NCBI GenBank assembly: GCA_945901045.1
Contig: CAMDKK010000002.1
Coordinates: 59,785-123,784, forward strand
Direction: 5' to 3'
Length of the DNA: 64,000 nucleotides
DNA from: Limnohabitans sp. Rim8
Lineage (GTDB): Bacteria; Pseudomonadota; Gammaproteobacteria; Burkholderiales; Burkholderiaceae_C
Of this stretch, positions 1 to 64,000 are shown piece after piece; the stretch's first letter is position 1; the number at the start of each line of letters is the position of its first letter. Both the position numbers and the translations under genes were made by a program. The notes beneath the pieces were generated by a model that worked only from the letters and a program-made list of their open reading frames with translations, was not told the origin of the DNA and did not search any database.

Positions 1-846
1 GGGCGGCTTGGGTACCACACGTTTGAGCGAAGTTGCAGGGTATGCGCATCGCTCAGCTTGCAACTTGGCCAAGCCCTTGGGCAATAAATCAGCGGGTACG
101 TTACCCAAACTCAAATGCTGACCCGCAAAAAAAGTGCTGAAACGGTCGACCAAATTAGACAACTCGCGCACATTGCCTGGCCATGTGTAGGCTTGGAGTG
201 CGTCCAAAAAATCATCGGTAAAGCTGATCGGCTGCGCCCCATTTTGGATGGAGTTGCGCGAAAAGTGGGTCAGCAATTCAGGCACATCCTCAGGACGCTG
301 TCTCAGTGCGGGCGTTTGCAGCGGCAGGACGTTCAGTCGGTAATACAAATCTTCGCGGAAGCGCCCGGCCACAATTTGAGCCTCCAGGTCGCAATGTGTG
401 GCCGCAACCACACGCACATCCACATGCACAGGCTTATGTCCGCCAACGGGATCGACCGTACGCTCTTGCAAAACACGCAAGAGTTTGACTTGCATGTCCA
501 TCGACAAATCGCCGATCTCATCCAAAAAGATCGTCCCGCCATGGGCCAACTCAAATCGGCCAATGCGGTCATTCATCGCACCGGTAAAGGCCCCCTTGCG
601 GTGCCCGAAGAGTTCACTCTCAATCAATTCTTTGGGAATCGCCGTGCAATTGATGGGCACAAAATTGGCCCCCGCGCGATTCGACTCGTCATGCAACGCT
701 CGCGCCACCAGCTCTTTGCCGGTACCGCTTTCCCCAGTGATGAGGACGGTGGCCGTGGAGTTGGCAACCCGCGAGATCAAATCCCGTATGGATTGCGCCG
801 CTTCACTGGCACCTTTGAACGATGTAATGCGAGATGATTTGGACAT
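1..846 (-). CDS. Sigma-54-dependent AAA+ transcriptional activator (3' end outside window)
   Basis: Reading from 846 to the window edge gives 282 codons without a stop, beginning MSKSSRITSFKG. The central AAA+ activator domain starts almost at once: Walker A GESGTGKE, the sigma-54 contact loop GAFTGA, Walker B GGTIFLDEIGD, then RVVAATH, FREDLYYRLNVLPL and WPGNVREL. There is no N-terminal receiver or FleQ domain, so it has a PspF-like architecture; the C-terminal HTH would lie beyond the edge. It probably drives sigma-54 flagellar promoters such as the one before flgB, because it is transcribed away from the flgP operon. No clear Shine-Dalgarno precedes the ATG, and the frame stays open a short way upstream, so the start is moderately certain. 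Confidence 0.85.
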   Translation of the reverse strand, partial: MSKSSRITSFKGASEAAQSIRDLISRVANSTATVLITGESGTGKELVARALHDESNRAGANFVPINCTAIPKELIESELFGHRKGAFTGAMNDRIGRFELAHGGTIFLDEIGDLSMDMQVKLLRVLQERTVDPVGGHKPVHVDVRVVAATHCDLEAQIVAGRFREDLYYRLNVLPLQTPALRQRPEDVPELLTHFSRNSIQNGAQPISFTDDFLDALQAYTWPGNVRELSNLVDRFSTFFAGQHLSLGNVPADLLPKGLAKLQAERCAYPATSLKRVVPKPP

Positions 847-872
847 GAAAAACAAGAAGGCTATTTCGTCAA

Positions 873-902
873 ATTTATCGATACATTTGTGTATTGATAA
901 AT
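873..902. promoter_or_regulatory. Near-perfect inverted repeat upstream of the sigma-54 activator gene
   Basis: Arms ATTTATCGATACA and TGTATTGATAAAT (12 of 13 pairs) surround a TTTG loop. The element sits about 27 bp upstream of the activator start and has no downstream T run in the gene's direction. It looks more like an operator for a dimeric regulator than a terminator. The regulator is unknown. Confidence 0.4.
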
Positions 903-1009
903 ATTTAAACATAAATCAACAAAATTGACAATAATTAAATTTCATCAAAAGTGCCCGTTGCATTGCGACAACACCCCGTAAAAATGTAAATAAGTCATGA
1001 TCAAATCCC

Positions 1010-1036
1010 TCAAGTTCACCCCTTTCGAGTCGAATC
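1010..1036 (+). promoter_or_regulatory. Putative sigma-28 (FliA) promoter of the flgP-flgT unit
   Basis: TCAAGTTC, an 11-bp spacer and GTCGAATC. The -35 matches the other FliA-type sites of this window and the spacing is identical. The -10 is the least conserved of the set, which lowers confidence. It lies 42 bp before the flgP start. Confidence 0.5.
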
Positions 1037-1078
1037 AAAGGGTGTAGGACTTGGCGTCCTGGCTGTAAAGGAAATAAC

Positions 1079-1552
1079 ATGAACCGAATTTTGACTGCAG
1101 GCCTGATGGCCGGACTCATCGTTTTGACGGGTTGCAAATCGATCAACGTGGCAACAATCAAACCCCCAGAGCCTGCCAACATGTTGGCACCTTTGGTCGA
1201 AAAACGCGAGACCTTGACCGCCACCGGCTATGCCGTGGTGAGCGTGCAAAATCACCGCAATGCGGGGCAACAACGTCTAATGGCCATCCGCGCCTCCAAG
1301 TTGGACGCCTACCGCGCCTTGACCGAACAGGTCTACGGTCTGCAACTTGACGCTTCCTCCACCGTGGCCGACATGACTGTGACCAGCGACAGTTTCCGCG
1401 CCAAAGTGGAAGGCGTGATCTATGGTGCCATTTTGGTCAGCATCGCCCCCGTGGGTGACGACACTTACGAAACCACTTTGTCCCTCGACAAAACCGTGGT
1501 GCAAGACTTGCGTACGCTGTATTTGGGCCAACTCACGGCGCGTGGCCGTTGA
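1079..1552 (+). CDS. flgP: FlgP-like LPP20 family outer-membrane lipoprotein
   Basis: The 157-residue product begins with a lipoprotein signal peptide ending in the lipobox LTGC (Cys at residue 19). The mature part resembles the LPP20/FlgP family: VEKRETLTATGYAVVS, then RLMAIRASKLDAYRALTEQVYGL, then a C-terminal beta segment ending near QDLRTLYLG. In Vibrio, FlgP is an outer-membrane lipoprotein of the basal disk needed for motility. The next gene encodes FlgT, a usual partner, and SD-like AAAGGA precedes the ATG. The family call is from recognisable motifs and neighbourhood. Confidence 0.75.
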   Translation: MNRILTAGLMAGLIVLTGCKSINVATIKPPEPANMLAPLVEKRETLTATGYAVVSVQNHRNAGQQRLMAIRASKLDAYRALTEQVYGLQLDASSTVADMTVTSDSFRAKVEGVIYGAILVSIAPVGDDTYETTLSLDKTVVQDLRTLYLGQLTARGR

Positions 1553-1577
1553 TTTGAGTTCACGCAGGACTGTGCAC

Positions 1578-2729
1578 ATGAAAGCCCTGAAGTCTTTGAG
1601 CCTTGCGCTGTGCATTGCTGTTCAAGTCGGTGGGGCGGGTGCACAAAATGCACCGCCTGCCCCTGTTTTGACAGCCCAGGAACGGCTCGATGCCATCAGG
1701 CACAGTTTGGTTGAAACCGCTTTGCAAGGTGCCACCCGGGTTAAAACGACTTTGTGGTTGGATGCCCAAGGGCAGTTACATGACAGCAGCAGCTTTCGCT
1801 CTGGCATGGAAGTGCGTGGTGTTCGAGTGCTCTCCTATTCGCGCGACAGCGCAGGACAAGCCAAGGCGCAGCTCGATGCTGCGGCCCCGCCCCAGGATTT
1901 GGCACGCGCACTGGACGACAAATCCAGTCATAACGTCTCTTGCACGCAAGGCACTTCAGGTGCATTGCGTCATGTCATCGGATTAACCACCACTTTCGAG
2001 CCCGGTACATCCAACGCCATTCAGCGCTTGGTTCGGCAACAAATTGCAGCGCAATGGTTGGCGGCAACAGACCCCAATTGGCGCATGCTGGACCGTGCCA
2101 ACGTCAACCCCGTCATGTCGGTAGGCTCCAAGCCCAGCGGCTATGAGCAGGCCTTGACCCGCAATGGCCCCGACCAACTGCCCTGGACAGCCAACTTGCG
2201 CATTGGCGCCGAGCCTGCTCCCTTGCTGGCGTGGGAAAAGCTGGCCGGTTTGCGGGCGCACCACATGAACATGACCATGACTTTGACCCTCACCGCATCG
2301 GACGGTCAAGGCGCTCAGTTTCAAGCGGCCCATCAAATGGCTTTGCCACTGAGTCAACCCGAGTGGTCAAGCCTGACCCTGGACCCTCAAGGGATTGCCC
2401 AGTTGGAATCACTGTGGGGGCAGTGGTCTGAGCGTTTGACCCCTTGGCTGGGCTGCGATACGGTACAACCCAAAATAACAGACCTTCGCGCTCAAAGCTT
2501 GCAAATCAACGCTGGTGAATTGGCTGGCGTACGCAAAGGCGACGAATGGCTACTGGCCGATCCTCAGTCTTTTCCCTCACGTCTGGTGGACAAACAATCG
2601 AGCACCATGCTGTTGGCCAAAGTGATCGAGGTCAGCCTTCACCATTCTCGTCTGAGCGTACTGGCCGGTCCTGCCCAAGCCGTACAATCTCATTGGCGCG
2701 CTTGGCCTGCAGAGTCGCTAACCCGTTGA
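1578..2729 (+). CDS. flgT: Flagellar assembly protein FlgT (H-ring component)
   Basis: I place the start at the ATG at 1578, giving 383 aa with a clear signal peptide (LALCIAVQVGGAGAQ); the frame is open further upstream but that would overlap flgP. The order is an N-terminal helical/beta domain (RLDAIRHSLVETALQGATRV), a middle TolB-N-like domain, and a C-terminal SH3-like segment (INAGELAGVRKGDEWLLAD ... LLAKVIEVSLHHSRLSVL), matching the three-domain plan of Vibrio FlgT. Known role: a periplasmic ring around the LP rings that stabilises the sodium-type polar motor. No MotX or MotY gene is present here. Individual domains are divergent. Confidence 0.7.
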   Translation: MKALKSLSLALCIAVQVGGAGAQNAPPAPVLTAQERLDAIRHSLVETALQGATRVKTTLWLDAQGQLHDSSSFRSGMEVRGVRVLSYSRDSAGQAKAQLDAAAPPQDLARALDDKSSHNVSCTQGTSGALRHVIGLTTTFEPGTSNAIQRLVRQQIAAQWLAATDPNWRMLDRANVNPVMSVGSKPSGYEQALTRNGPDQLPWTANLRIGAEPAPLLAWEKLAGLRAHHMNMTMTLTLTASDGQGAQFQAAHQMALPLSQPEWSSLTLDPQGIAQLESLWGQWSERLTPWLGCDTVQPKITDLRAQSLQINAGELAGVRKGDEWLLADPQSFPSRLVDKQSSTMLLAKVIEVSLHHSRLSVLAGPAQAVQSHWRAWPAESLTR

Positions 2730-2768
2730 CCCGTTGACCCGCTGCCCCGTAAAATCGGACCTCAAGTC

Positions 2769-3203
2769 ATGAAACACACACCCTCTTTTTTAAAATTCGA
2801 CCTGCAACGCACCCTGTTTTTGGTGCTTTGCAGCTTGGCCAGCACGGCTTGGGCGGCAGATGCCGAGCCTGCTGCAACGGCAGCACCGGCAGCACCAGCA
2901 CCTGTCGTCTACACCACCAAGGCCGGTGACAACGTGGAGCGTCTGCTGCAAAATGCCATGCCCGGCAGCCCCCTGAACCCGGCACTCTTGCGTCAAGCAC
3001 TGGCCGATACGAACCCCAAAACAGTCACCGGCAAGCCAGGCCAAAAGTTCAAAACCGGCACCATCATCACGGTGCCTGACCATGCGCAACTGGTGCGCAG
3101 TACCCTGGCGCCTTTTGCCCCCCCCAGCACAGAGATCACAGCACGGAGCGGCTACAGCGCCGGCGATCCTTCATCGCGCCGGAACTGGATCCGGTACCCT
3201 TGA
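2769..3203 (+). CDS. Small exported FimV/LysM-like protein in the flagellar cluster
   Basis: A 144-residue protein with a signal peptide ending around STAWAA, a Pro/Ala-rich linker (to about residue 45), then a FimV-N/LysM-like module: VYTTKAGDNVERLLQ ... LRQALADTNPKTV ... FKTGTIITVPDH. Such modules bind or sit close to peptidoglycan. The C-terminus ends SSRRNWIRYP. The stop codon overlaps the TTG start of the next gene, fliK, which suggests translational coupling and a flagellar role. The function is not known; a peptidoglycan-proximal assembly factor is an inference. Confidence 0.6.
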   Translation: MKHTPSFLKFDLQRTLFLVLCSLASTAWAADAEPAATAAPAAPAPVVYTTKAGDNVERLLQNAMPGSPLNPALLRQALADTNPKTVTGKPGQKFKTGTIITVPDHAQLVRSTLAPFAPPSTEITARSGYSAGDPSSRRNWIRYP

Positions 3204-4444
3204 TCATCGGCGCCGACGCGCTCGGCTTGCCTGGACGTGTAGCAACTCTCAACAATTTAGAGGGTCCCTTACTCGCGATTGCCACCCCGGTCGCCAAGGA
3301 CTTGAATCTGCGAGAAGGCCAGATCATTCAAGCCGCATTTCGCTTGACTGGGGGCCAAACCGAACTCATCTACAAAGGCCGGGTCATCAATGCGCCCCCA
3401 GCCATCCTGGGTCAGATGGCGCCCACCCTCTGGTTGAAAGTGGTGCAAACCCCGCAAGGCGGCTGGGCCCTGCAATCCACCACGGCGCCCCCTACACCGG
3501 GCACACAAGGCACACAAGGCATGCAGGCCGTGGCGCCATTGTCCATGCCCACCTCGGCCTCCGTCTCGTCAGTGGCCAGCCCCCCCGCGGCGGTCATGCC
3601 GGCGGTCTATTCGCGCACGGCCAATTTGCTTTTCCGCCCCCCTGGCACCTCCGATGTCTCTCAGCTTTTTAAGCCTGGCACCTTGGACGGCCTGCTCCAA
3701 ACCTTGGCCCGGCCTGACCTGCAGTCCCAATGGCGGGGCATGCAACTGTCGATGGCACAACTCAGTCCGCAAGCCATCTCGAATGCACTGGCCAGCGCCG
3801 TGGGCGCCGAAGTTTGGTTGGCCCGGGGTCTGGCCACCAGCCAATCTGACCCCAAGCAGTTTTTGCGGCGTGTCATTCAAGCCATGCAAAACCCCGACAA
3901 AAGCGCCATCGCTGGGGTCCAGCGGAACGCGTCGGACACCAATTTTGACCCCTTGGCAACGCTCGACAAATCGACAGACTTCCCCTCAGAATCGGCCACC
4001 TTCACCCAAATACAGCATGCAGTCGATGAGTTGGAGTCCGCCCAAGTGCAAGCGGTGCAAGCCCAAGCCCAGGGCGACGTTTTGTTTCGCATGACCTTGC
4101 CCTTTGTCGATGCCAACCCGGTGGAACTGGTGTTTCGCAAAGAACCCCGTGGTCCAGATCAACTGCCTTTGCTCACCGTGAATGTCCACTCACGCAGCGA
4201 CATTTTTGGCCCCGTTTGGCTCAAAACGCAAATTGAAGGCAGTCAACACATAGACCTGACCATGTGGGCCGAGAAAAGCGATGTCGCCAGAGCCGCCCGT
4301 ATGCGCGCCAGCGAACTGGGCAGCCAACTTCAAGGGGCGGGCTTGAACATGCGCAGCTTCAAGATCGTGCACGGTGCACGCCCCGAATCGCCGGCCGACT
4401 TTGTCCCCACAGGACGCGGCTTGGTTTTGGACATGTCGGCCTGA
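3200..4444 (+). CDS. fliK: FliK-like flagellar hook-length control protein
   Basis: A 414-residue product read from a TTG start that overlaps the upstream stop by four bases. It has a beta-rich N-terminal part, a Pro/Thr/Gly-rich low-complexity middle (about residues 95-135), and a C-terminal Flg_hook-like domain: LFRMTLPFVDANPVELVF ... LPLLTVNVHSRSDIFGPVW ... LRASELGSQLQGAGLNMRSFKIVHG. This tail is typical of FliK, the secreted ruler that switches export specificity through FlhB. The fliEFGHIJ operon at 30.7-36.9 kb has no fliK after fliJ, so this copy plausibly fills the role. The FlhB-like gene follows. Confidence 0.75.
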   Translation: MIIGADALGLPGRVATLNNLEGPLLAIATPVAKDLNLREGQIIQAAFRLTGGQTELIYKGRVINAPPAILGQMAPTLWLKVVQTPQGGWALQSTTAPPTPGTQGTQGMQAVAPLSMPTSASVSSVASPPAAVMPAVYSRTANLLFRPPGTSDVSQLFKPGTLDGLLQTLARPDLQSQWRGMQLSMAQLSPQAISNALASAVGAEVWLARGLATSQSDPKQFLRRVIQAMQNPDKSAIAGVQRNASDTNFDPLATLDKSTDFPSESATFTQIQHAVDELESAQVQAVQAQAQGDVLFRMTLPFVDANPVELVFRKEPRGPDQLPLLTVNVHSRSDIFGPVWLKTQIEGSQHIDLTMWAEKSDVARAARMRASELGSQLQGAGLNMRSFKIVHGARPESPADFVPTGRGLVLDMSA

Positions 4445-4496
4445 GTGCCGCGTGACTTGCCCCATGACTGCCCTGTAACTGCCTTGTGAGTACCCC

Positions 4497-4772
4497 ATGA
4501 GCGACTACCACCGTCAAGCCATCACCCTGGCCTATGGCCGCAACACCGTTCCGGTGGTGACCGCCAAGGGCGAGGACGAGCTGGCCCTGCAAATGCTCGC
4601 AGAAGCGCAACGTCAAGGGGTGTTTGTGACCGAAGATCCGCAACTGCTGGCCTTGCTCAGCTGCTTGAATGTGGACCAGGAAATCCCGCCTGAACTCTAC
4701 ACGGCGGTGGCGGTCATATTGTCTTGGGTGTATTGGCTCAAGGGCATGCGCCCTGGAGACGAAAAGAATTAA
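4497..4772 (+). CDS. FlhB C-terminal-domain-like protein (FhlB type)
   Basis: A 91-residue cytosolic protein that aligns by eye to the C-terminal domain of the export gate protein FlhB: QAITLAYGRNTVPVVTAKGEDELALQMLAEA, then GVFVTEDPQLLALLS, then EIPPELYTAVAVILSWVYWL. The membrane part and the NPTH autocleavage motif are absent, as in stand-alone FhlB/FlhX proteins, which can substitute for the FlhB tail. Its position directly after fliK fits the substrate-specificity switch. It converges on flgN and the two stop codons overlap. Confidence 0.8.
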   Translation: MSDYHRQAITLAYGRNTVPVVTAKGEDELALQMLAEAQRQGVFVTEDPQLLALLSCLNVDQEIPPELYTAVAVILSWVYWLKGMRPGDEKN

Positions 4773-5188
4773 ACCTCTTGGTAACCCCGGCCCTTGGAGA
4801 AGCGGGACATCTTGCCCAGGCGGTCATAGACCTCCACAGGGCTGCTGGCGTGGCCAACACTCAAACTGCGCAAAGCACCTCGGATACCGTCGAGTTTGCG
4901 CTCGATCAGCAAGGCGTTGCGTCGGTGCATGTCTCTGCAATCCAACAAAATTTCTCTGAGATCTTGCCAAGCGGGGTTGGCTTCCAAGGCCTCACTGTCG
5001 GGGCACAAGCGTGCCATCTCGCTGAGCAAATCAGTTTTAGCCAACTGTAAATGCTCAAAACGATCCAAATCCTGTTCTTTCAGTGCTTCAAACTCCAAGA
5101 CCAACATGTGCTTCAACTGTTCAGCCACCGGCGTAGCCAAGTCCGGCGTCACCGCCGTCTCAGTACGCAAGTTGCTGGCGTCACTCAC
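4769..5188 (-). CDS. flgN: FlgN, export chaperone for FlgK and FlgL
   Basis: A 139-residue all-helical protein with the FlgN pattern: LKHMLVLEFEALKEQDLDRFEHLQLAKTDLL in the first half and WQDLREILLDCRDMHRRNALLIERKLDGIRGALRSL in the second. FlgN binds the C-termini of the hook-junction proteins FlgK and FlgL, both encoded at 16.9-21.2 kb, and delivers them to the export apparatus. It lies 7 bp behind flgM on the same strand, so it should be expressed from the FliA promoter before flgM. Confidence 0.85.
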   Translation of the reverse strand: MSDASNLRTETAVTPDLATPVAEQLKHMLVLEFEALKEQDLDRFEHLQLAKTDLLSEMARLCPDSEALEANPAWQDLREILLDCRDMHRRNALLIERKLDGIRGALRSLSVGHASSPVEVYDRLGKMSRFSKGRGYQEV

Positions 5189-5195
5189 TCTGCGC

Positions 5196-5516
5196 TTAAT
5201 CGCTGATCATCTGCTCGATGGCATGAAAGCTCTCGGCAATATGCCGGGCATTCAAAGGATACTGACCGTTTTGGATGGCCAGTTTGATCGCATCCACCTT
5301 GGCACGGTCAAAAGCAGGTTCTTGTGCCATGAGCTTGTCCACATTGGAAAGCTGAACCTCATCAACCCCCTTGGGAGCAGCTTTTTTAGACGAGGCAGCC
5401 ACATCCGGGGGCGAAGAAGATTCACTGGCGACGCTCTTTTTAGCGTTGCTGGCATTGTTCACCCCAGCACCACCAGGGCCTGGGCGCTTGACGTTGTTGT
5501 AAATTCCATCGGTCAT
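5196..5516 (-). CDS. flgM: FlgM, anti-sigma-28 factor
   Basis: A 106-residue protein starting MTDGIYNNVKRP at the ATG at 5516; a GTG seven codons upstream is possible but less likely. The C-terminal half carries the conserved FlgM signature (VQLSNVDKLMAQEPAFDRAKVDAIKLAIQNGQYPLN then IAESFHAIEQ), the FliA-binding helices, after a disordered Ser/Pro/Ala-rich N-terminus used for export. FlgM holds FliA until the hook is complete. It has its own FliA-type promoter at 5587-5613, giving the usual feedback loop, and flgN follows at 7 bp. Confidence 0.92.
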   Translation of the reverse strand: MTDGIYNNVKRPGPGGAGVNNASNAKKSVASESSSPPDVAASSKKAAPKGVDEVQLSNVDKLMAQEPAFDRAKVDAIKLAIQNGQYPLNARHIAESFHAIEQMISD

Positions 5517-5586
5517 GGGAATACTCGCTTTCTGCACTTGCGCCGAACTCGCGGCGCTTACTTGATATTAACTTTTCACACTCTTG

Positions 5587-5613
5587 GTATCGGCGGTATC
5601 GAACAAAACTTGA
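5587..5613 (-). promoter_or_regulatory. Sigma-28 (FliA) promoter of flgM-flgN
   Basis: On the - strand: TCAAGTTT, 11 bp, GCCGATAC. This is the best match in the window to the general FliA -10 (GCCGATAA). It lies about 70 bp upstream of the flgM ATG. Confidence 0.8.
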
Positions 5614-5637
5614 ATTTATTTTGTATTATTTTTTTCA

Positions 5638-6489
5638 CTACAAGCCTTTGACCGCATTCGGACCGGTCACCAAGCCTGAAAGGGACTTGCCGGACTCGGC
5701 ATTTTTCAGCTTGACCTGGTCCCCCATCCGCCCATCTTGCAGCGCTTCGACCCGCACCCGGATCTGAAAATCGTTCCCATTTCCCACGGTCATGAGTACT
5801 TGTTGACCCATTTTCACAAGAACAGCCCGCCGAATATCATGCGCCCGCAAGGGCGAACCCGCCGGAACATCCCTGACCAACTCGGCCATGGAGACATCTT
5901 TGACCGAGGTCAAATGCGTTGTATCCACCTGACCACTCGGCAAAAGCTTGGCGTCCACCTCCTGCACCATGTCCGCGGTCAAAACCGTTCCACGTTGCAA
6001 CAACTGCTTGGCCACCACCATTTTCCCAGGGTTGGCACTCGCCACAGCGCCAGATCGTGCTGGCGCTGGAACGGGTACGGGCACTGGTGCTGGCACCTTT
6101 GCCGGTGCCACCGCGGGCAGCGCCGACACAATCCGCAAATACAACTGCCACACCGGCACCGCATTGGCGTTTTGGGCCACGGTCCCAGCCACCGAAGGGC
6201 ATCGCACGCGCACCGTCTCTTTAGACGCAAAAGGATGGTCTAGCCACAACGGCCGCTCGCACGGCAACACCTGTAAGCGACTGTCAATCGGCGCAATTTG
6301 CACCTGATCAGGAGATCCGCCATTCGCCTCGGCCATCCAATTGCGAACTTGAGAATGCATTTTCTCGAGTGGAGAAGCATCTTTGACTTGCACTCCTTTA
6401 TCGTCACCAAACGGCATAACTTGAGGCGCCGGCGCAGCGGCCCATGTTGCAGGCAACAGGCCCGCCAGCACCCAAGCCAGGCACAACAT
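5638..6489 (-). CDS. flgA: FlgA, P-ring assembly chaperone
   Basis: I use the ATG at 6489, which gives 283 aa starting with a clean signal peptide (MLCLAWVLAGLLPATWAAA). FlgA/SAF features follow: VLPCERPLW, RVRCPSVAGTVAQN, a Pro/Ala/Val-rich linker of about 15 residues, MVVAKQLLQRGTVLTADMVQEVDAKLLP, the LVRDVPAGSPLRAHDIRRAVLVKMGQQVLM stretch and a C-terminal beta clip ending SLSGLVTGPNAVKGL. FlgA acts in the periplasm to polymerise FlgI into the P ring. It is divergent from the LysM/transglycosylase gene. Starts further upstream in frame (for example 6537) would spoil the signal peptide. Confidence 0.9.
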   Translation of the reverse strand: MLCLAWVLAGLLPATWAAAPAPQVMPFGDDKGVQVKDASPLEKMHSQVRNWMAEANGGSPDQVQIAPIDSRLQVLPCERPLWLDHPFASKETVRVRCPSVAGTVAQNANAVPVWQLYLRIVSALPAVAPAKVPAPVPVPVPAPARSGAVASANPGKMVVAKQLLQRGTVLTADMVQEVDAKLLPSGQVDTTHLTSVKDVSMAELVRDVPAGSPLRAHDIRRAVLVKMGQQVLMTVGNGNDFQIRVRVEALQDGRMGDQVKLKNAESGKSLSGLVTGPNAVKGL

Positions 6490-6562
6490 TTGCTTGGTTT
6501 TGGTAAGTGTTGAAGTTCTAACACATAAAGTGATCATTCTTTTAACAAGCAAAAAAAATGCC

Positions 6563-7906
6563 ATGCGCTTAGACGACACCCTTCCACAGACCACCCCGCT
6601 GCAGACTTACGAGTCCACCCAAGGGGCGACAGACAATCCAGCCGAGCCGTCCTCAACAGGCTTTAAACAAGCCATGGGCGAGGTGCAATCTCTGCGCACA
6701 GTCAAATCAGGCGACAACCTGGTCAACATTGTCAAGCAGCAAGCCCAAAGCCAAGGCCTGCGCCTGACCGACTCCCAAGCGATGCGCTGGGCGCAAACCC
6801 TGGCCACGCAAAACGGGGTGTCCAATGCCAACCGGATTTTCCCTGGCCAACAACTCAACCTGTCCAGCATGCACTCGCAGTGGAAAGAGTTCGGCCCCAA
6901 CGCGCCCGCCAAGGTGACAACTGCCGCCACCTCAACACCCGCCACCGCAGCGCCCGCCAACACAGCACCCACCACCACAGCGCCCGCCACCCAAGCCGCC
7001 CGAGTGCCAGAAAAACCACAGGCTACCGCCGCAGTGTTATCGGCCAAAGCCGCGCTCAATCAATACGCTTCAGCACCTAACAACAACGCCGGCACATACA
7101 GCCGCAACGCCAACGCCAACGCCAACGCCAGCAAAACAGCACCAACAGGCGCCGTTGTTTTGGGCACAGCCCACCCTGTACTGGATAAAACATTGGCGCG
7201 CGCCGTCGACAAGGGTTTTATACCGGCCAATGAAAAACAAGCCGTGTACCAAAAGGTTGTGCAAATGGCCTCCAAACACGGCTTTGCACCCGACGACTTT
7301 GCCCGCATTTCCTTGATGGAAAGCGACGGTTTGAACCCCAAGGCCACCAACCAGCGTTGTCACGGCATCATTCAATTTTGTGACGGTCCCGCACGCGGTG
7401 CGGCAGCCGTAGGCATGGGCGACAATCCCAAATCCATCCTGGGTTTGAGCGTTTATCAGCAACTGCACTTGGCCGACACCTACTTCGATAAATCAGGACT
7501 CAAAAAACAACAAGGCACAGTGCCGCTGGACGATTTGTATTTGTCTGTTTTGCAGCCAGCCGCCCGCAGCGAAACACGTCCAGATGTGCCCTTAGGCATC
7601 CCCGGTGCGCAAGCAGGCGCATTGTATGGAGACAAATCAAGCTCACCCGCCATCACCCGCCAATCCCTTGTGCGCGGCTTGATGCAAAACGCCCAACGTG
7701 TTCTGGGCATTGACCGCGGAAAAACCAAAGCAACGGACGAACGCGCGCAAACACCAACGGCTGCGCCCCCATCGAGCAGCACGGTTTCAAGCAGCCCGGT
7801 TCTAAGCAGCCCGGTTTCAAGCAACACCTCTTCAGGCAACTTCAGCCAAGCGCAGCAAGTGGCCAGCTACGCAGCCTCGGATACCGAACAGACATTTCAA
7901 CGCTGA
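6563..7906 (+). CDS. LysM plus lysozyme/transglycosylase-like protein of the flagellar locus
   Basis: A 447-residue product from the ATG at 6563. The order is an unstructured N-terminus, a LysM-like module (SLRTVKSGDNLVNIVKQQA ... NRIFPGQQLNLSSM, about residues 48-115), a Thr/Ala/Pro linker with an Asn-Ala repeat, then a lysozyme-like domain (about 200-340) with a candidate catalytic Glu in SLMESDGLNPKATN followed by HGIIQFCDGPARGAAAVG. The tail is Ser/Thr-rich with SSPVLSSPVSS repeats. No Sec signal peptide is visible, so export through the flagellar apparatus is possible. FlgJ of this locus lacks the muramidase domain, so this protein probably opens the wall for the rod. Catalysis is inferred. 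Confidence 0.7.
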   Translation: MRLDDTLPQTTPLQTYESTQGATDNPAEPSSTGFKQAMGEVQSLRTVKSGDNLVNIVKQQAQSQGLRLTDSQAMRWAQTLATQNGVSNANRIFPGQQLNLSSMHSQWKEFGPNAPAKVTTAATSTPATAAPANTAPTTTAPATQAARVPEKPQATAAVLSAKAALNQYASAPNNNAGTYSRNANANANASKTAPTGAVVLGTAHPVLDKTLARAVDKGFIPANEKQAVYQKVVQMASKHGFAPDDFARISLMESDGLNPKATNQRCHGIIQFCDGPARGAAAVGMGDNPKSILGLSVYQQLHLADTYFDKSGLKKQQGTVPLDDLYLSVLQPAARSETRPDVPLGIPGAQAGALYGDKSSSPAITRQSLVRGLMQNAQRVLGIDRGKTKATDERAQTPTAAPPSSSTVSSSPVLSSPVSSNTSSGNFSQAQQVASYAASDTEQTFQR

Positions 7907-8021
7907 AAGCCAAGCGGCAACACCGGCGGCAACACCTTGCCACCGCACACAGTTTGCCGCTCAGATGACCGGCCTGCATGGCATCTTTGATCCATGCAAG
8001 GCCACAAGCAATCACTTCAGC

Positions 8022-8039
8022 ATGGCACGGGTTTTGCAA
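8022..8039 (+). promoter_or_regulatory. Sigma-54 promoter of the flgB operon
   Basis: TGGCAC, five bases, TTGCA (ATGGCACGGGTTTTGCAA), an exact -24/-12 match with the required GG-to-GC spacing of 10. It lies in the 223-bp gap after the LysM gene, about 90 bp before flgB. The rest of that gap shows no gene. It should need one of the two AAA+ activators in the window. Confidence 0.85.
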
Positions 8040-8129
8040 TCGACCTGTTAAGGCATAACTTGAGTGTGCCAAGTGTCGATAAACCGGCAATGTGAAAACC
8101 CTGCACAACCCACATGGAGGTGATTAGCG

Positions 8130-8513
8130 ATGAGTCTTTTTGATACAGCCTTGAGCACCCACGCTCAGTCATTGACGGCACGCAGCCAGCGCGTAGAAGT
8201 GCTTGCACAAAACATTGCCAACGCCGACACACCGAACTTCAAAGCACGCGATGTTGATTTCAAGAAAGTGTTCAAAAACACTTTGGAAGACAGCATGAAA
8301 ACCACCCATGGCAAACACATGGCTTTGGCCGTGGATGAAAGCGCAGACGGCATGATGTACCGCACCCCCTTCAACGTCGCCTTCGACGGCAACACGGTTG
8401 AATTGAACGTAGAGCAAGCGCAATACGGTAAAGCGGCGGCCGAATACCAAGCCACCGTCAACTTCCTGCAAGACAAAATCGGCGGCTTGCGCAAAGCCCT
8501 GCGCGGAGACTGA
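8130..8513 (+). CDS. flgB: FlgB, proximal rod protein
   Basis: A 127-residue protein with the rod-protein N-terminus: LTARSQRVEVLAQNIANADTPNFKARDVDFK, including the ANADTPNF motif, and a C-terminal helix (QAQYGKAAAEYQATVNFLQDKIGGLRKAL). FlgB is the most proximal rod subunit. It opens a long operon of rod, hook and ring genes and is followed by flgC after 2 bp. The ATG is preceded by GGAGGTGAT (8116-8124), a complete anti-Shine-Dalgarno complement, so strong initiation is expected. Confidence 0.95.
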   Translation: MSLFDTALSTHAQSLTARSQRVEVLAQNIANADTPNFKARDVDFKKVFKNTLEDSMKTTHGKHMALAVDESADGMMYRTPFNVAFDGNTVELNVEQAQYGKAAAEYQATVNFLQDKIGGLRKALRGD

Positions 8514-8515
8514 AC

Positions 8516-8938
8516 ATGGCACTCGACACTATTTTTGGCATCGGCGGCTCGGCACTCAATGCGCAAACCGTGCGCATGAACACCATCGCCTCGAACATGG
8601 CCAACGCGGGCACTGTTGCCAGCTCCGACGCAGAAGCCTTTCGCGGCAAACGGGCCGTCTTCAAGGCCATTTTGGAAGACCAGCTGAACGGCCAAGACAA
8701 CAACAAAGGCGGTGTCCAAGTGACCACCATCTCAGACGACCCCGCCCCGATCAAAAAGATGCACGACCCCGGCAATCCTATGGCGGACAAAGACGGCTAC
8801 GTGTACCTCTCCAACGTCAACGAAATGAGCGAAATGGTCGAAATGATGGCCGCCAATCGCTCCTACCAAAACAACGTCGAGGTGATCAACACCGCCCGAC
8901 AACTGATGATGCGCACCCTCGACATCATCAAGAGCTAA
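8516..8938 (+). CDS. flgC: FlgC, proximal rod protein
   Basis: 140 residues, normal for the family. The N-terminus has LNAQTVRMNTIASNMANAGTVASSDAEAFRGKRAVF, the C-terminus SNVNEMSEMVEMMAANRSYQNNVEVINTARQLMMRTLDI, the coiled-coil pairs used for rod packing. The segment DPAPIKKMHDPGNPMADKDGYVYLS is typical of FlgC. It is packed between flgB and flgD in the operon. Confidence 0.95.
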   Translation: MALDTIFGIGGSALNAQTVRMNTIASNMANAGTVASSDAEAFRGKRAVFKAILEDQLNGQDNNKGGVQVTTISDDPAPIKKMHDPGNPMADKDGYVYLSNVNEMSEMVEMMAANRSYQNNVEVINTARQLMMRTLDIIKS

Positions 8939-8950
8939 ATCAGGAACACC

Positions 8951-9688
8951 ATGGCCAATCTGAACATGCTCAACGCGGCGAAGGCCGTGACCTCCGCCAC
9001 CAACCCGAACTGGAGCAGCGCGGTCCCCTCCGGCATCAAAACCACCGCGCAAGAGGCCAACGATGCCTTGACTGCCAAAAGTGGGCAGTCCGGTATGGGT
9101 CAAAAAGATTTTTTGACCCTCTTTACCACGCAGCTGAAAAACCAGGACCCTTTGGACCCTGTCAAAAACGAAGCCTTCGTGGCCCAACTGGCGCAGTTCT
9201 CGCAACTCGAAGCCACCACCGGCATGGCCGGCAGCCTCGATAATTTTGTGTCCAGCCAGTCTGGTCAGCAAATCACAACCAGCGCCAACTTGATTGGCAA
9301 AAAAGTCTCTGTCGCGAACGGCCCCGCCCAGTTGACAGCCGGCATGCCCGTCGAAGGCATTGTCAATTTACCCACAGGCGCTGAAGGCGTGAAGTTTCAA
9401 GTGTTCAACGACAAAGGCATCTTGGTCAACACCCAGGTGCTGGGCTCGCAAACCGTAGGCGACCTTAAATGGGCCTGGAATGGCGGCGACGATGCCGGCA
9501 ACCCCTTGCCTGATGGCGTCTACCAATTCAAAGCCACGGCGGTCAGCCAAGGCAAAACCACCACCCCCACTGTCAGCACCATGGCCTCGGTCGTGGGCGT
9601 CAGCCAAGCGGCGGACAAAACAGTGGTGCTGCAAATTTTAGGTGGCAAAACCATCAAGCTGGCCGACGTGACCCGCATCGACGGCTAA
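8951..9688 (+). CDS. flgD: FlgD, hook capping/scaffolding protein
   Basis: 245 residues. The N-terminal export/scaffold region contains GMGQKDFLTLFTTQLKNQDPLDPVKNEAFVAQLAQFSQLE, the strong FlgD signature. The C-terminal half is the Tudor-like/FnIII-like part with GDLKWAWNGGDDAGNPLPDGVYQFKATA. FlgD caps the growing hook and is later discarded. It directly precedes flgE. Confidence 0.95.
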   Translation: MANLNMLNAAKAVTSATNPNWSSAVPSGIKTTAQEANDALTAKSGQSGMGQKDFLTLFTTQLKNQDPLDPVKNEAFVAQLAQFSQLEATTGMAGSLDNFVSSQSGQQITTSANLIGKKVSVANGPAQLTAGMPVEGIVNLPTGAEGVKFQVFNDKGILVNTQVLGSQTVGDLKWAWNGGDDAGNPLPDGVYQFKATAVSQGKTTTPTVSTMASVVGVSQAADKTVVLQILGGKTIKLADVTRIDG

Positions 9689-9727
9689 ACCCCCATTCAC
9701 TTTTAGCGATACCAGGAGCCATACCGC

Positions 9728-12700
9728 ATGTCTTTCTATACCTCCCTCACCGGCCTGAACGCGGCCACCGCCATGTTGGGCGTGACATCAAACAACATCT
9801 CCAACGTGGGTACCACGGGCTTCAAGCGCTCACGGGCCGACTTCGGCGACATTTTCGCCACCTCACCCTTGCAAAAAGCGTCGTCCACCGTCGGTCAGGG
9901 CGTGTCCTTGAAGCAGGTGAGCCAGGAATTCAGCCAAGGTAACATTTCTTTCTCGTCCAACGCGCTGGACTTGGCGGTCACCGGTGACGGTTTCTTCCCC
10001 ATGCGATCGGCCGACGGCTTGCAAGAAACCTTCACCCGTAACGGCTCTTTTTTGCTGAACGAACAGTACAACGTGGTGAACTCGGCAGGGCAACGGCTCA
10101 TGGCGGCAACGGTGGACTCGACCGGTAGCGCCAACGTCAACGACCGCGTGGTCTTGACCATCCCGCAAAAGACGTCTGGCGAAGCCAAGCAAACCTCTTT
10201 GGTTTCATTGGGCTTGAACTTCCCGGCAGACGCGAGTGTGATCACCGCAGCGTTCAACCGCGCCAACCCGGCCACCTACAACAAAAGCACGGCCTTCACG
10301 GTGTATGACGCCGGTGGTAACGGCTACCTGGCCACGGTGTATTACGTCAAGACCAAAAACGCCGACTCCACCAGCCCCACCAACACTTGGCAAACCCAAG
10401 TGTATGTGGGTGAAGACCGGGTGAACGCCTCGCTGCAGCAAGCCACTGACAGCAACGGCCAAAAAAGGTACGTCAACCAATACGGTGAATTGAGATCCTA
10501 CAGCGAGGTCAAAGACGAATTGACAACCGCTAAAACACAGCTGTTCTCACTGAATGACCTGACCGATAAACGCTCTTCTACACCATCCGTTATTTCCGGT
10601 ACACCGGTCACACAGTTTGACTTCAGCAACGGCGTCAACTTCAAGACGCTCAATGCGGCCTCTACCAACGACAGCATCAAAACCAACCTCGCCAGCCTTT
10701 TCCAAGTGAAAGTTGACGGCTCGAAAGAGGCAGTCAACTTGGATTTGAGTTATCTGGCCAATACCGACGCCAAAGTGACCGGTTCAATGATTGCATCACA
10801 GGTCACTGCCCAATTGAACCAAAAATTTGGCAGCGGCTGCTACTTTGATTTGACCGATGTGAACAGCCAAAAATTCCAAATGGCCAACAGCCGTTTGGCC
10901 ACCAGCAGAACGGATGCTTCCACCGGCGTGGTGACCGTCACCGACAACTATTTTGACATCAAGTTGACGCCTGGCGTGAACGGTTTACCGAGCAACCCCA
11001 AGCAAATCACCATCAATCAAATGCAGGCCGAAATTCAAAGCCAAGTGAACTACGGCGAATATTACACAGCGACGAAAAACGCTGTCACAACCGCCACCGT
11101 GGCTTCAGCTACCTACACCGCAGCAAGCACTCAAACCGCAAAAGACGCTCTCGTCACAGCCGCACTCGTCAATATTCCCACCTATGCCGATTATTTGGCT
11201 GCCCGCGACGCCACCATCACAGCGACAGCCACTACCAAAGCATCAACGGCTTATGCAGCCCTCACCACCCAGGCTGACAAAGACGCAAGCGTTGCAACTG
11301 CGGTATCAACAGCAGTTGGGGCACTGCCTACGACCGCGGTTGCGCCATCAACAGTAGCGGTGTCTGCAGCGGTGAAAACCTTTATTCAAGCCAACCCCAT
11401 CACGACCGTCACCAGCCCTATCTCGGTCCAATACGACTACGGGAGTTCGAGTTTCAAATTCACAGACTCGGGCAACACCATCAAGTTGAAGACAGATCCT
11501 GGGCAACTGAAAAACGACGTCTTCAAACTGACCCCAACCACCGTGACCTTGGACACTGCGACAGGACATTACGACGCCAAAGTCATCCCCAACGGGCTGG
11601 CCATTCGTCCCTTAGAGGACCAACGCTTTGGCATGTCCATGACGTACGACTCGGTGAACAAAGTGTTCAACTTGAAATCGGGCACCACCGGTGACACCTC
11701 CAGCATCGCCGTGACAGGGGTGGTGGCCAACTCCATGGGCGCGCAAATGTTTGGCCTCACGGCAGACGCCGCTGCCACAGACATCCCCAACAACTATGTC
11801 GCCACCTCCACTGTGGCCCTGCGCGGCACGGTCTCTATGGCGGCGTCTGCATTGGGCACAACACCGCTGAAAAACATTTCCAACAACTTTGCGGTAGATG
11901 AGACCAACAACAAATTCATTGTCACGGTCGATGGGGTCAAGGGCACGGTGGTGATTCCTGTCAGTGCCAGCTACTCGCTCGACCTGTTCAAGGCCGAACT
12001 GCAAAAAGGCATCAACGCCTTGGGCGCCAACACCGAGTCGGGCGCACCACTGACTGTCAGCGGTGCCAAGGTCGCTTATGACGACATCAACAAGCGATTC
12101 ACTTTCACCTCGGGTACCTCGGGCAACAACTCGTTCATGAAAATTTCCGGCAGCGCCGACTGGGGCCTGGACCAAGTGGAAGCCGCCCGTGGCGCCGACT
12201 CCACCTGGATCAAACCCACCCAACACACTGACATTGTGGCTGGCGTATCGCAGCCCAAATACATCGACGGACAAGGCCTTGAAACCACCAGCGGTGACGG
12301 CTTCGTCAACCTCCCAGCGTGGTCACCTGTTTACCTGAGCAAAGGCGAATTGACCTTCAGTACCGGTGGTAAGTTGGTTTCGCCTGTGCAGGGTACCCAA
12401 TTGGAGCCCGTGTACCTCGCGGGTGGTAAGGGTGTTTTGACGATCAACGTCAACTACTCGGCCTCCACACAGTACACCTCACCGTTTGCGGTGTTGTCGC
12501 AGTCGCAAGATGGCGCGCCAGAAGGTGACTTGGTCGGTGTGACCATTGGCAACGATGGCTTGGTTTCTGCCTCATTCTCCAACGGTACGCAAAAGTCCTT
12601 GGCCAAAATCTTGTTGGCCAACTTCTCCAGCCCGGTGGGTTTGCGTCAGATGGGTGACTCGACCTTCTTAGCCTCAGCGGCTTCGGGCAAGGCCACACTG

Positions 12701-12880
12701 GGTAACGCGGGATCTGCCGGTTTCGGTACCTTGCGCGCCGGTGCGACAGAACGCGCCAACGTGGACTTGACGCAAGAGCTGGTCGACTTGATCACCGCGC
12801 AACGTAACTTCCAGGCCAACGCCAAGGCGATCGAGACCTCGACCACCATGACGTCGGCGATCATTAACTTGCGTTCTTAA
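9728..12880 (+). CDS. flgE: FlgE, flagellar hook protein (very large variant)
   Basis: 1050 residues, against about 400 in enteric FlgE. The ends are canonical: SFYTSLTGLNAATAMLGVTSNNISNVGTTGFKRSRADFGD and FSQGNISFSSNALDLAVTGDGFF at the N-terminus; LTQELVDLITAQRNFQANAKAIETSTTMTSAIINLRS at the C-terminus. The middle is expanded with several beta-rich domains and an Ala/Thr-rich segment around residues 445-560 (TATVASATYTAASTQTAKDA and similar) that looks helical and low-complexity. The insertion should form extra surface domains on the hook. Only one cysteine is obvious (GSGCYFDL). Confidence 0.93.
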   Translation: MSFYTSLTGLNAATAMLGVTSNNISNVGTTGFKRSRADFGDIFATSPLQKASSTVGQGVSLKQVSQEFSQGNISFSSNALDLAVTGDGFFPMRSADGLQETFTRNGSFLLNEQYNVVNSAGQRLMAATVDSTGSANVNDRVVLTIPQKTSGEAKQTSLVSLGLNFPADASVITAAFNRANPATYNKSTAFTVYDAGGNGYLATVYYVKTKNADSTSPTNTWQTQVYVGEDRVNASLQQATDSNGQKRYVNQYGELRSYSEVKDELTTAKTQLFSLNDLTDKRSSTPSVISGTPVTQFDFSNGVNFKTLNAASTNDSIKTNLASLFQVKVDGSKEAVNLDLSYLANTDAKVTGSMIASQVTAQLNQKFGSGCYFDLTDVNSQKFQMANSRLATSRTDASTGVVTVTDNYFDIKLTPGVNGLPSNPKQITINQMQAEIQSQVNYGEYYTATKNAVTTATVASATYTAASTQTAKDALVTAALVNIPTYADYLAARDATITATATTKASTAYAALTTQADKDASVATAVSTAVGALPTTAVAPSTVAVSAAVKTFIQANPITTVTSPISVQYDYGSSSFKFTDSGNTIKLKTDPGQLKNDVFKLTPTTVTLDTATGHYDAKVIPNGLAIRPLEDQRFGMSMTYDSVNKVFNLKSGTTGDTSSIAVTGVVANSMGAQMFGLTADAAATDIPNNYVATSTVALRGTVSMAASALGTTPLKNISNNFAVDETNNKFIVTVDGVKGTVVIPVSASYSLDLFKAELQKGINALGANTESGAPLTVSGAKVAYDDINKRFTFTSGTSGNNSFMKISGSADWGLDQVEAARGADSTWIKPTQHTDIVAGVSQPKYIDGQGLETTSGDGFVNLPAWSPVYLSKGELTFSTGGKLVSPVQGTQLEPVYLAGGKGVLTINVNYSASTQYTSPFAVLSQSQDGAPEGDLVGVTIGNDGLVSASFSNGTQKSLAKILLANFSSPVGLRQMGDSTFLASAASGKATLGNAGSAGFGTLRAGATERANVDLTQELVDLITAQRNFQANAKAIETSTTMTSAIINLRS

Positions 12881-12902
12881 ACCCTGAGTTGAGGAGCCTG
12901 AC

Positions 12903-13673
12903 ATGGACCGTTTAGCCTACAACGCGGTGGCCAACATCAACGAGCAGCGTCTTGCCCGTCAGATGACGACCAACGAGTTGGCCAACGTCTCCACGCCCGG
13001 CTTCAAGCGCAGCTTTGATGCGGCCATGACCCCCATCAAGGCCAATGGCCCCGGTTTTGCCACCCGCATTCAACCGCAAGCCCAAGTCACAGACAACATC
13101 AACCTCCAGCCCGGCACCATGATGACCACCGGCAACGACCTGGACATTGCCCTGAACGGCAAATCTGTCATGGGCGTCACGGGGGCCGACGGCGTACTGG
13201 CCTTTACCCGCCGAGGCGACTTGAAGCTGGGCGCGACAGGCACCCTCGAAAACGGCGCAGGCCATTTGGTGCGCGGCGAAGCGGGTGGACCGATCACCGT
13301 GCCGCCGGGCTTCAAAGTCAGCATCAACGACGATGGCTCCGTGTATGCCATCAACCCGGCCCAAGCCGGCCCGGCCGTACCGGTTCTGATTGATCGCATT
13401 TTGATGCGGGACGCAGGCAAAACACCTTTGGACCGTCGCCCTGATGGTTTGTTCAAAGTGGCCGGCCAACCGCCCGGCACCGACATAGCCGTTGTGGCCA
13501 CTGACCCCCTGCCCAGCCTGACCAACCAAACACTCGAAAGCAGCAACGTCAATGCGCTCTCAGTGATGGTCAAGCTGATGGAGCAAAGCCGCAGTTTTGA
13601 ACAACAAGTGAACGTCATCAAGCAAAGCAAGGACGCCGATGAAGCCGGCGCAAGCATGATGAAACCGGCTTAA
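12903..13673 (+). CDS. flgF: FlgF, proximal rod protein
   Basis: 256 residues with MDRLAYNAVANINEQRLARQMTTNELANVSTPGFKRSFDAA at the N-terminus, LQPGTMMTTGNDLDIALNG in the middle and LESSNVNALSVMVKLMEQSRSFEQQVNVIKQSKDADEAGA at the end, all standard for FlgF. It lies 22 bp after flgE, with SD GAGGAG before its ATG, and 33 bp before flgG. Confidence 0.93.
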   Translation: MDRLAYNAVANINEQRLARQMTTNELANVSTPGFKRSFDAAMTPIKANGPGFATRIQPQAQVTDNINLQPGTMMTTGNDLDIALNGKSVMGVTGADGVLAFTRRGDLKLGATGTLENGAGHLVRGEAGGPITVPPGFKVSINDDGSVYAINPAQAGPAVPVLIDRILMRDAGKTPLDRRPDGLFKVAGQPPGTDIAVVATDPLPSLTNQTLESSNVNALSVMVKLMEQSRSFEQQVNVIKQSKDADEAGASMMKPA

Positions 13674-13706
13674 ACGCCTTAAAGACAAGATAACAGGAGC
13701 ACCAAA

Positions 13707-14489
13707 ATGGATGCAGCAATGTGGGTAGCAAAGACGGGTCTGGATGCGCAGCAAACGCGCATGAACGTCATCTCCAACAACTTGGCCAACGTCAACACCA
13801 CCGGCTTTAAGCGTGACCGCGCCGTGTTTGAAGATTTGCTGTACCAAAACATCCGCCAAGCCGGCGGACAAACCGGTGCCAACACCCAAGCGCCTACTGG
13901 GCTGATGCTGGGTACCGGTGTGCGCGTGGTCGCCACCGAAAAACTGCACGCCCAAGGCAACATGGTCAACACCCAAAACCCGCTGGATGTGGCCATTGCT
14001 GGAGACGGCTATTTCCAAGTTGCACAAGCCGATGGCAGCTTGGCCTATACCCGCGACGGCAACTTCAAACTCTCTAACACTGGCCAGTTGGTCACCTCGG
14101 GCGGCTTGCTCTTGCAACCTGCGCTGGTCATTCCCAACACCGCCTCGAGCGTCACCTTTGGCCGCGACGGTACCGTCTCCATTGAGCTGGCAGCCGGCGG
14201 CGCACAGGTTCTGGGTCAGTTGCAAATTGCCCGTTTTGTGAACCCCGGTGGTTTGCAGTCCATGGGCCAAAACATGCTCAAAGACACGCCCGCCAGCGGC
14301 TTGCCGCAAGTGTTGCAGCCCGGCGTGACCGGCGCCGGCACCTTGATGCAAGGCACGCTGGAAGCATCGAACGTGAACGTGGTCGAAGAAATGGTCAACA
14401 TGATCGAGACCCAACGCGCCTACGAGATCAACTCCAAAGCCATCTCTGCGGTCGACGGCATGCTCAAGTTCATTAACAACAACTTGTAA
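13707..14489 (+). CDS. flgG: FlgG, distal rod protein
   Basis: 260 residues, the normal length. MDAAMWVAKTGLDAQQTRMNVISNNLANVNTTGFKRDRAVFEDLLYQNIRQAGGQ is a textbook FlgG N-terminus including the FlgG-specific insert after FEDLLYQ. LEASNVNVVEEMVNMIETQRAYEINSKAISAVDGMLKFINN is the C-terminal helix. FlgG forms the rigid distal rod running through the FlgI and FlgH rings encoded next. Confidence 0.96.
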   Translation: MDAAMWVAKTGLDAQQTRMNVISNNLANVNTTGFKRDRAVFEDLLYQNIRQAGGQTGANTQAPTGLMLGTGVRVVATEKLHAQGNMVNTQNPLDVAIAGDGYFQVAQADGSLAYTRDGNFKLSNTGQLVTSGGLLLQPALVIPNTASSVTFGRDGTVSIELAAGGAQVLGQLQIARFVNPGGLQSMGQNMLKDTPASGLPQVLQPGVTGAGTLMQGTLEASNVNVVEEMVNMIETQRAYEINSKAISAVDGMLKFINNNL

Positions 14490-14498
14490 GCCCTGGTC

Positions 14499-15188
14499 AT
14501 GAAAAAATTACTTGCATTGCTCGCTGCGCTGACCTTGGTCGGTTGCGCTGTGGTCGAGCCAACCAAGCTGTCGCACTCGCCCACTTTCGAGCCCGTGTTT
14601 CCGCTCGAAAAAGACACCACCCGCGTGTCTACCGGTGGCATTTATGTCAGCCGTCAAAGCGACAGCTGGTTTGGTCGCGGTCGCAATTTCCAAGTCGGCG
14701 ATGTCATCACCGTCTTATTGAATGAAACCACCCAAGCGTCACGCACGCAAGGCTCCGACCTGAGTCGCGAGACCACCAACGACGTGCTCACACCCGCTTT
14801 GCAGTCCAAAGCCGCAGCCCGGCTGGCCAGCCCTTTTGGTGGCGTTTTGGGTGCCCTCAAACTCGACGGATCAACTGTGACCAGCAAAGGCAAGGGCACC
14901 GCCGGACAGAACGCCAGCTTGACCGGCTCGGTGGCTGTCAGCGTAGTCAGCATCATGGCCAACGGCAACCTGGTGTTGCGCGGCGAAAAACAATTGGCGC
15001 TGACCGAAGGTGCAGAGACGATTCAAGTCGCAGGCATCATCCGGCCCGAAGACGTCTCGGCGGTCAACACAGTGCAGTCGCGCCGCTTGGCCAATGCGCA
15101 AATCTCTTACCGTGGCGCGGGCGACTTGGCCTCCACCGCCAAAGCCGGCTGGGGCACCAGTGCCCTGATGAAGTTGTGGCCTTTTTGA
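14499..15188 (+). CDS. flgH: FlgH, outer-membrane L-ring lipoprotein
   Basis: 229 residues with a lipoprotein signal ending LVGC (Cys at 16). Family motifs: GRGRNFQVGDVITVLLNETTQASRTQGSDLSRE, KGKGTAGQNASLTGSVAVSVVSIMANGNLVLRGEKQLAL, and IRPEDVSAVNTVQSRRLANAQISYRGAGDLAS. It forms the outer-membrane bushing around the FlgG rod. The FlgT and FlgP proteins encoded at 1.1-2.7 kb probably associate with this ring. Confidence 0.95.
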   Translation: MKKLLALLAALTLVGCAVVEPTKLSHSPTFEPVFPLEKDTTRVSTGGIYVSRQSDSWFGRGRNFQVGDVITVLLNETTQASRTQGSDLSRETTNDVLTPALQSKAAARLASPFGGVLGALKLDGSTVTSKGKGTAGQNASLTGSVAVSVVSIMANGNLVLRGEKQLALTEGAETIQVAGIIRPEDVSAVNTVQSRRLANAQISYRGAGDLASTAKAGWGTSALMKLWPF

Positions 15189-15193
15189 AGTCA

Positions 15194-15235
15194 CTGAACC
15201 AAACTTCCTGAACCGAACTTCCTGAAACGAACACC
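15194..15235 (+). repeat. Three tandem 14-bp units in the flgH-flgI spacer
   Basis: The 47-bp spacer consists mostly of CTGAACCAAACTTC, CTGAACCGAACTTC and CTGAAACGAACACC placed head to tail, ending at the flgI ATG. No normal Shine-Dalgarno is visible before flgI. Slippage may have expanded the spacer. Confidence 0.6.
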
Positions 15236-16360
15236 ATGAAATTTTGGCTCATCACACTCGCCGCCTGGCTTATGGCCAGCCTGCCCGCCCATGCCGACCG
15301 CATCAAAGACCTGACCGAAGTCGCCGCCATGCGCAGCAACCAACTCATCGGCTACGGCCTGGTGGTCGGCTTGCAAGGCACGGGCGATGGCGCCGATGTG
15401 TCTTTCACCGCCCAAAGCATGAAAAGCTTGCTGGCCCGTTTGGGTGTCAACCTCGACGGCCCCTTGTCTGACTTTGAGACTGGCTCCAGCACCGGCAAGG
15501 TCGACATTAAAAACGTCGCCGCCGTGATGGTCACCGCCGAGCTGCCCGGCTTTGCCAAGCCCGGCCAAAAAATTGACGTGAACGTGTCTGCCATCGGCAA
15601 AGCCAGCAACCTGCGCGGCGGCAACCTGGTGTTGACCAGCCTGCGCGGTGTGGACGGCGAAATTTATGCCTTGGCCCAAGGCGCCTTAACAGCCACCGGC
15701 ATTGACGCCGCCGCTGCAGGCTCCAAAGTGGCGGTGGGCGTGCCCACCTCGGCACGCATTCCTTCTGGAGCCATGGTCGAAAAAGTGGTCGACAACCCGT
15801 TTGACAAATCCGAGCGCATTGTGCTCAACGTGCGTGAAGGCGACTTCACCACCACCACCTCGATCGTGAATGCGATCAACACTAAATTTGGCGATGACGT
15901 CGCCCGTGCGCTGGACGGCGTGACCATCACCTTGCAAGCACCCGCCAACCTCAGCCAACGTGTGGCCTTCATGAGCATGGTCGAGAACTTAGATGTCCAA
16001 GCCGGTGAACCGCCCGCCCGCGTGGTCATCAACTCACGCACTGGCACGGTGGTGATCAGCCGCAACGTCAAAGTCACAGCCGCCGCGGTCAGCCACGGCA
16101 CCATCTCGGTCGCCATTTCTGCGACCAACGAAGTCTCACAACCCGGCCCGCTCTCGAATGGCCAAACCGCCGCCGTGCAAAACGCCGACATCAAAGTCAC
16201 CGAGCCCAACAAGCCCATGTTCTTGTTCCAGCCTGGCATTGATTTGCGCCAGATCGTAGACGCTGTCAACCAAGTGGGTGCCTCGCCTTCCTCCTTGATT
16301 GCGATTTTGGAAGCCCTCAAAAGCGCTGGCAGCCTGCGCGCCGAGTTGGTGATCATTTAA
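15236..16360 (+). CDS. flgI: FlgI, periplasmic P-ring protein
   Basis: 374 residues with a Sec signal peptide (LITLAAWLMASLPAHA). Motifs: DRIKDLTEVAAMRSNQLIGYGLVVGLQGTGDG, NVAAVMVTAELPGFAKPGQKIDVNVSAIGKASNLRGG, and at the end LFQPGIDLRQIVDAVNQVGASPSSLIAILEALKSAGSLRAELVII. It needs FlgA, encoded at 5.6-6.5 kb, to assemble. It is followed by flgJ after 6 bp. Confidence 0.96.
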   Translation: MKFWLITLAAWLMASLPAHADRIKDLTEVAAMRSNQLIGYGLVVGLQGTGDGADVSFTAQSMKSLLARLGVNLDGPLSDFETGSSTGKVDIKNVAAVMVTAELPGFAKPGQKIDVNVSAIGKASNLRGGNLVLTSLRGVDGEIYALAQGALTATGIDAAAAGSKVAVGVPTSARIPSGAMVEKVVDNPFDKSERIVLNVREGDFTTTTSIVNAINTKFGDDVARALDGVTITLQAPANLSQRVAFMSMVENLDVQAGEPPARVVINSRTGTVVISRNVKVTAAAVSHGTISVAISATNEVSQPGPLSNGQTAAVQNADIKVTEPNKPMFLFQPGIDLRQIVDAVNQVGASPSSLIAILEALKSAGSLRAELVII

Positions 16361-16366
16361 GAATTT

Positions 16367-16861
16367 ATGGACGCTCAACCCGTTTCCCGCTCGTACCTGG
16401 ACTTTGAGGGCCTTGGCCAACTCAAGGGCCAAGCACGCACAGACTCCAAGGGTGCGCTGCGTCAAACCGCGCAACAATTCGAAGCGCTGTTCTTGCAAAT
16501 GACCATGAAGTCCATGCGCGAATCGGTGATGAAAAGCGACCTGATCGAATCCAATACCGCTGACCAATTCGAGTCGATGTTCGACAAAGAAGTGTCGGTG
16601 CAACTGTCCAAGCGCAACAGCATGGGCCTGGCCGACATGCTGGTCAAAAGCCTCGAAGCGCGCCAAGCCAGCACCCCGCCCGCCACAGCCGACGTCCTCA
16701 AAGCACGCGACACCAGCGACCAGCCCAGCATGGCCTTGAACCCTGTGCAACTGGGCTTGCCTTTGCAGGCGGCCAAAAAAATAATGAACGACCTGCCGCG
16801 CCCGAACGGTGCGATGTTGCTCACAGCGCCCAAAAAATCGATTAACGGAGGCACGCCATGA
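16367..16861 (+). CDS. flgJ: FlgJ, rod-assembly protein, single-domain form
   Basis: 164 residues: only the N-terminal rod-binding domain (KGALRQTAQQFEALFLQMTMKSMRESVMKSDLIESNTADQFESMFDKEVSVQLSKRNSMGLADMLVKSLE). Enteric FlgJ is about 310 residues and carries a C-terminal glucosaminidase; that domain is missing here and the tail is a Pro/Ala linker. The LysM/transglycosylase-like gene at 6.6-7.9 kb could supply the wall-cutting activity. The stop overlaps the flgK start (ATGA). Confidence 0.92.
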   Translation: MDAQPVSRSYLDFEGLGQLKGQARTDSKGALRQTAQQFEALFLQMTMKSMRESVMKSDLIESNTADQFESMFDKEVSVQLSKRNSMGLADMLVKSLEARQASTPPATADVLKARDTSDQPSMALNPVQLGLPLQAAKKIMNDLPRPNGAMLLTAPKKSINGGTP

Positions 16862-19800
16862 GCGATCTGGTTGCCCTTGCCGGCAATGCCGTAGCGGCCT
16901 ACCAACGTGCCTTGGGCACGGTGAGTAACAACATTGCCAACGTGGCCACCGAGGGTTACTCGCGTCAAGAAATTGACCTCAGAGCCAACCCGGTCAGCAA
17001 GCTGGGCAACATCTATTTGGGCACCGGCGTCATCGTCAACGGCGTCAAACGCCAATACGACGGCTTCACCGAAGCCAACCTGCGCAACAGCAACTCCGAC
17101 TTGGCCAGTCAAGAACCCATGGTCAACTACGCCAACCGCGTGATTGACGTGATGGGCGGACCGACCACGGGTTTGACAACCGCGTTGGACCAACTGTTCA
17201 GCTCGGCGCGTGACCTGTCATCTGACCCCGCCTCCACCGTGTTGCGGGCCAGCTTTGTGCGGGATGCACAGGGTTTGACCTCGCGCTTTGGCGAGCTGTC
17301 ATCTCAAATGGACATGATCCAAAATGAGACCGACCAGGCCATCGAAAGCAACGTCAACAACATGAATACCATTTTTGGTAATCTGGCCAACGTCAACAAA
17401 CAACTCACCAAAGCCCAAACCGAAGCGGCCCAACCGCCCGACTTACTGGACCAGCGCGACAAACTCCTGAAAGACCTGTCAGCCTACGCGCGTGTGAACG
17501 CATCCTTTTCGGTCAACGGCACCGCCACCGTGAGTTTGGGCTCCTCTATCAGCCAAGACGTGGTGGTGGTCGGCAACACCAGCAAACTGATTTCCGCCTT
17601 CAGCGACCCCCTGTTTCCTGGCAAAACCAACCTGATCCTGGACCAATACGGCAAAGCCTCGACCTTGACGGGTATCTCCAGTGGCAGCCTGTCGGGGTTA
17701 TTGACCTTTCAAGACCAGGTGCTGGGCACGTCGCGCAGCGCATTGGACAATTTAGCCTCCATCTTGACGAAGGAAATCAACGCGGTCCATGCACAGGGCA
17801 TTGACGGTTACGGCAAACCTGGTGGCCCCTTGTTCTCGATCGACCCCGCCGCCAGCCACGCTGCGAGCGGCATGACAGTGGCTTTTGAAGACCCGATGAA
17901 GGTGTCTGCTGCCGCGCAGTTCCGGGTCATTCAAAACTCCACCAACACCGGTGGCGGCGTGATCAGCCTGGACTACCAAGACCCCACCAGCACCACCACT
18001 GGGGGCCCAGGCAATCTGCAAACTATTTTGGTGAACAACGACAACGCCAGTGCCGGACGCGCCATCACCATCGATCCCTCGCGTCCCGCCATGGCTGTGG
18101 CCACTGTGCTCAACGGCATGAAAGATGTCAGCATCTTTTTAGACAGCGCACAAACTGGCCAGCAACTGCAGGTCATGACCCGTGATGGCCGCCAAATTTT
18201 GGGTAACGCCATCAACAGCACATCGCTCGAAGCCGCAGCCTTGCTCTCGACCAAAGGCATGGCCGCTGGCGCGCAACTGAGCAACACCTACCTGAACAAG
18301 TCAGGCAATACCGGCTACAAGGACATGACCGTGTTCTACGGTGTCCGCGCCGATGTGCAACAAGAACCGATTTACAACGACGCCGGTCAGTCGCTCACCA
18401 GCAAGTCCTTGCCCGCCAGCGTCACCAGTGGACGCATCGACCCCGACAGCACCGGTTACCCCGCTGGCGCATTTGTACTCAATGGTGTGTCTTTGGGCGC
18501 CCTGACCCCGGCACTTGCCAAGCTGCAAGCCAAAGACGTGGCCCAATGGCTGAAAGATGCCAACACCGGCTTGACCATCACGGCCAGCAACGAAATTCGG
18601 ATTCCCGACAAACAAGTCTATTTGGCGGGCAATTTGGCCATCAACGGGCAAGCCATTCCCTTTGACGTGGGCTCGGACCGCTTTAACAACAAACAATCAC
18701 TGATCAACGCCATCAACGGCCAGCAAGCCGTCACCGGCGTGTTTGCCAGCATGGACCTCGACGGCGCTTTGGTGCTCCGCAACAACGACGGCAGCAACAT
18801 CCAAATTGACACCAACCCCAGCGGCGTGAACACGCTGGGCAACGCGCTGGGCATTCCTGCCGGTTTGTTTGGTGGCACGGTGAGCATGAACCGGCCACTG
18901 GTCACATTTTCGGCCGTCAATGCCACGCAAATCAATATTGCAGCTGACCAGATGAATTTGAGTTTGCCACTCAACCTGTATGGCAAAACCATCACCAAAG
19001 CGGCACCAGGGTTTACCTCGGTGTCCGAATTGGCCAGTGCCATCAACGCGGCCAGCACCGGTGTGACTGCGACCGTCAGCAATGGCATCCTGAGTTTGAC
19101 CAAGGCCAGTGACCCGCAAGGAGTCTTTGCCGGCTTGGACTCCAACGGCGCACTGGCCATCAGTGACGCCAGCGACAGCACCAAATTCATCGGTGCCGCT
19201 GTCTCCCTCAAGCGCCCCCTGCCCACGGACGTGACCAGCAACATCACCAACCTGATCAAGTTCCCCGCAGACAAGATTGATTTGCAATTGCCTTTGGCCA
19301 TCAACGGCCAAACCATCTTCAAGCCCAGCACAGGCTTTGCAAGCAAGCAAAGTTTGGTCGATGCCATCAATCTGGCCCAAAGCGTGGTCACCGCCGCCTT
19401 GGACCCAGATGGCAATTTAACCCTGTCGAGCACCGACGGCCCTGACAACAACAGCATCCAAGTGGCCACCGACAGTGCCGGCACCAATGCCACGGGCAAT
19501 GCCTTGGGTGTGCCGGCGCAAGTGTTTCGCAGTGCCATCACTGCGGGTAACAACGTCCAACTCAAAGCGGGCGATACCGCCATTGAATTGGGTTTTGGCG
19601 CCGCCGCCAACCCGGGCACACCTGCCGACCTGGCCCACCTGGGCTTTCGCACCGGCGCCTACATCAAGGGTACGAGCCCAGAAGACCTGCTGGTCTTCGT
19701 GACCGGTGCAGGCACGGCCAGCGTGGCGGCCTCTTATTCAGGCGAGCCGGTGGACGAGCGCCAATCATTGCGCGCTCAACCCATGGAGCTGAGCTTCACC

Positions 19801-20283
19801 TCAGCCACCCACTACCGCATTCGCGATGTGAAAACCGACACCATCGTCGCCGAACGCGACTTTGACCCCGATGCGAGCAACCTCAGTGTCAGCTTCCAAG
19901 GCTTGAGTGTCTCCTTCACCTTCCCACCGCAAGCCGGTGACAAATTCACCCTTGACGGCAACGACGATGGCACGGGCAGCAACACCAACATGCTGGCCTT
20001 GGCGCAGCTCGAAACCAAATCGCTGGTCAGCAACAAAACCCTCAGCGCCGCGTACATTGACCACGTCAACAACATCGGCAACATCTCGAGGCAAGCCACC
20101 ATTGCGCAATCGGCTTTGAAAGTGGTGCACGACCAAGCCGTTTCCGCCAAAGACCAAATCGCGGGCGTGAGTCTGGACCAAGAAGCGGCCGATCTGATAC
20201 GATTTCAACAAGCCTACCAAGCGGCGGCCAAAGTCATGCAAGTGGGCAGCCAGTTGTTTGACAGCATTTTGCAAGTGCGCTAA
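16858..20283 (+). CDS. flgK: FlgK, hook-filament junction protein 1 (very large, with internal repeats)
   Basis: 1141 residues, about twice the usual length. The N-terminus (LAGNAVAAYQRALGTVSNNIANVATEGYSRQEIDL) and C-terminus (GVSLDQEAADLIRFQQAYQAAAKVMQVGSQLFDSILQVR) are canonical. The middle (about residues 580-900) holds at least three copies of a roughly 100-residue unit of the type IDLQLPLAINGQTIF ... SKQSLVDAINLA ... VTAALDPDGNLTLSS ... NALGVPAQVF, which resembles the Flagellin hook IN motif usually seen in FliD and flagellins. It requires FlgN for export. Translational coupling to flgJ is likely. Confidence 0.94.
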   Translation: MSDLVALAGNAVAAYQRALGTVSNNIANVATEGYSRQEIDLRANPVSKLGNIYLGTGVIVNGVKRQYDGFTEANLRNSNSDLASQEPMVNYANRVIDVMGGPTTGLTTALDQLFSSARDLSSDPASTVLRASFVRDAQGLTSRFGELSSQMDMIQNETDQAIESNVNNMNTIFGNLANVNKQLTKAQTEAAQPPDLLDQRDKLLKDLSAYARVNASFSVNGTATVSLGSSISQDVVVVGNTSKLISAFSDPLFPGKTNLILDQYGKASTLTGISSGSLSGLLTFQDQVLGTSRSALDNLASILTKEINAVHAQGIDGYGKPGGPLFSIDPAASHAASGMTVAFEDPMKVSAAAQFRVIQNSTNTGGGVISLDYQDPTSTTTGGPGNLQTILVNNDNASAGRAITIDPSRPAMAVATVLNGMKDVSIFLDSAQTGQQLQVMTRDGRQILGNAINSTSLEAAALLSTKGMAAGAQLSNTYLNKSGNTGYKDMTVFYGVRADVQQEPIYNDAGQSLTSKSLPASVTSGRIDPDSTGYPAGAFVLNGVSLGALTPALAKLQAKDVAQWLKDANTGLTITASNEIRIPDKQVYLAGNLAINGQAIPFDVGSDRFNNKQSLINAINGQQAVTGVFASMDLDGALVLRNNDGSNIQIDTNPSGVNTLGNALGIPAGLFGGTVSMNRPLVTFSAVNATQINIAADQMNLSLPLNLYGKTITKAAPGFTSVSELASAINAASTGVTATVSNGILSLTKASDPQGVFAGLDSNGALAISDASDSTKFIGAAVSLKRPLPTDVTSNITNLIKFPADKIDLQLPLAINGQTIFKPSTGFASKQSLVDAINLAQSVVTAALDPDGNLTLSSTDGPDNNSIQVATDSAGTNATGNALGVPAQVFRSAITAGNNVQLKAGDTAIELGFGAAANPGTPADLAHLGFRTGAYIKGTSPEDLLVFVTGAGTASVAASYSGEPVDERQSLRAQPMELSFTSATHYRIRDVKTDTIVAERDFDPDASNLSVSFQGLSVSFTFPPQAGDKFTLDGNDDGTGSNTNMLALAQLETKSLVSNKTLSAAYIDHVNNIGNISRQATIAQSALKVVHDQAVSAKDQIAGVSLDQEAADLIRFQQAYQAAAKVMQVGSQLFDSILQVR

Positions 20284-20296
20284 TCGGACTTGAAAC

Positions 20297-21220
20297 ATGA
20301 AAATATCCACCTCCTATTTGTTTGACCGTGCGATCTCGCAAATGAGCACCGTGCAAACCGATCTGGCGCACACCCAATCCCTCGTCGCCAGCGGCAAGCA
20401 AGTGCTCAACCCTTCGGATGCGCCCAACCAGGCTGCGGCCATACAGCGCATTCAATCGGCGCTGAACAAGCAAGAAAGTTACGCCAAAACACTCACCACG
20501 GTGAAATCCCGCCTCGACAACGAAGACAGCAACTTGCGAAGCGTGTCCGATTTGCTGATCCGCGCCAAAGAAATAGTCCTGCAAGCCTCCACCGACAGCA
20601 TGAGCACCAGCAACCGCGAAGCCTTGGGTGTGGAGCTCAAGGGCATTCGCGATCAAATGCTCGGTGTCGCCAATTCTTCCGACGCCAATGGCAACTACCT
20701 GTTTTCGGGCAGCCGTTTGAAAAACCCGCCCTTTGCCCAAAGCAGTACCGGGCAGGTTTCTTACAAGGGCGACCAAACCCGCATGTACGTTAAGGTGGGT
20801 GAACAACGCAGCATCCCGTTCAACCGCACCGGCACCAGTGTCTTTGTGGGCGTGACCCGCACCGACAGCAGCGGGCAAAAAAGCAACCGCGAATTTTTTG
20901 GCGCCATCGACGACCTGGTCAACGGCATCAACAAATCTGATAAAACCGCCATGCAACGCGGCATCAACGAAATGGACGACCTGCTCAACGGCTTGACCTT
21001 GGCCCAAGCCAACGTGGGCACCGATGGCAATGTGGTCGACCAACAGATGCAAATCATCGACCAAACCAAAATAACGCTAAAGACCACACTGTCTAATGTC
21101 CAAGACTTGGACATGGCCTCAGCCATCACCAAAATGAACAAACAAATGCTGTCGCTCGAAGCCTCGCAAAGCAGCTTTTCTAAAATCTCTCGGCTCAGTT
21201 TGTTCGATTACATCAAATAA
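20297..21220 (+). CDS. flgL: FlgL, hook-filament junction protein 3
   Basis: 307 residues. MKISTSYLFDRAISQMSTVQTDLAHTQSLVASGKQVLNPSDAPNQAAAIQRIQSAL is the flagellin-like FlgL N-terminus; VANSSDANGNYLFSGSRLKNPPF is a FlgL hallmark; the C-terminus VQDLDMASAITKMNKQMLSLEASQSSFSKISRLSLFDYIK is conserved. It ends the long flgB operon, and a separate FliA promoter starts right after it. Confidence 0.95.
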   Translation: MKISTSYLFDRAISQMSTVQTDLAHTQSLVASGKQVLNPSDAPNQAAAIQRIQSALNKQESYAKTLTTVKSRLDNEDSNLRSVSDLLIRAKEIVLQASTDSMSTSNREALGVELKGIRDQMLGVANSSDANGNYLFSGSRLKNPPFAQSSTGQVSYKGDQTRMYVKVGEQRSIPFNRTGTSVFVGVTRTDSSGQKSNREFFGAIDDLVNGINKSDKTAMQRGINEMDDLLNGLTLAQANVGTDGNVVDQQMQIIDQTKITLKTTLSNVQDLDMASAITKMNKQMLSLEASQSSFSKISRLSLFDYIK

Positions 21221-21224
21221 ATAC

Positions 21225-21251
21225 TCAAGTTAGCGGCCCATCATCCGATAA
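21225..21251 (+). promoter_or_regulatory. Sigma-28 (FliA) promoter of fliD
   Basis: TCAAGTTA, 11 bp, TCCGATAA, starting just after the flgL stop and about 46 bp before the fliD ATG. The -10 differs from the general consensus in one base. Confidence 0.8.
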
Positions 21252-21297
21252 CATGGCAGAGCATTGAGCAACATTTGCTTTTAACCAGAGTTCCAGC

Positions 21298-22740
21298 ATG
21301 GCCACCACCGCAGTCAGTTCGACCCCGACAACCAACATCATGACCAGCATGGGTGCGGGTTCGGGTGTGGACACCAAGGCCCTGGCCCAAAGTTTGGCTG
21401 CTGCAGAAGTCGCTCCGCGCCAGAACATTGTCAATGACAAGATCACCAAGGCGCAAAACGGCATCGCGGGTTACAACTCCATCCGGTATGTGCTGGACGG
21501 CCTGAAAACCGCTTTTGCCGCTCTCAAAGACCAAAGCGGTTTTTACAGCATCAGCAGTCAAAACAGCCAACCCGCAGCCATCAAAGCCACCGGCACCTCG
21601 GCGGTGGACGCCGGCAACCACAGCGTCACCGTCACCCGTTTAGCCACGGCACAAAAAAGCCTGAGCACCGGCGCCAGCAGCAAAACCAGTGCGATGAATA
21701 GCGGTCAAGCTTTTGACCTGACCCTGACGCATGACGATGGCAGCACCGACATCATCAACATCGCCGCAGGCAAAGACAACCTCACGGGCATCGCCGCCGC
21801 CATCAACCTGGCCAAAACAGGCGTCACGGCCCAGGTCATCAATTACGCAGGCACCTACAAACTCATGTTCACCGGCACCACCGGCGCGGGCAATGGGTTT
21901 TCGCTCTCAACGTCGCCTGCGAATGTGTTTTCTTTGAGCAGCCCGGCCCTGCAGACAGCCGACAACGGCTTGGTCAATGTGGACGGCATGAGCCTAACCC
22001 CCAGCACCAACACATTAACCGACCTGATTCCGGGTGCCACGCTGGAGTTTTTGGCACCCACCACCGGCCCCGCCAACATCAGCTTCAGCCGCGACACCTC
22101 GGTTGTCAAAACCAAACTGCAAGCTTTGGTGACCGCCTACAACGAGGCCAACACCATGCTCAACACGGTGTCTGACCCCAAATCGTCGGTGCCCAACTAC
22201 GGCGCCAGCCTGACGAACAACGCCATGGTCAACACGGTGCGCAGCCAGATTCGCAATGTGCTGTTCAATCCTGACCCCAAAGTCAAATCGGGCGACATGT
22301 CCTCGTTCATGGACCTGGGTTTTTCGCTCGACAGAGCCGGCGTGCTGTCTTTTGCCCCTGACACCGCAGGCGGCGGAAGCAAAATTGACAATCTTTTGAA
22401 TTCAAGGCTCGATGATGTGGTGACCTTTTTGACGCAAAACAAAAATGGCATCCAGACCTTCAGCCCGATCAACAACGGCGGGGCTGGCGAGGCGTACAAG
22501 ATCCTCGACAAAATGATGCTGCCCACAGGCGACCTGTCGGTGCGAAGCGCCAACCTGAACACGCGCATCGCAGACTACAACAAAGACCTCGTCAAGTTGC
22601 AGGACCGGATGTCTAAGCTGCTCACCAATTACACCAAACAGTTCTCGATCATGGACGCCATCGTGGGGCAAGGCAAAACCACACGCGAAGGCCTGACCAA
22701 CACCTTCGACGGCATGATGGCCGCTTACACCAACAAGTAA
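21298..22740 (+). CDS. fliD: FliD, filament cap protein
   Basis: 480 residues. The N-terminal FliD domain reads GAGSGVDTKALAQSLAAAEVAPRQNIVNDKITKAQNGIAGYNSIRYVLDGLKTAFAAL; the middle contains flagellin-IN-like DLTLTHDDGSTDIINIAAGKDNLTGIAAAIN; the C-terminus is coiled coil (LNTRIADYNKDLVKLQDRMSKLLTNYTKQFSIMDAIVGQGKTTREGLTNTFDGMMAAYTNK). It caps the filament and inserts flagellin. It is transcribed from its own FliA site. No fliS or fliT follows, so those must be elsewhere if present. Confidence 0.95.
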   Translation: MATTAVSSTPTTNIMTSMGAGSGVDTKALAQSLAAAEVAPRQNIVNDKITKAQNGIAGYNSIRYVLDGLKTAFAALKDQSGFYSISSQNSQPAAIKATGTSAVDAGNHSVTVTRLATAQKSLSTGASSKTSAMNSGQAFDLTLTHDDGSTDIINIAAGKDNLTGIAAAINLAKTGVTAQVINYAGTYKLMFTGTTGAGNGFSLSTSPANVFSLSSPALQTADNGLVNVDGMSLTPSTNTLTDLIPGATLEFLAPTTGPANISFSRDTSVVKTKLQALVTAYNEANTMLNTVSDPKSSVPNYGASLTNNAMVNTVRSQIRNVLFNPDPKVKSGDMSSFMDLGFSLDRAGVLSFAPDTAGGGSKIDNLLNSRLDDVVTFLTQNKNGIQTFSPINNGGAGEAYKILDKMMLPTGDLSVRSANLNTRIADYNKDLVKLQDRMSKLLTNYTKQFSIMDAIVGQGKTTREGLTNTFDGMMAAYTNK

Positions 22741-22826
22741 GCCCCCCCGCAGCCCAGCCTCGTGTAGGCACCCCAAGCCGCCTGCGGGCGCAAAACCTCT
22801 TTTTTTGAATCTTTTTGAGCGCAGGC

Positions 22827-22853
22827 TCAAGTTCGGCCGTCTGCTGTCGATTA
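22827..22853 (+). promoter_or_regulatory. Sigma-28 (FliA) promoter of flaG
   Basis: TCAAGTTC, 11 bp, GTCGATTA, about 78 bp before the flaG ATG. Same -35 and spacing as the other late sites of this locus. Confidence 0.7.
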
Positions 22854-22930
22854 CTTATGACGCTCTTGCTTTTTCAGCAGGGCGCATGCAAGAAATAAGG
22901 CCACAGGCCTGTTCAAAAAGGACGGCAAAC

Positions 22931-23329
22931 ATGACCGACATACAGAGTCTCCAATCGAGCCCAGCAGGTAAAGCTCTGCAGCACCCACCTGTGACTGGGG
23001 CGCAGCCTGCGCCCAGCCTGCCCCCCAAGCCCGTGGTGGCCATGCCCGACAGGCCACACATTGTGGCCCCTAAAGCCATCGACATTAAATACAGCCCTGC
23101 CGAGACGCTTAAAAAGCTCGAGGACGCTGTGAGCATGCTCAACGCGCAAGTTGACAAACACAGTTTGCGGGTGAACTTCTCCATCGACAAAAGCCTGTCA
23201 ACACCCATTGTGACGATGCGCGACGTCCACTCGGGCGAAGTCATTCGCCAGTTCCCCAGCGACCAAACCATTGCCATGGCGCACAGCATTGACGCCCTCA
23301 AAGGCATGTTGCACAGCAGCCAAGCTTGA
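22931..23329 (+). CDS. flaG: FlaG family protein
   Basis: 132 residues from the ATG at 22931. A Pro/Ala-rich N-terminal half is followed by the compact FlaG domain: LKKLEDAVSMLNAQVDKHSLRVNFSIDKSLSTPIVTMRDVHSGEVIRQFPSDQTIAMAHSIDALKGML. FlaG proteins influence filament length in polar flagellates. It sits between fliD and the flagellin gene, the normal place, with its own FliA-type promoter. Confidence 0.9.
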   Translation: MTDIQSLQSSPAGKALQHPPVTGAQPAPSLPPKPVVAMPDRPHIVAPKAIDIKYSPAETLKKLEDAVSMLNAQVDKHSLRVNFSIDKSLSTPIVTMRDVHSGEVIRQFPSDQTIAMAHSIDALKGMLHSSQA

Positions 23330-23345
23330 TTTTTAAAAATTTCTC

Positions 23346-23372
23346 TCAAGTTTTCTCCCGAGCCTCCGATTC
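23346..23372 (+). promoter_or_regulatory. Sigma-28 (FliA) promoter of flagellin 1
   Basis: TCAAGTTT, 11 bp, TCCGATTC, 62 bp before the flagellin ATG. SD AAAGGA follows nearer the start. Confidence 0.8.
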
Positions 23373-23434
23373 ATCACTTAACAAGACTCAAGGTGATTCT
23401 TGTCAACTAAATCAATTTTTTAAAGGAAATTGTC

Positions 23435-24232
23435 ATGTCAGTCATTAACACCAATGTGAAATCCCTTGTTGCTCAAAACGCCATGAGCGTTAACAGCCGC
23501 TCGCAGGATACCGCGATGCAACAACTGTCTACCGGCATGCGCATCAATGCCTCCAGCGACGATGCTGCCGGCTTGGCCATTGCTTCCCGCATGACCAGCC
23601 AGATCAGAGGTCTGGACCAGGCCGTTCGCAACGCCAACGACGGCATCTCCATGTTGCAAACCGCCGATTCTGCCTTGGCCACCGTGTCGAACATGTTGCA
23701 GCGTCAACACGAGCTGTCTGTTCAACATGCCAACGGCACTTACAACACCGACGATCAAGCATCTTTGCTGGATGAATTCGATGCTTTGTCTGCTGAGATC
23801 GACCGCATCCAAGACGGCACCCAGTTCGCTGGCAACGATTTGTTCACTGCTACTGCGGTTTCATTTCAGGTGGGTACGGTTGCATCTGGGACCGCTTCCA
23901 CTGATAACCAAATCACAGCATCCCTGGCTGCGCCTGTAGCCTCCACCGCCGCACTGGATATCGAAGAATCTGACACTATTTCTGATGCTTTGACTGCCGT
24001 CAATGAATCCCGCTCAGCTATTGGTGCAACGGTCAACCGCTTGACTTTTGCGGCTGACAACGCGGCCAGCGTTTCGCAAAACATGAGCGCTTCACGCAGC
24101 CGTATTCAAGACACAGACTACGCCAAGGCGTCTTCTGAGTTGGCCCGTACGCAGATCATTGCACAAGCCTCGACCGCCATGCTGGCGCAAGCCAACCAGT
24201 CCAGCCAAGGTGTTTTGGCCCTGCTCAAGTAA
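23435..24232 (+). CDS. fliC: Flagellin 1 (main FliA-dependent flagellin)
   Basis: 265 residues, a compact flagellin with D0/D1 and a very short variable region. N-terminus: MSVINTNVKSLVAQNAMSVNSRSQDTAMQQLSTGMRINASSDDAAGLAIASRM; C-terminus: NMSASRSRIQDTDYAKASSELARTQIIAQASTAMLAQANQSSQGVLALLK. The usual LQRIRELAVQAANGT loop reads MLQRQHELSVQHANGT here, with two unusual His. The gene has a FliA promoter and a strong terminator, consistent with high expression as a single-gene transcript. Confidence 0.96.
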   Translation: MSVINTNVKSLVAQNAMSVNSRSQDTAMQQLSTGMRINASSDDAAGLAIASRMTSQIRGLDQAVRNANDGISMLQTADSALATVSNMLQRQHELSVQHANGTYNTDDQASLLDEFDALSAEIDRIQDGTQFAGNDLFTATAVSFQVGTVASGTASTDNQITASLAAPVASTAALDIEESDTISDALTAVNESRSAIGATVNRLTFAADNAASVSQNMSASRSRIQDTDYAKASSELARTQIIAQASTAMLAQANQSSQGVLALLK

Positions 24233-24273
24233 TTGAGTACCCCTGGCTGGACCTGATGTCCAGCCAAACCCCC

Positions 24274-24312
24274 TACCGGCTTATGACAGTGGCATAAGCC
24301 GGTATTTTTTTT
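24274..24312 (+). terminator. Intrinsic terminator of the flagellin 1 gene
   Basis: Arms TACCGGCTTATG and CATAAGCCGGTA (12 bp, perfect) around a 7-base loop, followed by a run of eight T. It lies 42 bp after the stop codon. Confidence 0.92.
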
Positions 24313-24355
24313 GAATGTTGACTTTATTTTTTTGAATGACCAGGTCATTTCAAGC

Positions 24356-24382
24356 TCAAGTTTTTTGAACTCGTACCGAATC
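24356..24382 (+). promoter_or_regulatory. Sigma-28 (FliA) promoter of the decapeptide-repeat gene
   Basis: TCAAGTTT, 11 bp, ACCGAATC, ending 43 bp before the ATG at 24426. Its two boxes are identical to those before the 67-aa gene (47185-47211). Confidence 0.75.
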
Positions 24383-24425
24383 ATTCAGTAACAGAGTCAT
24401 AACGATTCATTCTTTGGAGTCCGCC

Positions 24426-25913
24426 ATGCAAGTTAGTTCATCCGCAGCCAGCTACAAAATTGATGCAACACAGCTGAAAACGCTGTCAGATGCACGGATC
24501 AAGACCATTCCCAATGCGGCCTTGTCCAAGCTGTCCGCCTCGCATTTCCAAGCCCTGAGCATCGATCAAAAAAAGCTGCTCTCCAATTCGCAGTTGGAAA
24601 GCCTGTCGGCCAGCGCCTTAAAGGGCTTCACGGGCACCGACATCGCGGCCATGGACGCTGCATTCAAATTGGCCTCCCCTGCCAGCGCTTTGTCAGTCAA
24701 AGTGATGGCCAAGCTCGATGCCAACCACCTGTCACAGATGGACACCGCAGCCAAAGAAAGCTTGACCGGCGCACAGCTGGGCGCCTTGACCGCTGCGTCT
24801 TGGTCTGGCTTCACGTCTTTGCAAGTCGCCGATATAAACGCTTCTAAAATTCCTGCATTAGGAAAAAACTTCGCAGCCGGCATTTCTATAAACCAATTCT
24901 CAGCCTTGACCGAGACCACCGTGAGTGGCGACGTGTATTACGGTCAAATTAGAAGACTTTCTGCCCAAGCTGTCGGCGCTATTTCTGCAGACAAGCTGAA
25001 TGCCTTAAGTACAGACCAATTAGAGTCCCTTACGGGCTTACAGATCAGCCAACTGAGTTCCAAGGCCATCTCCAACATGAGTGCTTCGCAGTTCAAAAAC
25101 TTGAACACAACGCAGCTCAATTCAATTTCTGCTGCCAACATGCGGGGTGTTACCACGGCGCAAATATCCGGCCTCAGCAAAACACAAGTGGCCGCATTCA
25201 CCAACAGCCAAATCAAGAGCCTTACGGGCAGGGCCGTTGAAGGGCTGAGCGCAGAGAACATTCAAAACTTGTCTGCCGAACAGTTGAGCAGTTTCAATGT
25301 CAACGCCATCAGCAGCCTGAGCACTTCGGCCTTAGACGCGGTGGCAACGGCTGCTACGGCCAAGGCAACGGCTGCGAATGTTGCTGGAACAATATCTGCG
25401 CTTGCAAGTACTCTTACTACTGCGACTTCCGCAGCAACTACTGCCGCTTCAGCTTATACCGCTACTCCTACAGCTACTACTCTTGCCACTAAGGATGCTG
25501 CTGATGCTGCAAAAATTGCAGCACAAGCTGCTGTTGATAAAAATACGGCCGCTGGACTTTTAAAAGACAAAACTGCTGGTTTCACCAACCAGCAGGTGGT
25601 CAAGTTCACGGCTGAACAAGTCAATAGCGTGGTTTTGTCCATGACCGAAAGCCAAATCTCCTCGCTGTCTTTGAAGGCTGTTGAAGGGATTTCCAAGGCC
25701 AACACCAGCCAATTGACCGACACACAAATCAATGGCTTGTCCAAGGCCCAAGTGGGTAAAATCTCACTCGAGGACATTTCAGAGTTGACAGTGACCCAGC
25801 TTGCGGGTATGGACAGAACCCAAATTTCCGGCTTCACTAAAAACCAGTTTGCCCAGTTTTCAGCAGCGCAAATAACAAACGGTTTGGGTGACAACATTAC
25901 TTATTTGGTCTGA
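24426..25913 (+). CDS. Decapeptide-repeat protein under flagellar late control
   Basis: 495 residues from the ATG at 24426, with SD GGAG six bases upstream; a TTG four codons earlier is unlikely. Most of the protein is a repeat of about ten residues of the form LSxxQ(L/I)xxL, for example LSKTQVAAF, TNSQIKSLT, LSAENIQNLSAEQLSSF, predicting a regular solenoid. Residues about 307-382 interrupt it with an Ala/Thr-rich stretch. There is no signal peptide and I see no cysteine. The Ser-rich N-terminus (MQVSSSAASYKIDATQ) could suit flagellar type III export, but this is an inference. It sits directly behind flagellin, with a FliA promoter and a terminator, so it belongs to the late flagellar regulon. 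Function unknown. Confidence 0.8.
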   Translation: MQVSSSAASYKIDATQLKTLSDARIKTIPNAALSKLSASHFQALSIDQKKLLSNSQLESLSASALKGFTGTDIAAMDAAFKLASPASALSVKVMAKLDANHLSQMDTAAKESLTGAQLGALTAASWSGFTSLQVADINASKIPALGKNFAAGISINQFSALTETTVSGDVYYGQIRRLSAQAVGAISADKLNALSTDQLESLTGLQISQLSSKAISNMSASQFKNLNTTQLNSISAANMRGVTTAQISGLSKTQVAAFTNSQIKSLTGRAVEGLSAENIQNLSAEQLSSFNVNAISSLSTSALDAVATAATAKATAANVAGTISALASTLTTATSAATTAASAYTATPTATTLATKDAADAAKIAAQAAVDKNTAAGLLKDKTAGFTNQQVVKFTAEQVNSVVLSMTESQISSLSLKAVEGISKANTSQLTDTQINGLSKAQVGKISLEDISELTVTQLAGMDRTQISGFTKNQFAQFSAAQITNGLGDNITYLV

Positions 25914-25950
25914 CCCTGTGATGCTTGCGCCCTGACACCAGGGCCCGCAC

Positions 25951-25984
25951 CGCAAAAAGCCAACCTTCGGGTTGGCTTTTTGCG
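25951..25984. terminator. Strong, possibly bidirectional terminator
   Basis: Perfect 15-bp arms CGCAAAAAGCCAACC and GGTTGGCTTTTTGCG around a TTCG tetraloop. The T-rich 3' arm after the GC stem makes it a good intrinsic terminator for the repeat-protein gene. The A run at the 5' side would let it work on the other strand too. Confidence 0.92.
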
Positions 25985-25985
25985 T

Positions 25986-26003
25986 TTGGCACTGTAATTG
26001 CTA
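25986..26003 (+). promoter_or_regulatory. Sigma-54 promoter of the TPR/flagellin 2 unit
   Basis: TTGGCACTGTAATTGCTA: TGGCAC, five bases, TTGCT, correct -24/-12 spacing. It starts immediately after the preceding terminator and lies about 60 bp before the ATG at 26066. Confidence 0.8.
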
Positions 26004-26065
26004 AGTAAATGCTAAGTTCATTAGCAGAAGTTGCTATATTGAATCCCTACACAGTGGAGTTTCCC

Positions 26066-26533
26066 ATGCACCCCTACGTTTCCCAAGCCCTGCTCGCCGT
26101 TCAAAAGGAGCAGTTGTTGCAAGAGGCCGATGTGGCTCATTTTTCGCCCACCGATTTCCGACACGGCATTCAGTGGCTTCTGTCAGAAAATCAAGACGAT
26201 TTGGCCCAGGCCCTGGCCGATGCAGGCCTGAGCCTGCACCCGCACAACCAAGAAGTGCTGGCCATGGCCGGTTTGCTGGCCATGACCCGCGAAGACTGGC
26301 CCCTGGCCGTCGAGTTGCTGCAAGATTTGTATGCCGTCCAAGGCGATCAAACCCAACCCATGACCTACCAAATGCTGGCACGGGCCCATTTTTGCAATCT
26401 GCAACGCGCCGAAGCCGTTCAGGTGCTGACGGCGGCCCTGCTGGCCTGGCCCGAAGACGCGATGCTGCGCGAAGAACTCAGCTGCCTCGGCCCTGAGTTC
26501 AATTTCCCCGGCACCTCCAATCTGCACCACTGA
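26066..26533 (+). CDS. Tetratricopeptide-like protein upstream of flagellin 2
   Basis: 155 residues from the ATG at 26066 (SD GGAG). It is all-helical, with TPR-like pairs: IQWLLSENQDDLAQALADAGLSLHPHN, QEVLAMAGLLAMTREDWPLAVELLQDLYAVQ, YQMLARAHFCNLQRAEAVQVLTAALLAWPED. The fold recalls type III secretion chaperones of the YscG/LcrH kind. Lying between a sigma-54 promoter and a flagellin gene, it may be a chaperone for flagellin 2 or a repeat protein. No named family recognised. Confidence 0.65.
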   Translation: MHPYVSQALLAVQKEQLLQEADVAHFSPTDFRHGIQWLLSENQDDLAQALADAGLSLHPHNQEVLAMAGLLAMTREDWPLAVELLQDLYAVQGDQTQPMTYQMLARAHFCNLQRAEAVQVLTAALLAWPEDAMLREELSCLGPEFNFPGTSNLHH

Positions 26534-26543
26534 AGCAGCGGCA

Positions 26544-26567
26544 AAGCTTTGCCGCACGGCAAAGCTT
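26544..26567. terminator. Hairpin between the TPR gene and flagellin 2
   Basis: Perfect 11-bp arms AAGCTTTGCCG and CGGCAAAGCTT around a 2-base loop, 10 bp after the TPR-gene stop. There is no following T run, so it may be an attenuating or mRNA-processing hairpin rather than a full terminator. Confidence 0.5.
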
Positions 26568-26628
26568 GTCCCTTTGGCCATCCCCCTGCTATTCTGTTAG
26601 CCTGTTCAGCACCCTATTGGATCTTGCT

Positions 26629-28236
26629 ATGACTGTGATCAACACCAACATCAAAGCGCTCTACACCGAGAACTCTTTGCAAGAAGCACAGCGCGCGTCC
26701 TTGGTCGCTTCAAAGCAACTGGCCACAGGCAAACGGATCAACTCGTCCATGGACGACCCCGCCGGCATGGCGGTGGTGACCCGGATGACGCAAAACATCA
26801 AGAGTTTGCAACAAGCCAACTTGAACGCGGGTTACGGCATTTCTTTGATCCAAACGGCCGACGCCTCATTGGCCAGCATAACGACCATGCTGCAGCGCAT
26901 GAGCGAATTGGCCCTGCAAGCCCAAAACGGCACCATGACTGATTTGCAGCGCAGCTCTTTGGACAATGAGTTTCAACAAATCACCGCTGAGATTGTGCGC
27001 ACCTCCCTCACCACTTCGTGGAACGGCGCCCCGATTCTGAGTGGCGATGCGGGCACTCAGGTGGGTCAGCCCAAGTTCACCGGCGAGGCGCGCGCCATCG
27101 TTGCCGTCGCAGGCACGCCGATCGCTTTGGGTGCTTCTGACTTGAAGATTACCAACAGTTCGGGCGTGGCCTTTGCGATTCCTGCATCGAGCACCACACC
27201 GGACACGGTGAGCATGGCCAGCACACTCGTGACCTCCAGCAGCCCCAGCGCCAGTGCCATCGCCATTGCGAAAGCCATCAATACGCAAACAGCCTCGACC
27301 GGGGTGGTGGCCACGCCCCATGCGGCACAGATTGATGGCCTGAAAACCACCATAGACAGCACAGCAGACGTGCAAACCAATTTGTTTGTCAATGGCGAAA
27401 GGGTTATCTTGACCTTGGGCAAAGACCAAACCCCCGCAGAACGCCGCGCCTACGTTGTGCAAACCATCAACTCAGGCGTCGCGCAGCATGGCGTGACGGC
27501 CGAAGACTCCGGTTTGGGAGGCCTGACGCTGAAAACCCCCGATGGCCGCAACCTCTCGGTTTGGTACGACAACACGGTTGCCGATGCCTCTGATTTTGGC
27601 TTGGGCTCTGACGCCACCATCTCTGCAGATGTCAGCGGCGTGACGGGCATGAGCACTGCCAATTCCGTTTTAACAACGGGTGTGCCGGCCAGCACTTTGT
27701 ACGGTACGGTGTCCATGACTTCCGACACCACTTTTTCCTTGGCGAACGGCAACACGGCACCGGCCATAGGCAACTTTACAGCGCTCATGCTGGAATCCGG
27801 AACCTACAAAGCCCAAAAAATCAGCCGTCTTGACTTTCAAGTGGGCGCACAAGCCAACCAAATCATATCCATCGAGCTGGCTGATTTTGGCAAAGAGGGC
27901 CCTATCACCGGCAGCGTCACCAGCGACACGGCGCCGGTGCACGTGTCCACTGTCGAGTTGGCCAAGAACGCCAGCATTCAAATCGCCATTGCCGCCGAAG
28001 CAGTGTCCAAAGCCCGCGCTTCGATGGGCGCCATCATCAACCGGCTGCAAGATGTGGCCGACAATTTGACCAGCGCCACGACCAACGAAATTTCCTCCCG
28101 CAGCGAGATCGAAGACTCGGACTACGCCGCGGCCAGTACCGAGTTGTCACGCACCACCATCTTGCAACAAGCCGCCACCGCGATCTTGGCCCAAGCCAAT
28201 ACCGACATGCAAACGGTCATGAAATTGCTGCAGTAA
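26629..28236 (+). CDS. Flagellin 2, long and divergent
   Basis: 535 residues from the ATG at 26629 (MTVINTNIKALYTENSLQEAQRASLVASKQLATGKRINSSMDDPAGMAVVTRM). The N-terminal D0/D1 domain is recognisable but diverged, and IQTADASLASITTMLQRMSELALQAQNGT is conserved. The C-terminus is SRSEIEDSDYAAASTELSRTTILQQAATAILAQANTDMQTVMKLLQ. The central domain of about 300 residues is absent from flagellin 1. There is no FliA site directly before it; it appears to depend on the sigma-54 promoter before the TPR gene. That suggests an earlier-expressed filament component, as with the sigma-54 flaA of Vibrio. Confidence 0.92.
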   Translation: MTVINTNIKALYTENSLQEAQRASLVASKQLATGKRINSSMDDPAGMAVVTRMTQNIKSLQQANLNAGYGISLIQTADASLASITTMLQRMSELALQAQNGTMTDLQRSSLDNEFQQITAEIVRTSLTTSWNGAPILSGDAGTQVGQPKFTGEARAIVAVAGTPIALGASDLKITNSSGVAFAIPASSTTPDTVSMASTLVTSSSPSASAIAIAKAINTQTASTGVVATPHAAQIDGLKTTIDSTADVQTNLFVNGERVILTLGKDQTPAERRAYVVQTINSGVAQHGVTAEDSGLGGLTLKTPDGRNLSVWYDNTVADASDFGLGSDATISADVSGVTGMSTANSVLTTGVPASTLYGTVSMTSDTTFSLANGNTAPAIGNFTALMLESGTYKAQKISRLDFQVGAQANQIISIELADFGKEGPITGSVTSDTAPVHVSTVELAKNASIQIAIAAEAVSKARASMGAIINRLQDVADNLTSATTNEISSRSEIEDSDYAAASTELSRTTILQQAATAILAQANTDMQTVMKLLQ

Positions 28237-28439
28237 TGACGCAGGGTCCCAATTGCTTCAAGTGCCAGCACTTTGCCATCAGCTGGCAGCCCAGCATGCC
28301 CTACGCCTGCAGGTTGCTCGGCTTCAAGTCCAAGGCCCTCCCCGCCATCGAAGTCCTGCGCATCGACGGCCGCGTCTGTCAGGGCTACACGGCCAAACCA
28401 CTTAAAAGCGCATCTAAAAAGCTCGATTTGAGAGCTTGA
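28236..28439 (+). CDS. Small Cys-rich protein coupled to flagellin 2
   Basis: 67 residues, starting on the last base of the flagellin stop codon (TAATG), so translation is probably coupled. Sequence features: CFKCQHF near the N-terminus, PYACRLLGFKSKALPAIEVL in the middle and GRVCQGY, giving four cysteines (residues 7, 10, 25, 48) that could hold a zinc ion or iron-sulphur cluster. No signal peptide. I do not recognise a named family. The coupling hints at a role in flagellin 2 expression, but this is inferred from position only. Confidence 0.7.
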   Translation: MTQGPNCFKCQHFAISWQPSMPYACRLLGFKSKALPAIEVLRIDGRVCQGYTAKPLKSASKKLDLRA

Positions 28440-28463
28440 TGATTTCTTAAAAACTCATATATT

Positions 28464-28730
28464 TTATTTTTTAGCATTCAAGTCCGCCATGAGGCTGTCT
28501 AGATTTGCAAAAGCTTTACCTTTTCCTGCTTCAAGCTCTGCAATGGCTTTTTGGGTCTTTCGATTAGGCGCTTTGATTTCAAAAGGCAGTTTTCTTTCAT
28601 CGGCCACTCTCAACATGAGAAGTCGTATGGCATCTGAAACAGACAATCCCATTGCTTCCAATGCGCTTGTCGCTCTCTCTTTTGTCAATGCATCTATTCG
28701 AGCTCTGACATAGGTATCTGCAATGCTCAT
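28464..28730 (-). CDS. RelB/DinJ family antitoxin, orphan
   Basis: 88 residues, ribbon-helix-helix antitoxin of the RelB/DinJ type: YVRARIDALTKERATSALEAMGLSVSDAIRLLMLRVADERKLPFEI at the N-terminus and a C-terminal toxin-binding helix. The expected YafQ/RelE toxin gene should follow on the - strand, but only 24 bp separate it from the convergent Cys-rich gene, so no toxin is present. A 7-bp-armed inverted repeat (28762-28784) upstream may be its operator. Confidence 0.85.
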   Translation of the reverse strand: MSIADTYVRARIDALTKERATSALEAMGLSVSDAIRLLMLRVADERKLPFEIKAPNRKTQKAIAELEAGKGKAFANLDSLMADLNAKK

Positions 28731-28761
28731 AGGGACTTTCCAATTAATTGATCTGTCAAAA

Positions 28762-28784
28762 TTGTAGTCGCATTAGAACTACAA
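28762..28784. promoter_or_regulatory. Likely operator of the RelB/DinJ antitoxin gene
   Basis: TTGTAGT and ACTACAA arms separated by 9 bases, about 32 bp upstream of the antitoxin start, where antitoxin dimers normally bind. Confidence 0.5.
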
Positions 28785-28864
28785 ATCAAGTCAACTGGGC
28801 CCGTCAACCAGGCCCGTTACGGATCAAGCCCGATGGTGTTGAATTGTCAGCGCACCCCTTTTGT

Positions 28865-28962
28865 TGTCATCCCGGGCGAAGACCCGGGATCCAAAGTGCA
28901 GCATTACCCTTTGCAAAGGCCAAATGCTCGTAAGGGATCCCGGGTCAAGCCCGAGATGACCA
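28865..28962. repeat. MITE-like element with long inverted ends
   Basis: The left end TGTCATCCCGGGCGAAGACC(CGGGATCC) and right end (GGATCCCGG)GTCAAGCCCGAGATGACC are inverted copies of about 28 bp with a few mismatches, around roughly 42 bp that itself contains GCATT/AATGC and CTTTGCAAAG pairings. No coding potential. It resembles the TCATCCCGGG-type dispersed repeats of proteobacterial genomes. The stretch 28963-29117 holds no gene that I can support. Confidence 0.65.
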
Positions 28963-29117
28963 AAATAGCAGATCCAACCCTACAAAGCAGACTTCACAGG
29001 TCCGGATCAATAGTGCTTCTGACACCTGTGCTTCGGGCCCCTGTCGGAATCTCGACCATTGCCGCTGCGGTTTGCCGCTTTTGTCACCTTGACGCATTCT
29101 TAGGTTCTCTGTTTTAC

Positions 29118-29135
29118 GTGGCACGGCCATTGCTT
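29118..29135 (+). promoter_or_regulatory. Sigma-54 promoter of the flagellar activator gene
   Basis: GTGGCACGGCCATTGCTT: TGGCAC, five bases, TTGCT, correct spacing. A perfect TGGCAA-TAAC-TTGCCA palindrome (29142-29157) lies immediately downstream and could overlap the transcription start. Confidence 0.8.
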
Positions 29136-29163
29136 ACCTCTCTGGCAATAACTTGCCACTTCC

Positions 29164-30687
29164 ATGACACAGAGAACGTACAGCATGAGCTCATTCAACA
29201 CCGCGCAACACGCATTGTGGTTGGACCCTGTCCAGCCGCTTGCCGCGCCTGAGCATGCGCAATTGGCCCTGATCGGTTTATCGGTTCACCGTTTGCACAC
29301 GCTAGAAGACATTCAAAAACAACTCACCGACGCCGACTGGGTGGTCGTGCGGCTGGACGCCAGCCTGGAGCGGTTGCAATCGATCATGGCTTTACAAGTA
29401 CAAGCCAATATCAAGGTGCCGGTGATTTGCCGAGTGGACCGTCAGCATTTGTCTTTGGCGGTTCAAGCCATGCGCATGGGCGCTCACCATGTGTTGGCTG
29501 CCGACGAATGGACCGTGCCCGCATGGAAAGCAGCGCTGCACAAGCCCGATCAAAAAAATATGACTGCCGTGGCTGCCGCGCACCCACCGGCGCCCCAGCG
29601 CAGCGTGGTGTATGTGGACCCGGCGAGTCGGCATTTGTTGGCCTTGGCTCAGCGTGTGGCCAAAGCCCAAGTCACCGCCTTGATTGAAGGCCCAACCGGG
29701 GCCGGTAAAGAGGTTCTGGCCCGTGTGTTGCACGAATCTTCGGCCCGCGCCAAGGGGCCCTTTGTGGGGCTGAACTGCGCCGCATTGCCAGAGCAACTGA
29801 TTGACGACATGTTGTTTGGTCACGAAAAAGGCGCCTTTACCGGCGCGCACAAAGAATTCAAAGGTTTGTTTGAGCAGGCCCAAGGCGGCACCTTGTTCTT
29901 GGATGAGATTGGCGAAATGCCGATGCACTTGCAGGCCAAGTTGTTGCGCGTTTTGCAAGAGCGCCAACTCACACGCCTGGGCGCTGAGCGCTGCGTGACG
30001 GTGGATGTGCGCGTGGTGGCCGCCACCAACAAAGATTTGCGCCAGGCGATTGTGGCGCGCGAGTTCCGTGAGGATTTGTATTTCCGGATCAGCACTTTCA
30101 AGTTGCGGGTGCCCGCTTTGCGCGACCGCCCGGGCGACATCATGCCTTTGGTGGCGCAGTTGTTGGTGCGCCATGCCAAAGACGAATCATTTACCGTCTC
30201 TGCCCAAGCCCAATCCATGCTCCTCGGTTATGGCTGGCCGGGCAATGTGCGTGAGCTTGAAAACGTGGTGCAACGCGCCGTGGTGCTTTGCGCAGATGGG
30301 CATATTGACACCTGCCATCTGATGTTTGATGACGCATATGACGCTTACGACGGGTACGACAACAACGCACCAACCCAGCCCGCCTTGGCTGCACGACACG
30401 ACACGCCGAGTGTGAACACCGGTTTTGTGCCTGAGCCTGACTCAACTGAAGAGTTGTGTGACGATGAGGTCACGGCGCTCATGCAGTACCCGTCTGCAGC
30501 AGGGGCGGGGCATCTGCACACGGCGGTCAAGAGCAACGAGCATCAGTTGATCATGGCAGCGATTCAAAACACCGAAAGCCGCATCGAAGCGGCCCGCCAA
30601 TTGGGCATCAGCCCGCGCACATTGCGCTACAAATTAGCCAAGCTCAAAGGGGGCAGTGACATGCCTTCGATGGCCTTGGCACGTTGA
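29164..30687 (+). CDS. FleQ/FlrC-like sigma-54-dependent flagellar activator
   Basis: 507 residues from the ATG at 29164, or 500 from the ATG at 29185. An N-terminal receiver-like domain (about 1-130, without an obvious phosphoacceptor Asp) precedes an AAA+ domain with GPTGAGKE (Walker A), GAFTGA, GGTLFLDEIGE (Walker B) and WPGNVREL. After a variable acidic linker comes a Fis-type HTH: QNTESRIEAARQLGISPRTLRYKLAKLK. It is preceded by a sigma-54 promoter and followed 13 bp later by fliE, so it heads the fliEFGHIJ operon and may respond to another activator or itself. FleQ, FlrC and FleR are alternatives that sequence alone does not separate. Confidence 0.88.
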   Translation: MTQRTYSMSSFNTAQHALWLDPVQPLAAPEHAQLALIGLSVHRLHTLEDIQKQLTDADWVVVRLDASLERLQSIMALQVQANIKVPVICRVDRQHLSLAVQAMRMGAHHVLAADEWTVPAWKAALHKPDQKNMTAVAAAHPPAPQRSVVYVDPASRHLLALAQRVAKAQVTALIEGPTGAGKEVLARVLHESSARAKGPFVGLNCAALPEQLIDDMLFGHEKGAFTGAHKEFKGLFEQAQGGTLFLDEIGEMPMHLQAKLLRVLQERQLTRLGAERCVTVDVRVVAATNKDLRQAIVAREFREDLYFRISTFKLRVPALRDRPGDIMPLVAQLLVRHAKDESFTVSAQAQSMLLGYGWPGNVRELENVVQRAVVLCADGHIDTCHLMFDDAYDAYDGYDNNAPTQPALAARHDTPSVNTGFVPEPDSTEELCDDEVTALMQYPSAAGAGHLHTAVKSNEHQLIMAAIQNTESRIEAARQLGISPRTLRYKLAKLKGGSDMPSMALAR

Positions 30688-30700
30688 CCTGGAGCCTTTC

Positions 30701-31045
30701 ATGATCGACAAAATCACCTCTCAAGCCAACATAACCTCGATGCTGCAAACGCTGCGGGCCTACCAGTCCGAAGCGGGTGGCGGCATGGGCTTGCCCGCCG
30801 TTGACAAAGAAAAAGCGGTTCCTAAAACAGATTTTGGCGACCTGATTCGGCAGACGATTGACAACGTCAATGAAAAGCAAAAAACGGCCAAAGATCTCGA
30901 AACCGCCTACATGCGCGGCGAGCCCGTGCCCCTGACCGATGTGGTCCTGGCCATGCAAAAGTCTTCCCTGTCCTTTGAAGCGACCTTGCAGGTGCGCAAC
31001 AAAGTGCTCAAGGCCTATGAAGACATTTTGAACATGCCTGTTTGA
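30701..31045 (+). CDS. fliE: FliE, MS-ring/rod junction protein
   Basis: 114 residues from the ATG at 30701 (SD GGAG). The C-terminal half is typical: TDFGDLIRQTIDNVNEKQKTAKDLETAYMRGEPVPLTDVVLAMQKSSLSFEATLQVRNKVLKAYEDILNMPV. FliE links the FliF ring to the proximal rod and must be exported before it. It begins the fliEFGHIJ run. Confidence 0.95.
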   Translation: MIDKITSQANITSMLQTLRAYQSEAGGGMGLPAVDKEKAVPKTDFGDLIRQTIDNVNEKQKTAKDLETAYMRGEPVPLTDVVLAMQKSSLSFEATLQVRNKVLKAYEDILNMPV

Positions 31046-31068
31046 TGCTGGCCTGAAAGAAACCGACC

Positions 31069-32883
31069 ATGGCTACTGCAGCAGCAAGCTTTCAACCCAA
31101 TAATTTTGCCAACGTACCCAACGTCGGCGGCAACGCTGCGGGCGGCGCGTTGACCACGGGCGGTCCGGGCACAGGCTTGAGCACCAATGACGGCATGGCC
31201 TCTTTGCCCGCAGGTGTTTTGGGACCCTTGCAGCAAATGCTGCAACAACCCGGCATGAAAAAAGCCATGCCCTTTGTGTTGATGGGTTTTGCGCTGCTGG
31301 CCTTCATCATCATTTATTTGACGATGAATGTACCGAACTACCGCCCCATCATGCCGGGCATGAACGAGGCAGATCAGCAAACCGCTTTCGAAGCGCTTAA
31401 ACAATCCGACTTCAAACCGGTGCTGGACTCGGGCACAGGACAAATCACGGTGCCGACCAACAAATACCATGAAGCGCGGATTTTCTTGGCCTCCAAAGGC
31501 CTGCCTAAAACCAGCAACACCGGTATTGACTCACTCAAAGACCAATCGGCCATGACCACCAGCCAGTTCATGGAGCAGGTGCGCTACACCGCTGCCATGG
31601 AGCAGGAGTTGGCGCGCAGCATCACCCAAATTGACTCGATTCATTCGGCCCGCGTGCACCTGGCCATGCCCAAACAGTCGGTTTTTGTGCGCGACCGCAC
31701 GCCGCCCAAAGCGTCGGTGGTGGTCACGCCTTTTCCGGGGCGTTTTGTCAGCCCGACGCAAGTTCAGGCCATGGTTCACTTGGTCGCGTCCAGCGTGCCT
31801 TTGATGTCCACCGAAAACGTCACCATTGTGGACAACCAAGGCAAACTGATCACCGACACGAACGCTGAATCGGCTTTGGGCTTGACCTCCGCACAAACCC
31901 AGCACAAACAAAAAATGGAAGATGTGTACCGCCAGCGTGTGGTGCAAATTCTGGCGCCCATCGTGGGCGATGCGAATGTGCGCTCGCAAGTGAACATGTC
32001 GCTCGACTTTACCCAGACCGAAACCACCACCGAAGATTTTGACAACCGCAAAGAAGGCCCCAAGACCCGCTCTGAAGCCCTGAGCGAAGACAAAAATACC
32101 TTGAAAGATTCAACCGGCGTTCCGGGTGCTTTGTCCAACACACCGCCTGTCGCGCCCACCGCCAACCCCGCATCGACAGCCGCGGGCGACAAGACGACGT
32201 CAACCAACCGCACCACCCGCAACTTTGAGCTCGACCGCTCAGTGCGTTACGTCAAAACCGCGACTGGCACGGTCGAGCGCTTGAGTGTGGCGGTGGTCAT
32301 CAATGAACGCCCCCCGCAGACCAAGAACGAAAAGGGCGAGCCGATGGACCCTAAACCCAACCCCTATACCGAAGAAGAAGTCACGCGCATGCAAAGTCTG
32401 GTGCGCGGCGTGGTGGGCTTTAACGAAGCACGTGGTGACGTGGTGGCCGTGGTGCAAGCCAAGTTCGAGCCCGAGCTAGTGATTGACATGAGCGTGCCTT
32501 GGTACAAAGACGAAGTGGTGGTGAACAACCTCAAAACCGGTTTGCTGGGCTTGCTGTTTGTGGCGTTCATCATGATGGTGATTCGCCCTGCGGTGATGCA
32601 TTTCATGCCCCCACCGCCGCCGCCCGTGGACCCTGCCTTGGCTGCAGCTGTGTTGGCCGACGGCGAGTTGAGCGAAGCCGACAAGAAGGCCTTGCAAGAA
32701 GGTGGCGCCGAGAGCATGGAAGAACTCAAGGCCAAGATGATGCCCAAAAAGTCGAATATTTCTGCCGAAATGCTGGACACCGCCAACACCTACGACGACA
32801 AAGTGGCACTCGTGCGTATCATTGTGGCTGACGACGCTGCCCGCGTTGCCAGCGTGCTCAAAAACATGATCAAATCAACTTGA
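31069..32883 (+). CDS. fliF: FliF, MS-ring protein
   Basis: 604 residues. An N-terminal linker leads to the first membrane helix (PFVLMGFALLAFIIIYLTM, about 66-86), then ring-building motifs: NYRPIMPGMNEADQQTAFEAL, EARIFLASKGLPKTSNTG, RYTAAMEQELARSITQIDSIHSARVHLAMPKQSVFVRD, and a second helix (GLLGLLFVAFIMMVIRPAVM) near residue 490. The C-terminal tail (MLDTANTYDDKVALVRIIVADDAARVASVLKNMI) binds FliG, encoded next. The start before MATAAASFQ fits the operon spacing. Confidence 0.95.
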   Translation: MATAAASFQPNNFANVPNVGGNAAGGALTTGGPGTGLSTNDGMASLPAGVLGPLQQMLQQPGMKKAMPFVLMGFALLAFIIIYLTMNVPNYRPIMPGMNEADQQTAFEALKQSDFKPVLDSGTGQITVPTNKYHEARIFLASKGLPKTSNTGIDSLKDQSAMTTSQFMEQVRYTAAMEQELARSITQIDSIHSARVHLAMPKQSVFVRDRTPPKASVVVTPFPGRFVSPTQVQAMVHLVASSVPLMSTENVTIVDNQGKLITDTNAESALGLTSAQTQHKQKMEDVYRQRVVQILAPIVGDANVRSQVNMSLDFTQTETTTEDFDNRKEGPKTRSEALSEDKNTLKDSTGVPGALSNTPPVAPTANPASTAAGDKTTSTNRTTRNFELDRSVRYVKTATGTVERLSVAVVINERPPQTKNEKGEPMDPKPNPYTEEEVTRMQSLVRGVVGFNEARGDVVAVVQAKFEPELVIDMSVPWYKDEVVVNNLKTGLLGLLFVAFIMMVIRPAVMHFMPPPPPPVDPALAAAVLADGELSEADKKALQEGGAESMEELKAKMMPKKSNISAEMLDTANTYDDKVALVRIIVADDAARVASVLKNMIKST

Positions 32884-32887
32884 TACC

Positions 32888-33934
32888 ATGGCTACAGAAA
32901 TCGTTGAAGACACCGCCAAAGCCGAAGCCCTGCGCGTCGAAATGAGCGCCATGACCGGCTCCCAGCGGGCTGCGGTGTTGATGCTGCTGCTCGGCGAGCA
33001 ACAAGCCTCTGAAATTGTGAGATTTTTAGACCCCAAAGAAGTGCAAGCCTTGGGCGCTGCCATGGTCTCGGTGGCCGAGCTGTCACAAGAAGCGGTCAAC
33101 CAGGTGTTGGACGATTTTGTGATGACCATCAAAAAACAAACCAGCATTGGTTTGGGCACCACCGAATACGTCGAAAAAGTTTTCAAACGGGCCTTGGGCG
33201 ACGACAAAGCCGCTTCGGTCTTGGGCCGCATCATGCCGGGCCAAAGCACCAAGGGCTTGGACATTTTGCAATGGATGGACGCACGCTCGATTGCCGACAT
33301 GATTCGCAGCGAGCACCCCCAGGTGTGCGCGATCATCTTGTCGGTTCTTGAACATGAAGTCGCGGCCGACGTGTTGCTGTTCTTGCCTGAAGAAATTCGT
33401 TCCGAAGTGATTCAGCGGGTGGCCAGCCTGGAGACGGTGCAACCGTCGGCCATGGCCGAGCTGGAAGCGATCATGAAAAAACAATTCTCGACCAGCTCGA
33501 GCGCTGCTTCGTCGAGTTTTGGCGGCATCAAAGCCGCCGCCAAGATCATGAACTCCACCAAAACCGCGCTGGAAGCGCAGGTCATGGGTGGCCTGGAAAA
33601 GCTCGACGCCGATCTGATGATGAAGATCCAGGACAATATGTTCACCTTCGACAATTTGTTGAGTGTGGACAGCAAAGGTATTCAGGTGCTGATGCGCAAC
33701 GTCGAACCCGATATGCTGATGATTGCCTTGAAGGGCGCCAACGAAGAGGTTCGCGGCAAATTCTTGGAGAACATGTCAACACGTGCACGGGGCATGTTTG
33801 TCGACGATATGAATGCCAAAGGTCTCCTTCGGATTGCCGATGTGGAAGACGCCCAAAAAACCATTATGCGGATTGCGCGCAAGCTGTCAGACTCAGGAGA
33901 TCTGGTCTTAGGCGGAGGCGCCGATTTTGTCTGA
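32888..33934 (+). CDS. fliG: FliG, motor switch protein
   Basis: 348 residues. FliG-N: MTGSQRAAVLMLLLGEQQASEIVRFLDPKEVQALGAAM; middle domain: MIRSEHPQVCAIILSVLEHEVAADVLLFLPEEIRSEVIQRVASLETV including the EHPQ motif; C-terminal torque domain: MFTFDNLLSVDSKGIQVLMRNVEPDMLMIALKGANEEVRGKFLENMSTRA. It sits on FliF and contacts the stator. Its stop overlaps the TTG start of fliH. Confidence 0.96.
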   Translation: MATEIVEDTAKAEALRVEMSAMTGSQRAAVLMLLLGEQQASEIVRFLDPKEVQALGAAMVSVAELSQEAVNQVLDDFVMTIKKQTSIGLGTTEYVEKVFKRALGDDKAASVLGRIMPGQSTKGLDILQWMDARSIADMIRSEHPQVCAIILSVLEHEVAADVLLFLPEEIRSEVIQRVASLETVQPSAMAELEAIMKKQFSTSSSAASSSFGGIKAAAKIMNSTKTALEAQVMGGLEKLDADLMMKIQDNMFTFDNLLSVDSKGIQVLMRNVEPDMLMIALKGANEEVRGKFLENMSTRARGMFVDDMNAKGLLRIADVEDAQKTIMRIARKLSDSGDLVLGGGADFV

Positions 33935-35162
33935 TGAGCGTGCACAGCACACGGCCTTGATGGGCGATAAACCCAAACCGCATTGGCGGCCGCTGGAGTC
34001 TTTGCGGCCTTCTATGGTCAAGCAGGTGTTTTCGCGCGAGCAGCTCACCCACAAAAAAGGCTTGTTGTTTACACCGGACCTGCACGCCGAAGTCATTGAT
34101 CTTTCCGCAAAGACTGCGCCAGATGCGCCAGAACCCGCTGAGGCCGAAGCTTCGGCATCTGAGCCTGCCGACGAACACGCAAACGCTTGGGCCGAGGCGG
34201 CACCAACGCCCCTGACACCCGAAGAAATACACGAACAAGCCTTTGCCCAAGGCATGGCGCAAGGCTTGGCGCAGGGTTTGGAACAGGGCCAAGCTCAGGC
34301 CCTTCAAGCGCAAGCCCAGAGAGAACACGAAGCTGCGACAGCCCAAAGCACGGCGCAAACAATGGACTTGCTGGAACAGATTGACCAACAAGTCGCTTCG
34401 TTGGTTGAAGACCCGGCCCAATTGCAAGCACCGCTTAAACGCTTGGCACTGCATTTGGCCGAACAATTGGTGTTGGGAGAGTTGACTATTTCACCCCAAT
34501 CCATTGAGCGTTTGATTGACCGCTGCCTCGACACTTTGGATGTGCCCGATGCATCGGCGCTGGTTGTCGAATTAAACCCCAATGACATGGCCTTGCTGCA
34601 AAACCAGCAACGCCCCGAAGGCCAAGCCCCACCCGCATGGCGTATGCACGCTGACAGCACGCTTTTGCCCGGCAGCGTGCGTGTGCGCGGTGACGATGCG
34701 TTGGTCAACGACCTGATCGAAAATCGCTTGGAGTCTTTGGCGCAGAGTCTGCTCAACGACAACCAACAATGGCAACCGCAGTCGGCATTTGCCCCTTCTC
34801 GTTTGGCCAGTCGTTTGGCCAGTCAGCGAGGCAGTGCGCAAACCATTGAAGACGCTCCCTCCAGGCCCGCCCCCCTGCAGCCTGAAGCGCGCGCTGATTT
34901 TCAAAACCCCGTCGACTATGCGGCGTCTGCTTTTGACCCCGTGGAGGTGGAGGCAGAAGAGGCAGAAGAAGCCGAAGACCCCACCCAGTACACCTACGAG
35001 GCGCATGAAGTCATGCGCCCTGCGCGCCCCCCTTTGGCCCCGCCTTCACTCACGCCTGCCCCTTCGCCTGTTTATACGCCGGCTTCTGCGGAAGCGATCA
35101 GCCAACACTTTGCCGACACGCTGTCCGAAATTCAACTGGACCTGGACAAACTCGATGGCTAG
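33927..35162 (+). CDS. fliH: FliH, regulator of the FliI ATPase
   Basis: 411 residues from a TTG at 33927, chosen because GGAGG lies 8 bases upstream; an ATG at 33960 is an alternative. An acidic Ala/Glu/Pro-rich region is followed by the FliH glycine-helix motif (AFAQGMAQGLAQGLEQGQAQALQAQAQ, GxxxG type) and the FliH/YscL C-terminal domain (LKRLALHLAEQLVLGELTISPQSIERLIDRCLDTL). It extends about 150 residues beyond usual FliH, as a Pro/Ala/Glu-rich tail with an acidic cluster (VEVEAEEAEEAED). Its end overlaps the fliI start by 8 bases. Confidence 0.88.
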   Translation: MSDERAQHTALMGDKPKPHWRPLESLRPSMVKQVFSREQLTHKKGLLFTPDLHAEVIDLSAKTAPDAPEPAEAEASASEPADEHANAWAEAAPTPLTPEEIHEQAFAQGMAQGLAQGLEQGQAQALQAQAQREHEAATAQSTAQTMDLLEQIDQQVASLVEDPAQLQAPLKRLALHLAEQLVLGELTISPQSIERLIDRCLDTLDVPDASALVVELNPNDMALLQNQQRPEGQAPPAWRMHADSTLLPGSVRVRGDDALVNDLIENRLESLAQSLLNDNQQWQPQSAFAPSRLASRLASQRGSAQTIEDAPSRPAPLQPEARADFQNPVDYAASAFDPVEVEAEEAEEAEDPTQYTYEAHEVMRPARPPLAPPSLTPAPSPVYTPASAEAISQHFADTLSEIQLDLDKLDG

Positions 35163-36477
35163 CTTTGCCCAAGAAGTCGACAGCTCGATGAGCCGCATTC
35201 GCGCGGGCAGTCCTGAGCGCTGCGGCACCTTGGTGCGTTTGGTCGGCTTGCGCTTGGAAGCACGCGGGATCATGGCCCCGATGGGTTCGAGCTGCGAAAT
35301 CATGAGCCCGGATGGCCACCACATCGAGGCCGAAGTGGTTGGCTTCAACGATAAAACTTTGTACCTGATGCCGCTGACCGATCCGGTCGGGATTGGCCCT
35401 GGCGCCTCGGTGCGCATCGCCAGCGACTTGGGCACGGCCAGCTTGGGCCCCGAATTATTGGGCCGCGTCATCGATGGGCGCGGCGAACCGCTGGACGGCA
35501 AACCCAAACCCGATTGCAAGTCGCGCCTGAGTTTGCTGGGCTTGCCCATCAACCCGATGGAGCGGGGTCCGATCGACAGCGTGCTCGATGTAGGCGTCAA
35601 GGCCATCAACGGCCTGCTGACATTGGGACGCGGTCAGCGCGTGGGTTTGGTGGCCGGTTCGGGCGTTGGCAAAAGCGTGCTGCTCGGCATGATGACCCGC
35701 TTCACCAAAGCCGATGTGGTGGTGATTGGCCTGGTCGGCGAACGCGGCCGCGAGGTGCAGGCTTTCATTCAAGAGTCGCTTGGCGTCGAAGGTTTGGCCA
35801 AGTCGGTGGTGGTGGCTGCGCCCGCCAATGTGTCGCCCGTGCTGCGGCTCAAAGCCGCACAAATGACGCATGTGATTGCAGAATATTTCAGGGACCAAGG
35901 TCTCAATGTGTTGATGCTCGTCGACAGTTTGACCCGCGTCGCCCATGCACAACGCGAAATTGGCTTGGCCATTGGCGAGCCGCCTACCTCCAAAGGGTAC
36001 CCGCCGTCGGTGTTTGCACTGTTGCCCAATTTGATTGAACGTGCCGGTGTGGGCCGCCATGGGCATGGCGCTATCACCGCCATTTACACCGTGCTGGCTG
36101 AGGGGGATGACGCCAACGATCCGATTGTGGACATTGCCCGCGCCTCGCTGGACGGCCAGGTGATGCTGTCACGCAAACTGGCCGATGCAGCGCATTACCC
36201 CGCGATTGACCTGAACGGATCGATTTCGCGGGTGATGCAAAACCTGCTGAATCCCGAGGACCTGAAGGCAGCCAACCGGTTCAGGCGCATGTGGTCTTTG
36301 TACCAGCAGAACCAGGATTTGATTCAGGTGGGGGCCTACGAAACAGGCACCAACCCGACACTTGACGAAGCCATCCGTTTGCGCGAGGCGATGGAAAACT
36401 TTTTACGCCAGGACATGCACTTGGGCGAAGATGAAGCGATCACTCGTGACGGCCTGCGTGCCCTGCTGGAATCATGA
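35155..36477 (+). CDS. fliI: FliI, flagellum-specific export ATPase
   Basis: 440 residues from the ATG at 35155. Walker A GSGVGKSVLLGMM, the DVVVIGLVGERGREVQAFI segment, Walker B LNVLMLVDSLTRVAHAQREIGLAIGEPPTSKGYPPSVFALLPNLIERAG, then AITAIYTVLAEGDDANDPI and SRKLADAAHYPAIDLNGSISRVM are the FliI/HrcN signature. It energises unfolding of export substrates with FliH and FliJ. It is translationally tied to fliH and fliJ by overlaps at both ends. Confidence 0.96.
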   Translation: MASFAQEVDSSMSRIRAGSPERCGTLVRLVGLRLEARGIMAPMGSSCEIMSPDGHHIEAEVVGFNDKTLYLMPLTDPVGIGPGASVRIASDLGTASLGPELLGRVIDGRGEPLDGKPKPDCKSRLSLLGLPINPMERGPIDSVLDVGVKAINGLLTLGRGQRVGLVAGSGVGKSVLLGMMTRFTKADVVVIGLVGERGREVQAFIQESLGVEGLAKSVVVAAPANVSPVLRLKAAQMTHVIAEYFRDQGLNVLMLVDSLTRVAHAQREIGLAIGEPPTSKGYPPSVFALLPNLIERAGVGRHGHGAITAIYTVLAEGDDANDPIVDIARASLDGQVMLSRKLADAAHYPAIDLNGSISRVMQNLLNPEDLKAANRFRRMWSLYQQNQDLIQVGAYETGTNPTLDEAIRLREAMENFLRQDMHLGEDEAITRDGLRALLES

Positions 36478-36920
36478 TCGAGCGCAATTGTTGGACCATC
36501 CTGGCCCAACGGGCGCAAGACGAAACGACCTTGATTCAGACCGAGATAGGTCAAATCACGACGCGCCTGGAGAATTTGAACGCCAGCAAAGCGCGTTTGC
36601 AAAATCTCTACGAAGAATACCGAAAGCAAGAAAACAGCACCAACAGCAATTTGCTGGGGATGCGCGAGGTGATCAACCAGCGCCAGTTCATGACGCAGTT
36701 GCTGACGTTGATGGAAAGGGTCGATGCGGACGTGGCCAGTGCCCAAAAGCAGCTGACCGATACGCGTCGACGCCTGATGGAGTCTGAACAGGAGCGCCTC
36801 AAAATGCAGTCCCTGGCGGACCAAAATGCGCAAGCGATTTTGAATCTGGCAGAAAAACGCGATCAACGCCGGATGGACGAGTTGGGGGTCATGCAATTCA
36901 ATTTGCGCGACGATACGTGA
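36474..36920 (+). CDS. fliJ: FliJ, export apparatus stalk protein
   Basis: 148 residues, essentially one long coiled coil: QDETTLIQTEIGQITTRLENLNASKARLQNLYEEYRKQE ... RQFMTQLLTLMERVDADVASAQKQLTDTRRRLMESEQERLKMQSLADQ ... EKRDQRRMDELGVMQF. FliJ inserts into the FliI hexamer. ATGA overlap with fliI; fliK is not next but at 3.2-4.4 kb. Confidence 0.9.
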   Translation: MIERNCWTILAQRAQDETTLIQTEIGQITTRLENLNASKARLQNLYEEYRKQENSTNSNLLGMREVINQRQFMTQLLTLMERVDADVASAQKQLTDTRRRLMESEQERLKMQSLADQNAQAILNLAEKRDQRRMDELGVMQFNLRDDT

Positions 36921-36930
36921 GGCTAGGGCT

Positions 36931-37641
36931 ATGAACCTCACCGGCGGATTGCTGTGGCATTGGCGTGCCTGGCGTTCCGACGCGCAGTGGGCTCAAACAC
37001 GCGCAGAAATTGAAACCTGGTTGCTGGCGCAACCGATAGAAGAAGAACAGCTTATTTTGATTGGCGCAAGTGCGGGTTGGATGATGTCACCGGCGTGGCT
37101 GTCGCGTTATAAATCCATTCAAACTTGGGACATTGATCCCTTGGCTGGCCCCCTGTTCAAGATGCGCCATGGCAAGGCTTTGCGCCAGCATGGCACCGCG
37201 TTGAATTGCTTTACCGGGGACGCCCTGCGCATGTTGCCCACGCTGCTCAAAGCGCAACCCCGTGCAGCCATTTTTTTTGACAACGTGTTGGGGCAGATCC
37301 GATTTCAAACCCACACCATCCACCAGGCAGAAAACCGTTTGCAGACCCTCACGCAAGCCTTGCGCGGGCGGCATTGGGGAAGCATCCACGACCGGATGTC
37401 AGGCCCTGTGCAGCGTACTGGGTTGACAACGGCTGCACCCGTTGCGCACACCTGGCCCATGCTTATGGTCAATGAAGCGCAAGAAACTCAAAAATGGCTC
37501 GCGCGCATGGGCGCTCAAAGCCCTTGGCTGGACCACTTGACGGGCGATGTTTTCAAAGAGGGCACCGAGCTGACACATATGGCTTGGCCGATGAAACCTG
37601 ATTACTGGCATTGGCTGCAAGCGGGCTGGGTGAGACCCTGA
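36931..37641 (+). CDS. Uncharacterised protein following fliJ, methyltransferase-like N-terminal fold
   Basis: 236 residues, 10 bp after fliJ and so probably in the same operon. A stretch LILIGASAGWMMSPAWLSRYKSIQTWDIDPLAG recalls motif I of class I SAM-dependent methyltransferases (hydrophobic strand, Gly-rich loop, acidic residue at the end of strand 2), followed by GDALRMLPTLL and AAIFFDNVLGQI, which could be motifs II and III. No named family recognised. The order suggests a link to flagella but nothing in the sequence proves it. Confidence 0.55.
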   Translation: MNLTGGLLWHWRAWRSDAQWAQTRAEIETWLLAQPIEEEQLILIGASAGWMMSPAWLSRYKSIQTWDIDPLAGPLFKMRHGKALRQHGTALNCFTGDALRMLPTLLKAQPRAAIFFDNVLGQIRFQTHTIHQAENRLQTLTQALRGRHWGSIHDRMSGPVQRTGLTTAAPVAHTWPMLMVNEAQETQKWLARMGAQSPWLDHLTGDVFKEGTELTHMAWPMKPDYWHWLQAGWVRP

Positions 37642-37650
37642 GCCCGTTGT

Positions 37651-38040
37651 TCAACACACCATTTGCGCAATTTTGACCAAGGGGGTGTCAGGCGGAATCG
37701 ATTGCCACTCGCGCATGACCCCTTGCTGATCGATCAAGTCACCCGACAGCATTTTGCCTGCATGCATAGAAAATTGAAGAATGCGAACACTCTTTTTTTT
37801 GCAGTCCAATTGCATGTGCGTGCGAGTCGAAAAGTACATCACGCCGCGTGCAGATTTCTGCGCTGAGGGGTAATCCAGCAGAGTCCAGAATTCGCGAATC
37901 ACGCCGGTCTTTTCTAATGTATTGGCCTCAATGTAATAGTTGCCTGCCGGGAAATTGCCAATCAGCTTCCATTCAGCATGAGCCGCCTGCAAACCAAACA
38001 TGGCAATTGCAAAGAACATAGATTTGTATAATAAGCGCAT
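37651..38040 (-). CDS. Surface-adhesin protein E-like exported protein
   Basis: 129 residues from the ATG at 38040, with a signal peptide (MFFAIAMFGLQAAHA). The mature domain reads EWKLIGNFPAGNYYIEANTLEKTGVIREFWTLLDYPSAQ ... SARGVMYFSTRTHMQLDCKKKSVRILQFSMHAGKMLSGDLI, matching the short surface-adhesin E family common in beta- and gammaproteobacteria. Two Cys in the mature part may pair. It is divergent from the lipoprotein gene at 38075. The role is unknown; an envelope location is likely. Confidence 0.7.
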   Translation of the reverse strand: MRLLYKSMFFAIAMFGLQAAHAEWKLIGNFPAGNYYIEANTLEKTGVIREFWTLLDYPSAQKSARGVMYFSTRTHMQLDCKKKSVRILQFSMHAGKMLSGDLIDQQGVMREWQSIPPDTPLVKIAQMVC

Positions 38041-38074
38041 AGACAAACTATAAATCAGCCGAGAGAGAAACGCC

Positions 38075-38962
38075 ATGATTTTTCGACACTTATATGTCAT
38101 GTTACTGATGAGTGCTTCTGCATGGGCATTGCTTGGCTGCGGCATTGGCGGTGACAGTGGCAGCACAAACACCAGCACGGGCAATGGCGCAACGGGGGAT
38201 GTTGTTGTGACGCCCACAACGCCCACACCCCCCCCAACCTCCACACCCACCTTGGTACAGCCCGGTGTGTATGCAGCCACGGTTAACGGGCAGGACTTTT
38301 GGGGTGTGATCACCCCAACGGCCTGGGGCCCGCGTTGGTACGGCCTGCACTATGCGGCTTTAAATCCGGATATTTATTCAGGCGATCTGGCTGGGGCTGG
38401 CACCGCCAGTGCCTCCGTGTCCGCGCTGCGCTATTTTCAAAACACCGCTGCAATCGTGCTGAACGGCACAGCGAGCATGAAGTCGGCAGCCGCAGGACAA
38501 GTCTCGGGCGATCTGAGTTTGGTCACCGCCGCGCCGCCTTACAAACAAGCGATTTCTTTTGTTGCCTCAACACCCACCAGTGTGAATTACAACCAAGCGG
38601 CGAAGTTGAGTGACATTGCCGGCGGATGGACAGGTCGCATTTCTTATGGCCTGGGTTCCAACGATGCGTTCAGCATGAACATTGCGTCCAGTGGCAGCGT
38701 GACGGCAGACCGGTTTGGCGTGGACTGCCAATGGCTTGCTGCCAACGCCACTTTTGAACCCAACACCGAATTAAGTATTTTCCGACTTAATTTAACCATG
38801 AATATAACTACATCGTGTGACTTTAAAGGCCAAACACTGACGGGCGTTGCATTTCTCCAGAAAAGCCCTGTGGCGGGTAAAACACAAAGGCTGATCTGGG
38901 TCGCGACCATAGCCGAAGGCCCAGCCGCAGGCAAAGGTATCTCTTTCAAAGCCGACCGTTAA
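38075..38962 (+). CDS. Hypothetical lipoprotein
   Basis: 295 residues with a lipobox LLGC (Cys at 22), a Gly/Ser/Thr then Pro/Thr-rich linker (about 25-62), and a beta-rich domain of about 230 residues (YAATVNGQDFWGVITPTAWGPRWYGLHYAAL ... GWTGRISYGLGSNDAFSMNIASSGSVTADRFGVDCQW). The structure fits a surface or periplasmic beta-sandwich. SD GAGAG precedes the ATG. No family recognised. Confidence 0.65.
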   Translation: MIFRHLYVMLLMSASAWALLGCGIGGDSGSTNTSTGNGATGDVVVTPTTPTPPPTSTPTLVQPGVYAATVNGQDFWGVITPTAWGPRWYGLHYAALNPDIYSGDLAGAGTASASVSALRYFQNTAAIVLNGTASMKSAAAGQVSGDLSLVTAAPPYKQAISFVASTPTSVNYNQAAKLSDIAGGWTGRISYGLGSNDAFSMNIASSGSVTADRFGVDCQWLAANATFEPNTELSIFRLNLTMNITTSCDFKGQTLTGVAFLQKSPVAGKTQRLIWVATIAEGPAAGKGISFKADR

Positions 38963-39011
38963 TGGGTATGCTGTAATGAGTAGACTTTTCTGAACTCTAA
39001 TGGGGTGAAAA

Positions 39012-40253
39012 ATGATAAGAATAATTGTAGAAGTTCTGCTGGCACTGGCGCTGATTGGCTCAGGCACCTTTGGCTTTATGCAGTACAAAAGTGTAGGGGC
39101 ATCCTCGAGTCAGGTCTCTGAGCTGGAAGACAAAACAGCCAAAGCCGAAAAGAAACTGGAAGCCGTCGAAGAAGAGTTGAAGCAAGCTCAAGAAGAAGTC
39201 GAAGCCGCAGAACCCCTCAAATCCAAAGCGCAAGAACTCGAAGCTGTCAAAGTCGCTTTCTCGGGCGGCGAAATCTTAAAAGACCTCGAAGCCACTTACA
39301 GCAAGCAAAAAGGCTTGTCCACCGAGCGTCAATTGGGCATGGCCGCTGTGCGTCAATTGACCCTGGGCAGCAAGGACCCGAGCACCATTGAGGCTTACCG
39401 CAAAACACTCGAGATGGCCGACTGGAAGAGCCGCTCCAAAGCCGTGTGTGCCGCGCAATACGCACTGGCAGCCGCTGGCGAAAAAGTCAAAGTCATGTCG
39501 GAATGTGCGGACGGTCCTGCCCCCAAAGATACCCATGCTGCGGCCGGCAAAGACGATGGCCATGGCAAGGCGGGCGCTAAAGACGTCCATGCTGGGCCCC
39601 ATTGGGACTACGAAGGCCCGATGGGTCCAGAAAATTGGGGCAAAGAGTTCCCGACCTGCGCCAAAGGCAAATCGCAATCGCCGCTGGACATCAAAGGCCC
39701 ATTTGAAAAGGTCAAAGTTTCTGTGGCCCCAGAATACAAAAACGGTCAGCTCAAAATTTTGAACAACGGCCACACAATTCAGGTGAATGTGGAGCCAGGC
39801 AGCAAACTTCGGATCGATGGCTTGGTTTACGATTTGCTGCAGTTCCACTTCCACAAGCCCAGCGAAGAACTCATTGAAGGCAAGCCAGCCGCCATGGTGA
39901 TCCACTTTGTTCACAAAAATGCCGCCGGTCAACTGGCTGTGGTTGGCGTGTTGCTCAAAGAAGGCAACGAAAACCCGGGCATCAAAACCTTGTGGGAACA
40001 CTTGCCAGCCAAAGAAGGGCCAGAAGTCGCACCCGACAAGGTGATGTTCAATCCGTCTAACTTGATGCCGCGCGAAATGGACTTCTACAGCTATGAAGGT
40101 TCATTGACAACGCCGCCTTGCACCGAGAAAGTGAAGTTCTTCATTCTCAAAACCCAAGTCAACATTGCCCGTGAACAGGTGGGTGCCTTCCCGTTCAAGA
40201 AAAATGCACGCCCTGTGCAACCCCTCAACGACCGCTTGATTCAGACCAACTGA
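39012..40253 (+). CDS. Membrane-anchored alpha-class carbonic anhydrase with coiled-coil stalk
   Basis: 413 residues. An N-terminal signal anchor (IVEVLLALALIGSGTFGFM) leads to a coiled coil (about 30-78: SQVSELEDKTAKAEKKLEAVEEELKQ), a helical segment (about 80-165), a His/Gly/Lys linker, then an alpha-CA domain (about 196-413). Visible active-site residues: FHFH and VIHFVH (three zinc His), NNGH (proton-shuttle position), GSLTTPPC (the conserved Thr), and two Cys able to form the usual bacterial disulphide. It catalyses CO2 hydration, probably in the periplasm. The stalk is unusual; most bacterial alpha-CAs are soluble. Not linked to its neighbours. Confidence 0.9.
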   Translation: MIRIIVEVLLALALIGSGTFGFMQYKSVGASSSQVSELEDKTAKAEKKLEAVEEELKQAQEEVEAAEPLKSKAQELEAVKVAFSGGEILKDLEATYSKQKGLSTERQLGMAAVRQLTLGSKDPSTIEAYRKTLEMADWKSRSKAVCAAQYALAAAGEKVKVMSECADGPAPKDTHAAAGKDDGHGKAGAKDVHAGPHWDYEGPMGPENWGKEFPTCAKGKSQSPLDIKGPFEKVKVSVAPEYKNGQLKILNNGHTIQVNVEPGSKLRIDGLVYDLLQFHFHKPSEELIEGKPAAMVIHFVHKNAAGQLAVVGVLLKEGNENPGIKTLWEHLPAKEGPEVAPDKVMFNPSNLMPREMDFYSYEGSLTTPPCTEKVKFFILKTQVNIAREQVGAFPFKKNARPVQPLNDRLIQTN

Positions 40254-40372
40254 TCAGCCCCTGGCCCGCTGTGCGCTGGCCAGGCCAGGCCATCATGTGC
40301 AACCGCTTTCGCGGGTGTGACAAATAGGTTGGTCCAGCATGCTGGTTGATGTTCACAGCCCCAAAAAAATGC

Positions 40373-40411
40373 CTTATCAGGCTATTGCACCAAGTGCAAT
40401 AGCCTGATAAG
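40373..40411. promoter_or_regulatory. Perfect 18-bp inverted repeat, operator of the decayed HigBA-type module
   Basis: Arms CTTATCAGGCTATTGCAC and GTGCAATAGCCTGATAAG, 18 of 18 pairs, around CAA. It ends 8 bases before the ATG at 40420 and has no T run, so it is more probably an antitoxin operator than a terminator. Confidence 0.7.
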
Positions 40412-40419
40412 ATTTGCAG

Positions 40420-40512
40420 ATGAAAAGAGTCTTTAAAACCAAGACGTTTGATCGATGGGCGCGCAAAGTGGTGCGTGATGACCTTCAACTGAAATCTTGT
40501 AGGAGATTTGTA
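40420..40512 (+). pseudogene. Remnant of a HigB/RelE-type toxin gene
   Basis: The first codons read MKRVFKTKTFDRWARKVVRDDLQL, the typical N-terminus of HigB/RelE-like toxins, and then stop resembling a toxin. The frame continues without a stop into the antitoxin gene. About 75 codons, including the catalytic C-terminal half, are missing. The simplest reading is an internal deletion that joined the toxin start to the antitoxin leader. Alternatively it is now a short leader peptide. Confidence 0.65.
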
Positions 40513-40848
40513 ATGCCAAACAAAAAAACGACTGAAGAGAACCGTATTCTGGCTGAGATGCTGGAGATGGCTGATGCTTTGCACGGCCATGCGTTGATTT
40601 CCAAACAAGACATGGCCAAGATGCAACTCATCTGTCAGAGTCCACCCGACTACACGTCAGAACACGTAACGTCTATTCGTGTGAACAAAGCAAAAGTGAG
40701 CCAATCTGTGTTTGCCTCAATTTTGAACGTCAGTGTTTCTGCTGTTCAAAAGTGGGAGTCACCAAGCTCCGGCAAACACCCCAGCGGTGCGGCTGCGAAG
40801 CTACTACAACTTATTGAAAAGAAAGGTCTGGAGGCGATTGTTGCCTGA
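40513..40848 (+). CDS. HigA-like HTH antitoxin
   Basis: 111 residues from the ATG at 40513, chosen because AGGAG lies 7 bases upstream. An N-terminal helical region (ENRILAEMLEMADALHGHALISKQDMAKMQLI) precedes an HTH of the HigA/MqsA-like class: IRVNKAKVSQSVFASILNVSVSAVQKWESPSSGKHPSGAAAKLLQLIEKKGLEAI. The toxin in front is reduced to a stub, so this antitoxin has no local partner. The upstream palindrome suggests it still autoregulates. Confidence 0.8.
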   Translation: MPNKKTTEENRILAEMLEMADALHGHALISKQDMAKMQLICQSPPDYTSEHVTSIRVNKAKVSQSVFASILNVSVSAVQKWESPSSGKHPSGAAAKLLQLIEKKGLEAIVA

Positions 40849-40904
40849 CTTCATTCAACCGTCCCATTGGCCCAACCAGGCACTTCACATTCCCTGCGAG
40901 AGCC

Positions 40905-42383
40905 TTATGACTGCGGGCTGACGTGCACGCCAGGCCTTTTGCCTTGGTTCCACTGGCCGTCAAGGGCCCGCTCGATTTGCGCGGCCAGCTGCAGCAGCAA
41001 ACCGTCGTTGGCTTGGCGCGCCTGGGCTTGTATGCCCAAAGGCAAGCCGTTGGCTTGTGTGGCCATGGGCAAAGAAATGCCCGGAATGCCGCACAGGTTG
41101 GACAGCGGGGTGTAGGCAAAATTTTGCCAGAGATTGTCAAACCAGTCGTACACCGAGGGGTTGTTGCTCAGCGTCAGGTATTCGGTAGTGCCCACCAAGG
41201 GCGTGGGCTTGGCGGTGATGGGCGTCAGGATGATGTCCCAGGACTCAAAGAACTGGCCAAACCCGCGTGAGGTGGTGTTAAAGACCGTTTGCATCTGCGC
41301 GCGCTCGGCGTAGCTGGTTTTCAGCCCTTCTTCCCATATTTTGATGTTGATGGGTTCGACCAAATCAGCCGGTGGCCGCACCAAGCCGAGCGGCTTGAGC
41401 AGGTTGGTGATGGTTTGCGCAAAGTTGCTGATGTAGCAGGTGGTCTGCGCGGCAAATGCGGCGGGCAAGTCCACCTCCGGCAGTGCCCAGTCCACATGGT
41501 GGCCCAGGCCCTCCAGCAAGCGGCCCACACGCTCCAATTCAGCCACAAAGTGCGGCACCGCACGGTAGTGGCCCCATTCATGCGACAGCGCAATGCGCAA
41601 ACGCCCCGGGTCGCGCTGGATCAATTGGCTGTAAGGCTCTGCGGGTGACCAGTAAGGCATGAACTCGCCTGGTGCAGCGCCCCTGCAGTGGTCCACAAAG
41701 GCGGCTGTGTCGCGCACCGTGCGGCTGTGGCAGCCTTGTGTGGAGACCAAGCCCGTCAAGTCCGATGCGGCAGGCGCAATCGAGAACACGCCGCGCGAGG
41801 CTTTGAGGCCAATGTTGCCATTCACCCCGGCAGGGATGCGGATCGAGCCGCCGCCGTCTGTGGCGTGCGACAGGGGCAACACGCCAGCGGCCACAATCGC
41901 CGCCGTACCGGCCGAGGAGCCGCAGGTGGTGTAGGCCAAGTCCCAAGGGTTGCGGGTGACGTACACCGCTGGGTTTTCGGCCGAACTGCACACGCCAAAT
42001 TCTGGCGTGGTGGTGCGGCCGATCACGTTCAAACCCGCTTGGCGTAGGCGCCCTGTCAGAAAGCTGTCGACCGCCGGGCGGTGGCCTTTCATCAACAGCG
42101 AGCCCATTTCTTGTAAGCGCCCTTGGAGCGTGGGGCCGAGGTCCTTCATCAGGTAAGGCACGCCGGCAAACGGGCCTGCGGGGTTCATGCCATCGCGCAG
42201 GGGGTCGGCCACGACATCGTCAAACAGCTCCACCACGGCGCTCAAGGCGGGGTTGACAAGGGCAACCCCTGCTGCCGCTTGCCGGGCCAGCTCTGCGGCG
42301 CTGATGTCGCCCTGGCGGACCCGCTGTGCCAAGCCCACGGCATCGTGCCTGGCCCATTCATCCCAACCCATGACGCATGACAT
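40905..42383 (-). CDS. Amidase of the amidase-signature family
   Basis: 492 residues (an ATG four codons in is equally possible). Signature features: catalytic Lys in GVPYLMKDLG, the GSSAGTAAIVAAG loop, the cis-Ser in TDGGGSIRIPAGVNGNIGLKASRG, and the C-terminal FNLCGIPGIS-like NLCGIPGISLPM. Such enzymes hydrolyse amides by a Ser-cisSer-Lys triad; the substrate cannot be told. No signal peptide, so cytosolic. It stands alone, convergent with the HigA-like gene. Confidence 0.9.
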   Translation of the reverse strand: MSCVMGWDEWARHDAVGLAQRVRQGDISAAELARQAAAGVALVNPALSAVVELFDDVVADPLRDGMNPAGPFAGVPYLMKDLGPTLQGRLQEMGSLLMKGHRPAVDSFLTGRLRQAGLNVIGRTTTPEFGVCSSAENPAVYVTRNPWDLAYTTCGSSAGTAAIVAAGVLPLSHATDGGGSIRIPAGVNGNIGLKASRGVFSIAPAASDLTGLVSTQGCHSRTVRDTAAFVDHCRGAAPGEFMPYWSPAEPYSQLIQRDPGRLRIALSHEWGHYRAVPHFVAELERVGRLLEGLGHHVDWALPEVDLPAAFAAQTTCYISNFAQTITNLLKPLGLVRPPADLVEPINIKIWEEGLKTSYAERAQMQTVFNTTSRGFGQFFESWDIILTPITAKPTPLVGTTEYLTLSNNPSVYDWFDNLWQNFAYTPLSNLCGIPGISLPMATQANGLPLGIQAQARQANDGLLLQLAAQIERALDGQWNQGKRPGVHVSPQS

Positions 42384-42481
42384 AACGAACCACCCCTGTG
42401 TGAAGGTCTATTGCAACAGCCTTCAGTTTAGTTCACAGGGGGCTTCGGGTTCGCCTCAATGCGCTTGGCATCTTGGCTTAT

Positions 42482-45400
42482 TTAAGCCTCGATGATCTGC
42501 GGATCGTAATTGCCGCCATTGATTTTGGCCAAGGTGGTTTCGCCCGCATCGAATTGCGCTTGGGTGATCATCATCGGTGCATCGTCAGTGATTTGGATGT
42601 CGTCCACTTTGGTGCCCAGAGTGACCAACTGGTCAAATTCTGCAGCCACTTCGGCTGCGGTGCCTTTGATGGACACGGTTGCCACATTGGGCTTGCCTGC
42701 TGCCACTGTGGCTTGCCCTGGTGCGACATCGAGCAGGGCCAAGGACTGGGTTGGTATCTTGGCCAGCACATTGGCCGACTGGCTCCACTGCTCATAGGTA
42801 ATTGCGACAGGTGTTGCAGTGTCGGTGACCGTCACGCCGGCCAACATGTTCGCGCTCAAGGCAGACAGATCGTCCCATCCGGTGGCAATGGCTTCGCTGG
42901 TGCCTGACACCTGGACGCTGCCCACGTTGCTCGTAGCCAGGACGCTGCTCAAATCGGCCATGGACACACCGCTGACGTCTATTGCGTAATCGCCCCGCAG
43001 CTTGCTTTGCGTGTCTTGAATCGTGGTCAGTTGCGTCGCGGTCAGCGCCAAGCGGGTGTTGGCTTGGAGGTCAATATGGTCCAGCTTGCTGTGGCCAAGC
43101 AAACTGCCCACAGTTGCACTGATATCCGCTGAGCCCACCAGCGAGAAGCTGGCGACAGAGCCATCGGCTTGCAATGCTGCGGCTTGTGCTGGCGCTGCGC
43201 TTTCAATGTTCAGGCTGAAGCTGCCCTTGATTTTGCTGAAGCTACCGGCTGTCACGGCGTCACTGTACTGGCTGCCTGTGATGGACAGTTGAGATGAATC
43301 GCCCGACAAGCTCACCGATGTGATTTTCGTATTTTGCATCAGCCCAATTTGATTGGACACGGTGCCTACATTGTCGATCACGGTCATGCTTTGCACATGC
43401 GCATCGGCCAGCAGCGTGTTGGCCAAGCTCATGTCTGCACCAGTGACTGTCAATTTGTAGTCGGCTGGGCTGGAGTCGATCACGTTGATTTTGCCCAGCA
43501 CGCTTTGGTTCGCCACATATTGGCCCGCAGAGATCGTCAGAACGGGCGCGGCTGTGGGTGTGGCAAGGCTGTTTAGTTTAGATCCGAGATTGGCCAAGCC
43601 ATTCAGATTGGCGGCAATTTGGGTCGCGCTGTCAGTGACATTGAAGTCGCTGATATTGAACTGGGTATTTTGCGCTTCGGTCAACGCGGCGCTGGCCGAG
43701 ATGCTGCTCAAACTCACAGTGAAAGACTCGTTGATTTTGCCCAGAACGGCTTTGTATTTTTGGAAATTACTGTACGCAAAATCCATGCTGTGGTCATCAC
43801 CCGTGAGTTTCAAGGTCTTGATTCGTGAGCTGTTTTGCATCAAGGCATCCAATGTGCCTGTACTCTGTATTTCGTTTGCGGTACCTTGAACTTCAGCACT
43901 GACGACATGCGCGTTGGCGAATAAAGTGCTCAAGTCTGCGGTGGTGGCTTGGGTCACTGCAAAGCCATAACCCCCCTGGAATTTAGCCAACAATGCTGCA
44001 TCGGCACCAAACTGCGTCATGGTCATGCTCACAGGCGTGGAGGGATTAGACAACGCAAGGGTCGAAATTTTGCTATTGGCTGTCAACACATCAAGCTTGC
44101 CTGAGATATTGGCCGCAGTGTCGGTGACCGCGATCAAGCCAATTTTGTCATTGTCAACAAAGCTTTGCGCTTGCGTAGCCGAGGCAGCGCTGAGATCGAC
44201 CTTGTAGTTACCCGACACTTTGGTCAATGTGGGGGCTGCTGCTGCTGCGTTCCATTGCGTCATGGACAGCTTCAAATTCGCTGAATCATTTTGCGTGATG
44301 GCTTTAAGCTTGGTGCCCAAAGCCATGAGCTTGTCAAAATTACCCGAAATTTGGCTGGCCGTATCTTTGACACTGATCGAATCGACGTGAGGCTTGGTCA
44401 GCAAAGTGAGGCCGCTGGCCACACTTGCCTCCGTCAAGGACACGCTGTAACCCTTGATTTTTTCCAAAACACCCAGGTTAGTCATCCAATTGCTGACCGA
44501 CATGGTCAAGGCGGCGCCTGCATCGGTCTGCACAATGCGGTTCAATTTGGTACCGAGCGCGCGCAAATCGGTCAGTTGGGCGGCATCCGAAAGATCAGTG
44601 GCTGCGCCTTTGACATCCATACTGACAACATGCGCATTACCTGCCACACCGCCAACTTCGGCCAAAGCGACATCGGTGGCCTTGACGGTGTAATGGCCGT
44701 TGATTGTGCCCAGCGCATCCGTGTAGTCATCCAGCTGTGTTTTTGTCAAGGTAAATGCGCTGAGCTTGCCCAACATGTCCACTTTGATAGTGGGCGCAGC
44801 GGCAGCGGCCACAGCGGTTTTAAGTGCCGTTAAATTGGATGCGATGTTGCTGACCGTGTCTGCCACCTGAATGTCTGTGACGTGCGAGTTTGCAGCCATG
44901 GTCTGAATTTGACTGGCCCTGGCGCTACCGACCGCCAGCGTGTAACTTGCACCCAACTTGGCCAGCGAAGTGGCGGCGTAGGCGTCAAACTGCTTGCCGG
45001 TGACTTGAATGGCGGTGGCGTCGGACTGGCTGATCGCCGCCAATTTGGTGCCCAAGCCCATCAAAGCGTCCAGATTGGCAGAAATGGCCGCGCCAGAGTC
45101 CGACACATTCAAGCTTCGCACGCGCAGGTCAGGGGCCAGGTTAAGGGCATCCTTCGCGCTCACTTCGGTCAAGGCCACGCCGTAACCGCCCACAATTTTG
45201 GACAACACGCCCATGTGCGAAGTCCAGTTGCTGGCGGTCATTGCCAGCGACTGCTCTGGATTGTTTTGAGTGATGGTGGTCAGCGTTTTGCCTAATTTGG
45301 CCAAGTCGTCCAAATTGGCCAATAGATTGTCAGCCGAGTCACTGACCGACATGCTGACAATGCTGGTGTTGCTTAAAAGACCTAAGGCGGCATCCGCGGA

Positions 45401-46762
45401 AACACCGCGCACATTCAGCATGAAGCTCTCTTTGCCCAGCAGGGTCAAAGCACTGCTGTTGCCCGCCAATTGCGCTGCGGTGATGTTGAGCACCCCGCCA
45501 GTGCCAGTTTGACTGATGCCTGTGACCTTGCTATTGCCATTCAAATCTTCTAAGTTCACGGCGATGGCCGCGCTGGTGTCTGCGACCGATATCGATTGAA
45601 TGTGTTCGTTACTCTCAATGGCCTTCGCATCCACCGCACTGGCAGCCACAATATTGAGCTTGTAGATGTTATTGGCTGCGGTAGGTGTGGTGGACTGCTC
45701 CACCGCATTGGGGTCTGTGTTGATGACCTTGCTCAACACACTGCCATATGTCAAAAAGTCGACTGCCGTCATGGTCAAGGGGTTGGCAGCCGGGTCGGTA
45801 TCCGTTACCCGCACAGAATTGATCTGGCTGCCCAACCGGTCCAACAAAACCAAGTTTTTGGACAAATTGGCTGCCGTATCGACAATGTCCATGGAAATGA
45901 CTTTTTTATTCGACTTGAGCTCCATGGCCGAGGTCGAATCCACATTGAACACCGCCAACTGATAGCCCTTGTAGAGCTTGCCGATCACGGCTTTGTCAGC
46001 CTCCAATTGACTGGCCTTGAGCTTCATGATGCCGTTGTCGCTGCTGGCCAAAGCTTTGACCTTGACGCCCAAGGCTTGCAGCGCATCCAGTTGATCTGCA
46101 ATGGCTTGGGAGCTGTCCAAAATGCTCACAGCGCTCACACGCGCATCAGCACCCAGGCTGATGGCCTGGCTTGTGCTGGCACCCGCAACTTCAAAGCCAA
46201 AGGTACCCGTCATTTTGCCCAAGACATCTAGGCGAGCCGTGTCAGCTGCATAGGTCGTGTACTGCTCATAGGTCAGTTTGAGGGGCGCAGAACTGGACAG
46301 TTGCATGCCTTCCAATTTGGCATTGCCTGTATTTAATTGACTTAACTTGGCAACGATATTGATGGCCGAGTCCTTGACTGAAAACTGACTGACCTTGGTG
46401 TTGGCACTGACCGCGGCCACGTCTTTGGCCGTGACATTGGAGACACGCATACTGACAGGGTTACTTCCACCCAATGCCATTTTGTTCAGCAGGGTTGAAT
46501 AACCAGGAGTTAACAGCTGTTTGGCTGTCAGATTGATTTGTGTGCTGGCCGTGTCAGATAAAGTGATCGTCTTGAGGTTGTTGACCACCTTGCTTAAAGC
46601 ATCGAGGTTCTTTTCGATGTTGGCGGCCGTATCAACGATGTCAAACTTAGCGCGAGGGTTGATTTTGATGGCTGAAAACGCAGCCGCAACTGTTTTTTCA
46701 GACGTGACGGCACTCTGCTGGTAATAGTTGGAAGTAACAGTGGCGCTCTGAACGTTTATCAT
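42482..46762 (-). CDS. Giant repeat protein with a FliA-type promoter
   Basis: About 1426 residues from the ATG at 46762 (MINVQSATVTSNYYQ). Nearly the whole protein is made of about 19 copies of a repeat of about 75 residues: VSVxDTAANIxxNLDALxx, LGTKLxxIxQxD, LxMTxxQWxxxxxVLxKI, then GGYxVxLxxVSA and LxxNAHV. Related repeats occur in large secreted proteins of proteobacteria. There is no signal peptide, no RTX nonapeptides, and I see no cysteine. The predicted FliA promoter ends so close to the ATG that the mRNA would be nearly leaderless, and no SD is visible. A secreted filament- or surface-associated protein is a reasonable guess; function unknown. Confidence 0.8.
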   Translation of the reverse strand: MINVQSATVTSNYYQQSAVTSEKTVAAAFSAIKINPRAKFDIVDTAANIEKNLDALSKVVNNLKTITLSDTASTQINLTAKQLLTPGYSTLLNKMALGGSNPVSMRVSNVTAKDVAAVSANTKVSQFSVKDSAINIVAKLSQLNTGNAKLEGMQLSSSAPLKLTYEQYTTYAADTARLDVLGKMTGTFGFEVAGASTSQAISLGADARVSAVSILDSSQAIADQLDALQALGVKVKALASSDNGIMKLKASQLEADKAVIGKLYKGYQLAVFNVDSTSAMELKSNKKVISMDIVDTAANLSKNLVLLDRLGSQINSVRVTDTDPAANPLTMTAVDFLTYGSVLSKVINTDPNAVEQSTTPTAANNIYKLNIVAASAVDAKAIESNEHIQSISVADTSAAIAVNLEDLNGNSKVTGISQTGTGGVLNITAAQLAGNSSALTLLGKESFMLNVRGVSADAALGLLSNTSIVSMSVSDSADNLLANLDDLAKLGKTLTTITQNNPEQSLAMTASNWTSHMGVLSKIVGGYGVALTEVSAKDALNLAPDLRVRSLNVSDSGAAISANLDALMGLGTKLAAISQSDATAIQVTGKQFDAYAATSLAKLGASYTLAVGSARASQIQTMAANSHVTDIQVADTVSNIASNLTALKTAVAAAAAPTIKVDMLGKLSAFTLTKTQLDDYTDALGTINGHYTVKATDVALAEVGGVAGNAHVVSMDVKGAATDLSDAAQLTDLRALGTKLNRIVQTDAGAALTMSVSNWMTNLGVLEKIKGYSVSLTEASVASGLTLLTKPHVDSISVKDTASQISGNFDKLMALGTKLKAITQNDSANLKLSMTQWNAAAAAPTLTKVSGNYKVDLSAASATQAQSFVDNDKIGLIAVTDTAANISGKLDVLTANSKISTLALSNPSTPVSMTMTQFGADAALLAKFQGGYGFAVTQATTADLSTLFANAHVVSAEVQGTANEIQSTGTLDALMQNSSRIKTLKLTGDDHSMDFAYSNFQKYKAVLGKINESFTVSLSSISASAALTEAQNTQFNISDFNVTDSATQIAANLNGLANLGSKLNSLATPTAAPVLTISAGQYVANQSVLGKINVIDSSPADYKLTVTGADMSLANTLLADAHVQSMTVIDNVGTVSNQIGLMQNTKITSVSLSGDSSQLSITGSQYSDAVTAGSFSKIKGSFSLNIESAAPAQAAALQADGSVASFSLVGSADISATVGSLLGHSKLDHIDLQANTRLALTATQLTTIQDTQSKLRGDYAIDVSGVSMADLSSVLATSNVGSVQVSGTSEAIATGWDDLSALSANMLAGVTVTDTATPVAITYEQWSQSANVLAKIPTQSLALLDVAPGQATVAAGKPNVATVSIKGTAAEVAAEFDQLVTLGTKVDDIQITDDAPMMITQAQFDAGETTLAKINGGNYDPQIIEA

Positions 46763-46770
46763 CAACAAGT

Positions 46771-46797
46771 GAATCGGATGCTGGCCGGATTACTTGA
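46771..46797 (-). promoter_or_regulatory. Sigma-28 (FliA) promoter of the giant repeat gene
   Basis: On the - strand: TCAAGTAA, 11 bp, TCCGATTC; the -10 is identical to that of flagellin 1. The expected start of transcription, about 7 bases downstream, falls at roughly 46764, two bases before the ATG. Confidence 0.65.
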
Positions 46798-46926
46798 GGG
46801 CAATCAAACGTAATTCATGCGACATAAACAAAAGTACTCAAAGAAACTTCAGCACTTTGCACCGCCTTTTAGGCTGCGATGTTGACCGCACTGGACTTGG
46901 TTCCAGGGGTCGAATCTCCTACCCTC

Positions 46927-47130
46927 TCAGACAAACTGAAGGAGTACCTGCCGCCGAATGGTGGCCTTTAAGGCCTGGGTGTCAGAGGCGGAGTTGGCCA
47001 CACGATCATCTATGAAAAGGGTCAAAGTATCGCCATCAGGGCCGGCCATGGTGTTTACCGCGTCAACAGACGTTGGAGCTATAAAGTTTGACGCTTTATC
47101 CACCACACTGATTTGAATTGTTTGCGTCAT
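46927..47130 (-). CDS. Small 67-aa protein with a FliA-type promoter
   Basis: 67 residues from the ATG at 47130: MTQTIQISVVDKASNFIAPTSV, then PDGDTLTLFIDDRVANSASDTQALKATIRRQVLLQFV. It looks like a small beta-strand domain with a C-terminal helix and has no signal peptide. It lies just upstream of the giant repeat gene on the same strand and has a FliA site. It could be a chaperone or accessory for the repeat protein, but only position supports this. The 158 bp between the two genes contain the giant gene's promoter and nothing else that I recognise. Confidence 0.6.
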   Translation of the reverse strand: MTQTIQISVVDKASNFIAPTSVDAVNTMAGPDGDTLTLFIDDRVANSASDTQALKATIRRQVLLQFV

Positions 47131-47184
47131 GTTGAATCTTTCATTCCACGGCCTTAACAGCTTTACTTTGAGCCGTTCGAACAA

Positions 47185-47211
47185 GATTCGGTTTGGATAA
47201 GATAAACTTGA
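47185..47211 (-). promoter_or_regulatory. Sigma-28 (FliA) promoter of the 67-aa gene
   Basis: On the - strand: TCAAGTTT, 11 bp, ACCGAATC, identical boxes to the decapeptide-repeat gene promoter, about 55 bp before the ATG at 47130. Confidence 0.75.
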
Positions 47212-47376
47212 ATAAATTGTTTCACTACGCAACAAAACCCCTTTAATTCCGTGTTGATAAATTGATTTGTTGCGTACTAATCCTAAGTTATTTATGTTTC
47301 CCTTACCCTTATCTTATCCAGTTGTGCAATGATGGAATCAGGGTAAAGAGCACTTTGATTTAAATATCAAAAACAA

Positions 47377-47484
47377 ATGGCACGCAAGCTTCGTCCATCC
47401 GATCGAACGTTTTCACACAGCCTCGGCCCAGACCTGTCAGGCGAAAGGCCGAAGCTTATTGATGTACAGGCTTTGGTGGGCTGA
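47377..47484 (+). pseudogene. Remnant of an OGT-like gene (3' tail duplication)
   Basis: A 35-codon frame from ATG (MARKLRPSDRTF) ends LSGERPKLIDVQALVG. The last 15 codons match the end of the OGT-like protein encoded next (LSGERPEIIEVQALMR), and the DNA is closely similar. The start MAR also resembles that of the intact gene. It is probably the scar of a tandem OGT-like gene lost by internal deletion. Confidence 0.5.
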
Positions 47485-47551
47485 CGCGTTTGTGAATTTA
47501 TGGGATGATTGCACACGGTTTATACGCACTCAGGCTGAAAGAAAAAAGCAA

Positions 47552-49606
47552 ATGGCAAGACCGCTTCAAATCCCTCACCGAGTGCCTAAGTCCAAAAAAC
47601 TGGCACAGCAGCCAAACACCGAGATAACTCAGCTTTTTCAGCAGGGTTTGGGCTTGCATAAACAGGGGCAATTGACCCAAGCTAAATCACTTTATGAGCA
47701 AGTGCTGGTCAAGCAGCCCCAACACTTCGATGCCTTGCATCTGCTTGGCGTTATTGCTTTACAGACTGGAAAGCCTGAATTGGCCCAAGCGTTGATTGGC
47801 AAGGCGATCGTGATCAAACCCAACTACGCGCCAGCCTACTCCAACCGTGGTGCGGCGCTGAAAGACCTCAAGCGGTATGAAGAAGCGCTTGCAAGCTACG
47901 ACAAGGCCATAGCCATCCGACCCGATTACGCCGAGGTCTTCAATAACCGTGGCACTGCACTGCGAGAGCTCAATCAACTAGACGAGGCTATCGCGAGCTA
48001 TGAGCAGGCCATAGCCATTCAACCCAATTACGCTGAAGCCTTTAACAACCTTGGGAATGTGTTGAAAGATCTTCAGCAGCTTGAAGAGGCGCTTGTGTAC
48101 TATGACAAAGCGGTTAAGTCTAAGCCCGATTACGCCGAAGCATTCAACAACCGGGGCATCACACTTCAATTACTCAATCGCCTGGACGAGGCGTTGGCGA
48201 ACTTTGACACTGCCATCACGCTCAAGCCCAATTTCGACTTTTTGCTGGGCCTTAAATTACACGCTCAAATGCATTTATGCGACTGGCGTGACTTGACCGC
48301 CCAGCTCCACCGGCTTGAAACCGCCCTGGTTCTAGGGCTGATGGTCACACAGCCTTTCGAGCTCTTGGGCTTATCGAACAAGCCTGCGCTTCAGTTGAAG
48401 TCCGCCAAGTTATACGCTGAAGCCTTATTTCCGGACTCTGAGTTTCTGGAAGACTTCAAACGCCGGGACTCATCAGAAAGAATACGCATCGGTTACTACT
48501 CGGCCGACTTTCATAACCATGCCACCGCCTACTTGATGGCCGAATTGTTTGAGGCCCACGACGCGCAACGGTTTGAGTTGTACGGGTTTTCTTTTGGACC
48601 CCCTAAGCAAGACGCGATGCGCCAGCGTTTATCAAACGGGTTTAACCATTTTTTTGATGTCACCCAAAAATCTGACCGTGAAGTTGCCCTGATGTCCCGG
48701 GCGTTGGGGATCGATATCGCTGTGGATCTCAAAGGCTATACACAAGATTCAAGAGTCGGCATCTTTGCACAGCGCTGCGCGCCGGTTCAGGTCAACTATC
48801 TGGGCTATCCGGGCACCATGGGCGCCCCCTATTTTGACTACATCGTTGCAGACAAGGTGTTGATCCCCCCAGAAAGTCAGCAGCACTACAGTGAAAAAGT
48901 CGTCTACCTGCCGCACAGCTACCAGGTCAATGACGCCAAGCGCAAGATAGCCGACACCGTGTTCACACGCAAAGCGCTCGGCTTGCCCGAGAGCGGTTTT
49001 GTATTTTGCTGCTTTAACAACAATTACAAAATTTTGCCCACGACCTTTGACGCTTGGATGCGCCTGCTGAAAGCTGTGGACGGCAGCGTGCTGTGGCTTT
49101 TAGAAACCAATACAAGCGCCGCCCACAACCTGCGCCAAGAGGCCCAGGTCAGAGGGGTCGAGCCCAGCCGACTGGTATTTGCCAAGCGCATGAAGTTGGA
49201 AGACCACCTGGCCCGGCACCGTGCAGCTGACTTGTTTCTGGACACCTTGCCCTACAACGCCCACACCACCACGAGCGATGCGCTGTGGGCTGGGCTGCCT
49301 GTCTTGACGCTGATGGGCCAAACATTTGCAGCCAGGGTGGCGGCCAGTTTGCTCACGGCAATGGACCTGCCGGAGTTGATCACCCACACGCAAGAAGACT
49401 ACGAAGCCAAAGCGCTTGAATTGGCTCAGAACCCCTTGCAGTTGGCGCGACTCAAAGACAAACTTGAGCGCAACCGTGCAACGTCAACTCTGTTCAACGG
49501 CCAGTTGTTTGCCAGGCATTTGGAGGCTGCTTATGCGCAAATGCATAAACGGCACCTGTCAGGCGAGAGGCCGGAAATTATTGAAGTGCAGGCTTTGATG
49601 CGCTGA
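47552..49606 (+). CDS. TPR plus O-GlcNAc-transferase-like glycosyltransferase
   Basis: 684 residues from the ATG at 47552. Six TPRs of 34 residues (about 25-230; for example NYAPAYSNRGAALKDLKRYEEALASYDKAIAIRP) are followed by the OGT/SPINDLY-type GT41 domain: IRIGYYSADFHNHATAYLMAELFEAHD, DIAVDLKGYTQDSRVGIFAQRCAPVQVNYLGYPGTMGAPYFDYIVAD, FCCFNNNYKILPTTFDAWMRLL, and RAADLFLDTLPYNAHTTTSDALWAGLPVLTLMG. Such enzymes transfer a sugar from a nucleotide sugar to Ser/Thr of proteins. Given the flagellar context, flagellin or the repeat proteins are possible acceptors, but this is an inference. Confidence 0.9.
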   Translation: MARPLQIPHRVPKSKKLAQQPNTEITQLFQQGLGLHKQGQLTQAKSLYEQVLVKQPQHFDALHLLGVIALQTGKPELAQALIGKAIVIKPNYAPAYSNRGAALKDLKRYEEALASYDKAIAIRPDYAEVFNNRGTALRELNQLDEAIASYEQAIAIQPNYAEAFNNLGNVLKDLQQLEEALVYYDKAVKSKPDYAEAFNNRGITLQLLNRLDEALANFDTAITLKPNFDFLLGLKLHAQMHLCDWRDLTAQLHRLETALVLGLMVTQPFELLGLSNKPALQLKSAKLYAEALFPDSEFLEDFKRRDSSERIRIGYYSADFHNHATAYLMAELFEAHDAQRFELYGFSFGPPKQDAMRQRLSNGFNHFFDVTQKSDREVALMSRALGIDIAVDLKGYTQDSRVGIFAQRCAPVQVNYLGYPGTMGAPYFDYIVADKVLIPPESQQHYSEKVVYLPHSYQVNDAKRKIADTVFTRKALGLPESGFVFCCFNNNYKILPTTFDAWMRLLKAVDGSVLWLLETNTSAAHNLRQEAQVRGVEPSRLVFAKRMKLEDHLARHRAADLFLDTLPYNAHTTTSDALWAGLPVLTLMGQTFAARVAASLLTAMDLPELITHTQEDYEAKALELAQNPLQLARLKDKLERNRATSTLFNGQLFARHLEAAYAQMHKRHLSGERPEIIEVQALMR

Positions 49607-49677
49607 AGCAACACTGTTCGCTATGATGATTGATTTTATTTTTAAAATATTCAACTCTAACTTCCAAATAATCCACT

Positions 49678-50430
49678 ATGAAAATTGCAATTATCAGTCC
49701 TTATTACAAAGAAGACGTAGCGCTTCTTGAAAGATGCATGGACAGCGTACTTTCGCAAACAATTAAATGTGACCATTTTTTAGTGAGTGACGGGCACCCG
49801 CAAGAATGGATCAATACCAGGGCTGTAAGGCATATCGAGTTAGGTAAATCACATGGTGACTATGGCAATACCCCAAGGGGAATTGGTGGTCAATTAGCCA
49901 TTTCTGAAGGCTACGATGCAATTTGCTTTTTAGATGCAGATAACTGGCTTGACCCCATACATGTAGAGGAATGTTTAAATTCAGCCATATCAAAATATGG
50001 CAGCCATATTAACTGTGATTATGTCATTTCAAGAAGACGTCTTGTAAGGCCGGATTTATCCATAATGGATTCTACAGAAGAACCAAACCACATTGACACC
50101 AATTGTTTTTTCTTTTTGCCGGGATCTTATTTTTTGATCCCCTACTGGAATTTGATGCCTAAAGAATTTTCTAATATTGGAGATAGAATTTTCCGCCAGA
50201 AAATTTCGATGTATAAATTAAACTTCACGAAAAATTTAAATATTACAGTAAATTATCTTAACTTGTGGAGCTCTTTTTATACAAGCAGAGGAGAAAAACC
50301 GCCTCCAGACTCTAAACCCAATGTAGATGGAACTTATGGTTTTAAGATGTTTTCTAAAAAAACAGACGTTGAAAAAACGATTACCCAAAGGCTACTTGGA
50401 CTAGATATACCGAATAGCAGTGGTACTTAA
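49678..50430 (+). CDS. Family-2-like glycosyltransferase, AT-rich
   Basis: 250 residues. GT-A features: MKIAIISPYYKEDVALLERCMDSVLSQT at the N-terminus, HFLVSDGHP, GGQLAISEGYDAICFLDADNWLDPIHVEEC with a DxD-type motif (DAD). It transfers a sugar to an unknown acceptor. Base composition is far more AT-rich than the flanking flagellar genes, and codons end mostly in A/T, so it was probably acquired horizontally. It converges on the dead glycosyltransferase downstream. Confidence 0.8.
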   Translation: MKIAIISPYYKEDVALLERCMDSVLSQTIKCDHFLVSDGHPQEWINTRAVRHIELGKSHGDYGNTPRGIGGQLAISEGYDAICFLDADNWLDPIHVEECLNSAISKYGSHINCDYVISRRRLVRPDLSIMDSTEEPNHIDTNCFFFLPGSYFLIPYWNLMPKEFSNIGDRIFRQKISMYKLNFTKNLNITVNYLNLWSSFYTSRGEKPPPDSKPNVDGTYGFKMFSKKTDVEKTITQRLLGLDIPNSSGT

Positions 50431-50495
50431 AATTCTATCTAAATTGATTAACTGCACTCATACGCATCTTGCTAAATATTATGAAATATAATAAT

Positions 50496-51340
50496 TCATC
50501 TTGAAAAGTATTTCGTTTTTATAAAATCAAAATATTTTGATGCGCCAACTAACTCTCGAGAAACTCTATCTAAATGATTTGTGCTTTTAATATTATGAGA
50601 ATTGATAAAAGTATCCTTCCAAAAGTCCCAAACGTTAGGAACTCCTCTTGCTATTAGACTGGCGTAGTAGGCGCCACGACCATAGTCATAACCGTGAATT
50701 GTTTCCAAAGCTTTTTTGCTGTTGATTTTTCTCTTGTTATGATGGTACACAATGACTTCAGGTATGAGTATACCGGTATGTCCACTTTGAGTCGCCCTAC
50801 ACGCCCACTCAATATCCTCACATGGGAACGGGGTTCCAGCGCCCATATCTTCATTAAATAATCCTGATTTTTCAAAAACCTTTATTTTGCTAAAAATATT
50901 CGCACCTTGTATGAGTCCTGTAAGCAAGATACTTAAGTTTTTAGGTAAAATTTTTTTTATTTCGCAATTGGCTACGCGGGAGTCATTATTTTTATCATAC
51001 AATAATATTTGTCCCATTCCATAATCAGCTTCAGAATTAAAAAATTCTCTTTTCAGTGAAATTAGATAGTTCGTATTCAAGTAACAGTCATCATCTGTAA
51101 AACAAACTATTTCTCCATTGCAGTTTTCAATCCCACTTTACTGGTGAAGTAATTTTTCACTTCATGCTTTGAACTACTTTAATAATTCTCAATGATTTTA
51201 TTTATTTCATCACTTGAATTGTTATCAACTACGATTATTTCAAATTCATTACTGCTAATATTTAATTTTTCCAAACTATTAAAACATTCAACCAGTTAAT
51301 CTGAGCAATTTTTTGTACATATTATAAAAGATATTTTCAT
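50496..51340 (-). pseudogene. Broken family-2 glycosyltransferase gene
   Basis: From an ATG at 51340 the frame reads MKISFIICTKNCSD, a stop, LVECFNSLEKLN ... FEIIVVDNNSSDEINKIIENY, a second stop, SSSKHEVKNYFTSKVG. A shift of frame near 51130 then restores IENCNGEIVCFTDDDCYLNTNYLISLKREFF, after which about 190 residues remain open (GAGTPFPCEDIEWACRATQSG and others). So the N-terminal GT-A domain with its DDD motif is recognisable but split by two TAA codons and a frameshift. An open frame 51080-50496 could still make a C-terminal fragment. Confidence 0.8.
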
Positions 51341-51348
51341 ATTAAAAT

Positions 51349-52128
51349 CTACATTGATTCAGGAGCAAGTAATTCACGATTAAACAAAAATATGTTTTCG
51401 CCTTTATGTAAAAAGTCGAATTCATAATTGGCAACAGCTTTTAAAAATAGTTTGGCAGATCCAGAAAAAGGAAGCATCCAGTCATGCAATTCGATAATAA
51501 TTAAAGGAAACCTTTTCATCCATTCTGTATTTTTACTGAATAGACTTTGCTCTCCTCCTTCGATATCTATTTTAAAAATCATAGGCAAGTAATCTTTCAT
51601 TTCATCCAAAATAGTGTCTGGAGAAATAGCTTTAACCTGTTTAGTTTCATTTGATTCATTTGGTACTTTATTGGTACGAAATCCCCAGTCTGAATGCCCA
51701 GGATCCTCAAGGTAAAGAAAACCATCTTCACCTGCGATCGCACCATGGAAATTATTTTTATTAATATATTTGCCAGTATTAATTGAAAGGAGTTGGAAAT
51801 TACTATCGTCAGGCTCAATTGTATAAACAAATGAATTTTTATACATTTCTAAAAAATAAACGGCGGACGCTCCAATATTTGCGCCTGCATCTATAATTAG
51901 TCCTTTATTCTCTTGTGTATTTCTTTGATAATAATTAATTAACGCTTTACCTTGCGGCCATTGCTGAATACGATAATCTTCATGTTCAAAAATTTGTTTT
52001 ATAACACCTTTGTCACCAATGCTTGCATTCCGATATTGAAACAATATTGGATTTTCATGAAATTTAATTTTGATTGTAGATAGTTCCATCTGTTTATCCA
52101 TTTCAATAAAGTTGGAATATAAAAGCAA
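51349..52128 (-). CDS. FkbM family methyltransferase
   Basis: 259 residues; the start may instead be at an internal Met nearer MELSTIKIKF. Motifs: GLIIDAGANIGASAVYFLEMYKNSFVYTIEPDDSNFQLL (SAM-binding), FHGAIAGEDGFLYLEDPG, IFKIDIEGGEQSLFSKNTEWMKRFPLIIIELHDWML. FkbM enzymes usually O-methylate sugars or small molecules; here it lies beside glycosyltransferases, so modification of a surface glycan is plausible. AT-rich like its neighbours. The 173 bp up to 52301 show nothing recognisable. Confidence 0.88.
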   Translation of the reverse strand: MLLYSNFIEMDKQMELSTIKIKFHENPILFQYRNASIGDKGVIKQIFEHEDYRIQQWPQGKALINYYQRNTQENKGLIIDAGANIGASAVYFLEMYKNSFVYTIEPDDSNFQLLSINTGKYINKNNFHGAIAGEDGFLYLEDPGHSDWGFRTNKVPNESNETKQVKAISPDTILDEMKDYLPMIFKIDIEGGEQSLFSKNTEWMKRFPLIIIELHDWMLPFSGSAKLFLKAVANYEFDFLHKGENIFLFNRELLAPESM

Positions 52129-52301
52129 TAAATTTCTATTTTCTCAGGGGGTCACGGTAAATTAAAAAAATCAATTGCAACCATTGTAGTTTCGAAACAT
52201 GTGGGCCTCGTGTTGCCAACTCTTGATTAACAACCCATGATAGTCCTCCTGCATTAATCGTACACTAAATCTTTTTCTAATTCGCTTAAAAATTTCAGTT
52301 G

Positions 52302-52724
52302 CTAAGGGGTGGTGCTGATCTTTTTTTGGCAGATAGAAGCTTCCATGTTCATTTGTCCTAAGTCAGGTGCCTGTATGCTTAAGCTTAGATGCCACGGCCC
52401 AACGCAACTGTATTGTAAATGTGCACTGGTAGTGGAAGTAATCGGTGGCGATGCTAGCATTGGGGCCACAGTCACCCCGGTCGATCTCTCTGCAGGACCA
52501 TGCAACCTGAGGATATCGATGGTCCCCTGCGGACCAATGCGATAAACCAGAATATGCCCCCCCTTTCGGCAAAGCCCAAGCGCTGCACATACCGCAGCAA
52601 TGTCCTCGGATGCTACAGATTCTAGATAGGCCCCGAGTGACTCAGGTGTATCAAACGCCATGAAATGTCTCTGATCAAAGTCTGCAATGTCCAACCGTCC
52701 ATTAGCACTGCATTGAAAAACCAC
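52302..52724 (-). pseudogene. Fused ParD-ParE remnant
   Basis: The open frame reads VFQCSANGRLDIADFDQRHFMAFDTPESLGAYLESVASEDIAAVCAALGL, which matches the C-terminal half of the intact ParD antitoxin at 54101-54382 (IADFDQGQFMAFDNPESLGAHLDSVATKAIAAV). It then continues as CRKGGHILVYRIGPQGTIDILRLHG, matching the C-terminal half of the intact ParE (GRKGRHFLVYRVGSQETIDILRLLH). An internal deletion has joined the two genes. The very first codons derive from the tail of a Doc-like gene. A degraded second copy of the ParDE locus. Confidence 0.8.
52394..52567. repeat. Dispersed repeat R1, copy A
   Basis: Contains GTAAATGTGCACTGGTAGTGG and AAGTAATCGGTGGCGATGC, then TTGGGGCCACAGTCACCCCG and the ParE tail. 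The first part recurs at 59401-59480 (copy C) and the second at 53744-53883 (copy B), so this copy is a mosaic of both. Confidence 0.65.
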
Positions 52725-52818
52725 ACCACCAACGCGGTGGAATGGCCACAGAAATGATGACGCGTTTGGGCGGAAAAGTGCCGTTGTGTGCCTGAAATAT
52801 TAAGAACAACATTGGGGC

Positions 52819-52939
52819 ATGCCCTGTTACAGTTTGAAGACTGGGCGTCTGTAATGTGCGAATCAACGGCCAATGGCGGTTGACATTCAAGTGGGGCGAC
52901 AGCGGCCCATTTGACGTGTTGGTTGAAGACCCGCACTGA
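52819..52939 (+). pseudogene. HigB toxin remnant
   Basis: Just before the HigA gene, codons for PCYSLKTGRL and then, one frame over, NVRINGQWRLTFKWGDSGPFDVLVEDPH followed by a stop are readable. This is the C-terminal third of a HigB toxin (compare the usual VRINDQWRICF), with a stop/frameshift between the two parts and no N-terminal half. The spacing to higA (35 bp) is normal for a higBA operon. Confidence 0.7.
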
Positions 52940-52974
52940 GGCAAGTTCTTTTATTTGAAAGTAAGGTGTGCATC

Positions 52975-53280
52975 ATGTTTAAAAACGGCATGCGTCCCGT
53001 CCACCCAGGAGAAGTCCTCTTGGAGGACTGCATAAAACCCATGGGCATCAGTGTTCACGCCCTGTCGTTGGCCCTGCATGTGCCGTATTCGCGGCTGCGT
53101 GAAATTGTGGATGGCAAGCGCGGCGTGTCAGCAGACACCGCCTTACGCCTTGAGCGTTATTACGGCAGCGAGGCGCAAGGATGGCTGAATCTGCAGACGG
53201 CATACGACCTGCGCGTCGCGGAGAAGCTGAGCGCTAAAGCCATTTTTAATCAGATTGAACCGTTGTCGATGGCGGCATAA
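52975..53280 (+). CDS. higA: HigA family antitoxin with broken partner
   Basis: 101 residues from the ATG at 52975 (AAGG upstream). Canonical HigA: MRPVHPGEVLLEDCIKPMGISVHALSLALHVPYSRLREIVDGKRGVSADTALRLERYYGSEAQGWLNLQTAYDLRVAEK. It binds its own promoter and the HigB toxin, but the HigB gene directly upstream is reduced to a frameshifted tail. So it is an antitoxin without a local toxin. Confidence 0.93.
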   Translation: MFKNGMRPVHPGEVLLEDCIKPMGISVHALSLALHVPYSRLREIVDGKRGVSADTALRLERYYGSEAQGWLNLQTAYDLRVAEKLSAKAIFNQIEPLSMAA

Positions 53281-53403
53281 CTTTCGGGCGCCCCGATGGC
53301 CACCCCAAATTCCCCCTTGCATTCAGGCAGCGCACCAGGAAACTGCACCATGCGCGAGACACACAAAGACGAGAATTCATGAATGAGTGCCCGGCCTGTC
53401 CAC

Positions 53404-53709
53404 TTAAGCCGATGCCAGCACTTGGCTGCGACGGGATTTTTGCTGTGGTGCCGACAACTCTTCTCTGACCACTTGGCGCACTGCATCGATCATCGAACGC
53501 TGCTGGATAAAGGCCACCAGGGCGTCATTGATCAAGGTCTGGTAACTACCGGTTCCAGCGTGCTCAACTTGCGCGCGGAAGTGATCAATGACTTTATTAT
53601 CCAAGCGTATCGATATTTTGGTCTTGCCTGCATCCAGTGGAATCACCGCGCCTTGCTTTGCATTTGAAAAGTCAATGTCCCGGTACGGCTCAGCGACGAA
53701 TTTTTTCAT
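53404..53709 (-). CDS. brnA: BrnA-like antitoxin, orphan
   Basis: 101 residues from the ATG at 53709, chosen because AAAGGA lies 7 bases upstream. Features: MKKFVAEPYRDIDFSNAKQGAVIPLDAGKTKISIRLDNKVIDHFRAQVEHAGTGSYQTLINDALVAFIQ, the BrnA_antitoxin pattern with its RHH fold. BrnT should be encoded just upstream; instead ParE ends there, so the toxin is missing. Confidence 0.82.
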   Translation of the reverse strand: MKKFVAEPYRDIDFSNAKQGAVIPLDAGKTKISIRLDNKVIDHFRAQVEHAGTGSYQTLINDALVAFIQQRSMIDAVRQVVREELSAPQQKSRRSQVLASA

Positions 53710-53743
53710 ACAAATTCCTTTGAGGTTTATTGTGAAAGTCATC

Positions 53744-53883
53744 GGTGGCTAGGCGTGCCTTGGGGCCACAGTCACCCCGGTAGATGTCTCTGCAAGTCCA
53801 TGCTGTCGTGTAGCAACCTGAGGATATCGATGGTCTCCTGCGAACCCACGCGATAAACCAGAAAATGCCTCCCCTTTCGGCCT
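53744..53883. repeat. Dispersed repeat R1, copy B
   Basis: Shares TTGGGGCCACAGTCACCCCG, ACCTGAGGATATCGATGGTC and GATAAACCAGAA with copy A at 52.4 kb. It spans the spacer before brnA and the end of parE. Confidence 0.6.
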
Positions 53884-54104
53884 GAGCGTTCGACATGCAG
53901 GGTCTGGATACCTGGTTCAATGTCATCATGAAGTTTGCTTCCCAAAATTTCTGGGCCATGATTCAAGGCTTGGATTGCCAGTGAAATCGTCTCCGAATAA
54001 GTATTGGCTTGGGCTTTGCCAAAAGACTTCGCTGTCCAATTCAGAATGTCTATAAAGTCCCGTTCGGCCTGTCGACCAAGCCGGACACCCCAAGCGCTGC
54101 TCAT
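53772..54104 (-). CDS. parE: ParE family toxin
   Basis: 110 residues with the RelE/ParE fold: WGVRLGRQAERDFIDILNWTAKSFGKAQANTYSETISLAIQAL ... SGRKGRHFLVYRVGSQETIDILRLLHDSMDLQRHL. ParE toxins poison DNA gyrase. Its start overlaps the parD stop (ATGA). It appears intact, one of only two complete modules in this cluster. Confidence 0.9.
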   Translation of the reverse strand: MSSAWGVRLGRQAERDFIDILNWTAKSFGKAQANTYSETISLAIQALNHGPEILGSKLHDDIEPGIQTLHVERSGRKGRHFLVYRVGSQETIDILRLLHDSMDLQRHLPG

Positions 54105-54382
54105 ACCGCAGCAATGGCCTTGGTTGCTACAGAGTCTAGATGGGCCCCGAGTGACTCGGGGTTATCAAAGGCCATGAACTGTCCCTGATCAAAATCTGCG
54201 ATACCGATCCTTACAGCGCTACGCAGGGCCAATAGGCGCGAAGCATGCTCAGCCTCGCGCTGCTCGATCAGACGCAGTCCATCGCGAAGAACCTCGCTCG
54301 CGTTTTGGTAACGGCCGCTGCTAACGAGCTGTTCCACGACAGCCGTTTGGTGGTGGGTCAAGACAACGTTACGGGTAGGCAT
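54101..54382 (-). CDS. parD: ParD family antitoxin
   Basis: 93 residues: MPTRNVVLTHHQTAVVEQLVSSGRYQNASEVLRDGLRLIEQREAEHASRL is the ribbon-helix-helix DNA-binding half; ALRSAVRIGIADFDQGQFMAFDNPESLGAHLDSVATKA is the ParE-binding tail. It should repress its own promoter through the palindrome at 54398-54424. Fragments of a similar tail occur at 52.3-52.7 kb and near 54.99-55.02 kb. Confidence 0.92.
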   Translation of the reverse strand: MPTRNVVLTHHQTAVVEQLVSSGRYQNASEVLRDGLRLIEQREAEHASRLLALRSAVRIGIADFDQGQFMAFDNPESLGAHLDSVATKAIAAV

Positions 54383-54397
54383 TTAGATTTCTCAAAG

Positions 54398-54424
54398 AAT
54401 TATTGGCAGATTATGCCAATAATT
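54398..54424. promoter_or_regulatory. ParD operator palindrome
   Basis: AATTATTGGCA and TGCCAATAATT, 11-bp perfect arms around GATTA, 16 bp upstream of the parD ATG. Confidence 0.75.
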
Positions 54425-54475
54425 TATCTAGGCCTTTCTTGTTGGCCTGCCAAAACGAAATTAATCTGCAATGTC

Positions 54476-54516
54476 CACCTGTCGACCTGTCGACCTGTCG
54501 ACCTGTCGACCTGTCC
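54476..54516. repeat. Tandem 8-bp repeat (CTGTCGAC) x4
   Basis: The unit CTGTCGAC is repeated four times and followed by a partial CTGTCC. It lies between the parDE operator and the Doc remnant. The homologous segment near 52.68 kb lacks the expansion, so it arose by local slippage. Confidence 0.85.
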
Positions 54517-54517
54517 A

Positions 54518-54691
54518 TTAGTACTGCATTGAAAAACCACGTAACCAAGGCTCGATGTGCTCAAGGTCAAAGGTGCTTGTTTCCAGCATCTGCAGCATTT
54601 CTGGGTGAATCTGCATGGGCGCGCGCCTCAGTTGCCAACCGTTGATGCGTAAAAAGACATCGGTGGCGGCAAAGGCGATTCGCTCCACGGC
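54518..54691 (-). pseudogene. Doc-type toxin remnant lacking the Fic motif
   Basis: Directly after the antitoxin stop, a frame encodes AVERIAFAATDVFLRINGWQLRRAP ... MLQMLETSTFDLEHIEPWLRGFSMQY and a stop. This matches the C-terminal part of Doc toxins, beginning where the catalytic HxFxDGNKR motif would end (NKR-like position reads VER). The N-terminal two thirds are deleted, so the toxin should be inactive. Confidence 0.75.
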
Positions 54692-54922
54692 TTACTTGGC
54701 CAACTCACGGTACAAGCTGTCAAACTCTTCAAGACTGGACGCAAAAGAAGCCATCACATGACGGCGGGGCCGGTCTGTCTGATGGCGATCGAGATAGTCA
54801 CGCAATGCTTCATCCAGCACCGATTGGAATTGTCGGCCCTGCGACTCAGCCAACTGGCGCAGTGCGGCCAACACCTCAGGCGCTGCCTGTGATGAGAACT
54901 TTTCGCGAGCGACAATGGTCAT
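54692..54922 (-). CDS. Antitoxin paired with the broken Doc-type toxin
   Basis: 76 residues from the ATG at 54922 (AAGGG upstream): MTIVAREKFSSQAAPEVLAALRQLAESQGRQFQSVLDEALRDYLDRHQTDRPRRHVMASFASSLEEFDSLYRELAK. An RHH-like N-terminus (LAALRQLAESQGRQFQSVLDEALRDYL) and an amphipathic tail are usual for small antitoxins next to Doc or Fic toxins. Intact, while its toxin is not. Confidence 0.8.
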   Translation of the reverse strand: MTIVAREKFSSQAAPEVLAALRQLAESQGRQFQSVLDEALRDYLDRHQTDRPRRHVMASFASSLEEFDSLYRELAK

Positions 54923-54992
54923 GAGAGGCCCTTCTGGATTCATCTTGAAATATCATGATACATCAAGAAATCTTGGACGCATCAAGCGTAAT

Positions 54993-55022
54993 CAACTGTC
55001 CCTGATCAAAGTCAGCGATGCC
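54993..55022 (-). pseudogene. Short ParD tail fragment
   Basis: The DNA (CTGTCCCTGATCAAAGTCAG and on) matches the parD segment coding for GIADFDQGQ at 54176-54206. It is about 30 bp with no gene around it. A scar of recombination among ParD copies. Confidence 0.45.
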
Positions 55023-55043
55023 AACGGTGTGTCTGCGTTCAGC

Positions 55044-55161
55044 CCTTACCGTCTGGCCTTATGGCTTTGGGGCCAGGCCGCGCAGGGCTTTCACAGCGGT
55101 GCTGTAGTTTGTGGGTAGCGTCGCGCCAAACATCAATCACGTATTTGTAGCAGCAGCACCA
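55044..55161. repeat. Direct repeat R2, copy 1
   Basis: A 118-bp block (CCTTACCGTCTGGCCTTATG through GTATTTGTAGCAGCAGCA) repeated at 56769-56890 with about 85-90% identity by eye. The two copies bracket the HTH antitoxin gene and the prlF-yhaV module. The remaining 130 bp to 55293 show no gene. Confidence 0.8.
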
Positions 55162-55293
55162 AAGCCGATGAAGGTAAAAATTTGCTTTGAAGGAAATAGG
55201 TTGATTTATTCTAGAACCAGAATAAAATTGAAAGAAATATTTTGACCTAGGCGCTTATCGATACAGAGCCTTGATTCAATCTAGGAAATCAAA

Positions 55294-55653
55294 ATGACAG
55301 AACTCAAAATGACCAAGGGCAGCGCCAACGTCTTTGAAGACCTTGGCTTCGACGTTCGGGAATCTCAGAATCTGTTGCTGCGCTCTCAGACCATGGTGTC
55401 ACTGGTTCTGTGGTTCAATGACAGTGGCTTGACACAGGCTGCTGCGGCCAAGACGCTGGGCATCACACAACCAAGATTCAATCAACTCTTAAAGGGCAAG
55501 ATTGAAATCTTCAGCCTCGATGCTTTGGTGAACATGGCCACCAGTGCTGGTATGCGCGTGGGGCTGAGCATTCGCCCATTGACTTCCGTGAAAGTCCGCA
55601 AGGCAACGCCGAGTAAAACTGCCGATACAGCCAAGCGTCGACTGCGGGCTTGA
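55294..55653 (+). CDS. HTH antitoxin of the HigA_2/XRE type, orphan
   Basis: 119 residues; SD AGGA precedes the ATG. NVFEDLGFDVRESQNLLLRSQTMVSLVLWFNDSGLTQAAAAKTLGITQPRFNQLLKGKIEIFSLDALVNMATSAGMRV is the typical fold of antitoxins that pair with RelE/HigB-like toxins. No toxin gene lies before or behind it: upstream is repeat R2, downstream a decayed frame. Confidence 0.85.
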   Translation: MTELKMTKGSANVFEDLGFDVRESQNLLLRSQTMVSLVLWFNDSGLTQAAAAKTLGITQPRFNQLLKGKIEIFSLDALVNMATSAGMRVGLSIRPLTSVKVRKATPSKTADTAKRRLRA

Positions 55654-55684
55654 TGAAAAAGTAAAAAACACTTCAAGACGATTA

Positions 55685-55849
55685 GCAGATCAATCTGTCC
55701 AGCAATCCAGTATTGCTGCATTCAAAGCGGATATTGAGCAAGGAATGGCGGATGTAAGGGCGAGTCATGTTGCTGCAATCGACATGGGCGCTATCAAAGC
55801 CCAAGAATGCACGCAAATCAAGGAGGCTGTTCCAGTATTGACGGGGTAA
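55685..55849 (+). other. Decayed antitoxin-like frame without start
   Basis: An open frame reads QQSSIAAFKADIEQGMADVRASHVAAIDMGAIKAQ and ends in a stop at 55847. It recalls the tail of ParD/CC2985-like antitoxins (EEGxxSGxxxxLDMDAIKA). There is no plausible start codon or SD. Weakly supported; may be chance. Confidence 0.3.
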
Positions 55850-55895
55850 GGATATTTCCTTACCATTCACATCAATTCCCCGCAGAAAGCCCGCC

Positions 55896-56216
55896 ATGTC
55901 TCAAATTCATGAAGTCGCCACCCTCACCTCCAAGGGGCAAATCACCCTGCCCAAGCCAATTCGTCAGGCACTGGGGCTTGTCACAGGTGGCAAAGTTGCG
56001 TTTGATTTCGATGGCACCGCCGTCGTTGTCAGCCGCGCCGAGGATGCTGAACACACGGATCCGGCGATTGCTAAGTTCTTGGCTTTCATCGAGCAAGACA
56101 TCGCGGCCGGTAGGAACGTTGCAGGATTACCCGCCCCTTTGGTCAAGAGTCTTAAGAAGGCACTCAAACTCGACGTTGACTTAGCTGAAGAAATTCAAGG
56201 GGATGTCAGCTTGTGA
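55896..56216 (+). CDS. prlF: PrlF-like antitoxin (AbrB fold)
   Basis: 106 residues. SpoVT/AbrB N-terminus: HEVATLTSKGQITLPKPIRQALGLVTGGKVAFDFDGTAVVVSRA; C-terminal toxin-binding part: HTDPAIAKFLAFIEQDIAAGRNVAGLPAPLVKSLKKAL. This matches PrlF (SohA), the antitoxin of YhaV. Its stop overlaps the next start by one base, as in known prlF-yhaV operons. Confidence 0.92.
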   Translation: MSQIHEVATLTSKGQITLPKPIRQALGLVTGGKVAFDFDGTAVVVSRAEDAEHTDPAIAKFLAFIEQDIAAGRNVAGLPAPLVKSLKKALKLDVDLAEEIQGDVSL

Positions 56217-56662
56217 TGGCCTCGCCGTGGACTTTGCTTTTTCACCAATGCCTGATCGATCAGCTTGATCGACTCACGGCAGCTGCTGACCGGGCTAAAG
56301 CGAGAAACCCCAAAACGGCTCACGAAAATGCCAACGTCAAGTTGCACGCCGCCTTGGCGAAACTGATCCTAGAGACCGTTCCCAGCGACCCGACCCGCGA
56401 TGAGTTTCGCCAGGGCAACACCATGGGTCCAGAATTTCGCCATTGGCGGCGCGCCAAAATTGGTCGGCGCTTTCGTCTTTTTTTCAGGTACGACTCGCGC
56501 TCTAAAGTCATCGTCTACGCCTGGGTCAATGATGAGAACACCCTGCGCTCATCGGGTAGCAAAAGCGACCCTTACACGGTCTTTCTCAAAATGCTCGAAC
56601 GTGGCAATCCACCCGATACCTGGGACCTGTTGGTGCATCAATCTCAAAAGATCAAAGACTAG
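56216..56662 (+). CDS. yhaV: YhaV-like toxin (RNase)
   Basis: 148 residues from the ATG at 56216. Family motifs: WTLLFHQCLIDQLDRLTAAADRAKARNP, LILETVPSDPTRDEFRQGNTMGPEFRHWRRAKIGRRFRLFFRYDSRSKVIVYAWVNDENTLRSSGSKSDPYTVFLKMLERGNPPDTW. YhaV is a RelE-fold ribosome-dependent RNase. Full length, so this module is likely functional. Confidence 0.93.
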   Translation: MASPWTLLFHQCLIDQLDRLTAAADRAKARNPKTAHENANVKLHAALAKLILETVPSDPTRDEFRQGNTMGPEFRHWRRAKIGRRFRLFFRYDSRSKVIVYAWVNDENTLRSSGSKSDPYTVFLKMLERGNPPDTWDLLVHQSQKIKD

Positions 56663-56768
56663 TGTCATCGGTGGTTTTTGCTCGCAGTGCACCACACCAG
56701 AGTCACGCACACCCAAAGCACCACCATAGCGCTGCATCAAGACGGCAACGGGTGGGTCTGGGCTAAGA

Positions 56769-56890
56769 CCTTACCGTCTGGCCTTATGGCTTGGGAGCCA
56801 GGCCGCGCAGGGCTTTCATAGCGGTGGTGTAGCTTGTGTGTAGCGTCACGCCAAACATCCGCCACGTATTTGTAACAGCAGCAGCAGCAC
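56769..56890. repeat. Direct repeat R2, copy 2
   Basis: Second copy of the block at 55044-55161 (CCTTACCGTCTGGCCTTATG ... CGTATTTGTAACAGCAGCAG), in the same orientation. The 320-bp gap after yhaV holds this repeat and no supported gene. Confidence 0.8.
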
Positions 56891-56982
56891 AGTTGATGGA
56901 TTTGCCGCTCAGTAGCTTTGACCACCCGAACGTTTGTAAGTAGCGTACGGGGGATTCATCGCGTTCTTGGCCTTGGTAATAT

Positions 56983-58566
56983 ATGGCACTCAAATTCAAT
57001 GGCAATTTCATCGAAAAGAACATGGCGCATTCGCTTGAATTACTAAAAGCAGTTCAGTTGCTGCAAAAAGGGCAACATGACTTGGCGCGGCAAGCTCTGG
57101 AAATTTTGCACCAGAAATCGGACTCAGAGTCTTGCACCGCCGTGCGCTATTTGGCACATATTGAGTCATTAAATAATCATTTTGAGAAAGCAATAGCGCT
57201 GCTGGCGCAAGCCCATATTGATTTTGGGCCCGATCCCAAAGTGCTGACTCAGTTAGCCGAATACAACATGAAGTCTGGCGACTACGACCGTGCCATTGAC
57301 TACGCAAATCAGTCGTTGCAATTGATGCCAAACAACCCTGTGTTGAGGCTCAATCTGGCCAGTTGGTTGAGTAGCCGACTTGACGATCCCACAAAGATCC
57401 GCCAGATCTACGAAGACTGGTGTCACGATTATTTGCCTCACCCGCCCCCATTTCCACCGCTCATACTTCGTCCCTTGACAAAAGGCCGCCGACTGAAAAT
57501 TGGCTATGTTTCAGGTGACTTAAAAAATCATGCTGTCCGCTACTTCATCGAGCCATATTTCAGGCACCAAGACCGAAAACAATTTGAAGTGCACGCCTTC
57601 ATGACCCTCAAGCCGGACACCATCTCGGACATTCTCCGGGGGCAAGTGGAACATTGGCATGAAGTAGAAAAACTAAGCAACGATGCGCTATTGGAAAAAA
57701 TACAGCAACTGGGCATCGATGTATTAGTGGACTTGTCTGGGCATACCGCAGGCCAAAGGCTGGAAGTCTTTGCCCAACGTGCAGCGCCGGTCCAAGTCAC
57801 CTGGTGGGGGTTTGTGCAGACACTGGGACTGCGACAAATGGATTACCGGCTTACCGATTCGCTGCACTGCCCCCCGACTACCGACGCGCACTACACAGAA
57901 AAACTGCTGCGAATGAAATGCTTCACGGCATATGCCCCTCCGCTGAATTCAGAGCAACTTTTTCCGAGTCCGCGGAAGTTAAACGGCTATGTCACTATGG
58001 TGTCCATGAACCATAGCCGCAAAATCAGCCAGCAAGCCCTTCTTTGCTGGCGTGACATTCTTATTCAAAATCCTACGGCGGCCCTCTTAATCGTCTCCAA
58101 TGAAAGCACCGAAAGTGGTGCCAATGGCTTGTATGCTGAACGGTTGCGCGCCTTGGACATGCCCATGACCCGTGTCGCCATATCCCCTAGGCTGAGCATG
58201 CTGAACTTCATGCATTTGGCATCAATCGCTGATTTTGCACTGGACTCGATGCCGATTTCTGGCGGCGTCACCACGTTTCATAGTTTGTGGATGGGACTAC
58301 CCGTGCTCACCCTTGCACCACCTGAGCCGATTGCCCTTCGTTCGTACACTGCCAACATTTTGAGAACTATTGGGATGGATGAATGTGTTGCAAATGGTTT
58401 AAATGAGTATGTAGAAAGGGCCAGTCAATGGATTCAAAATCCTGAAGTTTTGGATCGGCTCAGAGTGCAATGCAGACCCTTTTTGCAACAAAGCCCGTTC
58501 ATGCAACATGCAGAACGGGTCCGTGAACTTGAGGCATTGTTTACAGAACTGCGTGGTGGACGCTAG
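56983..58566 (+). CDS. Second TPR plus OGT-like glycosyltransferase
   Basis: 527 residues. Fewer TPRs than the first (about residues 15-140: AVQLLQKGQHDLARQALEILHQKSDSES, SLNNHFEKAIALLAQAHIDFGPDP, MKSGDYDRAIDYANQSLQLMPNNP). Then the GT41-type domain: LKIGYVSGDLKNHAVRYFIEPYFRHQD, DVLVDLSGHTAGQRLEVFAQRAAPVQVTWWGFVQTLGLRQMDYRLTD, SMNHSRKISQQALLCWRDIL, and IADFALDSMPISGGVTTFHSLWMGLPVLTL. Protein acceptor unknown. It is unlike enough from the enzyme at 47.6 kb not to be a recent duplicate. Confidence 0.85.
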   Translation: MALKFNGNFIEKNMAHSLELLKAVQLLQKGQHDLARQALEILHQKSDSESCTAVRYLAHIESLNNHFEKAIALLAQAHIDFGPDPKVLTQLAEYNMKSGDYDRAIDYANQSLQLMPNNPVLRLNLASWLSSRLDDPTKIRQIYEDWCHDYLPHPPPFPPLILRPLTKGRRLKIGYVSGDLKNHAVRYFIEPYFRHQDRKQFEVHAFMTLKPDTISDILRGQVEHWHEVEKLSNDALLEKIQQLGIDVLVDLSGHTAGQRLEVFAQRAAPVQVTWWGFVQTLGLRQMDYRLTDSLHCPPTTDAHYTEKLLRMKCFTAYAPPLNSEQLFPSPRKLNGYVTMVSMNHSRKISQQALLCWRDILIQNPTAALLIVSNESTESGANGLYAERLRALDMPMTRVAISPRLSMLNFMHLASIADFALDSMPISGGVTTFHSLWMGLPVLTLAPPEPIALRSYTANILRTIGMDECVANGLNEYVERASQWIQNPEVLDRLRVQCRPFLQQSPFMQHAERVRELEALFTELRGGR

Positions 58567-59183
58567 CGTAAACAAATAGACCAATGAGGTTTAGATTGCC
58601 AAAAAACATAGGGAAATTTCAGCGAGCGAAAACGTAGATCTGCTGCACGCAACGCGATTAAATATTTTTCACGAATCGCCCCGGCAGGACTGAGTGATGC
58701 GCTGGCACTGCCCCAAGTCAATCTGGGACGCCCGAGCCTCATGATCAATAAATCTGCCATCAAGCGTGCATGACGACCATTCCCGTTTGGGAAGCCATGA
58801 ATAAGCACAAGCTGATGATGAAAACGCACAGCCACTTCGTCTGGATCGAATACATGGTTTTCTATCTGGTAGCGGGTGTTCTCCAGCAAGTCACGTAATT
58901 TCACGGACACTTGCGTCCAGTCGACGCCGATGTTCTTATTGCTCTGACGGAACGTCCCAGCCCACTGCCATGTCCTGTCAAACATCTGGCGGTGCAAATC
59001 ACGCACAAAACCTTCATCCAATAGCTCGCGCTTTTTCTGACGAGTGGCCCAACGATCTCCAAGAACAATGTTGGCCTGCTCCCATGCGTTAAGGCCTGCT
59101 TGTGTTGTGATGTGCACCGGCACTAAACCTGCCGCTTCATCGGGATCAAGGGGTGCTGCCCACGGTGAGTACTGAAATTCCAT
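58563..59183 (-). CDS. Fic-domain protein of the mobile mystery protein B type
   Basis: 206 residues from the ATG at 59183. Motifs: AGLVPVHITTQAGLNAWEQANIVLGDRWATRQKKRELLDEGFVRDLHRQMFDRTWQWAGTFRQSNKNIGVDWTQV, and the Fic core HGFPNGNGRHARLMADLLIMRLG, which keeps the catalytic His and the NGNGR loop, so AMP transfer is possible. Mystery protein B is normally encoded behind a small HTH protein A; no such gene is visible here. Its 3' end overlaps the OGT-like gene by four bases. Confidence 0.88.
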   Translation of the reverse strand: MEFQYSPWAAPLDPDEAAGLVPVHITTQAGLNAWEQANIVLGDRWATRQKKRELLDEGFVRDLHRQMFDRTWQWAGTFRQSNKNIGVDWTQVSVKLRDLLENTRYQIENHVFDPDEVAVRFHHQLVLIHGFPNGNGRHARLMADLLIMRLGRPRLTWGSASASLSPAGAIREKYLIALRAADLRFRSLKFPYVFWQSKPHWSICLR

Positions 59184-59193
59184 GTGCTTTATC

Positions 59194-59400
59194 TCACCAC
59201 AATTCTCGGCGCGATCCCTCCAATAGCGACTTGACCGCCAGATCAAATTGAAGCTTGTTTGAGGGGCCGTTCACTGCCTGATCTTCAAGGGCCATGGAGT
59301 GCGCGATAGGCATAAAGAAACTTATAGGCTCCACTTTTAGATGAACTACGAGTGATATAACTCTAGAGGAGCGCCGTCGTTGTGACTGCTTAGGGGTCAT
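59194..59400 (-). other. Small open frame upstream of the Fic gene
   Basis: 68 codons: MTPKQSQRRRSSRVISLVVHLKVEP ... FDLAVKSLLEGSRRELW. It occupies the place where mystery protein A should be but does not show its HTH. Its end lies 10 bp before the Fic start. It starts exactly where repeat R1 copy C begins, so it may be a truncated gene. Weak. Confidence 0.3.
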
Positions 59401-60680
59401 CAGCGCAACGGTATTGCAAATGTGCATTGGTAGTGGAAGTAATCGCTGGCGAGGCGTGCGTTGGGACCGCAGTCCCCCATTTGGGAGATGAAGTTATTTT
59501 TGCTGTCGAGCTTGAGGATGCCGCTGGTGTCGGCGGTGTTACCCCGAACGACCTCGGTCAGCAGCGTGCTGACACCCGAGATGGCATGGGTCTTGACGAT
59601 GGCACTGCCTGTGTAGTCGCCATTGACGCGCAAGAAATAGTAGTGGCCGTCGTTGTAAACGGCGTCGAGCGCCAAGCCATAGAACAACCCAGTGTTGCTG
59701 ACCTTGGGGACCGTGCTGCTGTAGTCGGCCACATATTGGAAAGCGCCGTTGGTGTACTGAAGGACTTTGGTGCCGTAGTCACTCGGCGACGCGCCCCCAG
59801 GCTGGGCGCCCACAGGATTGCCCGAGACGACGACTTGAATCTTGCCGTTGACGGGTATGGCGCGAATCCCGTAAATGGCTTTTTGGTACATATCGGCCGG
59901 AAAGCGGGTGGCGTCGAGCCGGAAGCTGCCATCACCTTTGCCCCATAAAACGATGGGCGTAAAGAACCGACCGGGGTCTACAGTGAGGATGTCAACATTG
60001 CCATCGCCGTCGATGTCGGCCAAGGCGACTTGGTGGGCGTAAATCGAAGGCACGCCCAAAGTCACTACTTTGTAGCTGCCATCGGGCTGGCTCATGACCG
60101 CGTATTGGATGGATTTGTCGTCAAACAGACCATTGATGGTGAAGTCTGGTCCGGTGCAACTGATCACGGCGTCAGGCTTGCCGTCCTTGTTGAGGTCGGC
60201 GATTTCGATGAATCCAGGGCTCACACAGATGTAGCGCTCGGCCGTGGTTTTGATCAGTTGGGGGGTTACATCGGTCCAAGTGCCTGCGGCGTTCTTGCGC
60301 AGAAAATACAGCTTTGACGGTGCATCGGGCCAGTGGCCGGGGTTGCTGCCAGGAAAGACATTTTTATAAAAAGTGGTTGCGGTAATGGCACTGAATGCAC
60401 CTTCTTGCATGAAGTCGGCAAAGGCCAAAGCGCGTTCTCCGATATCTTGTTCACCCACTTCTTTGATAACGCCCGGAATATCCGACAGGTGCGGCAACTT
60501 GGGGTCATCCAACAGGATGTCGTTCTTGTTCTCGTAGGAGGTTGCCAGTACTTTGATGGGCACGACCTTTGTCGGCAAGGGGTCCGCCACTGCAGGGGCT
60601 TGTGGCGTGGGAGCACTGCCACCGCCGCAAGCGACCAGGACCGTGAAGCTTGTCAAGCTTATAAGTTGAATCAGTTTCAT
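59400..60680 (-). CDS. FG-GAP/VCBS-repeat lipoprotein with an apparently replaced C-terminus
   Basis: 426 residues from the ATG at 60680. Lipobox VLVACGGG (Cys at 18) and a Pro/Ala linker. FG-GAP/VCBS-like calcium loops: GFIEIADLNKDGKPDAVISCTGPD, HQVALADIDGDGNVDILTVDPG and VLWGKGDGSFRLD, indicating a beta-propeller at the cell surface. The last residues (MGDCGPNARLASDYFHYQCTFAIPLR) are encoded by repeat R1, which also occurs in unrelated spots, so the native C-terminus was probably cut off and replaced. Confidence 0.75.
   Translation of the reverse strand: MKLIQLISLTSFTVLVACGGGSAPTPQAPAVADPLPTKVVPIKVLATSYENKNDILLDDPKLPHLSDIPGVIKEVGEQDIGERALAFADFMQEGAFSAITATTFYKNVFPGSNPGHWPDAPSKLYFLRKNAAGTWTDVTPQLIKTTAERYICVSPGFIEIADLNKDGKPDAVISCTGPDFTINGLFDDKSIQYAVMSQPDGSYKVVTLGVPSIYAHQVALADIDGDGNVDILTVDPGRFFTPIVLWGKGDGSFRLDATRFPADMYQKAIYGIRAIPVNGKIQVVVSGNPVGAQPGGASPSDYGTKVLQYTNGAFQYVADYSSTVPKVSNTGLFYGLALDAVYNDGHYYFLRVNGDYTGSAIVKTHAISGVSTLLTEVVRGNTADTSGILKLDSKNNFISQMGDCGPNARLASDYFHYQCTFAIPLR
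59401..59480. repeat. Dispersed repeat R1, copy C
   Basis: CGCAACGGTATTGCAAATGTG, TGGTAGTGGAAGTAATCG and TTGGGACCGCAGTC recur in copy A at 52.4 kb. Read on the - strand, it supplies the last 26 or so codons of the FG-GAP lipoprotein (GDCGPNARLASDYFHYQCTF). Confidence 0.65.
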
Positions 60681-60693
60681 GTCAAAGCCCTTG

Positions 60694-61635
60694 CTATTGA
60701 GACTTGAAGCTTTCTTCCAAAAACTGTCGGGTCCTGGCGTAAGCGTCAACCGTTGCAGTCTCGCTGTAAGTGTAAGTAACCGTGCCAAGTCTTCCTGGCT
60801 TGGTAAACCCGTTCAAGCTTTTGCAATCCCAGCAGTGCGTCTCATTTGGATACGTGTGAATTTGCAGGGGTTTGCCAGAAGTTTTGAGTGGCGCAGCCAA
60901 GGCCTCGCAGTCTGAGGCTGGGGTTTCAAGGTCAGCCCCTCCCAGTAAAAACAAATGTGGTTTTTCAATGTCTTTTTGCACGACATCCATTTGCAAGCGA
61001 TGAGGGCCAAGGCTCATGATTCTGCAGGGTGGATAAAAAGACACGTACGCATCGAAACCACGCTTGTATTTAAACTCTTCGCGAAAGCTTTGGCTGTTGT
61101 TGAATAACGCAATGAGCGCACCTTGTGAGTAACCCACCAAAGCCACTTTGTCGGGCGCGACAAAGGTAAGTTTTCGAAGGTGTTCAGCGGCTTGATAGAA
61201 GTCTTTCACGGTACGCCCTAGCGTCACACCGTTTTGCGGTCCTTGACAAACTTGTTGAGCGCCCCGAGGGCCCATGAAGTCAATCAAAAATACAACGTAG
61301 CCAGCTTGATGAAATCGCTTGGCACCCTCCAGCATTGACCAGTTGGCCGATTGGGGGTTGGCTTTAGAAAAAACCAGGCCACCACATTGATGCCCCATCA
61401 ACAGGGCTGGAAATGGTCCAGCGCCTTCAGGTTTGAGTAACATCATTTTCGGGTAGTTGGCTTCCGAAATAGGTGTCGGCTCACTGGGAAACACCAAATC
61501 AGGCGCTGAGTTGGCGTCTCCAGCCAAGTTGCGTGGCGTAGGCTGAGCGTGTGCGGTGATGATGAAAAACTGCGCAACGATCAACAAGGCGACAGTCAGA
61601 ACTTTGATCATTGAATTTTTAATGAATGCGTTCAT
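60694..61635 (-). CDS. Exported alpha/beta hydrolase of the dienelactone hydrolase type
   Basis: 313 residues with a signal peptide (VLTVALLIVAQFFIITAHA). Alpha/beta hydrolase features: GPFPALLMGHQCGG, nucleophile elbow GYSQG, LFLLGGADLETPASDC (acid region) and NETHCWDC (catalytic His). Dienelactone-hydrolase-like esterase acting outside the cytoplasm; substrate unknown. It lies 13 bp before the lipoprotein gene and 4 bp behind a similar hydrolase gene, so the three may be one operon. Confidence 0.82.
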   Translation of the reverse strand: MNAFIKNSMIKVLTVALLIVAQFFIITAHAQPTPRNLAGDANSAPDLVFPSEPTPISEANYPKMMLLKPEGAGPFPALLMGHQCGGLVFSKANPQSANWSMLEGAKRFHQAGYVVFLIDFMGPRGAQQVCQGPQNGVTLGRTVKDFYQAAEHLRKLTFVAPDKVALVGYSQGALIALFNNSQSFREEFKYKRGFDAYVSFYPPCRIMSLGPHRLQMDVVQKDIEKPHLFLLGGADLETPASDCEALAAPLKTSGKPLQIHTYPNETHCWDCKSLNGFTKPGRLGTVTYTYSETATVDAYARTRQFLEESFKSQ

Positions 61636-61639
61636 GGTC

Positions 61640-62509
61640 TTACTTGCCTGCTAACTTGCTCAAAAAAAATCGGACAACATCGTCATTGTTTTTTGCAGAA
61701 ACTGCAGGATTGTTGACATTGTGGTTGGTGCACCCCTTGTTTTTGCAGGCACCTCTTACAAAGAAACTTGACGATTGCTGGTTCCAGCCGTGTGTTGCAT
61801 CTGGATAGACAAGCCATTCAAACGAAGATCGAAATTCAGGCGCAACAGCAGCTACGAATTCTGGGCAGGCATTGGGGTCTCTGTCATCGTAATCGTCCTT
61901 GCCTGCCGCAAAAATTTTGACTGGCGCGCCAGTCCACGTCTTTGCAAAATCAGCAGGATAGGGCAGCTTTCTGATCGGTGTTGTTTCACCTTTTGTCCAC
62001 TGTGTGAACATCCAACAGCTCCCCGGATAAATGGGCGCATGGGCTGCAAATTTCAAACCCGCACCGTAGGCTTGTGCAACCCATTGAGTCGCTGCAAAAA
62101 GAGAGGCAAAAGCGCCATAAGAGTAACCAGCAATGCCGACTTTGTTGCCGTCAACATCGTCTTTTTGATTTAAATATTTGAGTGCATTGAAATAAACCGC
62201 ATTGGTGTTTTCAAATCGAGGTGCTGACATTGGATTTGGAAACAGTTGAATTTGCAAAGTGACAAATCCGTTTTCATTCAAAGCTTTTGCAAGCGGCTGG
62301 GTAGTGCCGTCGCGGTCGCCCCCAGTTGAATGCATGATGACAACGGCGGGTGATTTGGGACCCAATGGCAGCTTGGGCTGAGTGTAGACAGCATCCACCA
62401 TGCGGGATGAGCCGTCTACCAAGGCCTCAAATCTAATCGACTCTTGCGCAAAGCATAAATGAGTGGCACATGATGCTAAGACTGCCAACAGAAAATTCGC
62501 CGTTTTCAT
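61640..62509 (-). CDS. Second exported dienelactone-hydrolase-like enzyme
   Basis: 289 residues with a signal peptide (LLAVLASCATHLCFA). SPAVVIMHSTGGDRDGT, nucleophile elbow GYSYG, VKIFAAGKDDYDDRD with the acid, and YPDATHGW with the catalytic His are all visible. A Cys-containing C-terminal extension (RGACKNKGCTNHNV) may hold a disulphide. A paralogue of the next gene by plan, but low in identity. Confidence 0.85.
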   Translation of the reverse strand: MKTANFLLAVLASCATHLCFAQESIRFEALVDGSSRMVDAVYTQPKLPLGPKSPAVVIMHSTGGDRDGTTQPLAKALNENGFVTLQIQLFPNPMSAPRFENTNAVYFNALKYLNQKDDVDGNKVGIAGYSYGAFASLFAATQWVAQAYGAGLKFAAHAPIYPGSCWMFTQWTKGETTPIRKLPYPADFAKTWTGAPVKIFAAGKDDYDDRDPNACPEFVAAVAPEFRSSFEWLVYPDATHGWNQQSSSFFVRGACKNKGCTNHNVNNPAVSAKNNDDVVRFFLSKLAGK

Positions 62510-62611
62510 GGCGTCACAGTCCTTGAGTGAACGAGTTTTCCAATTGCCAGCGACTCGCTCAAGAGATGTACATCTGTCGCAATGCCGATAGGGTGCTGCG
62601 ATAACTCGATG

Positions 62612-63079
62612 TCAATTTTCGAGCACGCGTTTCTTCTCGCGTTGAAATTCTTCCTCAGTCAAGACGCTCTTTTCCCGGAGATCCTGTAATTTCAGAAGCT
62701 CTGCGTGTGAATCTTGAGACCTTGCTTGTGTCACTCCACTGGATGATGTTTTCCCAGTCAAGTTCCGATACGCGCCAATGGAGGCGCCAATGGCAGCGCC
62801 AAGAACCGGACCGATAACGGGGACGGGTATGGCGATGGCGGCACCCACGGCCGCACCTGTTGCGGCATCCTTAGCGAGACCGGATCGAGCAGCTTCTTTG
62901 CCAAGTCTGGCGGCCTCGTTTCCAAGGGAGACCGCCTGCTTCTTGGCCCACTCGGCAGCGATGCGCGCGTCCTCTTCGTCCACTTTGCCATCGCCATTGA
63001 GATCGGTCAAAAGGACGGTAGTTTTTGTCAATGCATCTTTGGCTGCATTGCCGGCTTGCCTGAGTTTTTCGAGCATCAT
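62612..63079 (-). CDS. EF-hand, glycine-zipper and SHOCT domain protein
   Basis: 155 residues from the ATG at 63079 (the ATG one codon later is equal; GGA SD upstream). An EF-hand-like loop (LNGDGKVDEED, about 28-38) is followed by an Ala-rich helix, a glycine-zipper membrane segment (AAVGAAIAIPVPVIGPVLGAAIGASIGAY) and a C-terminal SHOCT motif (LLKLQDLREKSVLTEEEFQREKKRVLEN). Such proteins associate with the inner membrane; function unknown. Confidence 0.75.
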   Translation of the reverse strand: MMLEKLRQAGNAAKDALTKTTVLLTDLNGDGKVDEEDARIAAEWAKKQAVSLGNEAARLGKEAARSGLAKDAATGAAVGAAIAIPVPVIGPVLGAAIGASIGAYRNLTGKTSSSGVTQARSQDSHAELLKLQDLREKSVLTEEEFQREKKRVLEN

Positions 63080-63237
63080 TTTTCCTTTCGGTTTTGATAT
63101 GACGAATATCGTTACATCAATTATGCGCTCAGTCACCACGTTCATAACGCGGTGGGTCAAGCACCCAAGCCAACCTAAACCGCCAGTCGTCAGTCGTCAG
63201 TCGCCGATGCGATCATGAACAGACATTGATGCATGCA

Positions 63238-64000
63238 TCACCTTGACAAGCAAAAGTACGAAACCGTTAGCACAGAACAAACAGCCTTGCTGACTTCGTC
63301 ACCTGTTGGTAATCTGGCTTCAGGTGCAGAAAATTTGATCGCTTTGGATTCTTCTGCCACTCGCTGAACACTGTTACGCCATTCCGTTTTGGCAGAAGAC
63401 AACACCTGATCTACTGTAGGAACTCGCCTTCCACAGAGCTCTGGATTTTCTTCACCTTGCCCCATCATTCTGAGCAGTCCATTGAAGTCTTTCATGGTCT
63501 GGCAGGCATCGTAAATATCCAAAGATGTCACGGCCAGCGTGACAACCAGACCCAGATACGGAATGGATTCAACGGGCAATGCTGACAGATTTCTTGTTAC
63601 GCCCTTGGCTAGCCTCTGGTGCACATTTGCAACTGTTGCTTTGGCTTGCTTTCCATGGGCATCAAGCTGATGTACGAGCTGCCTGTTACGGACATTGACC
63701 TCTTCCAGTTGCTTTGCCTGAAGCTCGTTTGTCGCTGCCAGGCGTTTGTTCTTGAGATCAAACTCAGCAGTTTTATCCTTGATATCTTGGCCCAACCTGG
63801 CCTTCAGGCTTTCTTTGAGTACATGATCAGCAAAGGGCTGCCCACCAATCAACAAAACCCGCAGCAAAGCACTGTGCATGAAGTCATGGGCATTTGAACT
63901 GACCAGGCTGGCAACATTGGACGCCAGCAGCGCCACCATCGAGACGCTTACAAACAGGGTCTTGAGTGACCAAAGTCGGCTTGATAGTCCGGTCTGCTGT
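63238..64000 (-). CDS. Membrane/coiled-coil hypothetical protein, 5' end beyond window
   Basis: The frame stays open from its stop at 63238 to the window edge; an internal ATG at 63939 would give 233 aa, but the codons before it continue a hydrophobic stretch (LFVSVSMVALLASNVASLV), so the true start is probably outside. A long coiled coil follows (LKARLGQDIKDKTAEFDLKNKRLAATNELQAKQLEEVNVRNRQLVHQL), then a second hydrophobic segment (IPYLGLVVTLAVTSLDIY). No family recognised. Confidence 0.55.
   Translation of the reverse strand, partial: QQTGLSSRLWSLKTLFVSVSMVALLASNVASLVSSNAHDFMHSALLRVLLIGGQPFADHVLKESLKARLGQDIKDKTAEFDLKNKRLAATNELQAKQLEEVNVRNRQLVHQLDAHGKQAKATVANVHQRLAKGVTRNLSALPVESIPYLGLVVTLAVTSLDIYDACQTMKDFNGLLRMMGQGEENPELCGRRVPTVDQVLSSAKTEWRNSVQRVAEESKAIKFSAPEARLPTGDEVSKAVCSVLTVSYFCLSR

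Follow-up and report, generated by a model that had tools for sequence, protein, structure and literature searches.

Expression of the class III genes of the FliA (sigma 28) regulon, flagellin included, begins after completion of the hook, when FlgM has released FliA. Type I secreted repeat adhesins and RTX proteins form a giant, repetitive and cysteine-free class of proteins. Flagellins can be very large, as the consulted part of an article on giant flagellins describes (PMC6248924), and FlmG, according to the part of the source drawn on here, is a flagellin O-glycosyltransferase of Caulobacter with TPR and a glycosyltransferase domain (PMC7591256). The window, which is the whole 64,000-nucleotide stretch of DNA analysed here, contains a giant repeat gene, and our literature search found no paper describing its protein family. 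Like flagellin genes, which are late flagellar genes with possibly very large products, this gene appears to belong to the late flagellar set, and its product may likewise be exported by the flagellum; unlike flagellins, the protein has neither a flagellin N-terminal nor a C-terminal domain. It shares giant size, repetitiveness and absence of cysteine with type I adhesins and RTX proteins, yet differs in lacking an RTX match, a disordered C-terminal tail and an exporter gene among the ten flanking genes scanned. Among the closest counterparts, in the same genus, are the ALTTAQ proteins (PF20080), long tandem-repeat proteins that are often S-rich at the N-terminus and often have FliA boxes and flagellin linkage too. 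In contrast to these, the giant protein has no PF20080 match and its box lies 7–9 bases from the ATG, rather than 81–113 bases as in ten ALTTAQ relatives counted (43 in the window ALTTAQ gene).

Table 1. Coordinates of the features discussed, given as positions in the window
Feature	Position	Strand	Remarks
Flagellin gene (PF00669)	23435..24232	plus	FliA box at 23346
FliA-like box TCAAGTTT-N11-ACCGAATC (10/11) before ALTTAQ gene	24356..24382	plus	43 bases before ATG
ALTTAQ-repeat gene (PF20080), second repeat family	24426..25913	plus	between two flagellin genes
Second flagellin gene (PF00669 and PF00700)	26566..28236	plus	longest frame
Giant repeat gene	42482..46762	minus	ATG 46762, stop 42482-42484; 1426 codons plus stop; N-terminal tail, then 17 repeats of ~80 residues
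Codons 1-19 of giant gene	46706..46762	minus	predicted disordered (pLDDT below 50), uncharged; candidate N-terminal export signal
FliA-type promoter TCAAGTAA-N11-TCCGATTC	46771..46797	minus	-35 at 46797-46790, -10 at 46778-46771; ends 8 bases before ATG
67-aa open frame	46927..47130	minus	ATG 47130, stop 46927; weakly coding-like codon use; no convincing relatives
FliA-like box TCAAGTTT-N11-ACCGAATC (10/11)	47185..47211	minus	54 bases before 67-aa ATG
TPR plus GT41 glycosyltransferase, divergent neighbour	47459..49606	plus	longest frame; Glyco_transf_41 E 1e-92

The original prediction described a gene of about 1426 codons encoding about 19 repeats of about 75 residues. The open frame is indeed present, and the repeat count is corrected to 17 copies of about 80 residues, extending from residue ~36 to the C-terminus; when the protein is shuffled 20 times, the repeat profile detects no copies. 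Specifically, exactly 17 copies recur in eight of the ten full-length proteins, with 14 in G133 and 26 in G764, and the lengths range from 1175 to 2122 residues. Cysteine is absent from all ten, as are K and R from their first 22 residues. The N-terminus of the giant protein is disordered and uncharged for about 20 residues, and no strongly hydrophobic segment was seen there. Structure prediction of the repeat protein and a neighbouring 67-aa protein together had been suggested; for the repeat protein, AlphaFold predictions covering residues 1-600 (mean pLDDT 84.9) and 850-1426 (mean pLDDT 91.2) give an LRR-like alpha/beta solenoid, the latter part being folded right to its end. The local strand–helix pattern resembles LRR proteins such as LegL1 (PDB 4xa9), but there is no overall match, because TM-scores reach only 0.10–0.18 despite a best PDB E of 2.5e-3. 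Additionally, searches of Pfam and NCBIfam returned only matches far below cut-off, none of the Pfam models for Flagellin_N, Flagellin_C, Flg_bb_rod, RTX or LRR matched the giant protein, and a PDB sequence search gave no match at E 1.

The claimed FliA-type promoter before the giant gene is present, and it is retained in all ten full-length genes, scoring 11/11 in six, 10/11 in three and 9/11 in one, with spacings of 10–12 allowed and 11 best in every case. The distance from the end of the -10 element to the ATG is 7–9 bases throughout; in G720 (10/11), which has two candidate ATGs, it is 9 bases to the second and 3 to the first. Among 411 control starts (418 ORF starts in 18 loci less seven relatives among them), only four reach at least 9/11, two of them being fliD and flaG; the 411 include the ORFs of G092 and G133, for which this control used an ATG further upstream. 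The box of the giant gene thus exceeds chance expectation, although the ten promoters do not amount to ten independent cases, since G092 and L064 have the same promoter letters. No such box is present in four distant repeat proteins that do not belong to the family: G048, L066, L067 and G087 score 7, 7, 8 and 7 of 11, respectively. TIGR02479 (FliA) scores above cut-off in three of the four carriers examined (G000, G092 and G133), the exception being G720 (77% complete). Control of the giant gene by FliA, the main inference of the original prediction, is strongly supported and very probable. Because the -10 element ends so close to the ATG, the transcript is predicted to be leaderless or nearly so, and a naturally conserved FliA promoter abutting a start codon would allow a direct test of whether a late flagellar gene is translated without a leader.

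Nine further full-length relatives of the giant gene were found, with 31–66% identity over the six compared at full length. A scan of genome contigs with the single giant protein returned nothing, and a second scan with alignment A4 returned nine loci, at four of which the gene has the same sequence as one already in the set. Kept out of the ten were distant or different repeat proteins (G048, L066, L067 and G087), G763, whose repeat protein is the same different protein as in G087, and a fragment in G769. The original claim that the giant gene belongs to the late (FliA) flagellar regulon is supported by a promoter kept in 10/10 genes at identities down to 31% and by genomic position: six of the ten genes have flagellar genes no more than about 12 kb away, and two of these six sit inside a flagellar cluster. 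FliJ lies about 5.6–7.3 kb away in G000, G759 and G762, and flagellin 12 kb away in G764; in L062 the giant gene adjoins FliF/FliE and a sigma-54 activator, and in L061 it lies between FliF and flagellin. In the window, where the nearest flagellar gene had been placed about 5 kb away, the end of a FliJ-like frame lies at 36920, at a distance of 5.6 kb, and Pfam identifies this frame's relatives at two further loci as FliJ. A seventh linked case is G133, a single-contig 5.6-Mb genome in which flagellin lies 46 kb from the giant gene, and the G769 fragment is closely followed by genes for a TPR protein and a flagellin. On the examined part of the contig, no flagellar gene was seen in G092, L064 and G720. 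The gene is rare, with matches in 8 of 90 genus genomes (full-length in five of these) compared with flagellin in 65 of 90, so flagella do not need it.

Taken together, these findings are best explained, with a probability of about 0.5, by a late-regulon solenoid that is exported by the flagellum and is retained on the filament or cell surface. As a class III gene, the giant gene would be transcribed by FliA from a start that coincides with the ATG or lies a few bases from it, which would leave the mRNA practically without a leader, and the protein would be made after hook completion and release of FliA from FlgM, alongside flagellin. Its short unstructured N-terminal tail may act as a flagellar type III export signal through which the solenoid would exit via the flagellar channel, to remain as a coat or binding component that is possibly modified by glycosyltransferases encoded nearby. 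What the sequences show is the conserved promoter in its position, the repeats, the fold prediction, the linkage to flagellar genes and the lack of cysteine; the mRNA start point, export route, location and function we infer from them, to different degrees: an extracellular place is likely, and export by the flagellar apparatus is an even bet. Both are consistent with, but unproven by, the disordered uncharged N-terminus without a strongly hydrophobic segment and the lack of cysteine in 10/10 proteins. Since the gene is apparently under the same signal as the last stage of tail building, the protein is probably a component of the swimming apparatus, at the surface or associated with the tail, that has gone unrecognised. 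The late flagellar regulon would thus gain a giant solenoid whose promoter is conserved.

The weight of the promoter and of the claimed 67-aa partner has to be judged against the background of FliA-like matches. Counted over both strands, 11 matches in the window reach 10/11 or better, and four of these do not precede a recognised gene start, which would suit a chance match and an accidental flagellar link, as would G720, which carries the gene although no flagellin, Flg_bb_rod protein or FliA over the family cut-off was detected in it, a finding that counts against the flagellar link. The comparison of the ten relatives, with the box kept at a near-constant distance from the ATG, contradicts this reading, which we reject as very improbable. 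The same background makes the 10/11 box before the 67-aa frame weaker evidence than that of the giant gene, and it may be a chance match. Of the original prediction of a 67-aa gene behind a FliA promoter, the frame and the box stand, and the frame is weakly coding-like (0.398 bits per codon in frame, with the other five frames negative). This would favour a conserved unit in which the small protein serves as a chaperone or accessory factor. Its codon score, however, is slightly lower than the 5% point of 0.451 set by 99 known-gene slices, and a search of 299 family genomes with the protein at E 0.01 returned nothing but itself, while its best non-self match in 90 genus genomes (E 0.037) lies inside a giant ORF. 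Given the weaker box and the absence of convincing relatives, a conserved pair is not supported and the partner is rejected as improbable.

The main rival to flagellar export is a FliA-coregulated surface adhesin, made in the swimming phase and secreted by a type I or other system, which we consider possible but doubtful. Cysteine absence also fits type I substrates, and in G764 a gene for an ABC transporter with a C39 domain and an HlyD gene, themselves adjacent to flagellin, precede an ALTTAQ gene whose FliA box scores 9/11, so that type I secretion may serve giant repeat proteins of this regulon. By eye, G763 shows the same layout with a 10/11 box, and the different protein of G087, which has one clear copy of the giant protein's repeat, lies beside ABC/HlyD-like genes. 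On the other hand, ABC or HlyD genes were found in 0/10 flanking genes scanned in G759, G762, G720, L062, G092, G764 and L064 (other neighbours were viewed by eye only, those of G133 not being reliably readable), and the chain, predicted to be folded to its last residues, matches no RTX family. Retention in the cytoplasm or periplasm, for instance as a swimming-phase scaffold or binding protein, would agree with the locally LRR-like fold, LRRs commonly being binding proteins, and with an export signal that is a candidate only. It is rather unlikely in view of ten cysteine-free proteins of such length, the disordered uncharged N-terminus and the link to flagellar loci. Compared with these alternatives, flagellar export to the filament or cell surface remains our preferred reading. 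Extending it, we tentatively suggest an unrecognised class of late flagellar proteins, namely LRR-like solenoids of near-fixed length, translated from FliA mRNAs without a leader, leaving by the flagellar channel and forming a glycosylated coat on the filament or cell surface, with the ALTTAQ giants in flagellin loci as a second, independent family.

ALTTAQ genes of the genus often have FliA boxes and flagellin linkage, suggesting that the flagellar loci of this freshwater group hold families of FliA-driven repeat proteins. Seventeen ALTTAQ starts were scored, L121 and L123 included, in a procedure that favours matches because up to three first ATGs were tried per frame and the first with at least 9/11 was kept. 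The L110b match was discarded, as the Met that it precedes is internal to a fragment; where L104b truly starts is uncertain, and frames running off the stretch (L108, L111, L113, L115, L118 and L122) were left out. Layouts like that of G764 were also recognised by eye in G769, G770 and G737, besides G763. As for the divergent neighbour of the giant gene, its GT41 protein joins TPR repeats to a glycosyltransferase domain as FlmG does in the part of the Caulobacter source drawn on here (PMC7591256), a likeness in domain layout only that concerns the neighbour and not the repeat protein; the enzyme is a possible modifier of flagellin and/or the repeat protein.

The giant repeat gene is an open frame of the 1426 residues originally predicted. 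A profile made from the protein's own repeats resolves 17 units of about 80 residues each, running from residue 36 to the end, rather than the 19 repeats of 75 residues first counted; the same profile finds no repeat copy in 20 shuffled versions of the protein. Sequence searches of Pfam, NCBIfam and the PDB give no relative. AlphaFold2 models of residues 1-600 and 850-1426, made with eight sequences each, form an alpha/beta solenoid. Specifically, mean pLDDT is 84.9 with pTM 0.55 for residues 1-600, among which residues 1-19 lie below 50, and 91.2 with pTM 0.61 for residues 850-1426, which are folded up to the last residues. In Foldseek searches with these models, nothing in the PDB is matched at E 0.001, the top match being the leucine-rich repeat (LRR) protein LegL1 (E 2.5e-3, TM-scores 0.10 and 0.18); BFVD gives nine matches under E 0.001, likewise low in TM-score; six are giant-virus proteins bearing the name leucine-rich repeat protein, and one is RNI-like. 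We read the modelled fold as similar to LRR proteins in its local build and different in its overall course.

Matches to the giant protein occur in 4 of 299 genomes of the family, 2 of 399 of the order and 8 of 90 of the genus, its own genome being counted each time. Additionally, a profile scan of genome contigs gives nine loci with matches, the named records among them being Comamonadaceae, Limnohabitans, Curvibacter and an uncultured beta proteobacterium. Ten giant genes are full length: the window copy (G000), those of genomes G759, G762, G720, G764, G092 and G133, and those at loci L061, L062 and L064; letter-by-letter comparison of the gene equates G759 with L060, G762 with L059, G720 with L063 and G092 with L065. 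Distant or different proteins (G048, G087, G763, L066, L067) and a fragment (G769) were set aside. Six full-length relatives share 31-66% identity with the window protein over the full length, and the first approximately 600 residues of the L061, L062 and L064 proteins share 51%, 52% and 37%. Exactly 17 repeats are present in eight of the ten proteins, with 14 in G133 and 26 in G764.

FliA (sigma-28) type boxes were scored over eleven letters, TCAAGT plus CCGAT, with spacings of 10-12 allowed. Ahead of the ten giant genes the box scores 11/11 in six, 10/11 in three and 9/11 in one, always with a spacing of 11. As a control, the first ATG of each ORF of at least 150 residues in 18 loci was scored (n=418, chance ORFs included, G092 and G133 being entered at an ATG farther upstream); 9/11 is reached by 11 of these starts, seven of which belong to relatives of the giant gene. 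Two of the remaining four of 411 are flaG and fliD, for which a FliA promoter is expected. Among repeat proteins that do not belong to the family, four were scored, with best boxes of 7, 7, 8 and 7 of 11 within 160 bases. The spacers vary between less related giant genes and the boxes are kept, so that box conservation exceeds recent shared ancestry, except for G092 and L064, in which boxes and spacer are identical. With at least 9/11 in ten of ten giant genes against 4 of 411 controls, the FliA-type promoter of the original prediction, and with it membership of the late flagellar regulon, is supported; evidence from sequence by itself could hardly make a stronger case for FliA control of the giant gene.

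The end of the -10 element lies 7-9 bases ahead of the ATG in all ten genes; G720 has two ATGs, at 3 and 9 bases, and is counted by the second. Transcription from sigma-28 promoters begins about 7 bases past the -10 element, and the giant-gene transcript would thus start no more than about 2 bases from the ATG, or at the ATG itself. Among the titles and abstracts listed by literature searches for leaderless FliA genes, none describes such a gene.

The 67-aa frame just upstream, the supposed partner, has a 10/11 box, and its codon use scores 0.398 bits per codon in frame, the five other frames being negative (in 99 slices taken from known genes of the window, the 5% point is 0.451 and the median 0.823). 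Among 299 family genomes it matches only itself at E 0.01, and among 90 genus genomes it has five non-self matches (E 0.037-0.08), the strongest of which falls in a frame of 10,716 residues. With no convincing relative of the 67-aa frame in these genomes, a conserved pair lacks support, and the frame may be a small orphan gene.

Features of the window around the giant gene and the flagellar genes
Feature	Position	Strand	Remark
Long hook protein FlgE	9728-12880		1050 aa
Long hook-associated protein FlgK	16858-20283		1141 aa
ALTTAQ-repeat protein gene	24426-25913		box from 24356; between two flagellin genes
Small TPR protein	26009-26533		beside flagellin genes; weak HrpB1_HrpK similarity, E 0.0039
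FliJ-like frame	ends 36920		5.6 kb from giant gene
Giant repeat gene	46762-42482	minus	open frame, 1426 residues
67-aa frame	46927-47130	minus
TPR + GT41 glycosyltransferase	47459-49606		divergent from giant gene
Small genes resembling toxin-antitoxin modules	52966-54104		by eye
TPR + GT41 glycosyltransferase	56983-58566

Flagellar genes lie in the left half of the window, with FlaG, two flagellins and both hook and hook-associated proteins among their products; the FliJ-like frame agrees with the distance of 5 kb originally given to the nearest flagellar gene. The giant gene lies 5.6-7.3 kb beyond FliJ in G000, G759 and G762 and adjoins the same amidase (FliJ and amidase identified by Pfam in the latter two). 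Elsewhere, a flagellin gene lies 12 kb away in G764 and 46 kb away in the single-contig genome G133; a sigma-54 activator, FliE and FliF stand beside the gene at L062, and FliF and flagellin flank it at L061. Between giant gene and flagellin, L061 also encodes a 1617-aa protein (14506-19359) with a Ser-rich N-terminus and no Pfam match at E 1e-6. No flagellar gene was seen by eye on the fetched contig parts of G092, L064 and G720. Flagellin is present in 65 of 90 genus genomes and, among the five with a full giant gene, in G000, G759, G762 and G764, not in G720. In G720 there is no flagellin match, no Flg_bb_rod match and no FliA above the cut-off, and of all results these weigh most against the flagellar reading; because this genome is 77% complete, the absences may reflect gaps in the data, a recent loss or a misplaced contig. 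Since most flagellated genomes of the genus do not have the giant gene, it is an accessory.

A second repeat family, ALTTAQ (PF20080), is matched in 30 of 90 genus genomes. Among the matches listed, 13 of 17 genomes have PF20080 on the same contig as flagellin and within about 16 kb of it (hand comparison), the other four having no such neighbour or not permitting judgement. The window ALTTAQ gene and the 67-aa frame share one box variant, which in the ALTTAQ gene lies 43 bases ahead of the ATG. In the fetched loci, ten of 17 scored starts have a box of at least 9/11 at 81-113 bases before the ATG, a count favoured by trying up to three ATGs per frame; the rest score 6-8, and one further hit was left out. 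On another contig of the same assembly (C11 from 30936; L073 8937-11470), an 11/11 box stands ahead of an 805-codon ORF recognised by eye as ALTTAQ-like, whose frame is not continuous with the ATG that follows the box; another ORF of this kind lies downstream.

For four ALTTAQ genes the divergent neighbour was scanned, and all four neighbours encode a GT41 glycosyltransferase carrying TPR repeats. The giant gene has a divergent neighbour of this type in the window and in G764; its neighbour in G092 showed TPR alone. FlmG, described as a TPR glycosyltransferase modifying Caulobacter flagellins (PMC7591256), is a possible model for these neighbours. The small TPR protein beside the flagellin genes is possibly a flagellin export chaperone; relatives were seen by eye in L049, L055, L057, L108, L109 and L111 (family about 155-174 aa).

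None of the ten giant proteins contains cysteine, none has K or R in its first 22 residues, and the best 19-residue Kyte-Doolittle mean within the first 60 residues is at most 1.21. These features suit a protein exported without a Sec signal and make no choice between routes. Of ten scanned genes flanking the family, none is an ABC transporter or HlyD-type exporter. In G764, an ABC transporter and an HlyD protein lie between flagellin and an ALTTAQ gene, which counts against a single export route for the repeat families. The giant protein is likely located outside the cell, with flagellar export and filament association as the leading but unproven reading; among the late flagellar accessory proteins, a kind already known, it is a new family with unusual promoter placement. 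At L114 (4059-11804), genes for an ABC transporter with a C39 domain and for HlyD separate flagellin from an ALTTAQ gene that has a 9/11 box, a layout that suggests type I secretion inside a flagellar locus.
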